Positions 1-64,000 of a DNA stretch of 64,000 bases are shown here, one piece after another (position 1 is the first letter of the stretch; every line of letters begins with the position of its first letter). Source of the DNA: a virus; IMG/VR virus record IMGVR_UViG_3300020141_000226, positions 1 through 64,000 of that record; one strand, 5' to 3'. A program made the position numbers and the translations under genes. Under the pieces are notes generated by a model, which saw only the letters and a program-made list of their open reading frames with translations, was not told the DNA's origin and did no database searches.

Positions 1-1
1 A

Positions 2-2389
2 GGCAAGGATGCGCCAAAGCTAAATGTAGCGTTCTGGGATATTGAGGTAGACTTTGATCCAGAACGTGGCTACGCTAGTCCAGACGATGCGTTCATGCCA
101 ATTACTGCGATTGCTGTTCACCTACAATGGTTAGATACGCTAGTATGTCTTGCTGTACCTCCAAAGACTCTTACAATGGAGCAGGCGCAAGAACAAGTTA
201 AAGAATTTCCTAACACTATTCTGTTTGAAAACGAATACGAAATGTTAGACACATTTTTAAATTTGATCCAAGATGCGGACATATTGAGCGGATGGAATAG
301 TGAGGGATTTGATATGCCCTATACTGTTAATAGAATCATCAAAGTATTAAGCAAAGAAGATACACGCAGACTATGTTTGTTTGACCAATTTCCTAAGAAA
401 AGAGAATACGAAAAATATGGGAAAGATGCTGTTACATATGACTTGGTTGGTCGTGTTCATCTGGACAGTCTCGAGTTGTACAGAAAATATACATACGAAG
501 AAAGACACACCTACAGGTTGGATGCCATTGGAGAGATGGAGGTAGGTGAGAGCAAAACAGTTTACGAAGGTACTCTGGATCAACTTTACAATAACGACTT
601 TCGTAAGTTTATTGAATATAACAGACAAGACTGTGCACTTCTTAACAAGCTAGATCAGAAACTAAAATTTATTGATCTTGCTAATAGTATTGCTCATGAA
701 AATACTGTTCTACTACAAACAACAATGGGTGCGGTAGCTGTAACAGAACAAGCGATTGTAAATGAAGCTCACCATAGAGGAATGGTTGTTCCCGGAAGGC
801 CAAAGCGCGATGAAGACTTAGAAACTCAAGCGGCGGGTGCGTATGTAGCATATCCGAAGAAAGGTCTTCATGACTGGATTGGATCAATGGATATTAACTC
901 ACTATATCCGTCAGCGATTCGAGCATTGAACATGGGTCCAGAAACTATTATTGGTCAGTTGCGTCAAGATTATACACAAGCAGAAATTTCTACTAAGATA
1001 GCAAAAGGTTCTAGCTTTGCCGCGGCATGGGAAGGTAAGTTTGGCAGTAACGAATACGAGTTTGTTATGGCTAAGGATCGATCAAACGATATCACTATCG
1101 ATTGGGAAGATGGAAGAGTAGATGTGTTAAGTGGAGCACAGATATACGAACTTATATTCGAAAGTCGACAACCCTGGATGATCAGTGCCAACGGTACTAT
1201 CTTCACTTATGAGAAAGAAGGTATTATTCCTGGATTGCTAGCAAGATGGTACTCTGAGCGTAAAGACATGCAGAAGAAATTAAAAGAGGCCATAGATGCT
1301 GGAAATAAAATTGAAGAAGAATATTGGGATAAACGTCAGCTGGTTAAAAAGATTAATCTTAACAGCCTGTACGGTGCTATCCTTAACGCTGGCTGTCGTT
1401 TTTTCGACAATCGCATTGGTCAGTCAACCACCCTTACCGGGCGTAGAATCGCTCGGCATATGGCCTCAAAAGTAAATGAAGTTATCACAGGAGAATACAA
1501 CTATCTTGGAAAGAGTGTAATCTACGGAGACACTGACTCAGTTTACTTTAGTGCTTACACAACTTTAAAAAACGATATTAACAAAGGCCTAGTTCCTTGG
1601 GATAAAGATACGGTTGTTAGCCTGTATGACACTATCGGTGAAGAAGTCAACAACACATTCCCACAGTTTATGCTAGACGATTTTCATTGTCCTAAGAGTC
1701 GCGGGAACGTGATTAAGGCAGGACGAGAACTGGTTGCTATCAAAGGTTTGTTTATTACCAAAAAACGGTATGCTGTATTGTACTATGACAAAGACGGTAA
1801 GAGGCAAGATGTAGGCGATAAGCCAGGTAAGATCAAAGCTATGGGCCTGGACTTGAAGCGTAGTGATACTCCAGAATTTATGCAGAAGTTTTTAGAAGAG
1901 GTATTGACCAAAGTGCTTAACAACGCACAAGAAGAAGACATTCTAGAAATGATAAGTAAATTCCGAACAGAGTTTAAAGCAAGGCCAGGTTGGGAGAAAG
2001 GTAGTCCCAAACGTGCTAACAACATTGCGGAGTATCAAGCCAAAGAAGTAAAAGCAGGCAAAACAAACATGCCCGGACACGTTCGAGCCAGCATTAACTG
2101 GAATACCCTCAAACGTATGAACGGTGACAAGTACAGTCAACAAATTGTAGACGGTATGAAAGTTATTGTTTGCAAGATGAAAGAAAATCCACTTGGATAT
2201 ACCAGTGTTGCGTATCCAGTAGATGAACTACGTTTACCTAAGTGGTTCCAAGAACTTCCATTCGATCACAGCGAAATGGAAACAACTATTATCAATAATA
2301 AACTTGATAATCTTATTGGCGTACTAGAATGGGACTTAGAATCAACGACCCAAGATAATACGTTTGGCAGTTTATTCAGCTTTGAATAA
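2..2389 (+). CDS. gp43: B-family DNA polymerase (T4 gp43-like), 5' end outside window
   Basis: Replicative DNA polymerase with 3'-5' proofreading. The reading frame is open from base 2, and the exonuclease I motif FWDIEVDFDP (bases 32-61) lies upstream of the first ATG in the window (95), so the true start is before the window and this is the C-terminal ~795 residues. Visible polymerase motifs are DINSLYPS (motif A, near base 890), KINLNSLYGA (motif B, near 1348) and YGDTDSVY (motif C, near 1523). The residues needed for catalysis are therefore intact. The product would work at the phage fork with the clamp encoded immediately downstream, as in T4. It ends 54 bases before the clamp gene, which has its own promoter. 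Confidence 0.97.
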   Translation, partial: GKDAPKLNVAFWDIEVDFDPERGYASPDDAFMPITAIAVHLQWLDTLVCLAVPPKTLTMEQAQEQVKEFPNTILFENEYEMLDTFLNLIQDADILSGWNSEGFDMPYTVNRIIKVLSKEDTRRLCLFDQFPKKREYEKYGKDAVTYDLVGRVHLDSLELYRKYTYEERHTYRLDAIGEMEVGESKTVYEGTLDQLYNNDFRKFIEYNRQDCALLNKLDQKLKFIDLANSIAHENTVLLQTTMGAVAVTEQAIVNEAHHRGMVVPGRPKRDEDLETQAAGAYVAYPKKGLHDWIGSMDINSLYPSAIRALNMGPETIIGQLRQDYTQAEISTKIAKGSSFAAAWEGKFGSNEYEFVMAKDRSNDITIDWEDGRVDVLSGAQIYELIFESRQPWMISANGTIFTYEKEGIIPGLLARWYSERKDMQKKLKEAIDAGNKIEEEYWDKRQLVKKINLNSLYGAILNAGCRFFDNRIGQSTTLTGRRIARHMASKVNEVITGEYNYLGKSVIYGDTDSVYFSAYTTLKNDINKGLVPWDKDTVVSLYDTIGEEVNNTFPQFMLDDFHCPKSRGNVIKAGRELVAIKGLFITKKRYAVLYYDKDGKRQDVGDKPGKIKAMGLDLKRSDTPEFMQKFLEEVLTKVLNNAQEEDILEMISKFRTEFKARPGWEKGSPKRANNIAEYQAKEVKAGKTNMPGHVRASINWNTLKRMNGDKYSQQIVDGMKVIVCKMKENPLGYTSVAYPVDELRLPKWFQELPFDHSEMETTIINNKLDNLIGVLEWDLESTTQDNTFGSLFSFE

Positions 2390-2396
2390 AATTTAT

Positions 2397-2425
2397 TTGA
2401 CAAAAAACATTTTTCTAAATATACT
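2397..2425 (+). promoter_or_regulatory. sigma70-type promoter for the sliding clamp gene
   Basis: TTGACA at 2397-2402, a 17-base spacer, and TATACT at 2420-2425 form a near-perfect host-type early promoter in the gap between the polymerase stop and the clamp start. An AAGGA ribosome-binding site follows before ATG 2444. Confidence 0.85.
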
Positions 2426-2443
2426 ATACAAAAGGACATTAAC

Positions 2444-3178
2444 ATGAAAGACATTCTTCAAGACATAGTAGGTCACACACATAACCTTGGTTTCCTAAAT
2501 ATCGTGAAAATTACTGGAGACGAAAAGGCAACTTTAATCGACAGTATGGCAGATGACCGTAGCGTTATCATGTACGCCGAAACTGCTAATCCATATCCAG
2601 ATATGATTGGCGTATTCGGTATGCCACAAATGAACAAACTCAAGTATCACTTGGATTGTCCAGAGTACAGAGAAGATGCCAAGATTGAAGTAGTAGTAGC
2701 AGATCGTAACGGTGATACTATTCCAGTTGGTCTTCACTTTGAAAACAAGGCCGGCGATTTTAAAAACGACTATCGTTTTATGAATACAGATATCATTAAC
2801 GAAAAGTTAAAGACTGTTAAATTCCGCGGTGTAAAGTGGGATGTTGAAATTAGTCCTACTGTACAGGCTATCCAGCGTTTCCAATTCCAAGCGGCTGCTA
2901 ATAACGAGCACACAACTTTCTTGGCAAAGACAGACGGTGGTAAGTTAAAGTTTACATTTGGTGATGTTAGTACACATGGTGGTGAATTTATTTTTGCTAC
3001 AGATGTTACAGGTACCTTAAACAAAGGTTGGACATGGCCAGTTATTAGTGTCCTAAGTATTTTAAAAATCGCCGATGCTAACAATGCTACAATTAGTTTT
3101 AGCAATGAAGGCGCAATGCAGATCACTTTAGATAGCGGTTTGGCAACTTACAAGTACATCATTCCAGCGCAGGCATGA
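2444..3178 (+). CDS. gp45: Sliding clamp, DNA polymerase processivity factor (T4 gp45-like)
   Basis: Ring-shaped clamp that tethers the polymerase to DNA. In T4 it is also the mobile activator of late transcription together with gp33 and gp55. The 244-residue length is close to T4 gp45 (228). The overall sequence pattern, starting MKDILQDIV and ending with a hydrophobic strand and IIPAQA, matches the gp45 family in T4-like marine phages. It lies directly after gp43 and has its own strong promoter. Its stop overlaps the next start (ATGATAA at 3175). Confidence 0.9.
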   Translation: MKDILQDIVGHTHNLGFLNIVKITGDEKATLIDSMADDRSVIMYAETANPYPDMIGVFGMPQMNKLKYHLDCPEYREDAKIEVVVADRNGDTIPVGLHFENKAGDFKNDYRFMNTDIINEKLKTVKFRGVKWDVEISPTVQAIQRFQFQAAANNEHTTFLAKTDGGKLKFTFGDVSTHGGEFIFATDVTGTLNKGWTWPVISVLSILKIADANNATISFSNEGAMQITLDSGLATYKYIIPAQA

Positions 3179-3543
3179 TAAACGGAATAGTCCAACACGG
3201 AAAATATATGTATGTACATGGGGGGCATGCCAGTGGTCCTCATGTTAATATGAGTAAGCCGTCTGCTGGTCTGGTTCGGTTTGACGGTACTAACTTACAG
3301 GTATATGACGGCAGTACTTGGATGACCATTCCCGGTTCATCTGCATCTGTTGGAATGAACTCGGTGGCAGAATCAGCAATTGATTGGGCTATGAAGAAGA
3401 TGTCGGAAGAACAGGAATTTTTGGAGTTGGCAAAAACTTCTAAATCTGTTACAATAGCATTAGAAAACCTAAATAAAGCCAAAGCAGAACTAAAACTAAT
3501 AGCCACATTGGCGAGAGAACACGATGAAGAAACCACCAGTTAA
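3175..3543 (+). CDS. Conserved T4-like phage protein of unknown function
   Basis: 122 residues, translationally coupled to the clamp by a 4-base overlap. The N-terminal half is glycine rich, with a stretch resembling short structural modules of phage virion proteins (VRFDGTNLQVYDGSTWM). The C-terminal ~50 residues are predicted coiled coil (EEQEFLELAKTS onward), rich in Lys, Glu and Ala. A protein of this layout is familiar in marine T4-like genomes, but its role is not known to me. It overlaps the start of dpdA by 20 bases. Confidence 0.7.
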   Translation: MINGIVQHGKYMYVHGGHASGPHVNMSKPSAGLVRFDGTNLQVYDGSTWMTIPGSSASVGMNSVAESAIDWAMKKMSEEQEFLELAKTSKSVTIALENLNKAKAELKLIATLAREHDEETTS

Positions 3544-5176
3544 TTTAACACCACTACAGAAAGACTATGCTGTCTATTTGCCAGCTATCAGTAGTTTTTA
3601 TAGTACCTATGTTGCTAAACAACGATTAGAAAAATTTGTATCAGATGATCGTATCCCTGATGGATTTGATCGTGGCATTGAAGGAATGAATTTCCTTAAT
3701 CCGGAACAAGGATACTTTACATACAAATATGCTTTGTACTCCGCAGGTCACGCACAACTTGATCTTGAAAAAAGCCTAGAACAAGAATCAATGATTCAGC
3801 AACGAGATCGTGGTAACACGATGATATTAGGTGACTCTGGTGGATACCAGATTGGTAAGGGTGTTCTTAAGTTTGATTGGTTAAACTTTGAAGGTAAAGA
3901 AGCTAACAAGACTCGACAAAAGATTTTAGAGTGGTTAGAACTAACTGCTGATTGGTCTATGATGTTAGACGTGCCGACTTGGGCCTGTGACCATATACAT
4001 AGTCCAAAGACTGGGTTAAAAACATTTGAAGATTGTCTAGATAAGACAAAATTCAACAACAAATATTTCTTAGATAATCGATTAGGACAAACTAAATGGC
4101 TTAATGTATTACAAGGTGGAGATTGGGATACTGCCGAGAAGTGGTATAATGGAGTAAAAGAATTTAGCGATCCAAGTGGACCTTATGCTGGTAAAGAAGC
4201 AGAAGGTTGGGCATTCGGTGGTGCTAACATGTGTAAGATGGATATCACACTCAAGCGTCTAATGACCTTGCGTGAAGATGGTTTGCTAAAAGGTAAGAAC
4301 TGGATCCACTTTTTGGGTACAGCACAGTTAGATTGGTCATGCTATCTAACACAAATTCAACGACAACTTAGGAAACATATTAATGAAGAAATTACCATCT
4401 CTTTTGATTGCGCCTCACCGTTTATCGCAACAGCACACGGACTTGTCTATACAAACGCACAACACACAAATAAAAGGTGGAGTGTTATTATGGACAAAGC
4501 ACCAGATAACAAAGCACTTTCAGAGTCAGACATCCAATTCCCATTCGAATCAGAAATTGGCAGCAGATTAGTAATGACAGATATCGCCTACTATGACCTA
4601 GGCGAACGCAAGACAAATATAGAATTAGGTGTAGATTCAAAAGGCAATCAAGTTAAATTTGATCACCTAAATCCAGAGCACTATAATATAGTACCTCGTA
4701 AAAACAAACTTGATAAAATTCCAAATAAAACAAGTTGGGATAGTTTTTCTTACGCTCTAATGATGGGACATAATGTTGAATGTCATATTAAAGCTGTTCA
4801 ACGTGCTCAACAATTAATGGATATTGAGTGTACTAGATTTAAACCCGATTGGAGAGATTTCTTTTTAGAAGGCAAGAAAGAAAAAGAATTTAGTGACTGG
4901 GTTCCCCGCAGGATTCTTTATTTCTCTACATTCATTGAAGAACTATTCAATACCAAAACTAAAGACGAAGCATTTGCGTTAATTGATAGTGCGTTAGTAT
5001 TCTTGCGTACTTTAGAAGGTGCTCGATTACAAGGCGGACCTGTTGCCTATGGTAACAAAGGTCTGTTCATAGAAGAAGAGACAGCAGTTAAGAAAACTAA
5101 AGATGGTGAAATAATTTTTGATCAACAAGACGATAACGAACTACGTGTACTAGAGGAAAAAATTCATGAATCGTGA
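3524..5176 (+). CDS. dpdA: DpdA-like 7-deazaguanine DNA transglycosylase
   Basis: Member of the tRNA-guanine transglycosylase (TGT) superfamily. DpdA proteins exchange guanine in DNA for a 7-deazaguanine such as preQ0. The TGT signature appears as LGDSGGYQIGKG, with Asp104 aligning with the TGT general base, and ISFDCASPF carries Asp295, aligning with the TGT nucleophile (FDC.P context). DVPTWACDH and HFLGTAQLDW are further barrel strands. Length 550 residues suits phage DpdA. I see no CxCxxC...H zinc site near the C terminus, unlike tRNA-type TGT. FolE, QueE and a QueD-like protein in the same strand segment support DNA modification. A tRNA substrate cannot be excluded from sequence alone. 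Confidence 0.85.
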   Translation: MKKPPVNLTPLQKDYAVYLPAISSFYSTYVAKQRLEKFVSDDRIPDGFDRGIEGMNFLNPEQGYFTYKYALYSAGHAQLDLEKSLEQESMIQQRDRGNTMILGDSGGYQIGKGVLKFDWLNFEGKEANKTRQKILEWLELTADWSMMLDVPTWACDHIHSPKTGLKTFEDCLDKTKFNNKYFLDNRLGQTKWLNVLQGGDWDTAEKWYNGVKEFSDPSGPYAGKEAEGWAFGGANMCKMDITLKRLMTLREDGLLKGKNWIHFLGTAQLDWSCYLTQIQRQLRKHINEEITISFDCASPFIATAHGLVYTNAQHTNKRWSVIMDKAPDNKALSESDIQFPFESEIGSRLVMTDIAYYDLGERKTNIELGVDSKGNQVKFDHLNPEHYNIVPRKNKLDKIPNKTSWDSFSYALMMGHNVECHIKAVQRAQQLMDIECTRFKPDWRDFFLEGKKEKEFSDWVPRRILYFSTFIEELFNTKTKDEAFALIDSALVFLRTLEGARLQGGPVAYGNKGLFIEEETAVKKTKDGEIIFDQQDDNELRVLEEKIHES

Positions 5177-5684
5177 TTATGCATCTGGTACAAGTGAAGA
5201 AACTTTATTCTTCACTGGAAAAGAAATTGAGCATAGTGCCGCTTACGGAATGGATACATTGTTTGTAACTGGTATCCAAAACCCTGCTGAAATTATTGTG
5301 TTGGCTAAACAAGAAAAAGTTAAACATATATATTTTGGAGCGAATCAAAGTTTTAATCCTCGAAGTACTGATGAATTGAAACAATGGGAACTGATGATTG
5401 TCTCTTTACTCAAACAAGATTTTTGGGCGACACTAGATTTTGATATTAAATTTGCCGAAGATATTTTAGAATGTTCATTTAACGACTATCGAAAATTTAT
5501 TCCTATGATTTCGGCAAAACTTCCCCACTTGACAAAGTTTAATTACAATGCTATACTAAAGATTGATGATAAGGACTTCGAGGCAACTAACCCCGGAGTT
5601 TGGACTCATAGGTTACATGATTTATTGGATCATAGTAAGTTCACAGATTGGGATCAATACAAAGAGGATGAGATTATCAAATGA
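5166..5684 (+). CDS. Unknown protein coupled to dpdA
   Basis: 172 residues overlapping the end of dpdA by 11 bases, so the two are probably translated together. It is soluble, with alternating alpha/beta character (TLFVTGIQNPAEIIVLAKQ, then VKHIYFGANQSF, which looks like a Rossmann-type strand-helix-strand). I recognise no catalytic motif. The tight coupling suggests a job in base insertion or modification, but that is inference from position only. Confidence 0.7.
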   Translation: MNRDYASGTSEETLFFTGKEIEHSAAYGMDTLFVTGIQNPAEIIVLAKQEKVKHIYFGANQSFNPRSTDELKQWELMIVSLLKQDFWATLDFDIKFAEDILECSFNDYRKFIPMISAKLPHLTKFNYNAILKIDDKDFEATNPGVWTHRLHDLLDHSKFTDWDQYKEDEIIK

Positions 5685-5884
5685 AAGAATTTTTAGTTAA
5701 AGATCAGCCCGGATTTAGAGTTCGCGTAACAATTAAAGATGTGCTAATGCCATCAGATTTAAAGAACATCGAATTCCATCAAGAGTGTAAAAACGCAGAC
5801 GGAACTGTTACCGATACTAGCGTATATCAGTTCTTTATGACAGAAGAAGAAATTAAAACGCTAGCCCAAGGACTTACAGCATGA
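5681..5884 (+). CDS. Small unknown protein
   Basis: 67 residues, overlapping its upstream neighbour by 4 bases (ATGA) and its downstream neighbour by 4 bases. Acidic/basic mixed composition with no membrane segment. The pattern VRVTIKDVLMPSD followed by a conserved-looking YQFFMTEEEIKTLAQGL tail suggests a small beta-alpha domain. Function unknown. Confidence 0.6.
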   Translation: MKEFLVKDQPGFRVRVTIKDVLMPSDLKNIEFHQECKNADGTVTDTSVYQFFMTEEEIKTLAQGLTA

Positions 5885-6279
5885 GTGATCTATCAATGAT
5901 TTGGGTCACCTTCCGTAAAGAAGGTATTCATATGTACCCTGCCGCGGCAACTGATCCTAAGTTAGCCACAGGCGACGAATACGATGTCAGTTTCCTTGGA
6001 ACTCCGCATCGTCATATTTTCCATTTTAAAGTCGCTATCCAGGTCTTCCAAGATGATCGTGACATTGAATTTATCCAGTTTAAGCGTTGGCTTGAGAAGT
6101 GCTACAATGATGGCATTCTTGAACTCAACCACAAATCCTGTGAGATGATTGCTCGTGATTTAAACGACACCATCAAAGCAAGATATCCCGGTCGTAAGAC
6201 TGAGATTGAAGTAAGTGAGGATGGCGAGAATGGCGCTACCCTTACGTTTTTTAACCATATTTCTACAATGGAATCTTAA
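5881..6279 (+). CDS. QueD/6-pyruvoyl-tetrahydropterin synthase-like protein
   Basis: 132 residues with the T-fold layout of 6-carboxytetrahydropterin synthase, the second step of the 7-deazaguanine pathway after FolE. A histidine in GIHMYPAAA (His17) and the pair in TPHRHIFHF (His43, His45) match the three zinc ligands of the family. A C-terminal EVSEDGENGA segment matches the region of the pterin-anchoring glutamate. The cysteine that normally sits just before the HxH pair is absent, as is the usual LDH motif, so activity may be altered. Context with FolE, QueE and DpdA supports the family call. It could instead be a pterin-binding relative with another role. Confidence 0.55.
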   Translation: MSDLSMIWVTFRKEGIHMYPAAATDPKLATGDEYDVSFLGTPHRHIFHFKVAIQVFQDDRDIEFIQFKRWLEKCYNDGILELNHKSCEMIARDLNDTIKARYPGRKTEIEVSEDGENGATLTFFNHISTMES

Positions 6280-6280
6280 A

Positions 6281-6511
6281 ATGGCACAACCAGCCTATAT
6301 TCAAAAAACCCTTTTTATGAAGCCCGAAGTTAAAAAGATCTTTGACGATCTTGATGCTTGGTTAGACCATTGCCGGCTTAACCTTATTAATTACGATCCT
6401 AAGGATCTTTACAAATCTCAAGAATATAGATACTTCGCTCGTCCTGCGTGGAACGGTGAGCGCAAACCTTACCTAGGTAACAAACCACGCTATAATAACA
6501 ATAGGAACTAA
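6281..6511 (+). CDS. Small conserved phage protein, unknown function
   Basis: 76 residues. ATG 6281 is chosen because it follows the previous stop by one base and begins the conserved-looking MAQPAYIQKTLFMKPEV. A longer in-frame start at 6215 would overlap the preceding gene by 65 bases and is less likely. The C terminus is rich in Arg, Asn, Pro and Tyr (RYNNNRN), suggesting nucleic-acid contact. No known domain recognised. Confidence 0.6.
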   Translation: MAQPAYIQKTLFMKPEVKKIFDDLDAWLDHCRLNLINYDPKDLYKSQEYRYFARPAWNGERKPYLGNKPRYNNNRN

Positions 6512-6512
6512 T

Positions 6513-7607
6513 ATGACAGTATACCTCGTAGATCTCGAGGCTGTTGAAACTAGGTACACGGGTCAATGGAAGACTCATGTACCTAATCTCTTGCGAAAGG
6601 CAGGACACAATGTTCAAATTATCTCTGGTCCCGCAGATATCCCTAGTGCTACTACCCCTGGGGCTTTTCTTAATTTTGGCGGCACAAACATCTACAAAGC
6701 TCGGCAGGTTGAGCAGATGGGTCGGCTATTTTGCGACGGAGCCGTTCATGCAGGTGATCATTTTATATTTACTGATGCTTGGCACCCTGGTATCATCAAT
6801 CTCAAGTACATGAGTGAGTTGCTGAATATTCCAGTAACTACACACGGGCTTTGGCATGCTGGCAGTTATGATCCACAAGATTTTCTTGGGCGCTTAGTTG
6901 GCGCTAAGAAATGGGTTAGACACGCTGAGAAAAGTTTCTTTTATGCGTTTGATCACAACTATTTTGCCACAGACTTCCATATTAGGATGTTTGTAGACAA
7001 CTTGTTAGAAGACGGTTTCAAGAGTGAAAATCCCTGGTATGAGTTAGATTTTGAAGATTATCAAACTAGTGGTAAGATTGTACGCACAGGTTGGCCTATG
7101 GAGTATATGGAAAATACATTAACAATGTATAAGAACATGTCCAAGCGTGATCTTATTTTGTTTCCGCATCGCATTGCTCCAGAGAAGCAAGTTGAAATTT
7201 TCCGTGACTTGAAAGAACATCTACCACAATATGAATTCGTTGTGTGTCAGGATCAACAGCTAACAAAGAATGAATATCATAATTTGCTAGGTGAAGCTAA
7301 ACTAGTGTTCAGCGCAAACTTACAAGAAACGTTAGGTATTAGTTGTTATGAAGGTGCTATTGTAGATGCTATTCCAATGGTTCCGGATCGTTTAAGTTAT
7401 ACAGAAATGTATTACGATACATTTAAGTATCCGGAGATGTGGACCCGCAATTGGGAAAATTATGTCGGGTATCGCCCACAGCTATGCGCTCAGATTATTC
7501 AGTACATGACCAATTACGATAAATTTGTTCCTACTGTACGAAAGCAGACATCGGATCTAACAGAACATTTCTTTAGTGCTAATAAACTATTGGGAAATAT
7601 TAAATGA
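6513..7607 (+). CDS. GT-B-type glycosyltransferase-like protein
   Basis: 364 residues. The second half has the layout of a GT-B nucleotide-sugar binding domain: LILFPHRIAPEKQVEIFRDL (family-4-type phosphate-contact loop region), a strand at YEFVVCQD, and ETLGISCYEGAIVDAIPMVP, equivalent to the E-x7-E donor-binding region of retaining glycosyltransferases. The first half (FGGTNIYKARQ...FTDAWHP) would be the acceptor domain. It overlaps a sugar-nucleotide dehydrogenase gene by 4 bases and lies among DNA-modification genes, so glycosylation of a modified base or of a virion or host surface component are both possible. The substrate is unknown. Confidence 0.65.
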   Translation: MTVYLVDLEAVETRYTGQWKTHVPNLLRKAGHNVQIISGPADIPSATTPGAFLNFGGTNIYKARQVEQMGRLFCDGAVHAGDHFIFTDAWHPGIINLKYMSELLNIPVTTHGLWHAGSYDPQDFLGRLVGAKKWVRHAEKSFFYAFDHNYFATDFHIRMFVDNLLEDGFKSENPWYELDFEDYQTSGKIVRTGWPMEYMENTLTMYKNMSKRDLILFPHRIAPEKQVEIFRDLKEHLPQYEFVVCQDQQLTKNEYHNLLGEAKLVFSANLQETLGISCYEGAIVDAIPMVPDRLSYTEMYYDTFKYPEMWTRNWENYVGYRPQLCAQIIQYMTNYDKFVPTVRKQTSDLTEHFFSANKLLGNIK

Positions 7608-8407
7608 TTGATTTAAAAATTGGAATTGTAGGCTTAGGATTTGTTGGAGAAGCGATTCGTAATTCATGCGATTGGGGCTTGGGGCATGTTGTGTGCGTTG
7701 ATTCAGATGCGCGAAAAGGACATGTCGGAACTTATGCTCAATTAATGGAGTGTGAAGGTATATTTGTATGCGTCCCTAGTCCTACCAAAAACGACGGAAG
7801 TTGTGACACAAGTATTTTGGAAGATGTACTTTCTAAGCTAGAAGGATTCAAAGGTGTTGTTATTTCTAAAGTAACGGCACCACCGGATGTATATCAACGA
7901 CTTGGAGAGAAATATCCTAACCTAGTACATGCTCCAGAATTCTTAACTGCCGCTAATGCCAATAGAGATTATTCCAACGCTCAATGGAGTATCATCGGTG
8001 GTAGCGTTCGTGCTTATCGACACGAAGCTGAGAGGATTATTAAACTAACTCAACCCAGTTTAACAACAATCAAGTTCTGTAGTATTGGAGATGCCGCGCT
8101 AGCCAAATATGCTATCAACAGCTTTCTAGCAACTAAAGTGATTTTTATGAACGAGCTATACCAACTGGCAGAAAAGGCTGGATTGAATTATGATATAGTT
8201 ACTAATTTGATCAAGCAAGACAGTCGAATTGGAGACAGTCATATGCGTGTTCCAGGAACTGACGGATCTTTAGGGTTTGGTGGATATTGTTTCCCAAAAG
8301 ATACAAACGCACTACTCAAATACGCAGAACAAGTAAAATCACCAATGAACGTATTAGAATCAGCAGTTAAGAAAAATACGTTGTTAAGGTTGACGGAACC
8401 TAAATAA
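7604..8407 (+). CDS. UDP-glucose/GDP-mannose dehydrogenase-like protein, short form
   Basis: 267 residues. An N-terminal Rossmann fold with GLGFVG (residues 10-15) binds NAD. The central helical domain carries GFGGYCFPKDT with the catalytic-type Cys229 of the UDP-glucose dehydrogenase family. Known members are about 390-450 residues and end with a UDP-binding domain. That domain is missing here, because the frame stops soon after the central helix, so the protein may use a different substrate or be non-canonical. It is translationally coupled to the glycosyltransferase at 6513, suggesting the two supply and transfer a sugar. Confidence 0.75.
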   Translation: MIDLKIGIVGLGFVGEAIRNSCDWGLGHVVCVDSDARKGHVGTYAQLMECEGIFVCVPSPTKNDGSCDTSILEDVLSKLEGFKGVVISKVTAPPDVYQRLGEKYPNLVHAPEFLTAANANRDYSNAQWSIIGGSVRAYRHEAERIIKLTQPSLTTIKFCSIGDAALAKYAINSFLATKVIFMNELYQLAEKAGLNYDIVTNLIKQDSRIGDSHMRVPGTDGSLGFGGYCFPKDTNALLKYAEQVKSPMNVLESAVKKNTLLRLTEPK

Positions 8408-8418
8408 AGTAGTAAAAT
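8390..8418 (+). promoter_or_regulatory. sigma70-type promoter for folE, with overlapping late-type motif
   Basis: TTGACG at 8390-8395, a 17-base spacer and TAAAAT at 8413-8418. The spacer contains CTAAATA (8400-8406), similar to the late-promoter core. The expected transcript would start near 8424, at the base of a small hairpin (ATGTC 8422-8426 with GACAT 8433-8437). A CGGAG ribosome-binding site precedes ATG 8455. Confidence 0.65.
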
Positions 8419-8454
8419 AAAATGTCATCCTCGACATAAACTCGGAGAATAAAA

Positions 8455-9279
8455 ATGAAAACAAAATTTACACCTGATCCTGTAATTGAATCAGAAGATA
8501 AACCAAAATTTAAATCAGACGACTACACCCCTCTCGGTAAAGAAGTCTACGTCAAAGCCGCAGATATGATGTCTGACAAAGGTTACGAAGAAGCATACTT
8601 AGCTGATGTAATCCGTTTTAAAATGAAGCGTGATAACAAACGTTTCTGGGCAGGCGACAACATAAGCGACTACGTCGACGATGAAAAGAAAAATCAACTA
8701 ATCGATGAAGCAACAGAAGCATTTGAAGTGGTGCTCGATCGTTTGCTTATAGATCGCGAAAACGATCCAAACTCAAAAGGTACAGCTAGACGATTAGCTA
8801 AAATGTACTTCAATGAAATAATGGCAGGAAGATATGAACCAGGACCAGACGCAACCGCTTTCCCTAACGATTCGGAGGATCGCTACGAAGGCATGCTGGT
8901 TGTACGTAGCGAGCTTCGTAGTATGTGCAGCCATCATCACCAACCTGTTTCTGGTGTTGCTTATATTGGTATTATTGCTGCCAACAAGCTCATCGGATTG
9001 TCCAAGTACACACGAATTGCCCAATGGTGCGCCAGACGAGGTACACTCCAGGAGGAACTTTGTAACGACATTGCCCGCGAGATTAGCAAAGCAACTGATT
9101 CAGAAAACGTAGCAGTCTACGTTCAAGCAGTACACGGATGCTGTGAGAACCGCGGCATTATGGCGCATAGTTCATTAACTCAAACTACAGTATTAAAAGG
9201 TACATTTAAAGATGATCCTCATACAAAGAAAGAGTTCTTCGATAACATTAAACTTCAACAAGAGTTTGCGCCTCGATGA
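8455..9279 (+). CDS. folE: GTP cyclohydrolase I
   Basis: Converts GTP to dihydroneopterin triphosphate, the first step to 7-deazaguanines and folate. Family signature SMCSHHHQPVSG carries Cys158 and His161 (zinc), followed by GLSKYTRIAQWCARR, and VHGCCENRG supplies the third zinc Cys (229/230). The conserved C terminus SSLTQTTVLKGTFK is intact. The protein is longer than typical FolE (~220 residues) because of an N-terminal extension of about 50 residues. ATG 8455 follows a good ribosome-binding site. The gene has its own promoter and ends in an ATGA overlap with a 37-residue gene. Likely role: feeding DpdA-dependent DNA modification. Confidence 0.95.
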   Translation: MKTKFTPDPVIESEDKPKFKSDDYTPLGKEVYVKAADMMSDKGYEEAYLADVIRFKMKRDNKRFWAGDNISDYVDDEKKNQLIDEATEAFEVVLDRLLIDRENDPNSKGTARRLAKMYFNEIMAGRYEPGPDATAFPNDSEDRYEGMLVVRSELRSMCSHHHQPVSGVAYIGIIAANKLIGLSKYTRIAQWCARRGTLQEELCNDIAREISKATDSENVAVYVQAVHGCCENRGIMAHSSLTQTTVLKGTFKDDPHTKKEFFDNIKLQQEFAPR

Positions 9280-9389
9280 GATACATTACAAACAAATTTG
9301 AAAGCATCCGTTTACCGGTAGAAGATGGATTGTTAGAATGGTTACAAGAAAACTATCCAAATTCTAAATATTATATTAAGGAAGATTAA
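9276..9389 (+). CDS. 37-residue small protein
   Basis: ATG 9276 overlaps the folE stop (ATGA), and the frame runs to TAA at 9387-9389, filling the gap before the next gene exactly. The product starts MRYITNKFESIRLPVED and ends YYIKED. It is acidic with one amphipathic helix. Gap filling and coupling support it as a real gene. Function unknown. Confidence 0.6.
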   Translation: MRYITNKFESIRLPVEDGLLEWLQENYPNSKYYIKED

Positions 9390-9390
9390 T

Positions 9391-9633
9391 ATGGCAACAC
9401 GTAAAAAGAAAGAAACAGTGACAATGGAAATGCCTGGCACAATCGGCGGGGCAAAAATTATTCTGCCAGAAAATATACCTTCAGGCGGATGGCCTATGAT
9501 GAATCAAGGCAGTCACTTAACAGTAAAAACATTCGAAGATGGTCGAACAGAACTTCTTTGGGATGACGAGGCCTTGCTCAGAGATGTGCGTGAAGCTATT
9601 GCTAGCGTAGAAAATAAAACAAAAGGAGATTAA
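9391..9633 (+). CDS. Small unknown protein
   Basis: 80 residues, starting one base after the preceding stop, with AAGGA before ATG 9391. The N terminus is lysine rich (MATRKKKETV). The middle is beta-rich, and a helical acidic tail (LLRDVREAIASVENK) follows. No domain recognised. Confidence 0.65.
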   Translation: MATRKKKETVTMEMPGTIGGAKIILPENIPSGGWPMMNQGSHLTVKTFEDGRTELLWDDEALLRDVREAIASVENKTKGD

Positions 9634-9634
9634 A

Positions 9635-10333
9635 ATGTTTGGAGCAAATTATACAGATGGCGGTTTGATAAACTATCGTTCAGCAGAAGAAATTAATAGT
9701 GCGATGGGTCGTGTTTACGGACATATGAGCCTAGCAGTTATTGTATCAATGTTTGTCAGTTACTTTGTGGGCTCTAGCCCAGAATTGCTACAGTTCTTTT
9801 TTACCGGTGTGCTAAAGTGGATTGTAATTTTTGCTCCACTGGCGGCAATATTTGGTGTTAGTTATGTACTAGGTAACAATCCTAGCAAAGGTGTAGCTCA
9901 ATTGTGCTTACATGGTTTTGCGGCCCTGATGGGATTGAGTTTTGCTACAATCTTTGCTGTGTTCACTATGGGTAGTATTGTGTCAGCATTTATGGGTGCG
10001 GCAATTTTATTTGCTGTAATGAGCGGCTACGGCTACTTTACCAAACGTAGTCTAGACAGCATGGGCAAGTTTATGTTCATTGGATTGATTGCCATTGTCA
10101 TTGCCAGCATTGTTAATATCTTTATTGGCAGTACTGTAATGCAGATGGTTATTAGTGCCTTGGCAATCATTATCTTCTTAGGACTAACTGCCTATGACAC
10201 ACAACGTATTCGAGAAGAACTAAGTGTAGATACTACACCTGCCGCAGAGGTTAGCGGTGCGCTAACTCTGTACATGGATTTTATTAATTTGTTTATTAAC
10301 CTATTACAACTGTTCGGTGACAAAAAGGATTAA
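9635..10333 (+). CDS. Bax inhibitor-1/YccA-family membrane protein
   Basis: 232 residues with about seven hydrophobic membrane-spanning segments and the family's typical cytoplasmic C-terminal end (TAYDTQRIREEL, then a final hydrophobic segment ending LFGDKKD). The paired aspartates of the pH-sensing calcium-leak site of BI-1 proteins probably correspond to Asp in AYDTQ and in the last helix (YMDFINLF). It would sit in the host inner membrane. In bacteria, relatives interact with membrane protease FtsH, so a role in host-membrane quality control or lysis timing is possible but unproven. A strong AAAGGAG site precedes the start. Confidence 0.9.
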   Translation: MFGANYTDGGLINYRSAEEINSAMGRVYGHMSLAVIVSMFVSYFVGSSPELLQFFFTGVLKWIVIFAPLAAIFGVSYVLGNNPSKGVAQLCLHGFAALMGLSFATIFAVFTMGSIVSAFMGAAILFAVMSGYGYFTKRSLDSMGKFMFIGLIAIVIASIVNIFIGSTVMQMVISALAIIIFLGLTAYDTQRIREELSVDTTPAAEVSGALTLYMDFINLFINLLQLFGDKKD

Positions 10334-10335
10334 AG

Positions 10336-10797
10336 ATGTTTTTAAAATGGCTTGAGAAAAATGACCGCAAACGTATCATTATGGATCGGCAAAGTAACGA
10401 GCCATATTTAGAACGCTATTATATATTCCTAAAAGATCGTAAAAAGTTTCCATTTAATGCTTTTATACATAAGTTTCTTAAATCAGATCCCGACGAAGTT
10501 CATGATCATCCGTGGCCTTACGCTACACTTATTTTAAAAGGTGGTTACTGGGAATGGATTCCAAAGTTTGATAGTATCGGAAAACAGTTCGGTGAATATC
10601 GAGTGTGGAGAGGTCCGGGACATTTTCGTGTTTGTAAATCGACCAGCTATCACAGGATTGAATTAGATCCTAACATCACAGCGTGGACATTGTTTATACC
10701 AGGTCCACAAAAAAGAGAATGGGGATTTTTAGTAAACAACAATTGGATACACAACGAACAATTTTTGAAAGAGAAACGTGAACAAGCTAATAATTAA
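10336..10797 (+). CDS. Cupin-fold protein of unknown substrate
   Basis: 153 residues. Cupin metal-ligand pattern: EVHDHPWPYATLILKGGYWE (His56 and His58, then a conserved glycine strand) and a later YHRIEL (His106). Cupins bind a divalent metal in a small beta barrel and include dioxygenases, epimerases and sugar-binding proteins. Which of these applies is unclear. The downstream phosphoribosyltransferase gene overlaps its end by 20 bases. Confidence 0.7.
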   Translation: MFLKWLEKNDRKRIIMDRQSNEPYLERYYIFLKDRKKFPFNAFIHKFLKSDPDEVHDHPWPYATLILKGGYWEWIPKFDSIGKQFGEYRVWRGPGHFRVCKSTSYHRIELDPNITAWTLFIPGPQKREWGFLVNNNWIHNEQFLKEKREQANN

Positions 10798-11275
10798 CAA
10801 CACAGAATATAAAGGTCTAGTCAACGATATTTGTAGAAATATCGCACTTGAAGATTGGACTCCGGATTATATCGTAGGCATTACTAGAGGTGGACTGCTA
10901 CCAGCTGTAATGATCAGTCAATACTTTAATATCAAGATGAATAGTTTAGACATTAGTCTACGTGACGGAGGAGACTGTGTCAGTAACCTAGGTATGGCCG
11001 AAGATGCTTACAAAGGAAAGAAAATTCTTATTGTAGACGACATTAATGATACTGGTGCTACGATAAATTGGATTATGGAAGATTGGCCTAGTGGCTGTTT
11101 TCCCGGCGACTCAATCTGGAACGAGATATGGGGAGACAATGTTCGATTTGCTGTAGTAGTTGATAATCTGGCAAGTCAGAGTAGAGTTAAAATGAACTAC
11201 GTTGGCATAGAAGTTAACAAAGCAGAAAAAGATGTTTGGATTGAATTTCCTTATGAGGAGTGGTGGGCAAAATGA
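10778..11275 (+). CDS. Phosphoribosyltransferase (PRTase fold)
   Basis: 165 residues starting at GTG 10778 inside the end of the cupin gene. The PRPP-binding loop KILIVDDINDTGAT (Asp87-Asp88 and the following TGAT) is diagnostic of type I phosphoribosyltransferases. IVGITRGGLLPAVMIS is the conserved N-terminal PP-loop. It could be a purine salvage enzyme (xanthine/hypoxanthine type), which would make sense beside nucleotide and 7-deazaguanine metabolism, but base specificity is not readable. Confidence 0.85.
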   Translation: MNKLIINNTEYKGLVNDICRNIALEDWTPDYIVGITRGGLLPAVMISQYFNIKMNSLDISLRDGGDCVSNLGMAEDAYKGKKILIVDDINDTGATINWIMEDWPSGCFPGDSIWNEIWGDNVRFAVVVDNLASQSRVKMNYVGIEVNKAEKDVWIEFPYEEWWAK

Positions 11276-11454
11276 GTATTGTACAACAGAGAATGATGGA
11301 ACTAATGGAGCCAATCGAACGTCAAATTATGATGTGCGATAATCGAGAAGATCTCTTGATGATGGCATGTGCTATGATGACAACAGTTAAAGATATTTTT
11401 GATAATGAACTTGGACCAGAGGGTCGTAAGCAGATGTTTAAGGACTATACATGA
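11272..11454 (+). CDS. Small unknown protein
   Basis: 60 residues from ATG 11272, which overlaps the preceding stop (ATGA) and has GAGGAG at 11255-11260 upstream. An in-frame ATG at 11260 lies inside that binding site and is less likely. The protein is helical and methionine rich (MMACAMMTTVKDI), with no recognised domain. It overlaps mazG by 4 bases. Confidence 0.6.
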   Translation: MSIVQQRMMELMEPIERQIMMCDNREDLLMMACAMMTTVKDIFDNELGPEGRKQMFKDYT

Positions 11455-11723
11455 ACACTAAAGAAAAAGAAGTAATGGACATTCTACAAGAAGAATGTGC
11501 CGAAGTAATTCAAGCAGTAAGTAAAATTAGTCGATTTGGAATTGACAATTTTAAACCAGGTAAGCCAAAAACTAACCGAGAACACTTAGAAGAAGAACTT
11601 GGAGATATGCTCGCAATGATTGACATCATGCTAGAGAAGAGTGTAATATCATTAGAGCATTTAGAAATTGCTAAAAAAGCAAAAATAGAAAAACTAAAGA
11701 AATGGTCAAACATTTATGAGTAA
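11451..11723 (+). CDS. MazG-like nucleotide pyrophosphohydrolase
   Basis: 90-residue all-alpha NTP pyrophosphohydrolase-type protein. The metal-binding motif is complete: Glu14-Glu15-x2-Glu18 (QEECAE) and Glu49-x2-Asp52 (EELGD). MazG-type enzymes hydrolyse NTPs or dNTPs to monophosphates. In phages they are proposed to sanitise the nucleotide pool or alter alarmone or ATP levels in the infected cell. It overlaps the start of queE by 8 bases. Confidence 0.85.
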   Translation: MNTKEKEVMDILQEECAEVIQAVSKISRFGIDNFKPGKPKTNREHLEEELGDMLAMIDIMLEKSVISLEHLEIAKKAKIEKLKKWSNIYE

Positions 11724-12579
11724 AATTAAAGTAGCAGAATTATTTTATAGCATACAAGGTGAAGGACGTTACATGGGTGTACCGTCTGTTTTCTTGCGTA
11801 CATTTGGGTGTAACTTTACCTGTCAAGGTTTTGGTATGCCGCGTGGTGAGCTGAGCAAGGAAGCAGATAATCTTGCCTTGCTTCAAGACATTCACGATAC
11901 TCCTCCATTTAAAAAATATGAAGACTTACCTCTTGTAAGTACAGGATGCGATAGCTATGCTAGCTGGCATCCTAGCTTCAAAGACTTGAGCCCGTTGTTA
12001 ACTACAGATGCTATTGTAGAACGCATTATGGAAATTCTTCCACACGGAGAATGGCGTGATGAACATCTTGTCATTACTGGCGGTGAACCGTTGTTAGGTT
12101 GGCAAAAGCAATATCCAGATTTGTTAAGACATCCTAAGATGGTAGGTCTTAAAGAAATCACGTTTGAAACAAACGGCACAATGCGGTTGACCAGTGTGTT
12201 CAAAGAATTCTTAACAGACTGGGCATTTGGTAGTGACGATAGAGAAATTACATTTAGTGTAAGTGCCAAACTTCCTTGCTCCGGCGAATCGTGGGATGAT
12301 GCTATCAAACCAGCAGTTGTTTGTGACTATGAGGACTTTGGTACAGCATACTTAAAGTTTGTTATTGCTACTGAACAAGACTTTGCTGATGCCGAATGTG
12401 CTATTGCCGCATATCGTAAGGCAGGGTTTGAAGGTCACGTGTATCTAATGCCAGTTGGCGGTGTCGAAAGTGTCTACGCAATGAATAATAAAAATGTAGC
12501 ATTGTTGGCAATGAAACATGGATTGCGCTACAGCGATAGACTACAAGTTCCTTTGTTTAAAAATGAGTGGGGAACTTAA
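11716..12579 (+). CDS. queE: 7-carboxy-7-deazaguanine synthase (radical SAM)
   Basis: Radical SAM ring-contraction enzyme of the preQ0 pathway. It starts with the QueE hallmark LFYSIQGEGRYMGVPSVFLR. GGEPLLGW (residues 122-129) is the SAM-binding GGEP motif. The iron-sulfur cysteines are unusual: Cys32 and Cys36 are in place (FGCNFTC), but the third cysteine with its following Asp-Ser appears only at Cys78 (STGCDSYASW), after a 41-residue insertion. Normal radical SAM motifs are CX3CX2C. Length 287 residues is above the ~210-245 of common QueE because of this insert. It is placed between mazG and a methyltransferase in an overlapping run. Confidence 0.9.
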   Translation: MSKIKVAELFYSIQGEGRYMGVPSVFLRTFGCNFTCQGFGMPRGELSKEADNLALLQDIHDTPPFKKYEDLPLVSTGCDSYASWHPSFKDLSPLLTTDAIVERIMEILPHGEWRDEHLVITGGEPLLGWQKQYPDLLRHPKMVGLKEITFETNGTMRLTSVFKEFLTDWAFGSDDREITFSVSAKLPCSGESWDDAIKPAVVCDYEDFGTAYLKFVIATEQDFADAECAIAAYRKAGFEGHVYLMPVGGVESVYAMNNKNVALLAMKHGLRYSDRLQVPLFKNEWGT

Positions 12580-13181
12580 TGAGATTTGATTTTGTCGACA
12601 TAGGTACTTGCGATTTTAATACCAGCGCAAGTGAAGTCTTGAAAGACGATCGAGCAAAAGTATTACTAATTGAGCCATTAAAATTCTATCTCGACAGATT
12701 ACCTGTACACGACAATATATTAAAATCTAACGTTGCCATTGGAAATCAGCGAGGCGTTGCTTCAGTATTTTATCTAGAAGAAAAAACTATTGTAGAATAC
12801 AATTTACCAGATTGGTTAAAAGGGTGTAGTACGTTAGGAAGGCCGCATTGGCTAGCTATTGATAACTTAAATCAAAAAGGTTTAAGTCATGATCTCATCA
12901 AACAACAACAGATAAATATAGTTACATTTAAGGATCTTTGTGAGGTATTTGATATACAATCTATTGGGAAGTTAACAATAGACACAGAAGGACATGATCA
13001 TCTTATATTACCCGATGTTTACGAAAAAGTAATTTCCGGGTTTGATATTAAAACTATAATTTTCGAATACCAGCCTTATATGGGAAATACAGATCAATTA
13101 GATGAGTTGTCATTAAAATTTGAAGCCGCGGGTTATAAAAAATCCTGGCCAACTACTATGGACGTTAGATTAGACAAATGA
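12579..13181 (+). CDS. FkbM-type class I methyltransferase-like protein
   Basis: About 200 residues. ATG 12579 overlaps the queE stop (TAATG) and is preferred to an in-frame GTG at 12567. The SAM-binding region reads FVDIGTCDFNTS, followed by LLIEP (acidic ribose-contact strand) and the FkbM hallmark LTIDTEGHDHLIL. FkbM enzymes are usually O-methyltransferases on sugars or natural products, so a sugar or modified base are candidate substrates. It overlaps the next gene by 4 bases. Confidence 0.75.
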   Translation: MRFDFVDIGTCDFNTSASEVLKDDRAKVLLIEPLKFYLDRLPVHDNILKSNVAIGNQRGVASVFYLEEKTIVEYNLPDWLKGCSTLGRPHWLAIDNLNQKGLSHDLIKQQQINIVTFKDLCEVFDIQSIGKLTIDTEGHDHLILPDVYEKVISGFDIKTIIFEYQPYMGNTDQLDELSLKFEAAGYKKSWPTTMDVRLDK

Positions 13182-13606
13182 TTAAAAATATATTTAAAAA
13201 ACTTACAGGACTAGATAAAATCGAAGCTGAGGTAGCCGATGCTACAAGGCGAAAAATTGAAGCTGAGGTAGCCGCTGAAAAGGCTGTTGAAGAAGCAAGA
13301 CTCGCTAAAATTAGTCCAAAAGAACGTGCTACTGAAGCTAAAGAACCTTGGGTAGAAGTATTAGATACGCATGTTAACAAAGACAATGTTCGGAATGGTT
13401 TTTTTGAACTTGACTGGAATGAGTATTTTGTGTTACAATTACGTAGCAATGGTTATCAAGGTGATTCAGACGAGGTCATTGTAGATCAGTGGTTCCAGGA
13501 TCTTTGCCGAAATATTGGTGCCGAGCAAGGTATTAATATGGAACGCAGAGCTAGTGGTTTTGTTAACGTAAACGACCTAGGCAACGGTAAATCCGAAATT
13601 TCATGA
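13178..13606 (+). CDS. Unknown protein with basic/acidic coiled-coil N terminus
   Basis: 142 residues. Residues ~10-55 form a charged Ala/Glu/Lys helix with a short internal repeat (KIEAEVADATRR then KIEAEVAAEKAV). The C-terminal ~85 residues are a compact domain (WVEVLDTHVNKDNVRNGFFE, later DEVIVDQWFQDL). Overlaps both neighbours by 4 bases. No family recognised. Confidence 0.65.
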   Translation: MIKNIFKKLTGLDKIEAEVADATRRKIEAEVAAEKAVEEARLAKISPKERATEAKEPWVEVLDTHVNKDNVRNGFFELDWNEYFVLQLRSNGYQGDSDEVIVDQWFQDLCRNIGAEQGINMERRASGFVNVNDLGNGKSEIS

Positions 13607-14589
13607 CATACATTTTAGTAGACACAGCAAACACATTCTTTCGAGCTCGTCACGTTGTCAGAGGTACACTTGATGACAAAGTGGGTATGAGCATTCATAC
13701 AGTATTGGGCAGTGTTCGAAAGGCGTGGAAAGACTTTAAAGGCGATCATGTGGTATTCTGCCTCGAAGGTCGAAGCTGGCGTAAGGATCATTATGCTCCG
13801 TACAAGAGGAACCGCACCGACGCTCGGGCTTCGCAAAGCCCTCGCGAAGCTGAAGAAGATCGAGTGTTTTGGGAAACGTTTGATCAGTTTAAAGAATTCA
13901 TTACTGACAAGACTAATTGTACAGTCCTACAACATCCGCAATTAGAAGCTGATGATTTGATTGCGGGCTTCATTCAAGCACATCCAAATGACAATCATGT
14001 TATCATTTCGACAGATGGCGACTTCGCACAACTCATTGCTCCAAACGTAAAACAATATAACGGCGTCAGTGCTGTCACTACTACACACGAAGGATACTTT
14101 GATGAAAAGGGTAAACGTGTCATTGATAAGAAAACTAAACAAGAAAAGCCCGCACCTGACCCAGAATGGTTACTCTTTGAGAAGTGTATGCGTGGTGACA
14201 CATCAGATAACATCTTTAGTGCTTATCCGGGAGTACGTGAAAAAGGCACAAAGAATAAAATTGGTCTCCGCGAAGCATATTCCGACCGGAACAATAAAGG
14301 ATATAATTGGAACAACATGATGTTGCAGAAGTGGATGGACCATGAAGGTAAAGAACAGAGAGTAAAAGAGTGTTACGAACGTAATCAACTGCTTTGTGAT
14401 CTTACAGCACAGCCCGCAGAGATACGACAAATTATAAATGACACAATCAAGACAGCAACGACAGCAGAAAAAAGCATTCCGCAAGTTGGTGTTAGATTGT
14501 TAAAATTTTGTGCGTCTTATGATCTTGTTAAAGTATCTGAACAAATTCAAAGCTACGCCGAACCGCTAAACGCAAGGTATATATCATGA
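13603..14589 (+). CDS. rnh: 5'-3' flap nuclease / RNase H (T4 Rnh-like)
   Basis: 328-residue member of the FEN-1/5'-nuclease family, which removes RNA primers and 5' flaps on the lagging strand. Metal-binding acidic motifs are in order: ILVDTANTFFRAR (Asp7), QLEADDLIAG (Glu115, Asp117-118), ISTDGDFAQL, and RGDTSDNIF near residue 197. Closest described relative is T4 RNase H (305 residues). An internal palindrome lies at 13826-13850 within the codons for a short loop. It is flanked by unknown genes with 4-base overlaps. Confidence 0.9.
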   Translation: MTYILVDTANTFFRARHVVRGTLDDKVGMSIHTVLGSVRKAWKDFKGDHVVFCLEGRSWRKDHYAPYKRNRTDARASQSPREAEEDRVFWETFDQFKEFITDKTNCTVLQHPQLEADDLIAGFIQAHPNDNHVIISTDGDFAQLIAPNVKQYNGVSAVTTTHEGYFDEKGKRVIDKKTKQEKPAPDPEWLLFEKCMRGDTSDNIFSAYPGVREKGTKNKIGLREAYSDRNNKGYNWNNMMLQKWMDHEGKEQRVKECYERNQLLCDLTAQPAEIRQIINDTIKTATTAEKSIPQVGVRLLKFCASYDLVKVSEQIQSYAEPLNARYIS

Positions 14590-15071
14590 CTACAACTGCC
14601 AAACCATTAATTCCAAATAAGAGTTGGTTACTCGAAACTGACGGATTAAAAATTGGAACACTGAATAAAGAAAGGTCATCTTATTCTATTTTAAAAGATG
14701 GACAGAAGATTACTGTAGGCTCAGTCAAAGATGTTAAAGAAAAATTAGGTATTGAGTTTTACGATATTCCTAAAATAACAAAAATCGAAACTACTGAATA
14801 CGGAGTTTATGACTTTCCATGTGGGTCAAAGCCATACGGCAGTGTTTACAATATACGTAAAAAATTACCCATCTATGCTAAAAGTACAAAAAGCAAAAGT
14901 CTGTACTGTGCCGGATACTATGTAATTAAATTTCGAAAAGGTTGGGTTAAAAGTTTCTGTCCTAAACTTATCACTTTAGAACGCTATCCATTTCAAGGCC
15001 CTTTTAAAACAGAGTTTGAAATGAAGCAAACACTCACTAGCTTAGGCAAAAAAGAAAATGAAACAAATTAA
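14586..15071 (+). CDS. Unknown phage protein
   Basis: 161 residues, basic and beta-rich, coupled to the nuclease gene by an ATGA overlap. Features such as KIGTLNKERSSYSILKDG and FRKGWVKSFCPKLITLERY look like short DNA- or RNA-contacting strands. It has the feel of proteins adjacent to replication genes in T4-like phages, but I cannot assign a family. Confidence 0.65.
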   Translation: MTTTAKPLIPNKSWLLETDGLKIGTLNKERSSYSILKDGQKITVGSVKDVKEKLGIEFYDIPKITKIETTEYGVYDFPCGSKPYGSVYNIRKKLPIYAKSTKSKSLYCAGYYVIKFRKGWVKSFCPKLITLERYPFQGPFKTEFEMKQTLTSLGKKENETN

Positions 15072-15294
15072 CACATTACCGATAGAAAACTACCTAGAAA
15101 AGGCCAGAATTGCTTCTAAATCGGGTCAGAAAAATGTAGTTTTAGACATAAAAGATGCTATTGCGTTAGCGGACAGCCTAGCAGTTGTTATGACTCGATT
15201 AACAGGCAAATTAGAAGACCATATCGCCGAACTATCCAAACCCAAAGAAGAGGAAGTCATTTCTGTCACGATGGACGGGGGCGTTTTTCGTTAA
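15058..15294 (+). CDS. Small unknown protein
   Basis: 78 residues overlapping its neighbour by 14 bases. It is mostly helical (DIKDAIALADSLAVVMTRLTGKLEDHIAEL), possibly a small dimeric adaptor. No known family. Confidence 0.6.
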   Translation: MKQINTLPIENYLEKARIASKSGQKNVVLDIKDAIALADSLAVVMTRLTGKLEDHIAELSKPKEEEVISVTMDGGVFR

Positions 15295-15301
15295 ATTCCT
15301 A

Positions 15302-15308
15302 CTAAATA
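15302..15308 (+). promoter_or_regulatory. Late-promoter-like motif CTAAATA
   Basis: CTAAATAAA matches the TATAAATA core of gp55-dependent late promoters at most positions and occupies the short gap before the gene at 15338. No convincing -35 element is present, as expected for a T4 late promoter. Confidence 0.4.
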
Positions 15309-15337
15309 AATGCGTATATAACGGAGCGATACGCATT
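15309..15337 (+). promoter_or_regulatory. Hairpin enclosing the ribosome-binding site of the next gene
   Basis: AATGCGTAT (15309-15317) pairs perfectly with ATACGCATT (15329-15337). The 11-base loop holds the GGAG ribosome-binding site (15323-15326), and the start codon follows the stem directly at 15338. This arrangement could present or mask the ribosome site. Confidence 0.6.
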
Positions 15338-15637
15338 ATGAGTAGACCAAAACCTAATATTCTTTTAGAACTTACTAATAAGAAAAATTACAAAACTGAG
15401 CAAGTTTTGGAAGCTGATGCCATTTGGGCCGTATTTTATAAAGATAAGCCGGTCAATTTAAAAACTAGCAGTATAGTAGCCCAGGATCTGGGACCTAAAT
15501 ATAAAAAGGTTAGTTTTTCAAACAGCGGCCATGCCTTTAATCTATCCGAAAGATTAAACAAACTATTCAACTGCCAAGACTTCTCTGTGTATAAACTAAC
15601 CACAGGACAAAAGTTGCCAGATGGACCAAAGGACTGA
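15338..15637 (+). CDS. Unknown phage protein
   Basis: 99 residues, basic, ending KLPDGPKD. Central alternating strands (ADAIWAVFYKDKPVNLKTS) and a helix (HAFNLSERLNKLFN) suggest a small alpha/beta fold. Its start is placed at the foot of a hairpin carrying the ribosome-binding site. It overlaps the next gene by 17 bases. Confidence 0.6.
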   Translation: MSRPKPNILLELTNKKNYKTEQVLEADAIWAVFYKDKPVNLKTSSIVAQDLGPKYKKVSFSNSGHAFNLSERLNKLFNCQDFSVYKLTTGQKLPDGPKD

Positions 15638-16016
15638 AATAACCCGATACGTTCTTCAACAGGCAGATAAGCCACATGACGATGCGTATGTTAAAAAAAT
15701 GCTTCCGGCATTTTGGATGAATCCGCGACAGAAGACCAAAGGTGGACTACGTCTAACTGATTCTGGGTGGGATTGGCTTAGACAGGCCGATCTTAAATAT
15801 TATCAAATCGATCTCCCAAAAGAAATAGAATGGACTAACCAATTGATCATACGTTTGGATCAATTTATAGAGTGCCCATTTTACATAACCAAAAAATCCA
15901 TTTACGTTTTCGGAGAAAGGATGGCTGTCCAATTAGTGCTGTTTTCCGGAAACATACAAAAATATGGGCTATCAAGGGCCATGGCTGTTGCTAGAGAACA
16001 ACAAAAAAGTCATTGA
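15621..16016 (+). CDS. Unknown conserved phage protein
   Basis: 131 residues. Conserved-looking aromatic/basic segments (AFWMNPRQKTKGGLRLTDSG and WDWLRQADLKYYQIDLP) and a strand-rich C terminus (CPFYITKKSIYVFGERM) suggest a compact globular protein. It is followed by the MoxR promoter, so it closes the preceding operon segment. Function unknown. Confidence 0.65.
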   Translation: MDQRTEITRYVLQQADKPHDDAYVKKMLPAFWMNPRQKTKGGLRLTDSGWDWLRQADLKYYQIDLPKEIEWTNQLIIRLDQFIECPFYITKKSIYVFGERMAVQLVLFSGNIQKYGLSRAMAVAREQQKSH

Positions 16017-16041
16017 CTTTTTACCTGAATCCGTGTATAAT
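16013..16041 (+). promoter_or_regulatory. sigma70-type promoter for the MoxR gene
   Basis: TTGACT at 16013-16018, a 17-base spacer and a perfect TATAAT at 16036-16041. The predicted transcript starts near 16048, exactly where a 7-bp hairpin begins (ATGCGTT 16048-16054 with AACGCAT 16060-16066). Confidence 0.88.
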
Positions 16042-16095
16042 TTATACATGCGTTAGAGAAACGCATTCACTAAATTAATTTTTTAAGGTAAAAAA

Positions 16096-17178
16096 ATGGC
16101 AGAATCACTTAGCGGAAATCGAGCAGTTACTCCTAACGAAGCTAAAAAGAGCATTCGTAAGTGTGTAAAGATTAAGCGTCCAGTTTTTATGTGGGGCGCC
16201 CCAGGTATTGGTAAATCCGATATCGTTAAACAAATTGGTGACGAACAAGGTCGCGACGTTATTGACGTTCGTTTGTCACTTTGGGAACCCACTGACATCA
16301 AAGGTATTCCTTATTACAATAGTGACCAAGGTACTATGACTTGGGCTCCGCCTGCTGAACTGCCTACTGATCCAGAATCTACTGCGATCCTCTTCCTTGA
16401 TGAATTGAATAGTGCGGCTCCCGCTACGCAGGCCGCGGCTTACCAATTAGTGCTTAACCGCCGTGTTGGTACTTATCGTTTGCCCGATGGTGTTAGCATT
16501 GTTGCCGCAGGTAACCGTGAAACTGACAAGGGCGTAACTTATCGTATGCCTGCTCCGCTGGCTAATCGTTTCCTACACTTGGAACTTAAAACTGACTTTG
16601 ATGACTGGTTGATGTGGGCGACTAAAAATCGCATCCACGAACAAGTTGTGGGCTACTGCTCATTTGCCAAGCAAGATCTGTACGACTTTGATCCAAAGTC
16701 TAGCTCACGTGCCTTTGCTACCCCGCGTAGCTGGTCTTTTGTATCCGACTTGCTTATAGACGATGACTTAGAAGATAATACTCTTACCGATTTGGTAAGT
16801 GGTGCCATTGGCGAAGGGCTTGCTGTTAAGTTTATGGCACACCGCAGAGTTGCTAAACAGATGCCTAAGCCCGAAGACATTTTATCTGGTAAAGTACAAA
16901 CTATTAACATCAAAGAGATTTCTGCGATGTATTCTTTGACCACTAGTCTGTGCTACGAACTTCAAGAAGCAGACAAGAAGCAGGCAAAAGATTGGAATAC
17001 CCAAGCAGATAACTTCTTCAAGTTTATGATGGATAATTTTCCAACTGAACTAGTTGTTATGGGAGCAAAGGTTGCGTTGACTAACTATCAACTGCCGTTC
17101 GATGCTTCTAAGATGAATAACTTCGATCGCTTCCACGATAAGTACGGCAAATACATTATCACAGCAATGGAAGGTTAA
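16096..17178 (+). CDS. MoxR-family AAA+ ATPase
   Basis: 360 residues. Walker A GAPGIGKS (34-41) and Walker B ILFLDE (98-103) are intact. VAAGNRETDKG is the sensor 1 strand, and APLANRFLHLEL contains the arginine-finger region. MoxR ATPases act as chaperones that remodel or activate partner proteins, typically together with VWA-domain proteins that contact metal or substrate. Here the partner is encoded 265 bases downstream. The gene has its own host-type promoter, a 5' hairpin and a factor-independent terminator, so it is an independently transcribed unit. Confidence 0.9.
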   Translation: MAESLSGNRAVTPNEAKKSIRKCVKIKRPVFMWGAPGIGKSDIVKQIGDEQGRDVIDVRLSLWEPTDIKGIPYYNSDQGTMTWAPPAELPTDPESTAILFLDELNSAAPATQAAAYQLVLNRRVGTYRLPDGVSIVAAGNRETDKGVTYRMPAPLANRFLHLELKTDFDDWLMWATKNRIHEQVVGYCSFAKQDLYDFDPKSSSRAFATPRSWSFVSDLLIDDDLEDNTLTDLVSGAIGEGLAVKFMAHRRVAKQMPKPEDILSGKVQTINIKEISAMYSLTTSLCYELQEADKKQAKDWNTQADNFFKFMMDNFPTELVVMGAKVALTNYQLPFDASKMNNFDRFHDKYGKYIITAMEG

Positions 17179-17180
17179 TA

Positions 17181-17201
17181 AAGGCCCTTCGGGGCCTTTT
17201 T
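17181..17201 (+). terminator. Factor-independent terminator after the MoxR gene
   Basis: AAGGCCC (17181-17187), loop TTCG, GGGCCTT (17192-17198), followed by a T run. A 7-bp G+C-rich stem with a tetraloop three bases after the stop codon. Confidence 0.9.
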
Positions 17202-17222
17202 CAATTATAAAGGAAAAATAAT

Positions 17223-17390
17223 ATGGCTGTAAAATCTTGGTATCTAAGTATTGTCAGTTCGGCAACGCACAAACCGGTGTTTCATCAGATGTTTTTTACA
17301 GCACCCAAAATGAATGAGTTCATTAAGGAAAATGAACTCGTGGATAAGTATCCAAAACCTGAATTTTATTTTGTCAAAGAAAACTATTGA
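17223..17390 (+). CDS. 55-residue small protein
   Basis: ATG 17223 with an AAAGGA site 8 bases upstream. The frame ends at TGA 17388-17390. The product begins MAVKSWYLSIVSSATHKPVF and ends FYFVKENY, aromatic rich. It sits between the MoxR terminator and the promoter of the VWA gene, in a place where nothing else would explain the ribosome-binding site. Function unknown. Confidence 0.6.
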   Translation: MAVKSWYLSIVSSATHKPVFHQMFFTAPKMNEFIKENELVDKYPKPEFYFVKENY

Positions 17391-17415
17391 CGAAATGGTA
17401 AAAAGACTATATAAT
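17387..17415 (+). promoter_or_regulatory. sigma70-type promoter for the VWA gene
   Basis: TTGACG at 17387-17392, a 17-base spacer and TATAAT at 17410-17415. An AAAGGA ribosome site precedes ATG 17444. The -35 overlaps the stop of the 55-residue gene. Confidence 0.85.
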
Positions 17416-17443
17416 AGTAATACACTAACAAAAAAGGATTTGT

Positions 17444-18712
17444 ATGTCAAGTGTAATGAAACAAGAACGTACTAAAAAAGCTGTAGCCACTAAAGAGTAT
17501 ACAGCATCTGAAAAGTCAAAAATTATTGACAAACTAATTACAGCACGAGTAGGTTTACTCTTGCGCCATCCGTTTTTTGGCAACCTAGCTACTCGCCTTA
17601 AACTAGTTGATGCGTCAGACTGGTGTTCAACACTCGCTACTGATGGTCGTCACTTCTATTACAATAATGACTTTGTAAACAAACTTAAACCTAAAGAAGC
17701 AGAGTTTGGATTCGCGCACGAAGTTCTACACAATGTTTTTGATCACATGGGTCGTCGAGATCATCGTGATCCTTCGTTGTCTAACATTGCCGCTGACTAC
17801 GCTACTAATCAAATTCTTGTAGATGAGAAGATCGGTGAAGTTCCAAACTTCATGAAGATCTACCAAGACAACAAATACCGCGGCAAAAGCTACGAAGAAA
17901 TCTACGACGAAATTTACGAGAAGGCAGTTAAAATTGATTTCAGCCAGCTTGGTGAATTGTTAGACGATCACCTCGACGGTGAAGGCGACGACGAGCAAGA
18001 CGGCGATGGTGAAGGCGACGAGAATGGAGATAAAAAAGGCAAAGGTCGTCCTCGTTTAACTGAAGAAGAAAAGAAAGCTATTAAGGACGAGATCAAAGAA
18101 GCAATGGTAGCCGCGGCACAGGCCGCAGGTGCTGGCAGGGTTCCAGCAGGTGTTCAGCGCATGATCCAATCTTTTACTGAGCCTAAAATGGACTGGCGTC
18201 AGATGTTACGTATGAATATCCAAAGTATTCTAAAAAGCAATTTTAGTTTTAGTCGTCCTAACCGCAAGTCACAACATTGCGGAGCTATCTTGCCAGGTAT
18301 GATGAATGAAGAAACTATCGATGTGTCAGTTGCCATTGACATGTCAGGTTCTATCTCGGATAAAATGGCTCGAGACTTCCTAAGCGAAGTTAAAGGTATC
18401 ATGGACGAATACGTAGACTTCAAACTCGACTTGTGGTGCTTTGACACTGAAGTTTATGGCTACGCAAAATTTACAGGCGATACAGCTGATGAAATTATGA
18501 GCTACGAATGTAAGGGTGGTGGTGGCACAGATTTTGATGTAAACTACGAATTTATGAAGGCAGAGGGCATTGAGCCAAAACGCTTCATTATGTTTACTGA
18601 CGGATATCCTTGCGGAAGCTGGGGAGATGAAAACTACTGCGAAAGTCTGTTTATTATCCACGGAAATGATAGCATAATTTCTCCATTCGGTCAGACCGCG
18701 CATTATAAATAA
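17444..18712 (+). CDS. Metallopeptidase-like/VWA-domain protein, MoxR partner
   Basis: 422 residues. The N-terminal half has FAHEVLHNVFDHMGRR with the zinc metallopeptidase motif HExxH (residues 92-96). A low-complexity acidic linker (Asp/Glu/Gly, residues ~180-200) follows. The C-terminal third is a von Willebrand A-type domain with the metal-binding DMSGS (299-303), a GGGGTDF segment and TDGYPCG. This two-part layout matches the putative metallopeptidase/VWA-like (DUF2201) family that accompanies MoxR ATPases. Function in phages is not established. Substrate processing or complex remodelling of a host target is a fair guess. Confidence 0.85.
   Translation: MSSVMKQERTKKAVATKEYTASEKSKIIDKLITARVGLLLRHPFFGNLATRLKLVDASDWCSTLATDGRHFYYNNDFVNKLKPKEAEFGFAHEVLHNVFDHMGRRDHRDPSLSNIAADYATNQILVDEKIGEVPNFMKIYQDNKYRGKSYEEIYDEIYEKAVKIDFSQLGELLDDHLDGEGDDEQDGDGEGDENGDKKGKGRPRLTEEEKKAIKDEIKEAMVAAAQAAGAGRVPAGVQRMIQSFTEPKMDWRQMLRMNIQSILKSNFSFSRPNRKSQHCGAILPGMMNEETIDVSVAIDMSGSISDKMARDFLSEVKGIMDEYVDFKLDLWCFDTEVYGYAKFTGDTADEIMSYECKGGGGTDFDVNYEFMKAEGIEPKRFIMFTDGYPCGSWGDENYCESLFIIHGNDSIISPFGQTAHYK
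18704..18711 (+). promoter_or_regulatory. Late-promoter consensus TATAAATA
   Basis: A perfect T4-type late core TATAAATA overlaps the last codons of the VWA gene, 13 bases before the next start. The predicted leader would be very short, so it may serve the following three-gene group or be fortuitous. Confidence 0.45.
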
Positions 18713-18724
18713 AGTAGGTATATA

Positions 18725-19003
18725 ATGGGATTATCTAAAGGAACAGCCAATCCACTTAACGTCTTAAATATGAGGCGTCTAAAGAGGATTCCGCCAAACT
18801 TTACTAAACTCCAGTTAAAGGGGTTCCTTGATATTAAGGAACTTGATAAATGGATTTACCTTAATCTAGACAGTAGATATTGTATCAGAAAATCCACCGT
18901 GGTGGTTGATAACAAGCTAACTACTGCTATAGAGATAGGTATTGAGGATGGTAAGGAATTAACAATGCTGTCTTTGGCCTGTCCATTATTACATAAAAAC
19001 TAA
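18725..19003 (+). CDS. Small unknown protein
   Basis: 92 residues, basic N terminus (LNMRRLKRIPPNFTKLQLKG), then a strand-rich domain (IYLNLDSRYCIRKSTVVVDN). Preceded by a TATAAATA motif and an AGTAGG ribosome site. No family recognised. Confidence 0.6.
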   Translation: MGLSKGTANPLNVLNMRRLKRIPPNFTKLQLKGFLDIKELDKWIYLNLDSRYCIRKSTVVVDNKLTTAIEIGIEDGKELTMLSLACPLLHKN

Positions 19004-19012
19004 GGAAACAAA

Positions 19013-19219
19013 ATGTCAGAAGAACAAAAAGGACCAGATCTTACTGTAACTGATCTACAAAATCTTAGAGCGATTATCGATGTTGCCGCTACTCGCGGTG
19101 CTTTTAAGGCTGCAGAAATGGCCGCAGTTGGGGCAGTGTTTAATAAACTAGACACATTCCTAAATGCTGTTGCTCCTGCCAAAGCACCAGAAGAGGCTGC
19201 TTCACAGGCTCAAGAATAA
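19013..19219 (+). CDS. Small alanine-rich helical protein
   Basis: 68 residues, mostly one or two Ala-rich helices (AAEMAAVGAVFNKLDTFLNA). Similar short proteins (LRAIIDVAATRGAFKAAEM) occur beside late or structural genes of marine T4-like phages. Role unknown. A GGAAAC ribosome site precedes ATG 19013. Confidence 0.6.
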   Translation: MSEEQKGPDLTVTDLQNLRAIIDVAATRGAFKAAEMAAVGAVFNKLDTFLNAVAPAKAPEEAASQAQE

Positions 19220-19233
19220 TAAGGAAAAATATT

Positions 19234-19863
19234 ATGAAACACGTTGGAAAAATGAAAAACAATGGAGCACGGGTTGCTATTGTTTTTAGAACTTTGCCGG
19301 GAGATCCGTTAAGCGCATTAGTCGTGGGGACCAACGGGTTAGGTGATGCGTACCACGACAGCTTAATGAGTATCATCGAGTCCGATCAAGGTCAGCAAGC
19401 AAACGAATTAGCCGATATATTATCTGTTCGTAAATTCCCAGACGGTACCGGAATGCTAGAATTCATGCACACTCGAGGAATGTTGAAAAAGGTTCCTACG
19501 GAAGGTGTAATTGTTACTCCGGACAATAAGACTCAAGTTCAACTTAACGAGCTCAATGAATTGATTGCTAATCAAAAGGGAGTACCTTTAACAGAACTAG
19601 CAGTCAAAGACGGGGCCGAAGAGGAAGTAGTTATCGAAGGAAAAGCACCTCCTACTAAAAACAAGTGGGATAAAGCTCGTGAAGATAAAGCGGCGGCAAA
19701 AATTCTTGAAGAAGAAGAAGCGGCAACTCCTTTTCAATTAAGCCCGGCTGAGATGCGCTCTAGGGCAGATGCTCTTTATAAAGAAGCCGCAAGGTTACGC
19801 AAAGACGCAGATGAATTAGATCCTCCTAAAAAGAAGGCAAAAGCAGAATCATCCGTAGCATAA
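19234..19863 (+). CDS. Conserved T4-like phage protein, unknown function
   Basis: 209 residues. The N-terminal ~120 residues form a conserved domain (MKHVGKMKNNGARVAIVFRT, LSVRKFPDGTGMLEFMHTRG). The C terminus is a charged linker and helix (SPAEMRSRADALYKEAARLR) ending in lysines. I recall this layout in T4-like cyanophages as a conserved protein without known function. It is the last plus-strand gene before a symmetric terminator and the convergent tail operon. Confidence 0.75.
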   Translation: MKHVGKMKNNGARVAIVFRTLPGDPLSALVVGTNGLGDAYHDSLMSIIESDQGQQANELADILSVRKFPDGTGMLEFMHTRGMLKKVPTEGVIVTPDNKTQVQLNELNELIANQKGVPLTELAVKDGAEEEVVIEGKAPPTKNKWDKAREDKAAAKILEEEEAATPFQLSPAEMRSRADALYKEAARLRKDADELDPPKKKAKAESSVA

Positions 19864-19890
19864 AAAAAGGACTCCTAGGAGTCCTTTTTT
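19863..19890. terminator. Bidirectional terminator between converging operons
   Basis: AAAAAAGGACTCC and GGAGTCCTTTTTT form a near-perfect palindrome around the centre TA, with A and T runs on the two sides, so it can stop transcription from both strands. It lies between the plus-strand stop at 19863 and the minus-strand stop at 19889. Confidence 0.92.
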
Positions 19891-21898
19891 AATATACCAT
19901 TACTTCTATAGTCCCAGTTTCGCCATTGAAATCTTGGAGTGCCTTTGCCAGCACCGCATATGGATTTGTTCTATGTCCGTGACGTCTTACTTCAGCATGT
20001 CCGGGTACATTAGAGGAAACTAATATATCTCCTCGCTTAACTGGACCGGTTACTTTACAAGGTACTCGACCTTTTAGGGCAATAGCAACACCGCCATCTA
20101 AGTCACTATTCATAAGATATGCTGGATTTGTTGAAACAATACCAACTATCATTTCGCTTTCGTATGTACTACAAATAGTGACTTCTTTTTCTCCACCAAT
20201 TTGTAAAACTGTGCCTGGTTCGTAATCAGCATCTGGCAAATATCTTTCTGCCAAGTCAGCGTACTGTGCCCTGGATGCAACACCAGTAAATGTATTAGCA
20301 TATACTGTAGCAAATCGGTTTCCTGTTTGACCAATATCTCCGACTCCATTAGTTCCATCTTTTACAATGTTAACTACTGTAGGAGTTCCTATAAACTTGG
20401 TCGCTGAAATTTGGTTAGCAACAAAATTACCACTGCTGTCTCTAAAGACTAAAGTATTATTGTAATTTGATACAGCCGATGTCCAAGAACTTGTAGAAGC
20501 TAAACTAACTGTAAAAATACCGCCCTCAACTGCTACTTGGCCGCTAATGCCAAATCCAGAAGTGGCACCTGACTGAACATAGTTACCTGTAGTGTCGCTA
20601 CCTAAAGCGACCGAATTAGTTATAACTGTAGCAGTTAGGGTAAAATTAGACGACCCATCAAATGTAGCACTACCACTTAAATCTCCAGATAGATTCACTG
20701 TTCTAGGAGTAGCCCATTTTGTAGCCGAAGTAGAAGAACTTGCGGCAACTACTGTGGCATTCAATGTAACATTACTACTACCGTCGAAAGACACAGTTCC
20801 TGATAAATCCTGGCCTAAGGTAATTGTTCTAGCAGTAAGCAGTTTTCTTGCTGTAGTTGCCGTAGATGCTTCTCCAGTTACAGTACCTGAAAATGTTCCG
20901 TAAAAATTGTTAGCATATATGTTGTCAAATTTCTTAGTAGCGGATCCGATATTAGTTACCTGTCCGCTAGCAATAGTTGGTAACAAACTTAAACCAGATG
21001 CAGCATCAAGATTTAATATGTTATAAAGGGTTCCGCCGACAGTGGCATCAAAACCAATTGTTGTAAGATCAGATGTAATTCTTGGGCCAGTTGCTTGATC
21101 GATATATAATTTTAAATTATTTGTATTAATGGACAATCCATTAGCTGAATTGATAAACACATTAGAACTGAATCTTGGATCAGATCTAGTAACATAGTTT
21201 CCAGCAGTTTCTCCGCCTAATCGCAAACTATCTGATGATGTTCCCCATAGCATGGGATCTCCGGAGGCAGCTGAAGCAGAAATTCCTGTAGCATCTGTTC
21301 CGATAATGTTTATACCTTGTTTAATTCCAGTAAATCCAGTTACAGGAGTCAATGAGCCTATGGTAAATTCATCATTAGAACTAATAGCAACTGTAGAAAT
21401 AGATGTAGGATCACTGTAGCTTTGAATTTGATGAGATAGAACATAGTGGCTAAACCCGTCTGTGTCTTTAAGGACTACAGGAGTAATCGTAGAATTTCCA
21501 GCAAGATCAGAATACTGAGGACCGATTAAAGTATACGCCGATCCGTTGTAGTAATATAATTTTTTCAACGACTCATTATACCAAAAATCACCTGCCCTTA
21601 AGGTAGTAGGTTCTGCTTGGCTGCTTTCTAACACGGGAAGACCTTTGAACTCTGTTCCGTTAAAAAACTTTATTTTTTTGTTAGTAGTATCATACCATAT
21701 TTGCCCCACTAAAGGACTAGTTGGTTGCTTAGAGTTGGCAAAATTTTCTAAAAGTTTAACGAAATTTTGATTAACAACTTGGCCATAACCGGCATAATTT
21801 TTTCCAATTAGTGTTAAATCGCAAGCTGATGAACTTACAGAACCATCGTCTACTGAAGTTAATTTTAAACCATTTGTTTTGTTAATAATATATGCCAT
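19889..21898 (-). CDS. Tail fibre protein, paralogue 1
   Basis: 669 residues. The N terminus carries the domain shared by all four tandem fibre genes here (LTLIGKNYAGYGQVVNQNFV, LLENFANS, GQIWYDT), probably the particle-attachment part. The middle has two copies of a beta-strand repeat (LGQDLSGTVSFDGSSN and LSGDLSGSATFDGSSN). The C-terminal ~130 residues (ADLAERYLPDADYEPGTVLQ, GRVPCKVTGPVKRGD) are also found at the end of the next fibre gene and probably form a trimerisation or tip domain. Last gene of the minus-strand virion operon. Receptor binding is inferred from class. Confidence 0.85.
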   Translation of the reverse strand: MAYIINKTNGLKLTSVDDGSVSSSACDLTLIGKNYAGYGQVVNQNFVKLLENFANSKQPTSPLVGQIWYDTTNKKIKFFNGTEFKGLPVLESSQAEPTTLRAGDFWYNESLKKLYYYNGSAYTLIGPQYSDLAGNSTITPVVLKDTDGFSHYVLSHQIQSYSDPTSISTVAISSNDEFTIGSLTPVTGFTGIKQGINIIGTDATGISASAASGDPMLWGTSSDSLRLGGETAGNYVTRSDPRFSSNVFINSANGLSINTNNLKLYIDQATGPRITSDLTTIGFDATVGGTLYNILNLDAASGLSLLPTIASGQVTNIGSATKKFDNIYANNFYGTFSGTVTGEASTATTARKLLTARTITLGQDLSGTVSFDGSSNVTLNATVVAASSSTSATKWATPRTVNLSGDLSGSATFDGSSNFTLTATVITNSVALGSDTTGNYVQSGATSGFGISGQVAVEGGIFTVSLASTSSWTSAVSNYNNTLVFRDSSGNFVANQISATKFIGTPTVVNIVKDGTNGVGDIGQTGNRFATVYANTFTGVASRAQYADLAERYLPDADYEPGTVLQIGGEKEVTICSTYESEMIVGIVSTNPAYLMNSDLDGGVAIALKGRVPCKVTGPVKRGDILVSSNVPGHAEVRRHGHRTNPYAVLAKALQDFNGETGTIEVMVY

Positions 21899-21901
21899 TT
21901 T

Positions 21902-24127
21902 TTATCCTCTTACTACCATTACTTCAATTATACCGATTTCGCCATCTGCTAATTTACCTAATGATTTTCCAATCAATGTGCCTAATCCATAATTAGAGCA
22001 CACTTTAGCGTGTCCAGGCATCGAAGAAGTTACTAATAAATCTCCTTTAGAAATAGGTCCAATTGCTTTACACGGTACTCGACCAGCAAGTGCTATACAA
22101 ACTCTAGTACCTTCTAATTTACTATTCATAATATAAGCCGGATTAGTTGTAACAATTCCTGCTACTGCTTGATCATTAGACATACTAGAGATAGACACAT
22201 CATGCGTATCTTCTCGAACAATAGAAACTACAGTACCTGGCTCATACTCTATATCAGAGGAGTAATACTCAGCAAGGTCGGCATACGTTGATCGTAGTCT
22301 CGATCCAGCAGATAGATTCCAATTGCCGGTAATCGTACCAGTAGTTGAAGTTGATCCAGCATTCAATGTTCGAGTTGTAAAAGTACTACCAGTACCTACA
22401 GTCCAATTGCCAATAATAGTTCCGGCTGTGGATGAAGATCCAGCGTTTAGAGAAGTCGTTTTAAACGTTCCTTGAGAAGTATCTAATGTAGATCCTGGTT
22501 GTAATATCCAATTACCTGTTATCGTAGCACTATTTGTTGCAAGGCCAGAATTTAAGGATTTACTATAAAATGTTCCGTTTCCAATGTCTATTGAACTGCC
22601 GGAATCATATAACCATCTTCCTGTAATAGTACCATTAACAGTACTGCCGCCTGTCGATATTATTTTAGAATAAATTGTTCCATTTGTTACATCTAACACA
22701 CCAGTGTCAAATTTTAATCCACTAGTACCCAGTAGACTCCATGCTCCGGTAATGGTTGCTGTTGTTGCTGCACTACCAGCATTTAATGATCTAGATTTGA
22801 AAGAAGCCTGAGAAGCATCAAGTTGACTACCTGAGTATAGCGACCAGTTTCCAGTAATTATGCCAGCAGTTGATATATCTCCACTAGTTATTTCCTTAGT
22901 TTTTACAGAACCTGATGTAATATTAACATCACCGGTTTGTAAAGTTAAACTGCCTGTTTCAAAAGTTAAAGAACTATCGTCGGTAAATTTCCAAGCACCT
23001 GTAATTGTACCAGTTGTAGTAGCATACCCTGCTGACAGCGTGTCTGTTTTAAATGTTCCTTGGGTAGCATCTATAGTGCTATTGCCATCTAATGTCCATT
23101 GCCCGATAATGTCGCCAGTCGATGCGCTACCACCAGCATTGATAGCTTTTGCGAAAACACTACTCCATCTGGCATTATTAGCACCTAGGGCAATTCCACC
23201 GTCTGTAGCAGGAGAAATTTTACTACTAGCACCTAGAACAAATTGCCCGGTCATATTCACGGAAGATATACTTGTTCCCCCTGAAATTTCGCTTGTAAAA
23301 ACTTTTGAAAATTTATTATTTGCGCTGCCTAATACTGTTGTACCGTAAGGAAGTATATTGCTAGCTTTAATCACAAGATCACTAAGAGAATCAAGTACTA
23401 AGTTACTTGATGTAGTATAAATTCTTGACGAAGCAATTGAAATACCTTCAGTATTATTAAATGTCCAACTTCCGGTAATCGTTTCGTTTCCAGTATTTGC
23501 CGCATATGGAGTATCAGTAGAAACACTAGATCCGGTTCTAAAAGTCATACCGTTGCCGACCTGTGTTATACCTACTGAATAAATTGCTTCTGTAGACTTA
23601 ACATTAAAAGAATCTGCCGAGATAACACCGACTATATTTCCATTTGTGTACATTATAATACAGGCATGGGCAGTAGAACTAGAATCTAAAATTGAAGCAG
23701 ATTTCATCTGTGTTTCAGCAAAGCCAGAAACCTTTGAAGGACCAATTAAAGAATATGTGGAAGCATTTTTTACATAAAGTTGTTCGTTATCTGTATCAAA
23801 CCAAAGATCGCCAAGTTGGGAGTAGCCTGGTTCAGTATCTTGGAGAGCAATCACTGAGAAAATTTTCCACTGTGTTCCGTCCCAAACTTTAGGTTTCATT
23901 ACAGAAACATTTTTATCAAACCAAATTTGTCCTTGAAGTTTGTTAACTGGAGCATTTTGTCCGGCGAAATTTTCTAGCAAGAATAGAAAATTTTCATTTT
24001 GGATTTCACCATAACCGGTAACATCTTTGCCTACAAAATTTAGACTTGAAGATAACTGTCTATCGACTACTCCGTCTTCGATAGTTGTAAATGATCGTCC
24101 GTCAAAATTGTTTAAACTATAAGGCAT
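21902..24127 (-). CDS. Tail fibre protein, paralogue 2, with heptad-quantised repeats
   Basis: 741 residues. The shared N-terminal domain (LNFVGKDVTGYGEIQNENFL, LLENFAG, GQIWFD) is followed by a fibre shaft. Seven repeats beginning G-x-W and ending T-I-T lie at 22328-23104, with unit lengths 35, 49, 35, 42, 35, 35 and 28 residues. The C-terminal ~130 residues match paralogue 1 (ADLAEYYSSDIEYEPGTVVS, GRVPCKAIGPISKGD). The start is close behind paralogue 3, with 11 bases between. Receptor contact is likely through the C-terminal tip. Confidence 0.85.
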   Translation of the reverse strand: MPYSLNNFDGRSFTTIEDGVVDRQLSSSLNFVGKDVTGYGEIQNENFLFLLENFAGQNAPVNKLQGQIWFDKNVSVMKPKVWDGTQWKIFSVIALQDTEPGYSQLGDLWFDTDNEQLYVKNASTYSLIGPSKVSGFAETQMKSASILDSSSTAHACIIMYTNGNIVGVISADSFNVKSTEAIYSVGITQVGNGMTFRTGSSVSTDTPYAANTGNETITGSWTFNNTEGISIASSRIYTTSSNLVLDSLSDLVIKASNILPYGTTVLGSANNKFSKVFTSEISGGTSISSVNMTGQFVLGASSKISPATDGGIALGANNARWSSVFAKAINAGGSASTGDIIGQWTLDGNSTIDATQGTFKTDTLSAGYATTTGTITGAWKFTDDSSLTFETGSLTLQTGDVNITSGSVKTKEITSGDISTAGIITGNWSLYSGSQLDASQASFKSRSLNAGSAATTATITGAWSLLGTSGLKFDTGVLDVTNGTIYSKIISTGGSTVNGTITGRWLYDSGSSIDIGNGTFYSKSLNSGLATNSATITGNWILQPGSTLDTSQGTFKTTSLNAGSSSTAGTIIGNWTVGTGSTFTTRTLNAGSTSTTGTITGNWNLSAGSRLRSTYADLAEYYSSDIEYEPGTVVSIVREDTHDVSISSMSNDQAVAGIVTTNPAYIMNSKLEGTRVCIALAGRVPCKAIGPISKGDLLVTSSMPGHAKVCSNYGLGTLIGKSLGKLADGEIGIIEVMVVRG

Positions 24128-24138
24128 CTAGGTCTCCG

Positions 24139-26382
24139 TTATGCTAATCTAATAATCCAAGAACCGTATGTACTTGTATCAGCTGTGTCAAAAGCAGTTG
24201 TTACATCAACTGTCATATCATTAATATTTGTTCCTGTTCCCCAACTTGTAATTATACCTTGTAAGAAATTAACTTGGGTATCTGTTTCTCTGATAATAAC
24301 ACTAGTACCGGTACTGTCAAACGCTGTTTTCTTATTATTTACAGTAAATGTTTTGACCCCAGTTGTGATAGTTGCCGTACTATTAGATATCATATAGTTA
24401 ATGTCGACATCGTTAACAAATGTCCAATATCCATTATCGACTACAAATAATTTCACTGTTCTCGTGATTGTTGGAGGAGGAGGAGTAATTGTTACATTAC
24501 CAGCCAAGTCAAAATCAGTAACAACTAGTGTAGATGTATTCGAAACTGTACTAATATAAGAAGATACTGTATTAGACGAAGTAAATGCCACGTTAGTAAC
24601 ATAGTTTATTAAAGTTTTAATGGTAGATGTGTTAAGATTACTTAATACATACGTTGCAGTATTTTGAGTATACCTTGTACATAATACTGTACATCTAGAT
24701 CCAGTTGGTTGAGCATAATAGGGATTGCCATAACCGTCTACAGGAATTGCTAAATCTAAATAAGCAATAATTTCATCGTTAATGTTTTGAAAATCAGTAA
24801 TGTCAAGGCTTAGTGTGTAGGGTTTTCTACCTACGTATCCGCCCAACGATAGTGCTATTTTATCTTCAAAATATTGCTTAGTGACAGCAGTAGTACCGAC
24901 GTCAGTGTCCTCTGTTGCCCCCATTCCAATAATTTTAGCTGTAGTTGTTGTTCCGGCAATAACAGTTGTTAGATTAACAAACCCTGTACCTGGTACTAAA
25001 TTTAAATCAGTGAATGCCGCAGATTGAATGTAATTACTTGTTAGTGTAAGATTTGTTACGGTTAACAAAGACAACGTTGGCAGATTAGTTAATCCCGGAG
25101 CACTTAAAACCCTAGCACCTAATCTATAATATGTCGGCTGATTCGGATCTCTTTCAATGACCGAATCACCATCTATTCTATAACTCGAGGTATTAGATAC
25201 ATTATTGATATTATAACTAATATTTGATTCCCAAGCCTGCTGATTCCTACTGTATAATAATGTGTGGTTTGTTGTTCCACGAAGAATGATACCGCCGCCA
25301 TCTGCTAATACGTTAGTAGCAGTAACTCCGTTAGTAACACCTAACTCAATATTCTTATCGTTAACCAACAATGTTGTAGACTCAATATAACTTTGTGTCC
25401 CCATAACATCTAAGTTACCTCTAATTACAACGTTGCCTGCTAGATCAATATCTTCTTGAGGATCACCTGTTAGTATACCTACTCTATCATTAACTGAATC
25501 GATATGAACGCCAATGGCCCCTGTTCCTTGAGATACACTATTGTATCTTAATTCTAGTGCCTCGCCTTGAACCGCTCCAAGTATGATACTAGTAGCGGTG
25601 TATATGGTATTTCTAACATATAAAACAATATTGGATGCTGTGCCAATTTCCAAACCATCATTGTTAACAATGGCCAAAGACCCTGTTGTCTCTTGGTACT
25701 GATTGTTTAATATGAATGAATTTGTATTAAGTCCACCGGCAATCGAGTCAGCACTTGTAGCTGTTCCATAAAATTTAATTCCAGGAATAGTTGGATTTAG
25801 TGTAACTCCAGGATATAATGTAGTAACTGTAGCAGTAAAAATATAAAATCCAGCTTCCGGATTAAAATCAATTTGACTATCAGTCATGGCAGCTATTGCT
25901 TGACCATTAGAATAATATATAGATAGAGGGATATCGCTGTTTGTTATATCGGCAAAGTTTTCTACTAACCATCCCTCTTTACCAGTAGCATCTGAATAGT
26001 TTTTTCCTGCGTTGATCCAATTGGCACCATCGTACCATTTTAAAATCTGGGCTGTTGTGTCAAGCCACATGTCCCCACGAACAGATCCGGCAGGTTCAAC
26101 ATTGCTTACTGTTGGACCGCCAACAGGTTTAAATGTTCCTGTATTATATACTTTTAATCTGCCTTCGGAGGTGTCAAACCAAGTTTGACCAACTACCGGT
26201 GATGTAGGCTCGACCAAGTTAGCAAAATTTTCTAATAAATGGACAAAATTAGTATTAAAGTAAGCCCCGTAGTTATTAGTGTTCTTTCCAACTAAGGTTA
26301 AACTTGTAGAAACCTCGTCAATAGATTGATCCGCAATTACTGCTAAAGTTTTTCCGTTTGTAAATGTAATTGTGTATGACAT
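24139..26382 (-). CDS. Tail fibre protein, paralogue 3
   Basis: 747 residues with the shared N terminus (LTLVGKNTNNYGAYFNTNFV, LLENFANL, GQTWFDT). The middle contains a beta-helical-looking segment with PQEDIDLAGNVVIRGNLDVM and VLADGGGIILRGTTN, typical of phage fibre shafts. The C-terminal third (VGRKPYTLSLDITDFQNIND onward) differs from the tips of the other paralogues, implying a different ligand or partner. Function as a fibre is inferred from family and location. Confidence 0.82.
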   Translation of the reverse strand: MSYTITFTNGKTLAVIADQSIDEVSTSLTLVGKNTNNYGAYFNTNFVHLLENFANLVEPTSPVVGQTWFDTSEGRLKVYNTGTFKPVGGPTVSNVEPAGSVRGDMWLDTTAQILKWYDGANWINAGKNYSDATGKEGWLVENFADITNSDIPLSIYYSNGQAIAAMTDSQIDFNPEAGFYIFTATVTTLYPGVTLNPTIPGIKFYGTATSADSIAGGLNTNSFILNNQYQETTGSLAIVNNDGLEIGTASNIVLYVRNTIYTATSIILGAVQGEALELRYNSVSQGTGAIGVHIDSVNDRVGILTGDPQEDIDLAGNVVIRGNLDVMGTQSYIESTTLLVNDKNIELGVTNGVTATNVLADGGGIILRGTTNHTLLYSRNQQAWESNISYNINNVSNTSSYRIDGDSVIERDPNQPTYYRLGARVLSAPGLTNLPTLSLLTVTNLTLTSNYIQSAAFTDLNLVPGTGFVNLTTVIAGTTTTAKIIGMGATEDTDVGTTAVTKQYFEDKIALSLGGYVGRKPYTLSLDITDFQNINDEIIAYLDLAIPVDGYGNPYYAQPTGSRCTVLCTRYTQNTATYVLSNLNTSTIKTLINYVTNVAFTSSNTVSSYISTVSNTSTLVVTDFDLAGNVTITPPPPTITRTVKLFVVDNGYWTFVNDVDINYMISNSTATITTGVKTFTVNNKKTAFDSTGTSVIIRETDTQVNFLQGIITSWGTGTNINDMTVDVTTAFDTADTSTYGSWIIRLA

Positions 26383-26386
26383 AAGT

Positions 26387-28669
26387 TTAGGTCTTTATTA
26401 TATAGTTAATGGCCAAATACGGATTCATCACGTTTGTAATAGTGCCTGAAACAGTTCCGCCAGCGCCTGCTGTACTAGTAGTAATAGTGGCAACTGCTGA
26501 GCCGCCTGAGACAACACCATTAAGAGCGTCTGTAAAAGCAGTCTCAGGAGGAGTATCGGCACTAGGCACCCGAAAGGCTTTGCCCAGGCTACTTGACGAT
26601 TCGTTATCCATATCGTCAAATCCGATCATCATCCTTCCGCGCAAATCTGGCAATTTGAATTGATTAGTTAATGATGTTTTTCCGTAAGTATAACCGATAG
26701 CAGTATATAGGTAAGGATAATCATTTTTAGTTACGATAGATCCGTCACAGAACAGCCAACCACTAGGTGGATTTATTCCGGCATAGGAAATAATCGATCC
26801 TGACGGTACAAGGCTTCCTACGCCGCCCGGAGCACCAGAACCTTGATAGTTAATTTCTTTTAAGAAATTTCGTTTAGTAATTTTGTTAAGACCGGTTACT
26901 GGAGTCCCCCAATTTACAGAAGGATCTAGTCTTGATCTATTAGCAGAATCAGTAAATCCTGTAATGTTACCAGTACCACTAATACTTGAAACTTTAATTG
27001 TAATATCGTTAGTAGGGGTTGCGCCGCCTAAGAGAGCACCGCTAATTTTTACAACTGAACCAACTATATACCCGGAACCAGCATCTTCAATTCCGTCGTC
27101 GATAGTATCACCAATTACATAAGCACCACCTCTTCGATACACGTTAAAAGTAGCACCACTACCTCTATTGGCGGTTGTATCCCTAGCAAAATAGTAAGCA
27201 TCTTGAACAGCGATTAACATTACATCGGCGTCAGCTGATGCGGATGCAGATGGTTTAGAAATAAGAGCCGATGCTTGAATTTCAGTTACAAAGTTTTTAG
27301 CATCGCCGAGACCACCATAAGAAATTCCAGAACTTGCTACATCACCTGACATGGTAAATGATGCTGTACTGCTTAATTGACTAGCATACAAGGCTGTTCC
27401 TTGTAAACTGCCGACAAACTGTGCGGCATAAATTGAAGCAAACTGTGTTGAGCTTGTTCCAATATTGTACTTTATATTAGTTAACGGATTGATAATCGTT
27501 TTAGGATTCAATAAAGAACTGTCGGAAGATTTACCTATTAAGATAGAATCTTGGAAAGTAGCGGTACTACTAAAAGTTGATGTACTTGCCAAGCTAATAG
27601 ATTTTCCAAAAACCGCAGATCCGGCAATAGTTAATACGCTGGTCGGGGATGATAAGGTTACATTTTTAGCAATGGTTATTGATCCGTTAACATCTAAGTC
27701 TACAGCAACTGCCGGAACCGAATTGGCGTTTCCTATAGTTACTTTTTTATTTCCGCCAATAGTATCAGCATCGCCGCCGTATATAGCTAAAATATCATTA
27801 TAGCTCTGATTGTTTAAAATTTGAAATTTAAATCTACTGCCAGCAACTGAGCTAACAAACGTGTTATTAAAAGTAGTATCTTTCTTAATTTGGAAGGAAG
27901 GATCAGTTCCAATAGTAAGACCTTGTCTCACGTTAAGTGTACCATTAACTGAACTGTCAATATCGTTTCTTAAGAAAGAATTGGCAGTAACATAAGTTTT
28001 AGTTGGAACTGTTACCAACAAATTCTGAGCTGCCAACGCAGTTCCGTTATACAGCGATGAATTAGCAGACGTTAAATTGTTTCCTGCTTTTAAAGCTTCA
28101 AATCCTTCAATCTTTTGTTGAGGAATAAACGATTCAGAAGTTATTATTTCTATAACTTGGTCGTCTACATAATTCTTTACGATCTTATGACTAGTACCAA
28201 AGATGTCAGTAACTTCATCTGGGTAGCTACCTGTCTTTAATATACTGCTGTATGAAGGGCCTACTAAAATCCAATTATTCCCATCTAATGTTAGACTTAG
28301 TTGAGCTTTAGAAATGTCTACCCAAACATCACCAGGGGCGGCGCCACTTGGTTTAGATTCTTGTTGATACAGTCCGTTAATAGGTTTCCAGTTTGCGCCT
28401 GCTGCAGTACCGTCAGTAATCCCTAATTTTTTATTTGTCGAGTCGCTTGTATCAAACCATAATTGACCTTCGATAGGATTATTAGGAGGACTGCCGCTGG
28501 AATGATTTTCTAGTAGATGTAAGAAATTTGTAGAAAGTGCCTGAGCATAACTAGAAGCATTCTTACCAACAAAAATTAAACTTGTTTGATCAACGTTTAA
28601 CTTATTATCTTCAACTGATAAGGAACTACTAAACTTTGTTGGATCAGAAAAATAAATCGTATAAGACAT
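26387..28669 (-). CDS. Tail fibre protein, paralogue 4, with tail-collar domain
   Basis: 760 residues. Shared N-terminal domain (LIFVGKNASSYAQALSTNFL, LLENHSS, GQLWFDT). The C terminus contains a phage tail collar domain: PPSGWLFCDGSIVTKNDYPY, then FKLPDLRGRMMIGFDD, and a terminal MNPYLAINYIIKT. This domain is also found in T4 gp12 short tail fibres and many receptor-binding proteins. A glycine-rich linker (GAGGTVSGT) precedes the last strand. First of the four tandem paralogues in transcription order. Confidence 0.88.
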   Translation of the reverse strand: MSYTIYFSDPTKFSSSLSVEDNKLNVDQTSLIFVGKNASSYAQALSTNFLHLLENHSSGSPPNNPIEGQLWFDTSDSTNKKLGITDGTAAGANWKPINGLYQQESKPSGAAPGDVWVDISKAQLSLTLDGNNWILVGPSYSSILKTGSYPDEVTDIFGTSHKIVKNYVDDQVIEIITSESFIPQQKIEGFEALKAGNNLTSANSSLYNGTALAAQNLLVTVPTKTYVTANSFLRNDIDSSVNGTLNVRQGLTIGTDPSFQIKKDTTFNNTFVSSVAGSRFKFQILNNQSYNDILAIYGGDADTIGGNKKVTIGNANSVPAVAVDLDVNGSITIAKNVTLSSPTSVLTIAGSAVFGKSISLASTSTFSSTATFQDSILIGKSSDSSLLNPKTIINPLTNIKYNIGTSSTQFASIYAAQFVGSLQGTALYASQLSSTASFTMSGDVASSGISYGGLGDAKNFVTEIQASALISKPSASASADADVMLIAVQDAYYFARDTTANRGSGATFNVYRRGGAYVIGDTIDDGIEDAGSGYIVGSVVKISGALLGGATPTNDITIKVSSISGTGNITGFTDSANRSRLDPSVNWGTPVTGLNKITKRNFLKEINYQGSGAPGGVGSLVPSGSIISYAGINPPSGWLFCDGSIVTKNDYPYLYTAIGYTYGKTSLTNQFKLPDLRGRMMIGFDDMDNESSSSLGKAFRVPSADTPPETAFTDALNGVVSGGSAVATITTSTAGAGGTVSGTITNVMNPYLAINYIIKT

Positions 28670-28671
28670 TA

Positions 28672-29316
28672 TTATGCTCCTGTTCCGCTAATACTTTGAA
28701 TCCTAACAGTATAATCAATTTGAATCATTCTGTTTAGACTTTTCTGAACAGGGTGAAATATTACGTGGGTAAGTAATAGCTCACCACCAGAAATATCATA
28801 CCCCACTAATCCTAATTCGTCAAATACATATTCTCCGTCAAGATTAGAACTATTGTCAAACGCCAGTTGTCCACTAGGTTCACCGAAGTCTAACAAACAG
28901 CTAATTAGTAAATCACTGTAAGTATTTCCGATTAAATGTCTAGTTTCCATAAAATTTCTTGTCGGATCTAAGTTCGCTGCACTTGCTGAATCGACAGATT
29001 TTTCATAAGTTTGATTATATAGTGTAGCATTTTGGCCAATGGTATTTGGTGTTAGATATGTAATAATTCCAGTTGGGTCAACACGACTACCGCCGTTGCC
29101 AAATGCCATTTTACTAACCCATCCGTATCCTTGATTTCCTACACTGTTAACTAGTGCTAGGCTAAAATTTTCATAATGAATAGCATTACGCTTGTCTACA
29201 AAAACTTCCTTAGTTTGTGGATCGAAAATTTTGATATGGCCTTGAAGCCCTATCGCGCCAATTTCGTCTGGCGTTTTTTCCTGCTGTACTTGATCTGGTT
29301 TATTTTGTTCTTGCAT
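28672..29316 (-). CDS. Conserved virion structural protein
   Basis: 214 residues. A polar N-terminal linker of ~20 residues is followed by a beta-rich domain with conserved-looking runs (KIFDPQTKEVFVDKRNAIHY, GWVSKMAFGNGGSRVDPTG, LTHVIFHPVQKSLNRMIQID). I know this pattern from tail/baseplate regions of marine T4-like phages, where it is usually annotated only as structural. Its place between the collagen-like fibre and the fibre paralogues suggests a baseplate or fibre-attachment role. Confidence 0.7.
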   Translation of the reverse strand: MQEQNKPDQVQQEKTPDEIGAIGLQGHIKIFDPQTKEVFVDKRNAIHYENFSLALVNSVGNQGYGWVSKMAFGNGGSRVDPTGIITYLTPNTIGQNATLYNQTYEKSVDSASAANLDPTRNFMETRHLIGNTYSDLLISCLLDFGEPSGQLAFDNSSNLDGEYVFDELGLVGYDISGGELLLTHVIFHPVQKSLNRMIQIDYTVRIQSISGTGA

Positions 29317-29334
29317 GTTCGTACTTATCCATTA

Positions 29335-31158
<1,824 letters not shown>

Positions 31159-31159
31159 A

Positions 31160-34100
31160 TTATTGACCTATTAAAGGATCTCCTGTTTCGCTGTCTAATG
31201 TATCGCCAACTTCAAGTACGATATACTGATCTGTGTCTACGTTCTGACCATAGTAGTATTTATCTGGTACAAAAGATGGCATCTCTAACAAGAAATTAAT
31301 CTGTTCAACACTCCTCTTATGTAGGTCGCTAAACTCAAAACCTACCTGATTAACTGTTTTAGATATAACTTTAATTTCAGAATTTACTATTGGTAGGAAA
31401 TCTAATATTAGTGTATTAGTTCCCGTAATGCTAAATTCTGGTAATTTAGTTACATTGCTCAGTTGTGCGTTACTATTTAATTCATCTGAATCATAAGCAA
31501 CTGTTGTATCTGTTACCGTGAACACAGTTTCGGGTTTACGCAACCTGCGTCCTTGATAATAAACATCAATTTCATTGTAGGATAATCCGCTTATCTTGCT
31601 GACAGAATAAGTAGACGTTCCTACGGAAGAATTATCATAAACTGCCCAGAATGAAGCAGTTGTTTGCCAAACTGTTTGTTTTTGTGTGACAGGAATAGTT
31701 TGTACAACACCTTGATCGATGACTAACGAGCTTTCTTTATGTACAGATTTAATGCCTGTGCCCAAGGTTCCTCTTCTAATTTGAATTAACTTATTACCAG
31801 AAATCCCCATAAACTCAATACGCTCACCGTCAATTAAAATAACGCCAGGGCGGTATCTTGACTGATCAGGTTGAGATAACGCTTCAGCATCTTCAACAGT
31901 AATCGTTGTATCTGTAGCAAGTAAATCAGTTGCTAATCTTGTAGAATAATATTGACTCAATCTCTTATAATGAGTCCTTCCAATATTGTCTTGGAACATT
32001 CTGTAGCCAATTAAAGAACTGTTGACTTGATCAGTTACGCTCATTATTACCACGCTATCAGTTGATTCTAAGTGATATGTATCTTTTAATATAACAGTCT
32101 TAAGATCCCTATCAAGTTTATAATCAAAGTCTCTAACTAGAGGAATTCCGTTAACTTCGACCCATACATATTCAATGCTTAACACGGGTCTAGTTAATTT
32201 AAATTGTCCAGATCCTGTACCTTTAAATCTTTCTCTTCTAAACAAGGAATTATCGTGATTAGTAAATGTTGTTACCTTGATCGTGCTCGACGAAGCTACA
32301 TTAACTCTATTTGTGAAGTTTAATTTTGTATCTATTACAGTGTAATCGTGATTCCATAAGAAAGATACTGCGATAGCATCACCATCAGATATAGCATTTT
32401 TATTAAACTCAATTAGGTTATCGTCTTGTCTTAGTCTTAATGTTTGACTGAATGGTCTACGTTTACCGTTAACGTAAACTTCTAAGTGCATTTTATCAGG
32501 TAGCCCTTGAGGATAATCAATATGTTCTTCAAAAGAGAATCTACGTTGTCCGTTTTTCGCAATGTAATAAACAGTGTCTGGAGGCAATAGTCGTATACCA
32601 TCTTTTTCAACAATAAGTTGATTGTGTAAAGGAGCAATATTTCCCGGAGGTTGAGTCAATGTAAATGTAACTGTACCGGATGAAGCAGAAATAACTTGTT
32701 CATTGATTTCGCTATATGCTTTATCAGTACCGGCAAATAACCATACTTGTACAATATCGCCTAAACTTAAATCAGTTGTAAATTTAACTTTTGCTCTACC
32801 TGTTCCGAAAATAGTATAGTCTGATCTTTTCACTCCGTTAACCGTAATGTAAGAGCTCTTAACATCAGTTTTACGAGCAAGGAATTCAAAATTATTTTTT
32901 CCTGTTAACGCTGTTACTGTAGTAACTTCGTGACTTAACAAATACTGGCCGCCAACATTCATTGTGGTAATAGACAGTATCTGAGGCAACGGAGTTTGAT
33001 TTTTAAACGGATCAAAACTTCCTTTGCCAGCATACTTCCAATTGCCGCCGTTTGCTGTGCTATAGAAAACATGACTAGTATTATCTTGAATTGTATTCCA
33101 ATCTACCTCAATTCCTGCTCCGCGAATCGTTCCGTTTCGACCCAAAGCAACACCAGTAATAAATCCAAGGTCGCCGTTGAAGTTAGCGTTCCTCCATGTA
33201 TTTTCGTAGATTATTTCAATATATTGATTTGTTCCATCACTGTACAAAACAAGTTCATACTGATAAGCAGGAACAGTAGGAGTATTAGTCCTTCTATTGT
33301 AATGTGTTCCCTGGAAACGAAGTCTCCAATAATTAAAATTGCCAACGATTCCTTGATCAAAGAACAGTCCCGGAATCTCTCCAGTAGCCAGTGGGGTGGT
33401 ATTGTTATTACCGGTTCCGTATCCTTGCCATAGGTCACAATATTCAATATAGATAGCAGGGAAAGCAAGGTGTCCTAGTTGTAAAGGAGTATATGAGCTG
33501 TCACCGCCGCCAAAAGTTACGTAACCATTTGTGCCAACATGTAATTCAGTAAACTTAGTACCAAACATGTTCCACTCAAATCCTAAACTATAAGGTCCAG
33601 TGCTTGTGTCATCGCCTGCTGTACTAGCAATAGCAGTACCGACCGCGCCTAACGCAGTGGCAGGAGCTGTACTAAAATATGGGCCAATGATTAATAATTC
33701 TGGATCGTCTAATAAAACTAATTCATTCGTAGAATAATCAATAGTATAATCTGTACCGTAAGTTAACAATCTTCCGTCTAGAATAGCTTCTACAGAAGTA
33801 GAATTTGGCGGGGTTGCTCCGATCGCAAATCTCACTGTTTGACCGTCTGTAATATATTTCTTGTTAACAACCAGAGCAGCCGTTGAACTGTTATATGTAA
33901 AAACATTAATACCTAATGTATCAGATACTTTGCCAGGAAGATTTTCTTCAGGACCATAACTGTTTGTAGTGCTTACAAATTTATCACCGTCGAGCGCAAT
34001 GTCTTCTAGATCGTCTGCTCGAGTTAGCTGTAACTGTCCGTTGAAATCTGTATAATATCCGCCGCCGGAAATATATGTATCAAAGTCTGGGTCAACTACT

Positions 34101-37100
34101 GGAGCAGATCCGTCACTAGTTTCTAATCTAAATGCTATAGTGGCAGTTGAATCATAAATCTTTGCTAGAGAAATTGTGTTAATGTAACCATTGCCCACGA
34201 ATGTAGACGTAGTCCCGTTGTCACCATCAAGCCTAACTGCGTTGTTATCCCAATAGGCATAAATGTTGACTCGCTGGCCCGAGCCAGGAACATACGGTAA
34301 CGTATACACTAGAGGATTAGGATTTACAAAATGTAAACTACTACCCACGGTAATTGAAGTTGATGTGTTTAAATTAATTTTCCATCGACTAAAATTAGTT
34401 CTATCGTATGTAGAAGAAGTTACTACCGCAACACCTGTTGATAAAGTTGCCCCCACTTGAACAAGTTTAATATCTGAATTAGCAGAAATATTAAAGTACA
34501 TCTCTGTTGGACTTGATATACTGTTAGACGCAACAACTTGAGCAGTTACCTTAGGACCTTTAACTTCATATAATCCATCTTCTGGAATAAAATCATCCCA
34601 ATTGTTAGAACCAAAAGGTAGTGTGTCAAATCCCTGAGATGTGCCTAACGGTATCCCTTCAATAGTTACACCAGGATACTCTAACCCACTCATTAATAAA
34701 GTAGCAGTATTTCCAGGCATGCCGTCTGTTGGTTCGTAGTAGTCTCTGATACGATCAACCGCATGATACAGCGACAGGTCTTTGCGGTACTCGATTTGTA
34801 TCAAATAGCCTTGATTTGGTACAGACTCAAGGACTAGATAACCTAATTTTTTAGTGTATCCTTTATATTTCTTTGTAGTTTGTTCAATAGAATAATCACC
34901 TGATAAGATTTTTAATCCATTAACTCTAACTGTAATAAAGTTTTTGTCAGGGTTCGGAGCCCAAGATAATTTAAACTTATTAGTTTGTCCAGTAGAAACA
35001 TAACTGTCTGAGCCTGTCTTTGAAGTAACTTCGTTATATCCAGATACCCTATCAAATTTTAAATGTATGCCAGTTGTACGAATCTTATTGTTTGACATCC
35101 TGATTGAAACTTTGGCAGGAGTTAGATCAGTAGGGCCGCCTCCCCTCAAGTTAAAGATTGGAGTAGCTGTATAACCGGATCCAGGATTTGTAACAATAAT
35201 TTGAGAAACTTTACCTAAAGCAATATATGCCGTAGCTTTAGCACCAGCCCCAGTATCACCAGGTTGTGGCTCAATTTCAACGATGGGCGGATTTGTATAA
35301 CCTGAGCCGCCATCAAAAATTTCAAAACTATCTACATAATATCCGTAATTGTCGGCCCAGGACTTCCAAGGATATTGTGTTAAGTACGGACTTCCAAAAG
35401 TTATCGGAGTAAACTGTTTTAGAGATGTGTTATATATCGCAGGTAAATCAAAATCAGATGTTACAGATTTTGTAATTTCAGTTGCAGTATAATTGCTAGT
35501 AAAATTCCTTATTTTTGTATGATAAGGTTTAGTCTCGTTGATATAATCTTGATAGTAACTTTCGTTATTCAGCTTGTAGGAAGGACGTTGATCTAGACTT
35601 CCTGAGTAATTTATAACATCAATTAAAGATGTTTTAAATGCCCAATCGATAAACTTTTGTTCTGTTAACGCATACTTGACAAGTTTAAAGAATAGTCTAT
35701 TGTTGTATATATTCAAATCTCTTATAAGAATATCTTCTAGGATACCTATTATAATATTCTCAGACTCCATTCCGGGTGTTTGATCAAAATATGTTTGATC
35801 CCATCCGGCTGTTTGATCCCATCCATATATTGAAGATGTAGTGGTCCACAACTCGTCAGATATCTTAACAGTTCCTCGTTCTTGATAAATTAAATCATAT
35901 TGACTATTAAAGTTTCCAGAAGTTTGGCCGGCTACAATTTTTCTTAGCACTTGATATCGACCGTCACCACCGTTTCTAATTTTAACATAGTTTCCGGCAG
36001 GAACATCTGTAAGTACATCTAATTGATATACCTCATCAATGGTAGCAATATAATCTCTAGCGTTGTCATATGTAGGATCTACCCAGTCAATATACTTCCA
36101 ATATATAGTAGTATCATATGATTGTGTATACACTCGTTGATATTCTTTACTTGTGTAATCCCAAACATACTTAGACCACAATCCATTTACTGTAGAATCA
36201 GATTTTACAATTACAGTGTAAGACCTTACTACTAAAGAAGGAGCAGTGATATATCCAGAACCGGGATGTGTAACGTATGCGGTTACTACTTCACCTACAG
36301 CATTAACTTCAGTTTGTATTATCGCTCCAGATCCACTACCTTCAACTTTGACTGTAGGGCCTATCCAGTTTTGCGATGAAACGTTTGAAGCTACAGATCT
36401 TAAATTTAAAGTTCCATACCCGTATCCAGGATCGTCGATAGCGACCTCGGTTATTCTTCCATTTGTAATGCTACATGAAAGTTTAGCTTGTTTTAAATTC
36501 CGTGTGACAAGAATAAAATCTCGTTCTATTAGATCTTCAGCAGAATAATCGTATTCCCCTAATATTGAATTAGGAATTTCATCTTTAGAGTTAAATCTAT
36601 CTAAATTATAAAAGCCGACAATATTTGTTTTAGCAAATATAGAATTTACATATTCTATAGCAACTCGCATTGCGGCAAATCTATCTTTGAACATAGATTG
36701 TCTAGGACGAATAGATGTACCATATTTTAATCTAGACGGTAAAGACGGATCAGGAACTGGATTTCCTAACGAATCTCGACCAAGCAGACTATCAATCATT
36801 TTATGTACCAAATTATCACTTGGGAAACTGTAAGGACTGTTTTCTTGTAATAGCAACCATTCAGTGTGTTTGTTAGTATTACTATCAATAGTGTTGTAGT
36901 CAATTGATAGATTATAACTCTTTCCTGAAATATCAGTCTGTATGTTTGTCAGCATTAAAGCATCAGACGAAATGATAGATGCAAACTTGACTCCCTGTAA
37001 CTTAGGATCAGCGATTAATGCCGCTACATTATAGGCACTAATTTTTCTATCAACTCCCGAAGGAATAGTAATTTTATTTTTAACCCAGTAGTAATACATA

Positions 37101-40100
37101 TTGCTGAAAGAGTTAGAAACTGGGTCCCAAACTTGTTTTACCGATAACACAGAATTATCAACAAATTTAGGTTGTCCGCTAATTCCTTGTACAAGACCGT
37201 CGTTGGTATCAGCTATCAATGCCCATTGAGATGGAAGATACGGAGATTTAACCCATTCGTATACATCGATCATAGAACCCGGGAATGTGTTATTCCAATT
37301 ATTTTTTCTAAATTCTAACTCGCCCTGTTCGTACCAAACATATTTTACTGCGCTTAAATCCCACCATAATTGTCCAACATGGTCATCAAGCCAGTTAGAA
37401 TTTAAATCTACTACAACTCCGGATACACCAATAGAATGAACTGCTGGATCGTATGCTGATTTATATTTTAATTCTTGGTCAGCAACTCCGGAAATCTTGC
37501 CTTTAATAGGGTCAATAATTTCTAAGTATTCAACTACTTCTTCGTTATCTACATTGATAGTTCTAACTGTTCTTAAAGTAGATAGATCAACTAATGGATC
37601 TTGAGACCTCTTTAATTGCCAACTGTTTAATACATCGGTTTTGCTATCAAAGAAATAGATAGACCCTGATTGAACTCCATCGTAAGTTTGTCCGGGCGCT
37701 CCTACAATAATAGATGATCCGCTAGCAAACATGCTTCGACCATATACCTGATTTGATCTCACTCTGCTATCGTATAGGTTTTCAGCATAAACATATTTGT
37801 TATTCATTCTAACAAAAGTAAACACTGCTCCGGAATTTTTAACAGTTGAGAAAAATTGTGTTGTATCAGAATCAAAACTTGTTACTTGGTCTCTCTTAGT
37901 ACTATTAGAATCTAATACATATTTTTGTCCGGCAAGTTGTTTTTGGTAACCGTCAAATGTAACAAAAGGTTTATGTCCAGATCCTACACATGATACAATT
38001 AAAGTTTTATCGTCCGACGATAAGTCCATATTTGTACCAAGGTCATAGCCGTTATTAGTAAACGGATTATCTATTACTTGAGACAATGAATAAGATTCAG
38101 TTACAGAATTAAAATTGTAGATAAAAATCTTTCCAACTTTGGAAATTTTATCTGATGCTCTAGGAGCAGAAATAAACAAATACTCGCCGCCTTGACTCAT
38201 TAATACTTTAAATCCAAAATTATCTCCAGGATTAACCAATGAAGAAATTGCGGAATCGTCAATAGATATTGTTTGTGTACAAGAGTATGTTATAGTGTTA
38301 GTGCTGTTATAATCAAAAACTTTTCCTGCGCCAACTGCGCCAACGGCTATTCTCGATCCAGAATTGGTACCGCCGATACTATTTCCAAACTTGCTTCTTG
38401 CTGTTAAACTTATTGGAGGTTGTAGTCTACAGTTTGTAACAGATACCCCAGAATCAACAATTGAAGTTAAAGAGCTAACATTGATCTTAGTATAATGTAC
38501 GGCGCCCACACCGTCTTGTTCAGGACTTGATACAAATAAAATCTTTTGAGAAGATGTAATATTACCTAAGAAAATTTCCGATCCAAAACGTGCTCCTGCC
38601 TGCGGCTGTGGACTAGCTAGAGCAATTCTAGCAGGAGAGCTGGCCTCTTCAAAATTAATTCTTGTTAATGTAATAAATCCCTGTTCTATATAGTTATTAG
38701 GAGGAAAATATAAACTTGAAGACGACACTGGACTGAATTTGTTTGCTGATAGAGAATATCGAACACCAGATGCTAGTGGAGCTCCGGCAATGATAATATC
38801 ATTGTCGCTGTCAAATTTCATTACTGATCCAAAGCTAGAAACATTTGTTCCTGTAAAATAAGTTTGGATACTTGTTACATTAGGTAAAATATTTCCTGTG
38901 TATGTTAAATCACTGACACCTGGACCTGTTTTTCTATATGTATAAATTCTTCCTGCTGTTTGAGATACAGGAGAAAGATAATTTGGAGAACTAATAGCAA
39001 TATGAGTTCCTTGGGAATTTCCTGTTATAGCATATCCAAATCTTTGATTACTAGTCAACTCATACTCATTATAAGGAGACTCAAACTTATCAATTAAAAA
39101 ATTATCTATCTTTTCATAAACTGCCCACTTAGACTCATCAGAGGTAATATCTGTATTATCAATCCAAACTTTTTCTCCGGTTTCAAATCTGTGAAGTGTA
39201 GGCAAGTCTGCCAAATCGTCAAAGGTTTCAAATCTAGAACTTATAAATTTAAAAATTAATCCAATAGCAGGACTAAATGGTATTGTTAAATCGGATAGAA
39301 CAGAACTAACAATAATTTGATTTAATTCAGGAACAGCTTCAACAGTGTATATTCCATCAACTTGAGAATCAAACTGACTTACGCTTATTAGGTCACCGGT
39401 TCTTAAACCATGGAAATAGTCTGTGGTTAATAACAGAGATACGCCGGGAATATAAATTGCAGCATCTATAACTGTTGTTTCAATTTGTGAATATCTAGTA
39501 ACGTCCCAGTCACCGTTTGAATTAAATCCAATCCATACTGTATCGCCATCCCTGATTCCACGATTGTTGGCAACGTCTAATAAACTATTTTTGTTAAACG
39601 CAGTCGCGGTTACATCGTCTAATCTCACATACCCTGCCGTAGGCAATAATGTACCGCTAGATGCTAATGAATTAGATGTAACAAACGGATTGTTATCATA
39701 GTTATCAGGTTTAATAACAACCTGACTAGGTGTTCTGTAATTTATAAACTCGTTAGGTTCAACTGGAGGAATATCAACAAATTTAACAATTTGTGGATTT
39801 TCTTTAAATTTAGTTTCGTCTAAATTAAATTCAAGAGTCTGGCTTGTTGGAAAAGATCCATACTCTCCAATTCTTACTGCCCAATTTTCATAGAAGTCAA
39901 TGTAACTTCCTTGAGAAACAATACTTGCTTTTCCTAGTTTATCAATAGTATTTTTAGTACCTTTTTCTTTGATAAACCCTTGATAAAATTTGTACTGGGC
40001 AATAGAATCAACAAATATGTTGTCAAGGTATTGTCGAGGACTATATCCAGTTAAATGCTGTGATAGTTGTTGTTGAGAAATATCAAAATTATCTATATCT

Positions 40101-43100
40101 AAACTATAAAAATCTTCAAACTGATTGATCTTATAATCAAAATTAGGCAACAACTGGGCAACGGGTTTTTCTCCTAGTACACTCCAATTATTATAGTTAA
40201 AGTTTTCAGTCCCAACTAACTTTATATTGGCAACATAGTAATTGCCGGAAAAGAATACTACATCGCCGACAGAATAATCTTTGTATCTTTCCCAAGAAGA
40301 AATATTTGCTTCATCATATATAAACCCGGGACTAAAGATATCTCCGTTCCAGTTATCTGTAACAAAGCCTAACAGTTTAATTCTTCGTTGTCTATATCCT
40401 GTTTCGATATCGTAAATGATATCATTAAATTGTGTACTGTTATCAAGAACAATAGTATGTTCCTTTTGTACCAAATTTAATCTTACAAAATAAATTCCAT
40501 CAGTTGTGTTGGTTGTTGTAAGTTTGAACAAACTTTCATCTCTTACTGTGGAGATATTTTTAACCGGTAGTGCAGCACCGTCTGCTTTTAGTATACTGTA
40601 CTCGTAAAAAATATTAGTCAAATCATCAACGACGGCAACACTACTGCTAAATTTTAGTATAGAAGCAAACGGGCTTAGTGTGATAACACTGCCTACTGCC
40701 CAATTTTGTGTGGCCCAATAAATGGCTTCTTTTGAAGTAAATGTCCAATCTAATAATTCGCCTAACTCAGAATTATATTCATCAAAAATTAATCCTTGGG
40801 TTTCTAACCAATGTCCGTATCCAATTAAGACTGAATATAGATCTGAGATATTTTCGTATTCAGTCCCATAAGGAATTTCTATAGTGGTTTTTTCCCAACG
40901 ACTTGGAATTTGTATAGTAACTCCTCCCTTTGTAGGAATTGAGACTAATTTTTGAAAGTTTGCTGTATTAAAAGAAGTACCGGCATTATGACTTATTGTA
41001 CATCTGTAAAATAAATTTTGATATTTTACAATTTGTCCTTGCTTATAAAATTTATATCCGTCATTGGTACTAATGGAAGTTGTATCAAATCCCGACATTG
41101 GATTAAAGGAAGACGGTGTCCATTCAACGTATGTTTCACTTTTTCCGCCGATAGTAATCGCAGGATCAACAGAAGAAAAGACAGGCATTAGGCAAGTAAA
41201 GTAAGGATCTTTAGTATCGTATCCTCTAATTGAATATCCTTTATTTGTTTTCTGTACGATTACTCCGCTTACACCTAAACTCTTAATAGGACTGCTCTTA
41301 TCTAAGAAAACTTCATAGTCTTCGTTAGATAGAGATACTCCAGGATTACTAGAATTAGGGTTAACAGAATCAATTATGATTTTAAACTTATCTTTATTAA
41401 TAAAGCCGCCTGCTTTATAGCTTAATCTAGATGTCAATAAGGCAATTTCATTTTTTAATTTAGTGATGTAATCTTTATTTCGTTGCTTTCCGGCTTCAAT
41501 TAAGAATACGCTGTAACCTGCAGATAAAATTGTTGAATCGTCAACTACATCTTGATATATTTTTAATACATCAAAACTGATATAATCATTAAAGTCTCCG
41601 TAGACATAATGTCCTGCCGGGCTTAATTTCATTCGACTGGTGTCAAATAACAGTGAGCTGTAGCTAGCAGGATGCGTCAATGCTGATAAGATTTGTAAAG
41701 CGAATGGATAGTTACTGCTACGTCTCCAGGCCGTTTCAACTGGTCCCATATCACCAAATGCCCAATTACTATCTAAATCTAAGAAATTAAGATTAGTAGC
41801 AATATTAGCTGCATTTGGCATCAACAATTCGCCGCTGTCGTTTACAGGAATAATGGACGATAGGCCTGGTCGAGAATAAAATTTGTTAGTTTTAATACCG
41901 GCAGGATCTCTTATTACACCATTCTCAAGGTCATCCCAAAGTATTTCATTACCCCTGGTATATGGAGCAACTCCATATACTGCGTCCCACCATTTTGGCT
42001 TAATTGGTAAGCCTAACATTTCCCAAGGGTTGGTATGAGGTCTATCTGTATCAAAGAAATATTTGTAAATTGCTCTCCAATTACCAGGCAATGGTAATTT
42101 AGTTACAAGATCTTTACCTGATCTAAAATTCCAAGTTTTGGGACTATCACCCGTTGTTGTATTATCAGAATAATTAAATCCGTAAAAAGAATCCCATTTT
42201 AAAAATTCTCTTGAAAGAATATTATTAATTTCTGTAGGAGTATAATCGTTAGATCTAAATGCTCCAGGTCTCACAGAATCAATGTTTACTAACTCCGGAT
42301 TGTAGTTTGTTTTAATATTATTAAATACACGCTTTTCGTATTCTAAAATTATGTCATCTCGATCATCGCCGTAGGCAAGCATAATACTGCCGTCGTGCCC
42401 TTCGATGACCCGTTGAGGAGTATCGGCATACGTGTCGTCTAGATAAATCCTAGGAGCAAATTTTGGATACAGACCTAATTTAGAAGGAGTCGGTGGAACA
42501 AAACATCCTTGAGTATCAGGATAATCATCAATCCTAATTGTATCTCCTTTAGATAATGATATGTTAATATGAACAGACGAATCGTATAAATCAAATTCGT
42601 AATCTATTCCTGCTAATAATTGATTAATTTTTCCGGAGGCAGTAATCTGATAAACAATAACAGCTCGGGTAGATACATCAGTTAACTTAAAATTAGAAAG
42701 TAAAGAATATGTTTTATTTCTGCTGTCTGTTACAGGATATTCTCTTGTTACAGCATTAGTACCGTAGCCTAGCATATCGCTTAACGAATAAGGAAATGAT
42801 GTATCCTTATTCACATTCATGTTATAAAGAGCAATATCTAATGCCTGTATAGGCGAGTACTTACCTGCCAATTTAGAAATTTGATCAATTAGACCTAGTT
42901 TAAATTGATTATAATGCTTACTGACTAATCTTGTTGCGGAAATTAAATTAAACTCGTCGTTGGCAATAAAATATCCGGCAAACGCAAGAGGATTTTGATT
43001 AGAAACTAATCGTGTTCCATAAGAAGATAATGTTTTAAGATTTCGAATATTACTCGTTCCGGGAAACGATCCTTTGAAGTCAGGATGTCGATCGACCATC

Positions 43101-45394
43101 GATTTAACGTGATCAGACAGCTCACTTAAAGTAAACTCTGCGATAGGACCGTTTAGAGGATTATTTGTCCAACCAATCGAAGTTTCATAACTTCCTGTAT
43201 CGCTTATAGTTCCCGAAGTTCTAATTTTTAATAAAACAGTACTGCCTGTTGCCAATGAAGATTTAAAAATAACGTAATACCTTCTACCATTAGCATAAAG
43301 AGTATAATCTGTTTGAAGTGTTTTCTTTACGTTGTTAACAAAGACGTCAATTTCTAAATTTTGATATCCAGGATTAGACACAGATGTTATTTCTATATCA
43401 GTAGTACCTTCAGTTATTACCTGATATTGAAGTATAGGAATATCATAAGGTTGCTTATCTGACCAAACATTTATATACGAATAGTTTGATTTAGAAATGT
43501 TTTTCTTTAGGTAACCGGCAGAGACATCAATTTGTTTATTAATAATGAAACTTTGATCTGTCATAAAATAATTTTTAAACAGATAATATCCTTGATTAGC
43601 AATATTTTTATAGCTTAACGGAAATCCTAAAATAGGATCATTGGCACCAGTTCCCATTGAATAACCAAAAACTTTTGATCCAGCAAATAATGTATTATAT
43701 ACAGAAGTATCACTATAGCTTATACCATTGATATCGAAAATATCAAATTTTGGACATTGATTTACTTTTTCTTTTTGCTGAGAATATACCCAAGTTGTAC
43801 CGTTGTACCACCAGTTAGTACCTTTGTATGTTGTCCCTTTAGTAACTGTTACAGAATCTCCCACGCTAGGGGTAACATCTGCTTCTTCCTCTAAATTAAT
43901 CCTAAACTTTCCGTTTAAATTTATAAAATTAACTATAAATGTTTTTCCGTTTACAAAAGAATCGTTATCAGCTGTGAATATAATTCTGTCGCCTTGACCT
44001 AATTCTTGTCCGTCGACGTAATAACCTAGCTGTCCTTCAATGTCAGTGAACACATCCTTGGTAGAGGTATCGACAAATTGTACATTTGGTTTAGATACAC
44101 TTCCATAATTGTATAATTGAAGATCTGATTCAAATTCAATAATTGGCCTTTTTGCTCTGCTTCCTATCGGTAACAGCAAAGGAACACCATTAGCATTAGC
44201 TGACGTAATAAGTACATCTTCGTGGAACCAGCGATTATAACGACTCCAAGCGTTTCTATCTTGACTAGATCTGTTAATGGTTATATAATCTGGCACGGTG
44301 GCAAGAGCACTTTGTTGATCATACCCTAAAGAATCAAACCCGCTATTATCATATCTTTCATCAAATACCGGAGCATATTTTTCTGGATTCGATAAAGAAT
44401 CTATATCAATTAATTTGATTTTATCGCCTACACCTTCTACAATAAATTCTTTGTTAGCATACGTTTCGGGTATAACAGTTCCAACGAATTTAATTTTTAA
44501 TCCATTGGTCAATTCTATTCCGTTAGTAGATGTATAATTTTGTTTTCCTACGATTTCATTTTCAACATCAATGAATGTGTTTTCTTCAATCTTCTTAATA
44601 ACAATTTCGCCGCCGTTGACTGCGTTTTCTTCGGACACAAAATACAAGGTGAACGGTGTTAAATTATTAACAGTTAATGTAACAACTCCTTTTTTAATTC
44701 CGTTGTTTTCAACTGATCGAAATGGTGCTTCCTTGCCTGCCACCCTGGCAGTTTTAATCCAAAATGTTTTATCAGAATTAATATTAAATTTATAGGTAAC
44801 TCCCCTATATAAAGTTATTTGAGGAATAGGCGTAAGACCGTCTGGCGAAAATACAAAATAATTTCCATCAGCAGTATCAGTTACATTGTATGTACTAACA
44901 ACTTCTTTTGTCTTATCAGTTATTACAACTGCATCCGGACCGTTTGGAAGCCAATAGTATTTTTCAAAGTTAATGAACTTATCCCAGTCAATGTGAGGAT
45001 CGTAGGAATAAACTTCAGGGTTAAACAATCTGTTCAATTTTGAAGTATTTGCTCCTTCAAAATTAAGTTGATTTATTACATCATCGTATGACGTTGTTTT
45101 AGTAACTTGTAAGAGCTTGTTAGTTACTACTAATGATGGCTCAACCTGATAATCTTGTCTTAGTTTTAAGTTCGAAGGCAAGTAATTATCAGTACTTGAA
45201 TTAAATGTAGGGGTAATTTTACTACCCACCCATCCGTCAATTCTTTTTAGTTGCGGAGGTTGTATTAACTGATCAAGTGTTCCTGCTAAAAATTTTGAAT
45301 TTTTGTCTGTTCTAAATAAAACAGGCAATAGATTAACAGATTTTCTAGTTGTAGGTTCGTTTTTATCTGATACCTGAGATAAATCTTTAGCCAT
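31160..45394 (-). CDS. Giant structural protein at the baseplate wedge gp7 position
   Basis: 4744 residues in one uninterrupted frame. It follows gp6 immediately, where T4 has gp7 (1032 residues). The N terminus ([20 protein letters not shown], later [20 protein letters not shown]) is of a type seen in giant proteins of marine T4-like phages. Residues ~2119-2590 hold about six FG-GAP-like repeats ([57 protein letters not shown]), a beta-propeller signature. Elsewhere are glycine-rich GSGYTNPP-type repeats and two carbohydrate-module-like stretches (e.g. [20 protein letters not shown]). No membrane segment or signal peptide seen. Probably a very large baseplate or peripheral-fibre component. 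The exact role is inferred. Confidence 0.8.
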
Positions 45395-48300
45395 TAATAT
45401 ACTCCTACTGTGCTGTTAATAATTGTTGATGTGGTTTTAATTTGACTTGAAGTAATTGCATCTATAATTTCTATATCGTCAACCGAGGCACCGTTAATAA
45501 AAATTTCGTTGTTTTGACAAGCAATCTCATACAGACTACCAAACGAAACATCAGATTTTGGTACTACAATAAAGTTAGTAATATCCGGTGTTAAAAGATT
45601 CATAACGTAAGTAGCCAATTCGCTAAAATAAAAAGTTTGACCAAACTCCCAATTTTCTAACGAAAAGAAACCTTCAATTGCTGAAAGAATTTTAGTTTTC
45701 AATTCATTTTCTGTTGTTGATCTTGTGCTGTTCTTAACTGCTTTAAATGTTGCTTGTAAATTGATATTGGCCTGAGGACCAAATAACACTTTGTATTTTA
45801 CTGGTTGATAAACTATCTGATCACTAATCGCTTTAATTGGTTCTAGCACCGATGAGTAATTTTCTTCTAAAGATGAACTAGTAGGAGCCAGAGGTTCTAT
45901 TCCCGAATTAGTTACTAGCCAGTTTCTATAAGATATATCATACGAGCTAGTAAGAACATAAACGTCAATAAGATTAGTTTTACTTGGGTCTAATCGTCTG
46001 TCATCTCCACTATTGTGTCTATAGTGAAATTTTAAATCTTTTCTTCCTGCTTTTGCAAAATAAGCAGGCGCCAATGTAAACGGAATTTCAGTTGAAGTAG
46101 AGTAGCTAACAACAACATCGACTAAGGGATCATATAGATAAAATAATTGCCCCTCTTCTCTTATATTAGAATCATCGGGTATATCTCCCTGTGTTGGATA
46201 AGCTAAAATGTAATCATCAGTTACGTTGTATGTAAGTTCGTCTGCTGATCTTTTAAAATACACAAACTTGTCTTTAAAAGTTGTAAAAGCGTTTATCGAT
46301 CCAGGTTGAACAATTTCAGAAAATGCATCTGGATTATCAATTTGACTATCATTAAACTGATCTAAAAATGAAACTACAACTTTCTTAGGTTCAACATATC
46401 CATCAGATTCAATAACATTGCTATCAATTTGCCAGCCGTAATCGACAATCAAAGATGTTGATGTTGTTGGACTTGAATTAATTCCCAACACAGTTATTTG
46501 ATCTTTGATAACTGTATTAGTTTCAAAATCATAATTTCTTGAAGTTTTATCAAAGAAGAACGCGGTTTCTTTTTCGCTTTCAAAAATGTAATCTGTAATT
46601 CTATATCTTACCTGATAGTTGATTCCGTCCCAAATAAAAGCAACCATCCAGCTTGAGTCTAGACTAGTATTAGTTGTATCTTTCTGATATGCTAGACTAA
46701 AAGGACTAGTTAAATTTAAATCTGTATCGTTGATCAAATACCAAGATCTTGTATCTTCGGCAAAACTTAATCCAAAATTTCTTTTAGAAAGACTAAGGTT
46801 TACCATGTCTGTCTTTAAAGCATAGCTAAGGTTTGTATCAAATGTAGGTATAACCTGTTCAGCATAACACCCGTCAGGGACTATTTGAGTTAATGTTACT
46901 GGACCGGTTCCATCCGGTAGGGCTCCGTTTCCGTTGTATGAACCATCTCCAATAACCAATGTTGTTTTTACCCACTTAACTGTCCGTGTTGTAGAATCGG
47001 CTTTAGATGCAGAGATTAGTTTTCCGTTTTTAGAAAATACAAAACCTGGGGCAGGAATAAATTTTATAAGGGCACCGGCGGTTACATAGGTAAGATTTCC
47101 GGACGAGAAAGAACCTGTTTGTAAAGGATTTCCCAACGTGTCTGTAAAGTACCCTGTGGTTTGATTTGTAGATTTAGTAACTTGTTTCCATAAGGTACTC
47201 GGATCTGTTAGTAGCGGTCTAGGCCAATTATTCAAATAAAAGTTTCGAGTACTTGTAGACTCTAATATTGGAATTAGTCGATTAATTAAAACAGAATAAA
47301 TCTCGTTCTTTGTTGTAAAAGAAAAACTAAAAGTCTGTGTTTTATCGTCTTGATAGATAAGTCCATCGTTTCCAAATATGTTTGTACTGGAATATTTTCC
47401 GCTAACATCACTTAGCTCGTAGTACTTAGAAATACCACTTGAAATCCTGTTAACACTTTTAACTTTTAAAATGTCTGAGCCAGCTGTTAAAGGAGCAATA
47501 TTATAATCCTCAGCAGTAATCATACGATTCTGTGTATAGTATGCCTGGGGGGCTTTAGTTTTAATATTAGTATTACTTTCGGGACCTTCGCTATTTGTAA
47601 CAGTATATTGTAGACTAAATGTTAAAGTTAAAGTTTGTTGCTGTCCAGACTTGGTGTAATATGGAATATTAATTTGTACGCCGTTAACATTTTCCGGCTT
47701 GATTGAATACTTCAAGCCGTTGCTTTGTCTGTAAAATAATCTAAATTGTCCTTTAGGCAAATTTCCAAATGTGCCGTCGGCAAAATTTAAATCAATTTGA
47801 TCGTTTTCTCTAGTGGTAACTGCAAAAATATTTCTTTGAGAATTACTTAGACTATTATAAATGATGTTGTTACCGGATAGGGCACTTACCTTGGTCCAAT
47901 TATTTAAAAAAGCACCGTCGCCACTAAGTTGCCATAACCACACATCGTCGTTGTTGACATTAGTGGCATTAATTCCCACAATCTCATTAGCAACCGGAGA
48001 GTCGACACCAAATCCAGTTAAGTTCAGTGTACCCTGTTTAAAGTGAACAAAGAAACCAGTGTTAGCACTGGAACTACCCTTTGAATCGTTTTGAAAGATA
48101 AATCTAAATTGATCAGCTGGCTTTGGAGTAGTTTCGTAAACATAATTCTGTCCAGAAAAAGTACACCCAACTATTTCAAATGGCATAGTGATGCCGCCGA
48201 TATTTTTTGTAAAGGTATAGGCAGGCACATCTAAATTAGCAGAATTAATTGTATACTGCTCAGTTGGTATTCCGTTAATAACTTTTCTATCATCTGGGCG

Positions 48301-48810
48301 GCCAAACGTTGTAGTAGACGGCATAGCAGAATTTAGGATGGTGACAAACTGCTGATACCAATTTAGATTACTTACATCGTTCCATCCGATAACAGAATTA
48401 GCTAAGTTACTGCCGTTGGCATCAAACACGTTATCTGTTGTAGAAATAGCGGTAAGTTTTAAGAATCCGCTAGCTGGAGTATTTCTTTTAGCGTTATAGT
48501 TGATTAACTGTGCTAGACGTAAAATGCTGTCGCGGCGCTGTGCGGTTTCTAGGAAGTTTTCACGGGCATTCAAGTCAACCCGGAAACTTAAATTTTGACC
48601 CAAGTATGCGATAAGATCGATAAGAGCAACATACTCACTTGACTCAATATAGTCGTTGAAATCTTCCGGATACTTTTCACGGAGGTAGGCAATCATTGTC
48701 CTACGTAGGGTTTCAAAATCGTAACTCTTAAAATCAGAGTTCTTGAAGGATTGGTAAACTTTTTTCCAATCCTCTGCTACCAATAATTTAGAGTTTGTTG
48801 AAGGTATCAT
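45394..48810 (-). CDS. gp6: Baseplate wedge protein (T4 gp6-like)
   Basis: 1138 residues. The N-terminal ~120 residues are characteristic of gp6: FKSYDFETLRRTMIAYLREK, YVALIDLIAYLGQNLSFRVD, LNARENFLETAQRRDSILRL, LINYNAKRNTPASG. T4 gp6 has 660 residues, so this form is much longer, with the extra length in the middle. gp6 dimers form the inner ring of the baseplate with gp7, gp25 and gp53. Start overlaps nothing upstream, and an AATAAATA late-type motif lies on the minus strand at 48835-48842. Its end abuts the giant protein (shared base 45394). Confidence 0.9.
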   Translation of the reverse strand: MIPSTNSKLLVAEDWKKVYQSFKNSDFKSYDFETLRRTMIAYLREKYPEDFNDYIESSEYVALIDLIAYLGQNLSFRVDLNARENFLETAQRRDSILRLAQLINYNAKRNTPASGFLKLTAISTTDNVFDANGSNLANSVIGWNDVSNLNWYQQFVTILNSAMPSTTTFGRPDDRKVINGIPTEQYTINSANLDVPAYTFTKNIGGITMPFEIVGCTFSGQNYVYETTPKPADQFRFIFQNDSKGSSSANTGFFVHFKQGTLNLTGFGVDSPVANEIVGINATNVNNDDVWLWQLSGDGAFLNNWTKVSALSGNNIIYNSLSNSQRNIFAVTTRENDQIDLNFADGTFGNLPKGQFRLFYRQSNGLKYSIKPENVNGVQINIPYYTKSGQQQTLTLTFSLQYTVTNSEGPESNTNIKTKAPQAYYTQNRMITAEDYNIAPLTAGSDILKVKSVNRISSGISKYYELSDVSGKYSSTNIFGNDGLIYQDDKTQTFSFSFTTKNEIYSVLINRLIPILESTSTRNFYLNNWPRPLLTDPSTLWKQVTKSTNQTTGYFTDTLGNPLQTGSFSSGNLTYVTAGALIKFIPAPGFVFSKNGKLISASKADSTTRTVKWVKTTLVIGDGSYNGNGALPDGTGPVTLTQIVPDGCYAEQVIPTFDTNLSYALKTDMVNLSLSKRNFGLSFAEDTRSWYLINDTDLNLTSPFSLAYQKDTTNTSLDSSWMVAFIWDGINYQVRYRITDYIFESEKETAFFFDKTSRNYDFETNTVIKDQITVLGINSSPTTSTSLIVDYGWQIDSNVIESDGYVEPKKVVVSFLDQFNDSQIDNPDAFSEIVQPGSINAFTTFKDKFVYFKRSADELTYNVTDDYILAYPTQGDIPDDSNIREEGQLFYLYDPLVDVVVSYSTSTEIPFTLAPAYFAKAGRKDLKFHYRHNSGDDRRLDPSKTNLIDVYVLTSSYDISYRNWLVTNSGIEPLAPTSSSLEENYSSVLEPIKAISDQIVYQPVKYKVLFGPQANINLQATFKAVKNSTRSTTENELKTKILSAIEGFFSLENWEFGQTFYFSELATYVMNLLTPDITNFIVVPKSDVSFGSLYEIACQNNEIFINGASVDDIEIIDAITSSQIKTTSTIINSTVGVY

Positions 48811-48834
48811 AGATCATTTTGCCTAGTTATAGCG

Positions 48835-48842
48835 TATTTATT
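48835..48842 (-). promoter_or_regulatory. Late-promoter-like motif before gp6
   Basis: Minus strand AATAAATA, seven of eight to TATAAATA, about 25 bases before the gp6 start and in a true intergenic gap. Suits a gp55-dependent promoter. Confidence 0.5.
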
Positions 48843-48865
48843 AGGTGTATAAACTACCCGGTTTA

Positions 48866-49300
48866 TTAACCAGATAGTCCAACATTCTTGTCAAATTGTA
48901 AAATCATGCTGTCACTCACATCAAGGCCTTTATAGGTAAGAGTAAGTTCAAGCAAGAACCCGTAGTCTTGTTCAACAATATTAACTAATGTAGGTACTAC
49001 TCTAGGCTCTGAGGCTAGAATTCTATCAATATCAGAAGAAATTTGTTGTTTAACTGCAGGAGTTAGTGGTTCGTATATCAAGTCCCATATAACAGATCCA
49101 AAATTAGGATTCATTACACGCTCGCCTTTTCTAGTGTTAAACTGATTAATAAGATCTTGTTTAATAACGTCATGGTCAAATAGCTTAACACTAGTTGAAT
49201 TTTCATCAAGTGTACTAAATCCTTTATAGAACTGACTAGTCTTCTTAGTCGTTACATTCTGTAAATTAGGAGGTGTAATTACAATATTTTTATAGGCCAT
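48866..49300 (-). CDS. gp25: Baseplate wedge protein (T4 gp25-like)
   Basis: 144 residues (T4 gp25 is 132). Family signature: NPNFGSVIWDLIYEPLTPAV followed by DIDRILASEPRV, with ENSTSVKLFDHDVIKQDLIN upstream. gp25 and its relatives (including type VI secretion TssE) hold the sheath initiation site on the wedge. It lies between gp5 and gp6 as in many T4-like phages. A CTAAATA motif precedes it on the minus strand. Confidence 0.93.
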   Translation of the reverse strand: MAYKNIVITPPNLQNVTTKKTSQFYKGFSTLDENSTSVKLFDHDVIKQDLINQFNTRKGERVMNPNFGSVIWDLIYEPLTPAVKQQISSDIDRILASEPRVVPTLVNIVEQDYGFLLELTLTYKGLDVSDSMILQFDKNVGLSG

Positions 49301-49309
49301 AGTAATATT

Positions 49310-49316
49310 TATTTAG
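49310..49316 (-). promoter_or_regulatory. Late-promoter-like motif before gp25
   Basis: Minus strand CCTAAATAAATATT (core CTAAATA) sits 10-16 bases before the gp25 start, in the 39-base gap after gp5. The motif matches the late-core family found at other gaps in this window. Confidence 0.5.
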
Positions 49317-49339
49317 GTTTAATATCCATGATTTTGCCG

Positions 49340-51643
49340 TTAACGAACGGGCGGGTAAGGGCCGTATCTTACTGGAGTACCATCTCCTGACAAAATAGGA
49401 TTGCCTGAGCTGTCTGTCCATACTCCGCCCTCGTCTGGTATCTTTAGCAACTGTCCTCTAATATAATTCAACTGATCTCTAACTTTAGCAGCCGCTTCTT
49501 CTTTAGTAATGTTACCATCTTTATTTTTATCAAGGCCTTTATTCTGCTCATAGGCTTTAGACGGACTTGAGAATAGAACATAGTCATTTGGCTTACCTAC
49601 TGCGGCTGGCCAAAGGATAGCCATGTAAAGATCTTCTAATGTAACTGATGATAGTTTTCTAATAGGTCCTGCTTTAAAATATTTTAGTACCCAGTCCATT
49701 TGTTGTACTCTAGTTAATGTAGCTAGATAATCTGTAGTTGTTCCCAAGCCAATGGCAGTTGGTCTTATAAATTGTATCAATCCAGTTGCTCCGATACTAT
49801 TTCTTAAAGCTGGATTAAACGTTCTTCCTGTTTCAAACGCCATACAACATAATAAGTCAATGTGAGAACAATTTAATGCCGTAGCAACTTCTTTAACTTT
49901 CTTATAAAATGCTAAATCTTTAGTCCAATCCGCTGGCATGTCGGCCCTATTTAAATTTGGCACCGGAGGGGATATCGGTCTTGCTGGATTAGGATTACCT
50001 TGTGTACCCCTACCTGCTTCTCCCGGAGACTGAGTTACAGGACTTACTGGCCCTGTTCCTTTTTGTTTTTGCTGTTTAGTAGGAGTAGGCGCATCTGTAT
50101 CAGTGAGTGTCGGTTCAAACAGCGACCTATTAACGTTTTCATGGTGATCCCAAGGTTCATGAGTTGGAACACGCTTCATGATAGAATTAAGGTCGGTTGC
50201 TTTATAAAACTTACCATCATCCCACCCTGAGTCTTTTTGTCTATTAGGCAAATAGTATCGAGGAAGCGCAGACGGAATTGTAGCAGAATCGGCAGCAGTA
50301 GCAGATTTGGCCGAGGACGCCGCTGGACCGTTTAAATGTATATCGCTAGCAGTAGCCAAGTACAGCCCAACCGCACCAACATTAAATGTGGCGCCAGTAC
50401 TCTGTAGCATGTTGCCTCCGGATTTTAAATTCATCGTGCCAACTGCAGTTTCAAAGATATTAGTTCCGGCGGTCACATGATAATTCTTAGTTGCTGTATT
50501 AAAGATAGAACCTCCAGCACCAACATGTAAATTTGTACCATAAGAAAATACAGCATCGGAATCAACACTATGATCTAATGTACCAGAATAGGTTATAAAA
50601 CCATTTCGAGAAACTACTAAGACTAAATCCTTAGTAACTTCAGTTTGCATATTTCTACCGACTGAAATTTTTAAATCTCTGCCAGCTTCTAAATTAATAT
50701 CTCGATCGGCCCTAAAGTTAAAATCTTGCTCAGTATGAATGCTTATGCTGTCTTCAGCAAATATATCTATCTTGCCATTACTTGTAAGTTCAATCCAAGC
50801 ACTACCTTTACTGTTGGCAATATAAATTAAATCTTGACTGTTGTGTAATAAGATTTGGTGGCCTGTTCTTGTTCGTATTCTTACTAGTTCATTTTGGCCG
50901 TCTTTATCTCCGTCATCCATTACAAAAGAAGATCCGCCTAGTCTACTAACTGGCGCTGTTGCTACTTTTCCGTAACCAATATAACCCTTTTTTCCGGTTT
51001 TATCTAGTGGGCCGGGAGTACTAATACCAAATACAGCACTCGGAACTTCTCGACGAGCCGAACTAGAACTGCCCCCTCTAATTGTGTCTGTCAACAATCC
51101 CTGTGCTAACAATCGATCAGCAAAGGGATGTATAGGTTTAGTAAAATCGTCGGGCCGACCAATTGAAAGATCTCTACCTTTCTTTAAAAATTCTCCCACA
51201 GGAACATTTCTTGTTCCGTATTTCTTTTCTTGTTCGGCAGTCATCGCAGACGCTTTGCTTGATGCGATTCCAGGAACCATATGATTCTGAAACTGGTCAG
51301 GTACACATCCTATCCAATAGCCTTGATTGGGATCACCGTCTACAAATATACACATTACCCTTGTGCCTAGATCAGGGGGAACAAACCACATTCCATAACT
51401 TTTTTGAACATCATTAAAATCTGATGAGTTTGTTCCTTCTGCTGATATAGGAGTAACTCCGTAGAAAGGAGTCATGTGTCTAACTACAACCGTTTCGTTT
51501 TGTAATTCAAGTTCTCCCATCGTAGATTTAATTAAAGAAACTTCTAAACCTCCCATATAAGTAGGGTCAAGGTGATTTGTAATAACTCCGACCCAAGGAC
51601 CTGGGTGTGGTAATTTATATCTTTTTCTTGTTAAAAATGACAT
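49340..51643 (-). CDS. gp5: Baseplate central spike gp5-like protein with lytic transglycosylase domain
   Basis: 767 residues. The N-terminal OB-fold is recognisable (GPWVGVITNHLDPTYMGGLE and LGTRVMCIFVDGDPNQGYWI). A strand-rich spike part follows (DIFAEDSISIHTEQDFNFRA, DINLEAGRDLKISVGRNMQT, GTMNLKSGGNMLQSTGATFN). A Pro/Gln-rich linker (residues ~520-560) leads to a lysozyme-like transglycosylase domain with MAFETGRTFNP (catalytic-type Glu604) and IGATGLIQFIRPTAIGLG. An EF-hand-like loop LDKNKDGNITKEE is near residue 705. T4 gp5 instead carries a T4-type lysozyme in the middle, so the murein-cutting module has been replaced. It cuts peptidoglycan during injection. Confidence 0.88.
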   Translation of the reverse strand: MSFLTRKRYKLPHPGPWVGVITNHLDPTYMGGLEVSLIKSTMGELELQNETVVVRHMTPFYGVTPISAEGTNSSDFNDVQKSYGMWFVPPDLGTRVMCIFVDGDPNQGYWIGCVPDQFQNHMVPGIASSKASAMTAEQEKKYGTRNVPVGEFLKKGRDLSIGRPDDFTKPIHPFADRLLAQGLLTDTIRGGSSSSARREVPSAVFGISTPGPLDKTGKKGYIGYGKVATAPVSRLGGSSFVMDDGDKDGQNELVRIRTRTGHQILLHNSQDLIYIANSKGSAWIELTSNGKIDIFAEDSISIHTEQDFNFRADRDINLEAGRDLKISVGRNMQTEVTKDLVLVVSRNGFITYSGTLDHSVDSDAVFSYGTNLHVGAGGSIFNTATKNYHVTAGTNIFETAVGTMNLKSGGNMLQSTGATFNVGAVGLYLATASDIHLNGPAASSAKSATAADSATIPSALPRYYLPNRQKDSGWDDGKFYKATDLNSIMKRVPTHEPWDHHENVNRSLFEPTLTDTDAPTPTKQQKQKGTGPVSPVTQSPGEAGRGTQGNPNPARPISPPVPNLNRADMPADWTKDLAFYKKVKEVATALNCSHIDLLCCMAFETGRTFNPALRNSIGATGLIQFIRPTAIGLGTTTDYLATLTRVQQMDWVLKYFKAGPIRKLSSVTLEDLYMAILWPAAVGKPNDYVLFSSPSKAYEQNKGLDKNKDGNITKEEAAAKVRDQLNYIRGQLLKIPDEGGVWTDSSGNPILSGDGTPVRYGPYPPVR

Positions 51644-51644
51644 G

Positions 51645-54600
51645 TTATGCTTCTTCTTCTATCGGAGGTAAACCTAGACGTCTTCTTACTATAGGATCTG
51701 TTCCTGTATAAGGTGCGGCGTTAGGATCGTTTAAGCTATTTACGGCATTGTTCATTAGCTTGTCTAAAGGTCCGGCTGCGGATGCAGTTAAACTTCCAAA
51801 CTTAGAAGTAACGCTCTTTCCTAAGTTTGCCAATTGAGTGACCGCAGATCCTGGATTACCTAGTGCTTGTTGAACACTTGATATACCGTTTTCTATAGAA
51901 CCAAATGCTCCGGCACCGGGGACGATCCCTGCTAGGCTCTTTTGTACTGACGTTAGTTTTCCTAAAGCAGAATCCATCAACCCAGGAAGGTTAAGTCCAG
52001 CGCCTGGCAAACCTCCTCGCAACGGCTGAGGCAAGTCAGCTAGAGAAATTGCCTTAGCGGCAGAAGACAAGTTTGGAATATTAATACCAAACATTGCCGC
52101 ATTTCTTAAGGCCTGTTCTACCGGGATTCCTTTTTCTGTGGCTTCTGTTATAACAGCGGCACGTTGTTCTGCAGTAAGCTCAGAACTAAAAGATCTCGCC
52201 GGAAGGTCGGCGGCTGGTGCCTTAAGTTTAAGTGGCATCGCTGGCAAATTCTGTAGTGAGTCTTTTGCTAGATTGGCCATTACAATACCAGTATCTTTAA
52301 CGGAGTTTAAATTAACATTTTCCGGAATTGACTTGGCGATCGATTCAACTTCAGCCGCAAGTTTACTATCAAGTTTCCCTGTTAATCCAGATAGTTGGCT
52401 AGCATCAATTCCCAACTTAGCTGTAATACTTGCCGGAGTCAATGAAGATCCAGAAAGGTTGAATCCAAATGCGTTGGCGTTGGTTAAAGCAGATGCAGCA
52501 GATACACCTCTTGCCGTCGCATCAGAAATAACTGATGCCGCCTGAGCAGGTGTTAATCCGCCAGTCTCGCCGTTTGGTAGGATAGAAGTAATGTTTGAAA
52601 CTTTGTCCCCAACGCTGTTGATAAATGATGACGGGTCTCCTAGACTACTAGCAGTTGCTAGAGAATTTCCAAGAAGTCCCCTGGTCGCACCTAACGCAGA
52701 ATTTAAACTATAAGAAGTTTTAATTCCGGCATTTGCCGAAGCATTGTAGGCATTGTTAACTATGTTAGCAGCCGACGATGAAAAATTCTGTGTTAGCAAT
52801 GATCCAGGATCTCCGGGGATAACAGACGATGCTATATTTCCAGCCTGTGTTAATGCGGCCGCTGGATTTAAACTAAAATTTGATGTTGCTAGTTTAGCCA
52901 GTGTGTCGACTCCAGCAGGTATTCCTTTAAGTAAAGAATTTGCGCCTGCCGCTAAATTTAATCCTGTAGGTAATCCGGACGTTGCTTGATTTAACAATGC
53001 TGAGCCTGCGCCAAGCAGACCGGCGGCAGTTTTAAATTGTGCCGATACGGCACCTACTTGCGGGAAGCCTTTGCCTACTAGAGAATATATGTTAAGGTCA
53101 TTTGACTTAGCACCAAATTTACCAACATCAGCCGGAGCCGAATCAATAACTGTTTGTTCTCCGATCTTAGGACCTTCAATAAAATCAAAGGCAGGTGTTT
53201 CTTTTAATTTAATAGGGTTATTTTCTATCTGCCCCGGGAATCTCATAATGGATAATGTCTGCTTAAAAACTCCGTCTCTAAAAGAGTTTCTACATTTAAG
53301 TACCTGATATATTCCGCTAAAAGGTACCTTATCTGAAAATCTTACAAATCCGGTTGTGTTGTCAATATCAATTGGGTTTCTAAAATTAATTCGTACCACA
53401 ACCGGACCAGTATTAAAAGATGCTTCGCCGTCGGCTGTCATGGCATTATCTTTTAATTTAGGCAAATAATTGCCCATGCCCGATGTAGAAAGATAAAAAG
53501 GATCTCCTAATATTTCTATATCACCTGTTATTAGATTGACACTTTCTAAGATCGAATTATGAGCAAGCTCAGCAATTTTAAAATACGGATCTGTTTGCGA
53601 ACTTTGGCCTTTACCACTAGATGTAACTGCGTTGCCATCACTCCTAGTAGCTGCAACGCCTAATTGAGATTGGTCTGCTCCAGAGCCGGCGCCGGTTGGT
53701 TGTTTGACATCGGATTGATTAGATGCTCCAGCGCCGTCTGCGGTACCGGATTGATCGCTGTTGGCCATTTTTGGTACAGCAGCCTGGAAAAATAAGTTGT
53801 TAAAATTTAATTTAAATGCTAATACATCAATATTTTTTCCTGTATAAAGATAGTTGTACTCTCTTTTTACATATCGTTTCATGTTCTCAGCTTTGTACTT
53901 TGATTTTTCTTGGCCTGGTAATCTAGAAAAATGTACCTTGTACGGAACAACAATATATTGATATGTAAATTTTTGTTGATTAGTTGTACTATCCATTGCT
54001 CCTGGAATGGTATTGATCATTATTTGAAAATAAGATATCATGCCGTCAGAGTCTTTGGACTTTTCAACGTCTTCTAAAATTTCTTTTAAAAAATGACTAT
54101 CTCGAATTACAGCCTCAATGATCTCTGTTATATTAGCGCCTTTAGAAAATTGTACTTGAGGTGTTTTCTTTTGTGTTCCGGCCGGAGGAGGAATGTCTCC
54201 TGCATCATACATTTCTCCAGTCTCGGTATTTTGTTTCATGTTCTTAGGACGATCAGCATTAGGAGAATTTTCAATTGGAGGAAATTTATAAATGTTGTTA
54301 GATCTTAAATTTTCATTTATTTTTGCTCCAGCTATATCGTTCTTCTTAAGATTAGAATCTAGCGATATTGCTTCGCCTTCTTTTGGCAACTCGGGAAAAT
54401 AAATTTCGTACTTGTCAAAGACTTTGGCAGCGTCTGCTGATTTTTCTTTTTGCTCTCTAGCTTCGGAACTTTTGTTTAAATTTTCAAAAAGATTAGTTAA
54501 TACTGATCCCACATCGTCGCCGCTGAAAGACACGTCAGTGAAAATTTGATTAGGAATACTGTGTGCGGCTTCGTTGAACGGAATAGCTGAACATCTATAC

Positions 54601-55283
54601 CTAGTACCGTTTTCAGTAACTTCCATTTCTGTTCCGGTTAGTCTTATTGGAATATATTTGGTAGCTTTAACAGTTTCTGGTTCAGCAACTGGGTCTGTAA
54701 TATTATCAGGATATCCTAAAAATTCTATTTTTATCAAGTATGCCGCGCCTAAATATCCGGTCCATCCTGCTGCCACTGCTGCAACGTGGATAGCTTCAAT
54801 AAAACCGTTAGCACTATAAGGTTCAAAAATTTCAAATCTAAGTTTAGTAGAAGTAGCGACACCTGTTTGATTGTTAGGGGCAATAATTGATTCAACTTCT
54901 AGCCCATCAATAAACAAATCCAAGGCACCGGGACTAAGTTCATTAAAGCTATTGACTGCCGATTCTCCTGTTTTAGAATCTACTTTGACTCCTGTGACCT
55001 TATCTACAGTAGTTAACACTCGGCCGCCTTCTCTAATTGTTTCAGTTTCGGTAATGTTTGTTTCGATAGGAACTACATCCGAAGACATGGCGTTGATACC
55101 TTTGCCCTTGCTAGCGGCAATTATATATTTTAATTTGTTATTTCTATAAGAAGAAGGATTTTTTAGATCAGTAGGACTAATGGCCGCAAGAGTAAAATTA
55201 TAGGTCACTGACTTATAATTGTTTAATATATTAGAGTTGTCTCCTGGATCATTTGATGGAGGACCTTGCCAATTATCAGCCAT
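51645..55283 (-). CDS. Large baseplate hub-type structural protein
   Basis: 1212 residues next to gp5. The N-terminal half (VTYNFTLAAISPTDLKNPSS, later LEDVEKSKDSDGMISYFQIM and YVKREYNYLYTGKNIDVLAF) is globular and resembles large hub proteins of marine T4-like phages. The C-terminal ~450 residues are Ala/Ser-rich helical with two related ~25-residue modules (LTPAQAASVISDATARGVSA and LTAEQRAAVITEATEKGIPV). It probably fills the gp27 position, but I cannot confirm gp27 homology by eye. Translated just upstream of gp5 with 1 base between the genes. Confidence 0.6.
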   Translation of the reverse strand: MADNWQGPPSNDPGDNSNILNNYKSVTYNFTLAAISPTDLKNPSSYRNNKLKYIIAASKGKGINAMSSDVVPIETNITETETIREGGRVLTTVDKVTGVKVDSKTGESAVNSFNELSPGALDLFIDGLEVESIIAPNNQTGVATSTKLRFEIFEPYSANGFIEAIHVAAVAAGWTGYLGAAYLIKIEFLGYPDNITDPVAEPETVKATKYIPIRLTGTEMEVTENGTRYRCSAIPFNEAAHSIPNQIFTDVSFSGDDVGSVLTNLFENLNKSSEAREQKEKSADAAKVFDKYEIYFPELPKEGEAISLDSNLKKNDIAGAKINENLRSNNIYKFPPIENSPNADRPKNMKQNTETGEMYDAGDIPPPAGTQKKTPQVQFSKGANITEIIEAVIRDSHFLKEILEDVEKSKDSDGMISYFQIMINTIPGAMDSTTNQQKFTYQYIVVPYKVHFSRLPGQEKSKYKAENMKRYVKREYNYLYTGKNIDVLAFKLNFNNLFFQAAVPKMANSDQSGTADGAGASNQSDVKQPTGAGSGADQSQLGVAATRSDGNAVTSSGKGQSSQTDPYFKIAELAHNSILESVNLITGDIEILGDPFYLSTSGMGNYLPKLKDNAMTADGEASFNTGPVVVRINFRNPIDIDNTTGFVRFSDKVPFSGIYQVLKCRNSFRDGVFKQTLSIMRFPGQIENNPIKLKETPAFDFIEGPKIGEQTVIDSAPADVGKFGAKSNDLNIYSLVGKGFPQVGAVSAQFKTAAGLLGAGSALLNQATSGLPTGLNLAAGANSLLKGIPAGVDTLAKLATSNFSLNPAAALTQAGNIASSVIPGDPGSLLTQNFSSSAANIVNNAYNASANAGIKTSYSLNSALGATRGLLGNSLATASSLGDPSSFINSVGDKVSNITSILPNGETGGLTPAQAASVISDATARGVSAASALTNANAFGFNLSGSSLTPASITAKLGIDASQLSGLTGKLDSKLAAEVESIAKSIPENVNLNSVKDTGIVMANLAKDSLQNLPAMPLKLKAPAADLPARSFSSELTAEQRAAVITEATEKGIPVEQALRNAAMFGINIPNLSSAAKAISLADLPQPLRGGLPGAGLNLPGLMDSALGKLTSVQKSLAGIVPGAGAFGSIENGISSVQQALGNPGSAVTQLANLGKSVTSKFGSLTASAAGPLDKLMNNAVNSLNDPNAAPYTGTDPIVRRRLGLPPIEEEA

Positions 55284-55284
55284 A

Positions 55285-55584
55285 TTACAATCCTAGAGAG
55301 TTTGTTATTGTAGATAATTTAGGAAGATATATTCTCTGTCCTGCTGTCATATCATATATAGGATCTTTTAAGACATCTTTATTTCTTACAGAAAATACCC
55401 ACCACAAGTTAACATCACTATAGAGATCGTAAGCAAGCAAATCTGGGCGATGCGTATATTGTTGGGTTACCATAAAAAGAATATCGTCGGATTGCGCCGG
55501 AATATCTCTAAAATTAATAACATCCAGATACGATCCAGTTTCTTCAGTTGTATAATACGGACTTGTTTTAGAATAAGTTGTCAT
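55285..55584 (-). CDS. gp53: Baseplate wedge protein (T4 gp53-like, LysM-like)
   Basis: 99 residues. Contains the conserved gp53/LysM-like core: HRPDLLAYDLYSDVNLWWVF followed by RNKDVLKDPIYDMTAGQRIY. T4 gp53 has 196 residues, so this is a short form. In T4, gp53 clamps neighbouring wedges and triggers their polymerisation around the hub. Overlaps the upstream gene by 4 bases and abuts the hub gene. Confidence 0.85.
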   Translation of the reverse strand: MTTYSKTSPYYTTEETGSYLDVINFRDIPAQSDDILFMVTQQYTHRPDLLAYDLYSDVNLWWVFSVRNKDVLKDPIYDMTAGQRIYLPKLSTITNSLGL

Positions 55585-56780
55585 AGATATCCTCTACCTT
55601 TAAGACTTCCTGACAACCATCCGTCGACAGAAAATTCTTGAATTTCTTTTCTACTGTACATTAAATTCAATGAAAGGTTAATAGTAGAAATTGTAGGAAC
55701 TAAACTAGTTTTAAAATTTCCGCTCTTAACTGAAATATAATCAACATTATTTGGTAATTCAGTTTTAAAAGATGCTACTGAAACAGGAACATTGCTTAAC
55801 ATAAAATCACCGTATGCGTCAAACCTACAAACCGGCGGTGGGGCTCCGGCGTTGGAGTCGTCGCCAAAGCGCATCTTTGTTAAAGATCTTAATAAGTGAA
55901 GAACGCTTAGGTATATAATTGCTTCTTTTTCATTTTGTACTGTAAATTTTCCAGTTACTGATATCGCACTAACAGAACTGTTCTTGAAAAAATATTGTGT
56001 ATAGTTAGAGTGTGTAGGATTTACCGCAGAATAATTTGCCTGATTGTCATAACTAATGTCCGGCGTATAGGGAAATAATATTCCTGCAAATTCTCTCAAT
56101 GCGCTTGTATAGTTGCTTGATAGATAAGAGCCAGGTACACGCAAATAAGCTCTAAGATCTTTTGCTCCGCCCCATTTTGCCGATGCGCCTTTAGAAGTTG
56201 AGGGTTCTGCTCCTTTAGATATAGCACCTCCAAAAATACTTCTAAGATTACCAAAACGAGACTCTTGCCCTGAATCAGAATCAGTACTGTTAGTTGATGA
56301 ATATCCACCTTCGGAATCTGTGACTAAAGTAGATCCGTCATCGAATGTTTGGATAGAACTGCCGTCGTCAAATGTTTGTGTCGTCGGATCCGGTGTTAAA
56401 CTAGGATTAGCATAGGCATTAGTTGTTGCTTGATCGCTCTGAGAATCGTTTGTCGCTCCCGGAGTTTTAACAGTAGATTCAGGTTCGGCAGCTTTTGCTT
56501 CTGCGGCGGCGGCCTTGGCGGCGGCGGCCGCTTCGCGCTTGGCTGCATTAAATTCATTTGCTATTGCCGTGAGCTTTTGATTTTCTTCGTTAAATGCTAA
56601 TCTGGCTGCTTCAGCAGGTCCCGATTGGCTTTCCAGACGGCTTTTAGTAGCTTCGTTGCCATTTTGATATTCGGCAGATAGAGCAACGGCTGTTAGAGCG
56701 GCGATGCGTTCTTTGTTCTTTGCTAGCACTACCGCATATTGTGCGTTCCATTGTGCGTCTAGTTCGTCTAATGTGGCCAT
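55581..56780 (-). CDS. Baseplate/tail-tube junction protein candidate (gp48/gp54-type)
   Basis: 399 residues and first gene of the minus-strand virion operon. Residues 1-110 are an Ala/Glu/Lys helix, then a Ser/Thr/Asp-rich linker to about 190. The C-terminal ~200 residues form a conserved domain (LREFAGILFPYTPDISYDNQ, SVSAISVTGKFTVQNEKEAI, LSVLHLLRSLTKMRFGDDSN, FDAYGDFMLSNVPVSVASFK) that resembles tube-initiator and junction proteins of T4-like phages. Assignment to gp48, gp54 or another hub component is uncertain. Confidence 0.55.
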   Translation of the reverse strand: MATLDELDAQWNAQYAVVLAKNKERIAALTAVALSAEYQNGNEATKSRLESQSGPAEAARLAFNEENQKLTAIANEFNAAKREAAAAAKAAAAEAKAAEPESTVKTPGATNDSQSDQATTNAYANPSLTPDPTTQTFDDGSSIQTFDDGSTLVTDSEGGYSSTNSTDSDSGQESRFGNLRSIFGGAISKGAEPSTSKGASAKWGGAKDLRAYLRVPGSYLSSNYTSALREFAGILFPYTPDISYDNQANYSAVNPTHSNYTQYFFKNSSVSAISVTGKFTVQNEKEAIIYLSVLHLLRSLTKMRFGDDSNAGAPPPVCRFDAYGDFMLSNVPVSVASFKTELPNNVDYISVKSGNFKTSLVPTISTINLSLNLMYSRKEIQEFSVDGWLSGSLKGRGYL

Positions 56781-56799
56781 AGTTATTTTCCTATACCGT

Positions 56800-56806
56800 T
56801 ATTTAC
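56800..56806 (-). promoter_or_regulatory. Late-promoter-like motif for the minus-strand virion operon
   Basis: Minus strand GGTAAATAAC (core GTAAATA) lies about 20 bases upstream of the operon's first start codon, in the 109-base divergent region. Matches six of eight late-core positions. Confidence 0.4.
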
Positions 56807-56807
56807 C

Positions 56808-56815
56808 CATAAATA
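56808..56815 (+). promoter_or_regulatory. Late-promoter-like motif upstream of gp55
   Basis: CATAAATA, seven of eight to the late core TATAAATA, 75 bases before the gp55 start. It could allow gp55 to boost its own synthesis. Confidence 0.4.
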
Positions 56816-56834
56816 AAACACAGTTTTTTAATGG

Positions 56835-56864
56835 TTGACAACGGTGTTGCGTAAATGCTACACT
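56835..56864 (+). promoter_or_regulatory. sigma70-type promoter for gp55
   Basis: Perfect TTGACA at 56835-56840, an 18-base spacer and TACACT at 56859-56864. AAGGAGA follows before ATG 56890. Confidence 0.75.
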
Positions 56865-56889
56865 AACAAATAAAGGAGACCACACCAAG

Positions 56890-57795
56890 ATGGCCACATC
56901 AATATCGCCCACAGGACGCAAAGTCCGGTATTTAAATAATAGAGATTTATTAGCAGAAATACATAGAAGTAAGGTTACGTTTTCAAGTTTTATCAAACCA
57001 GAATATAGTCAGCACGATATAATCTTAACAAATCTAGATAAGATTAATATTAGAACGATCGCCGAAGCAAAAAGAATTAAAGCAAAAAGACTAGGATTGC
57101 TTGCGTTTAATCAAGCAAGGTTAGACGGAGATAAAAAAATTAAACTAGCAGATGTGACTCCGGACTATAAAACTATACAAAAAAACGAATTAGTTTTTAG
57201 AATCATGACGTTTGATCATATTCCAGAGGCTCCTGGAAGAAAGAAAACAGTTAAAAGTACAGCAGATGCTCATGACAAAATTAACTTTCCTCCTTTCCAG
57301 CATTGGAAATTTGAGGACAATGATGAACTAGTATGTGTTGGAAAAAGTCACTGGAAAGGAACTTTAGACAAAGGCAACTTTAGCAAAGACCATGGTCGAA
57401 TTACAGAAAACTTAGGTCGCATGTTTATTAAACTTAGCGAACGTTACGCACAACGTAGCAATTGGCGGGGGTATACCTACAATGAAGAAATGCGCGGACA
57501 GGCGATCCTACAACTAAGCCAAATTGGATTACAGTTTGACGAATCAAAAAGTGAAAACCCGTTTGCCTACTATACCGCTGCCGTTACTAACAGTTTTACT
57601 CGAGTATTAAACATTGAAAAGAAGATGCAGAATATTCGTGATGACATGTTAGAAGTAAATGGGTTAACTCCTAGTTCTACTCGTCAAAGTCGAGATGAAT
57701 ACGCAGAAGAAACTGCTCGACAAGCAGAGTTGTACAAACACTTTAGACAGCCTAAATCAGAAGAACCGGACGTCGAAGAAGAGGAAGGGGCTTGA
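56890..57795 (+). CDS. gp55: Late-transcription sigma factor (T4 gp55-like)
   Basis: 301 residues. The core matches gp55 of T4-like phages: LGRMFIKLSERYAQRSNWRG, YNEEMRGQAILQLSQIGLQF, ENPFAYYTAAVTNSFTRVLN, with the acidic tail EEPDVEEEEGA. These correspond to sigma region 2, which reads the TATAAATA core. T4 gp55 has 185 residues. The extra ~110 are at the N terminus (IRTIAEAKRIKAKRLGLLAF), including a domain found in marine relatives. It would redirect host RNA polymerase to late promoters with gp33 and the gp45 clamp. No gp33 candidate is certain in this window. Confidence 0.92.
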   Translation: MATSISPTGRKVRYLNNRDLLAEIHRSKVTFSSFIKPEYSQHDIILTNLDKINIRTIAEAKRIKAKRLGLLAFNQARLDGDKKIKLADVTPDYKTIQKNELVFRIMTFDHIPEAPGRKKTVKSTADAHDKINFPPFQHWKFEDNDELVCVGKSHWKGTLDKGNFSKDHGRITENLGRMFIKLSERYAQRSNWRGYTYNEEMRGQAILQLSQIGLQFDESKSENPFAYYTAAVTNSFTRVLNIEKKMQNIRDDMLEVNGLTPSSTRQSRDEYAEETARQAELYKHFRQPKSEEPDVEEEEGA

Positions 57796-57821
57796 TCTTA
57801 CTAGTGTAATTCTGTTATACT
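57792..57821 (+). promoter_or_regulatory. sigma70-type promoter for gp47-gp46
   Basis: TTGATC at 57792-57797, an 18-base spacer and TATACT at 57816-57821. CTAGGAGAG ribosome site before ATG 57843. Confidence 0.7.
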
Positions 57822-57842
57822 AGTTCTAGGAGAGCCTAATTA

Positions 57843-58856
57843 ATGCCATTATTCAAGAAAGTTGCTTGTTTTACCGATATACATTTTGGACTAAAATCAA
57901 ATAGTTCTACACACAATCAAGATTGTGAAGATTTTGTAGATTGGTTTATTGTTGAAGCTAAAAAAGAAGGTTGTGAAACTTGTATCTTCCTCGGGGATTG
58001 GCATCATAATCGTAACTCAATCAATTTAATTACGTTAGATACTTCAATGCGGTGCTTAGAAAAGCTAGGTGCCGCATTTGAGCAGTTCTTTTGGTTCCCA
58101 GGTAACCATGATTTGTTCTACAAGGACAAGCGAGACATCCATAGTAGTGCGTTCGGACGCCATATTCCCGGCGTAACTGTCGTAGACTCTGTCACCACTT
58201 TAGGCGATGTTACCCTTGTACCGTGGTTAGTAGGTGACGAGTGGAAGACTATCAGTCAAGTTAAAAGCAAATACATGTTCGGGCATTTTGAATTACCCCT
58301 GTTCTATATGAACGCTATGGTACAAATGCCTGATCACGGGGAATTACAGGCCAATCACTTCAAGCATCAAGACTATGTTTTTAGTGGTCACTTCCATAAA
58401 CGACAAGCCCGTGACAAGATTGTCTATATCGGCAATGCGTTTCCGCACAATTTTTCCGATACATGGGACGATGATCGAGGTATGATGTTTATGGATTGGG
58501 GAGGAACTCCTGAATATCGTGTCTGGCCCGATGCTCCTAAATTTAGATCAGTTAAACTTAGTCGATTAATTGACGAAAAAGATACAATTATGAAAAGTAA
58601 AATGTATCTAAAAGTCAACCTAGATATCGATATCAGCTTTGAAGAAGCTAACTTTATCAAAGAGACATTTGTTAAAGAACACGATGTTAGAGAAATCAGT
58701 TTAATACAGGACAAAGATAATTTAGATGCTGTACTAGAAGATCAAGTAGACAGTAAATTTGAAAGCGTTGATCAGATTGTAACTGAGCAACTTGTTAATA
58801 TCGACAGCGATCAGTTCGATAAAAAGACTTTATTAGATATCTATAATAGCCTATAA
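57843..58856 (+). CDS. gp47: Recombination nuclease subunit (T4 gp47, Mre11-like)
   Basis: 337-residue metallophosphoesterase-type nuclease. Metal-binding motifs in order: FTDIHFG (DxH), FLGDWHHNRN (GD), FPGNHDLFY (GNHD), MFGHFELP and FSGHFHKRQA (GHxH). With gp46 it resects DNA ends for recombination-dependent replication. Its stop overlaps the gp46 start (TAATG), so the two are co-translated. Confidence 0.95.
   Translation: MPLFKKVACFTDIHFGLKSNSSTHNQDCEDFVDWFIVEAKKEGCETCIFLGDWHHNRNSINLITLDTSMRCLEKLGAAFEQFFWFPGNHDLFYKDKRDIHSSAFGRHIPGVTVVDSVTTLGDVTLVPWLVGDEWKTISQVKSKYMFGHFELPLFYMNAMVQMPDHGELQANHFKHQDYVFSGHFHKRQARDKIVYIGNAFPHNFSDTWDDDRGMMFMDWGGTPEYRVWPDAPKFRSVKLSRLIDEKDTIMKSKMYLKVNLDIDISFEEANFIKETFVKEHDVREISLIQDKDNLDAVLEDQVDSKFESVDQIVTEQLVNIDSDQFDKKTLLDIYNSL

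Positions 58857-64000: not shown

Follow-up and report, generated by a model that had tools for sequence, protein, structure and literature searches.

The shaft of the phage T4 tail-fibre protein gp34, a trimer, has been described as an irregular triple beta-helix (PMC5537660). The C-terminal triple-stranded beta-helix of T4 gp5 instead follows a regular octad, VxGxxxxx (PMC4576200), and is a shaft built from repeats whose length can be altered by adding repeats. The podovirus pre-neck appendage protein phi29 gp12 carries a C-terminal chaperone/autocleavage domain, and the model of the mature phi29 protein ends at the serine that precedes the cut bond (PMC4690869). In T5 pb1, which has a different chaperone, a Ser to Ala change blocks cleavage (PMC4690869). 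Here we analyzed a tail-fibre gene in a 64,000-nucleotide stretch of viral DNA (the window), taken from a virus record of 70,287 bases (IMGVR_UViG_3300020141_000226), in which a first-pass annotation had described a G-x-W repeat whose unit lengths were all multiples of seven.

The repeat is found in P0001, the product of the third of four consecutive fibre genes, all transcribed leftwards (Table 1). The N- and C-terminal PHROG matches of P0001 are to virion and tail fibre families. The tail gene cluster around it contains T4-like baseplate wedge and hub/spike homologues, three fibre paralogues and a collagen-like fibre, and the virus infects bacteria. The four fibre genes (positions 19889-28669; 669, 741, 747 and 760 aa) share the N-terminal domain phrog_14394, so that P0001 has this domain in common with its three same-genome paralogues; it also occurs in jumbo phage virion proteins, and a tblastn search with P0001 residues 1-73 matched RaK2, K64-1, CBB and others. 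Within this cluster, a phage tail collar domain (PF07484) is present in the 760-aa protein, and the C-terminal domain of the 741-aa protein recurs at the end of the 669-aa protein. Adjoining the fibre genes is a gene for a 607-aa collagen-like protein (PF01391; 29335-31158) with many G-x-T/A-G repeats, and positions 31160-45394, more than one-fifth of the window, encode a 4744-aa virion structural protein (phrog_10938). The T4-like hub/spike homologue at 49340-51643 weakly matches the C-terminal trimerisation domain of gp5, and an octad beta-helix may accordingly be encoded in this genome too. At 16096-18712 of this phage genome, an AAA ATPase adjoins a DUF2201 putative metallopeptidase/VWA-like protein.

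Table 1. Features of the P0001 gene, in window coordinates.
Feature	Position	Strand	Basis
Tail-fibre gene P0001, 741 aa	21902..24127	-	ORF and translation
N-terminal anchor-like domain, residues 1-75	23903..24127	-	phrog_14394 in P0001-P0004
Upstream G-S-W segment, residues 219-293 (75 residues)	23249..23473	-	anchor spacing
Upstream G-Q-F unit, residues 294-341 (48 residues)	23105..23248	-	position-specific score match and spacing
Unit A, 35 residues	23000..23104	-	G-x-W spacing
Unit B, 49 residues; blocks SLTFETG, SLTLQTG, DVNITSG	22853..22999	-	
Unit C, 35 residues	22748..22852	-	G-x-W spacing
Unit D, 42 residues	22622..22747	-	alignment to 42-residue units from other viruses
Unit E, 35 residues	22517..22621	-	G-x-W spacing
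Unit F, 35 residues	22412..22516	-	G-x-W spacing
Unit G, 28 residues, one block shorter	22328..22411	-	
Last partial unit GNWNLSAGSRLRSTYA, residues 601-616, linking shaft to C-terminal domain	22280..22327	-	
C-terminal domain, residues 617-741	21905..22279	-	structural match to phi29 gp12 chaperone/autocleavage domain

The C-terminal domain was predicted by AF2 with ten-residue pLDDT means mostly above 90. Structural comparison of this model by VIA-align returned phi29 gp12 (3suc, Z 14.3, rmsd 2.7, 117 residues aligned; 3gqh, Z 14.1, rmsd 2.3, 109 aligned), with a Haloferax tailed virus capsid-portal chain as the next best match (12.7) and with capsid decoration and head-fibre proteins also following gp12. 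In a family profile alignment, T-Y-A-D-L-A-E-Y of P0001 is paired with T-W-S-D-F-A-E-Y of gp12, and the match to 3gqh starts at residue 692, the Asp of the gp12 motif. Residues D617 and E620 of P0001 align with gp12 D692 and E695, presumably the catalytic residues, and neither varies among 39 homologues. Homology of the modelled domain to that of phi29 gp12 (3suc, 3gqh) is well supported, the likeness lying in the C-terminal fold and in a T-x-x-D-x-A-E-Y motif at the junction of shaft and chaperone. The two proteins differ elsewhere, gp12 being a podovirus appendage with Ser at the cut, whereas P0001 has another shaft, an Ala at this position and a place in a T4-like tail cluster. The Peptidase_G2 model (PF11962) matched 19 of the 39 homologues weakly (best 1.7e-6), and homologue L050 reached 24.3 bits against a cut-off of 25. 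P0001 itself did not match PF11962 at E up to 1, and a PDB profile search with alignment A2 gave no match. The phi29 gp12 cut between S691 and D692 corresponds to A616/D617 in P0001. Because A616 takes the place of the serine, self-cleavage at this bond appears doubtful from the sequence, and P0001 is not filed here as an autocleaving member.

Upstream of this domain, residues 342-600 of P0001 (23104 down to 22328 on the minus strand) form seven consecutive units. The counts in the first-pass annotation were right: the G-x-W anchors are spaced by 35, 49, 35, 42, 35, 35 and 28 residues, and the 259 codons account for 777 nt. The TIT or TII said to end every unit is found in six of the seven, while the 49-residue unit ends in IIT. 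The array is a genuine tandem repeat with a dominant period of 35 residues, displaying an identity at lag 35 of 0.24 compared with 0.11 in shuffled sequences (z 6.8). In searches of P0001, the repeat family was covered by no Pfam model or PHROG.

The 35-residue consensus reads G-x-W-x-L ... T-L-x-A-G-x5-G-T-I-T. Units aligned from P0001 and several other viruses share a constant cassette, T-L-Y-S-T-T-L-x-A-G-x5-G-T-I-T-G-x-W-S-L, and alignment of 28-, 35-, 42- and 43-residue units placed all variation in length at a single site, after the W part and before the T-L-Y part. This site holds no block in the 28-residue unit, one in the 35-residue unit, two in the 42-residue unit and three in the 49-residue unit. 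In P0001 the front of the unit (G-x-W to T-L-x-A-G) measures 16, 23, 30 or 37 residues and the tail is fixed at 12. Across all collected units, the tail, counted from the residue following the T-L-x-A-G leucine, almost always has 12 residues, and the front is 14, 16, 23, 25, 29, 30, 31, 36, 37 or 40. Differences of whole 7-residue blocks, as originally proposed, are seen within P0001, most clearly in its 49- and 42-residue units, and in its relatives the blocks are seven to nine residues. Unit length varies locally, in steps close to one strand-turn block that can deviate from it by one to three residues.

Divisibility by seven likewise describes the seven units and fails as a rule. The motif extends further upstream as GQF (residue 294) and GSW (residue 219), with spacings of 48 and 75, neither divisible by seven, and the range first reported was a chosen one, starting just past these first exceptions. 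The common parental 35 accounts for four of the seven lengths, so that only 49, 42 and 28 independently test a step of seven. The probability that all three fit is about (1/7)^3 = 0.003, before correcting for the chosen range.

To collect related arrays we combined a protein search, an alignment search and a further search from the L348 array. About 50 viral contigs carried related arrays, most of these in proteins with a P0001-type C-terminal domain at their end. Fibres of uncultured viruses in IMG/VR (such as L003, L321, L336, L348 and L363) have the same repeat and C-terminal domain as P0001 but differ from it in the number and length of their units, non-multiples of seven included. In place of the steps of seven anticipated for homologues, units of 26, 37, 38, 41, 43, 44, 46, 47, 48 and 52 residues occur beside those of 35 and 42, with array patterns that include 35,35,42; 35,42,35; 35,35,35,43,37,35; 35,37,38; 43,43,41; 37,41,26; 35,35,48; and 35,47, and with single units of 37, 38, 43, 44 or 46. 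A further pattern, 42,43,35,35,42,42, is kept in 13 non-identical viral arrays. This series is identical in L336, L341-L347 and L321 (proteins of about 1800-2070 aa) despite their differing sequences, indicating that unit length is stable over such divergence. Additionally, the 41-, 42-, 43-, 44- and 46-residue units fall in one sequence cluster, indicating that single-residue insertions and deletions are tolerated. The nearest contig, L001, is the same virus as that of P0001 (99.97% identity) and thus offers no length comparison. The L003 array had no tblastn match in cultured phages, DNA pattern scans with a variable gap gave nearly all chance hits among the matches listed, and none of the genome contigs searched was confirmed.

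We then counted multiples of seven among non-redundant units other than those of 35 residues, in proteins other than the window's own. At 60% identity 4 of 28 units were multiples of seven, which is the chance level; the values at 70% and 80% were 11/39 and 16/47, an excess that arises because the 42-residue unit is common. Both the chance-level value and the omission of 48 and 75 from the original range speak for the sevens of P0001 being a coincidence, in a family whose most frequent lengths merely happen to be 35 and 42. We nevertheless consider such a coincidence unlikely, as the three non-parental lengths in this one protein all fit, the inserted blocks resemble strand-turn units in sequence, and 42 is over-represented at the looser redundancy cuts.

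The fold of the array was approached through models and through comparison with T4 fibres. An AF2 monomer model of P0001 was poor over the array (ten-residue means of 42-77, mostly 45-65), and a second monomer model, built from a ten-sequence array alignment, averaged 48 there; such low confidence is expected if the chains fold only together and is not evidence by itself. The low-confidence array model contains four-residue strands seven apart in the last full unit (257-260 and 264-267). In sequence, the variable blocks look like short strands of aliphatic residues separated by Gly/Ser/Asn turns. Similar strand-turn steps, six or seven residues long, can be picked out by eye in the T4 gp34 segments ...INASGLMNVNGTATFGRSVTANG... 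and ...GVTINSGGLTVNS... (boundaries from PMC5537660), and the likeness to T4 gp34 (and gp12), again by eye, covers the apparent aliphatic strands, the Gly/Ser/Asn turns and these six- or seven-residue steps (gp34 residues 1014-1047 and 1105-1128). T4 gp34 lacks a clear sequence repeat, whereas P0001 has its 35-residue repeat and conserved G-x-W. The strict gp5 octad VxGxxxxx is absent from the P0001 array, which has a lag-8 identity below that of shuffles (z -1.3) and a dominant period of 35. The first-pass annotation knew of no described fibre fold with its rule of seven; short strand-turn steps are, however, described in both T4 gp5 (PMC4576200) and T4 gp34 (PMC5537660). Given the gp34 steps and the gp5 octad, a shaft in which every chain grows strand by strand is thus already known.

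Our preferred reading, which we hold with a probability of roughly 0.6, is that the 259 residues form the distal shaft in a homotrimeric tail fibre, an array probably folded as a triple beta-helix, with no special rule of seven. Trimerisation, established for gp34, is for P0001 what we infer from the modelled C-terminal domain only, and a triple beta-helix of the T4 gp34 type is suggested by the resemblance seen by eye. Three chains would wind round one another as in gp34. Every block would contribute a single strand to its chain and could thus be gained or lost while the rest stayed undisturbed; the step would then be as long as a triple-beta-helix strand with its turn usually is. The array leads straight into the gp12-like C-terminal domain, which may act as a chaperone and nucleate trimerisation. 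This domain may then be cut at A616/D617, and the mature fibre would end in a free tip formed by the G-x-W array.

A beta-solenoid formed by a single chain, in place of an intertwined trimer, would agree with the array models, which are all-beta or extended, and with the beta-helical proteins that head the Foldseek matches of the weak array model; these matches are not significant, however, with E values of 0.36 (a beta-helical antifreeze protein) and worse. Furthermore, about five seven-residue sides per 35 residues would make no whole number of triangular coils, blocks appear to be gained singly, and the C-terminal domain belongs to a trimerising type, leaving the solenoid improbable. We would also give only a small chance to the G-x-W array being an undescribed trimeric beta-fibre module, in which none to three strand blocks of about seven residues are added to a fixed cassette of about 28, and which, widespread in uncultured viruses and attached to a gp12-like chaperone domain, would serve as adjustable spacer and exposed tip.

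A shaft built throughout from a 7-residue strand unit, growing in 21-base steps, was not borne out. Identity at lag 7 in the 259-residue array was not above shuffles (z -0.7, against 6.8 at lag 35), lags 14 and 21 gave z values of -2.8 and -1.1, and neither hydrophobics, Gly nor identity displayed a lag-7 periodicity beyond noise. Thus, the array is not built of heptads throughout, and only the blocks inserted in the 49- and 42-residue units look like heptads. At the DNA level, adjacent inserted blocks share 15/21 (B1/B2), 10/21 (B2/B3) and 10/21 (D1/D2) bases; one old duplication (B1/B2) is possible, the similarity of this pair being confounded by protein constraint. Recent 21-base slippage was rejected, with this one suggestive pair and with Tandem Repeats Finder reporting no repeats in the P0001 gene. 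A strand unit of exactly seven residues with growth by 21-base insertions and deletions, despite the divisible lengths of the seven units, 42 as the commonest non-35 length in relatives (70% and 80% cuts) and the B1/B2 pair, is very unlikely in view of the upstream spacings, the absent lag-7 signal, the D1/D2 and B2/B3 pairs and the length pattern constant across 13 related arrays, and as a strict rule it is ruled out by the homologue lengths, the very kind of result that the first-pass annotation had said would refute it.

The P0001 fibre therefore resembles the fibres already known from phages, as an ordinary variant of them, and its steps of seven are real in this protein and form no general rule. 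P0001-type arrays make up a natural series of shaft lengths, spread over this T4-like virus and tens of relatives that are uncultured. The series would be of mild importance: it offers no new folding rule, and it would be useful for understanding how trimeric beta fibres tolerate insertions.
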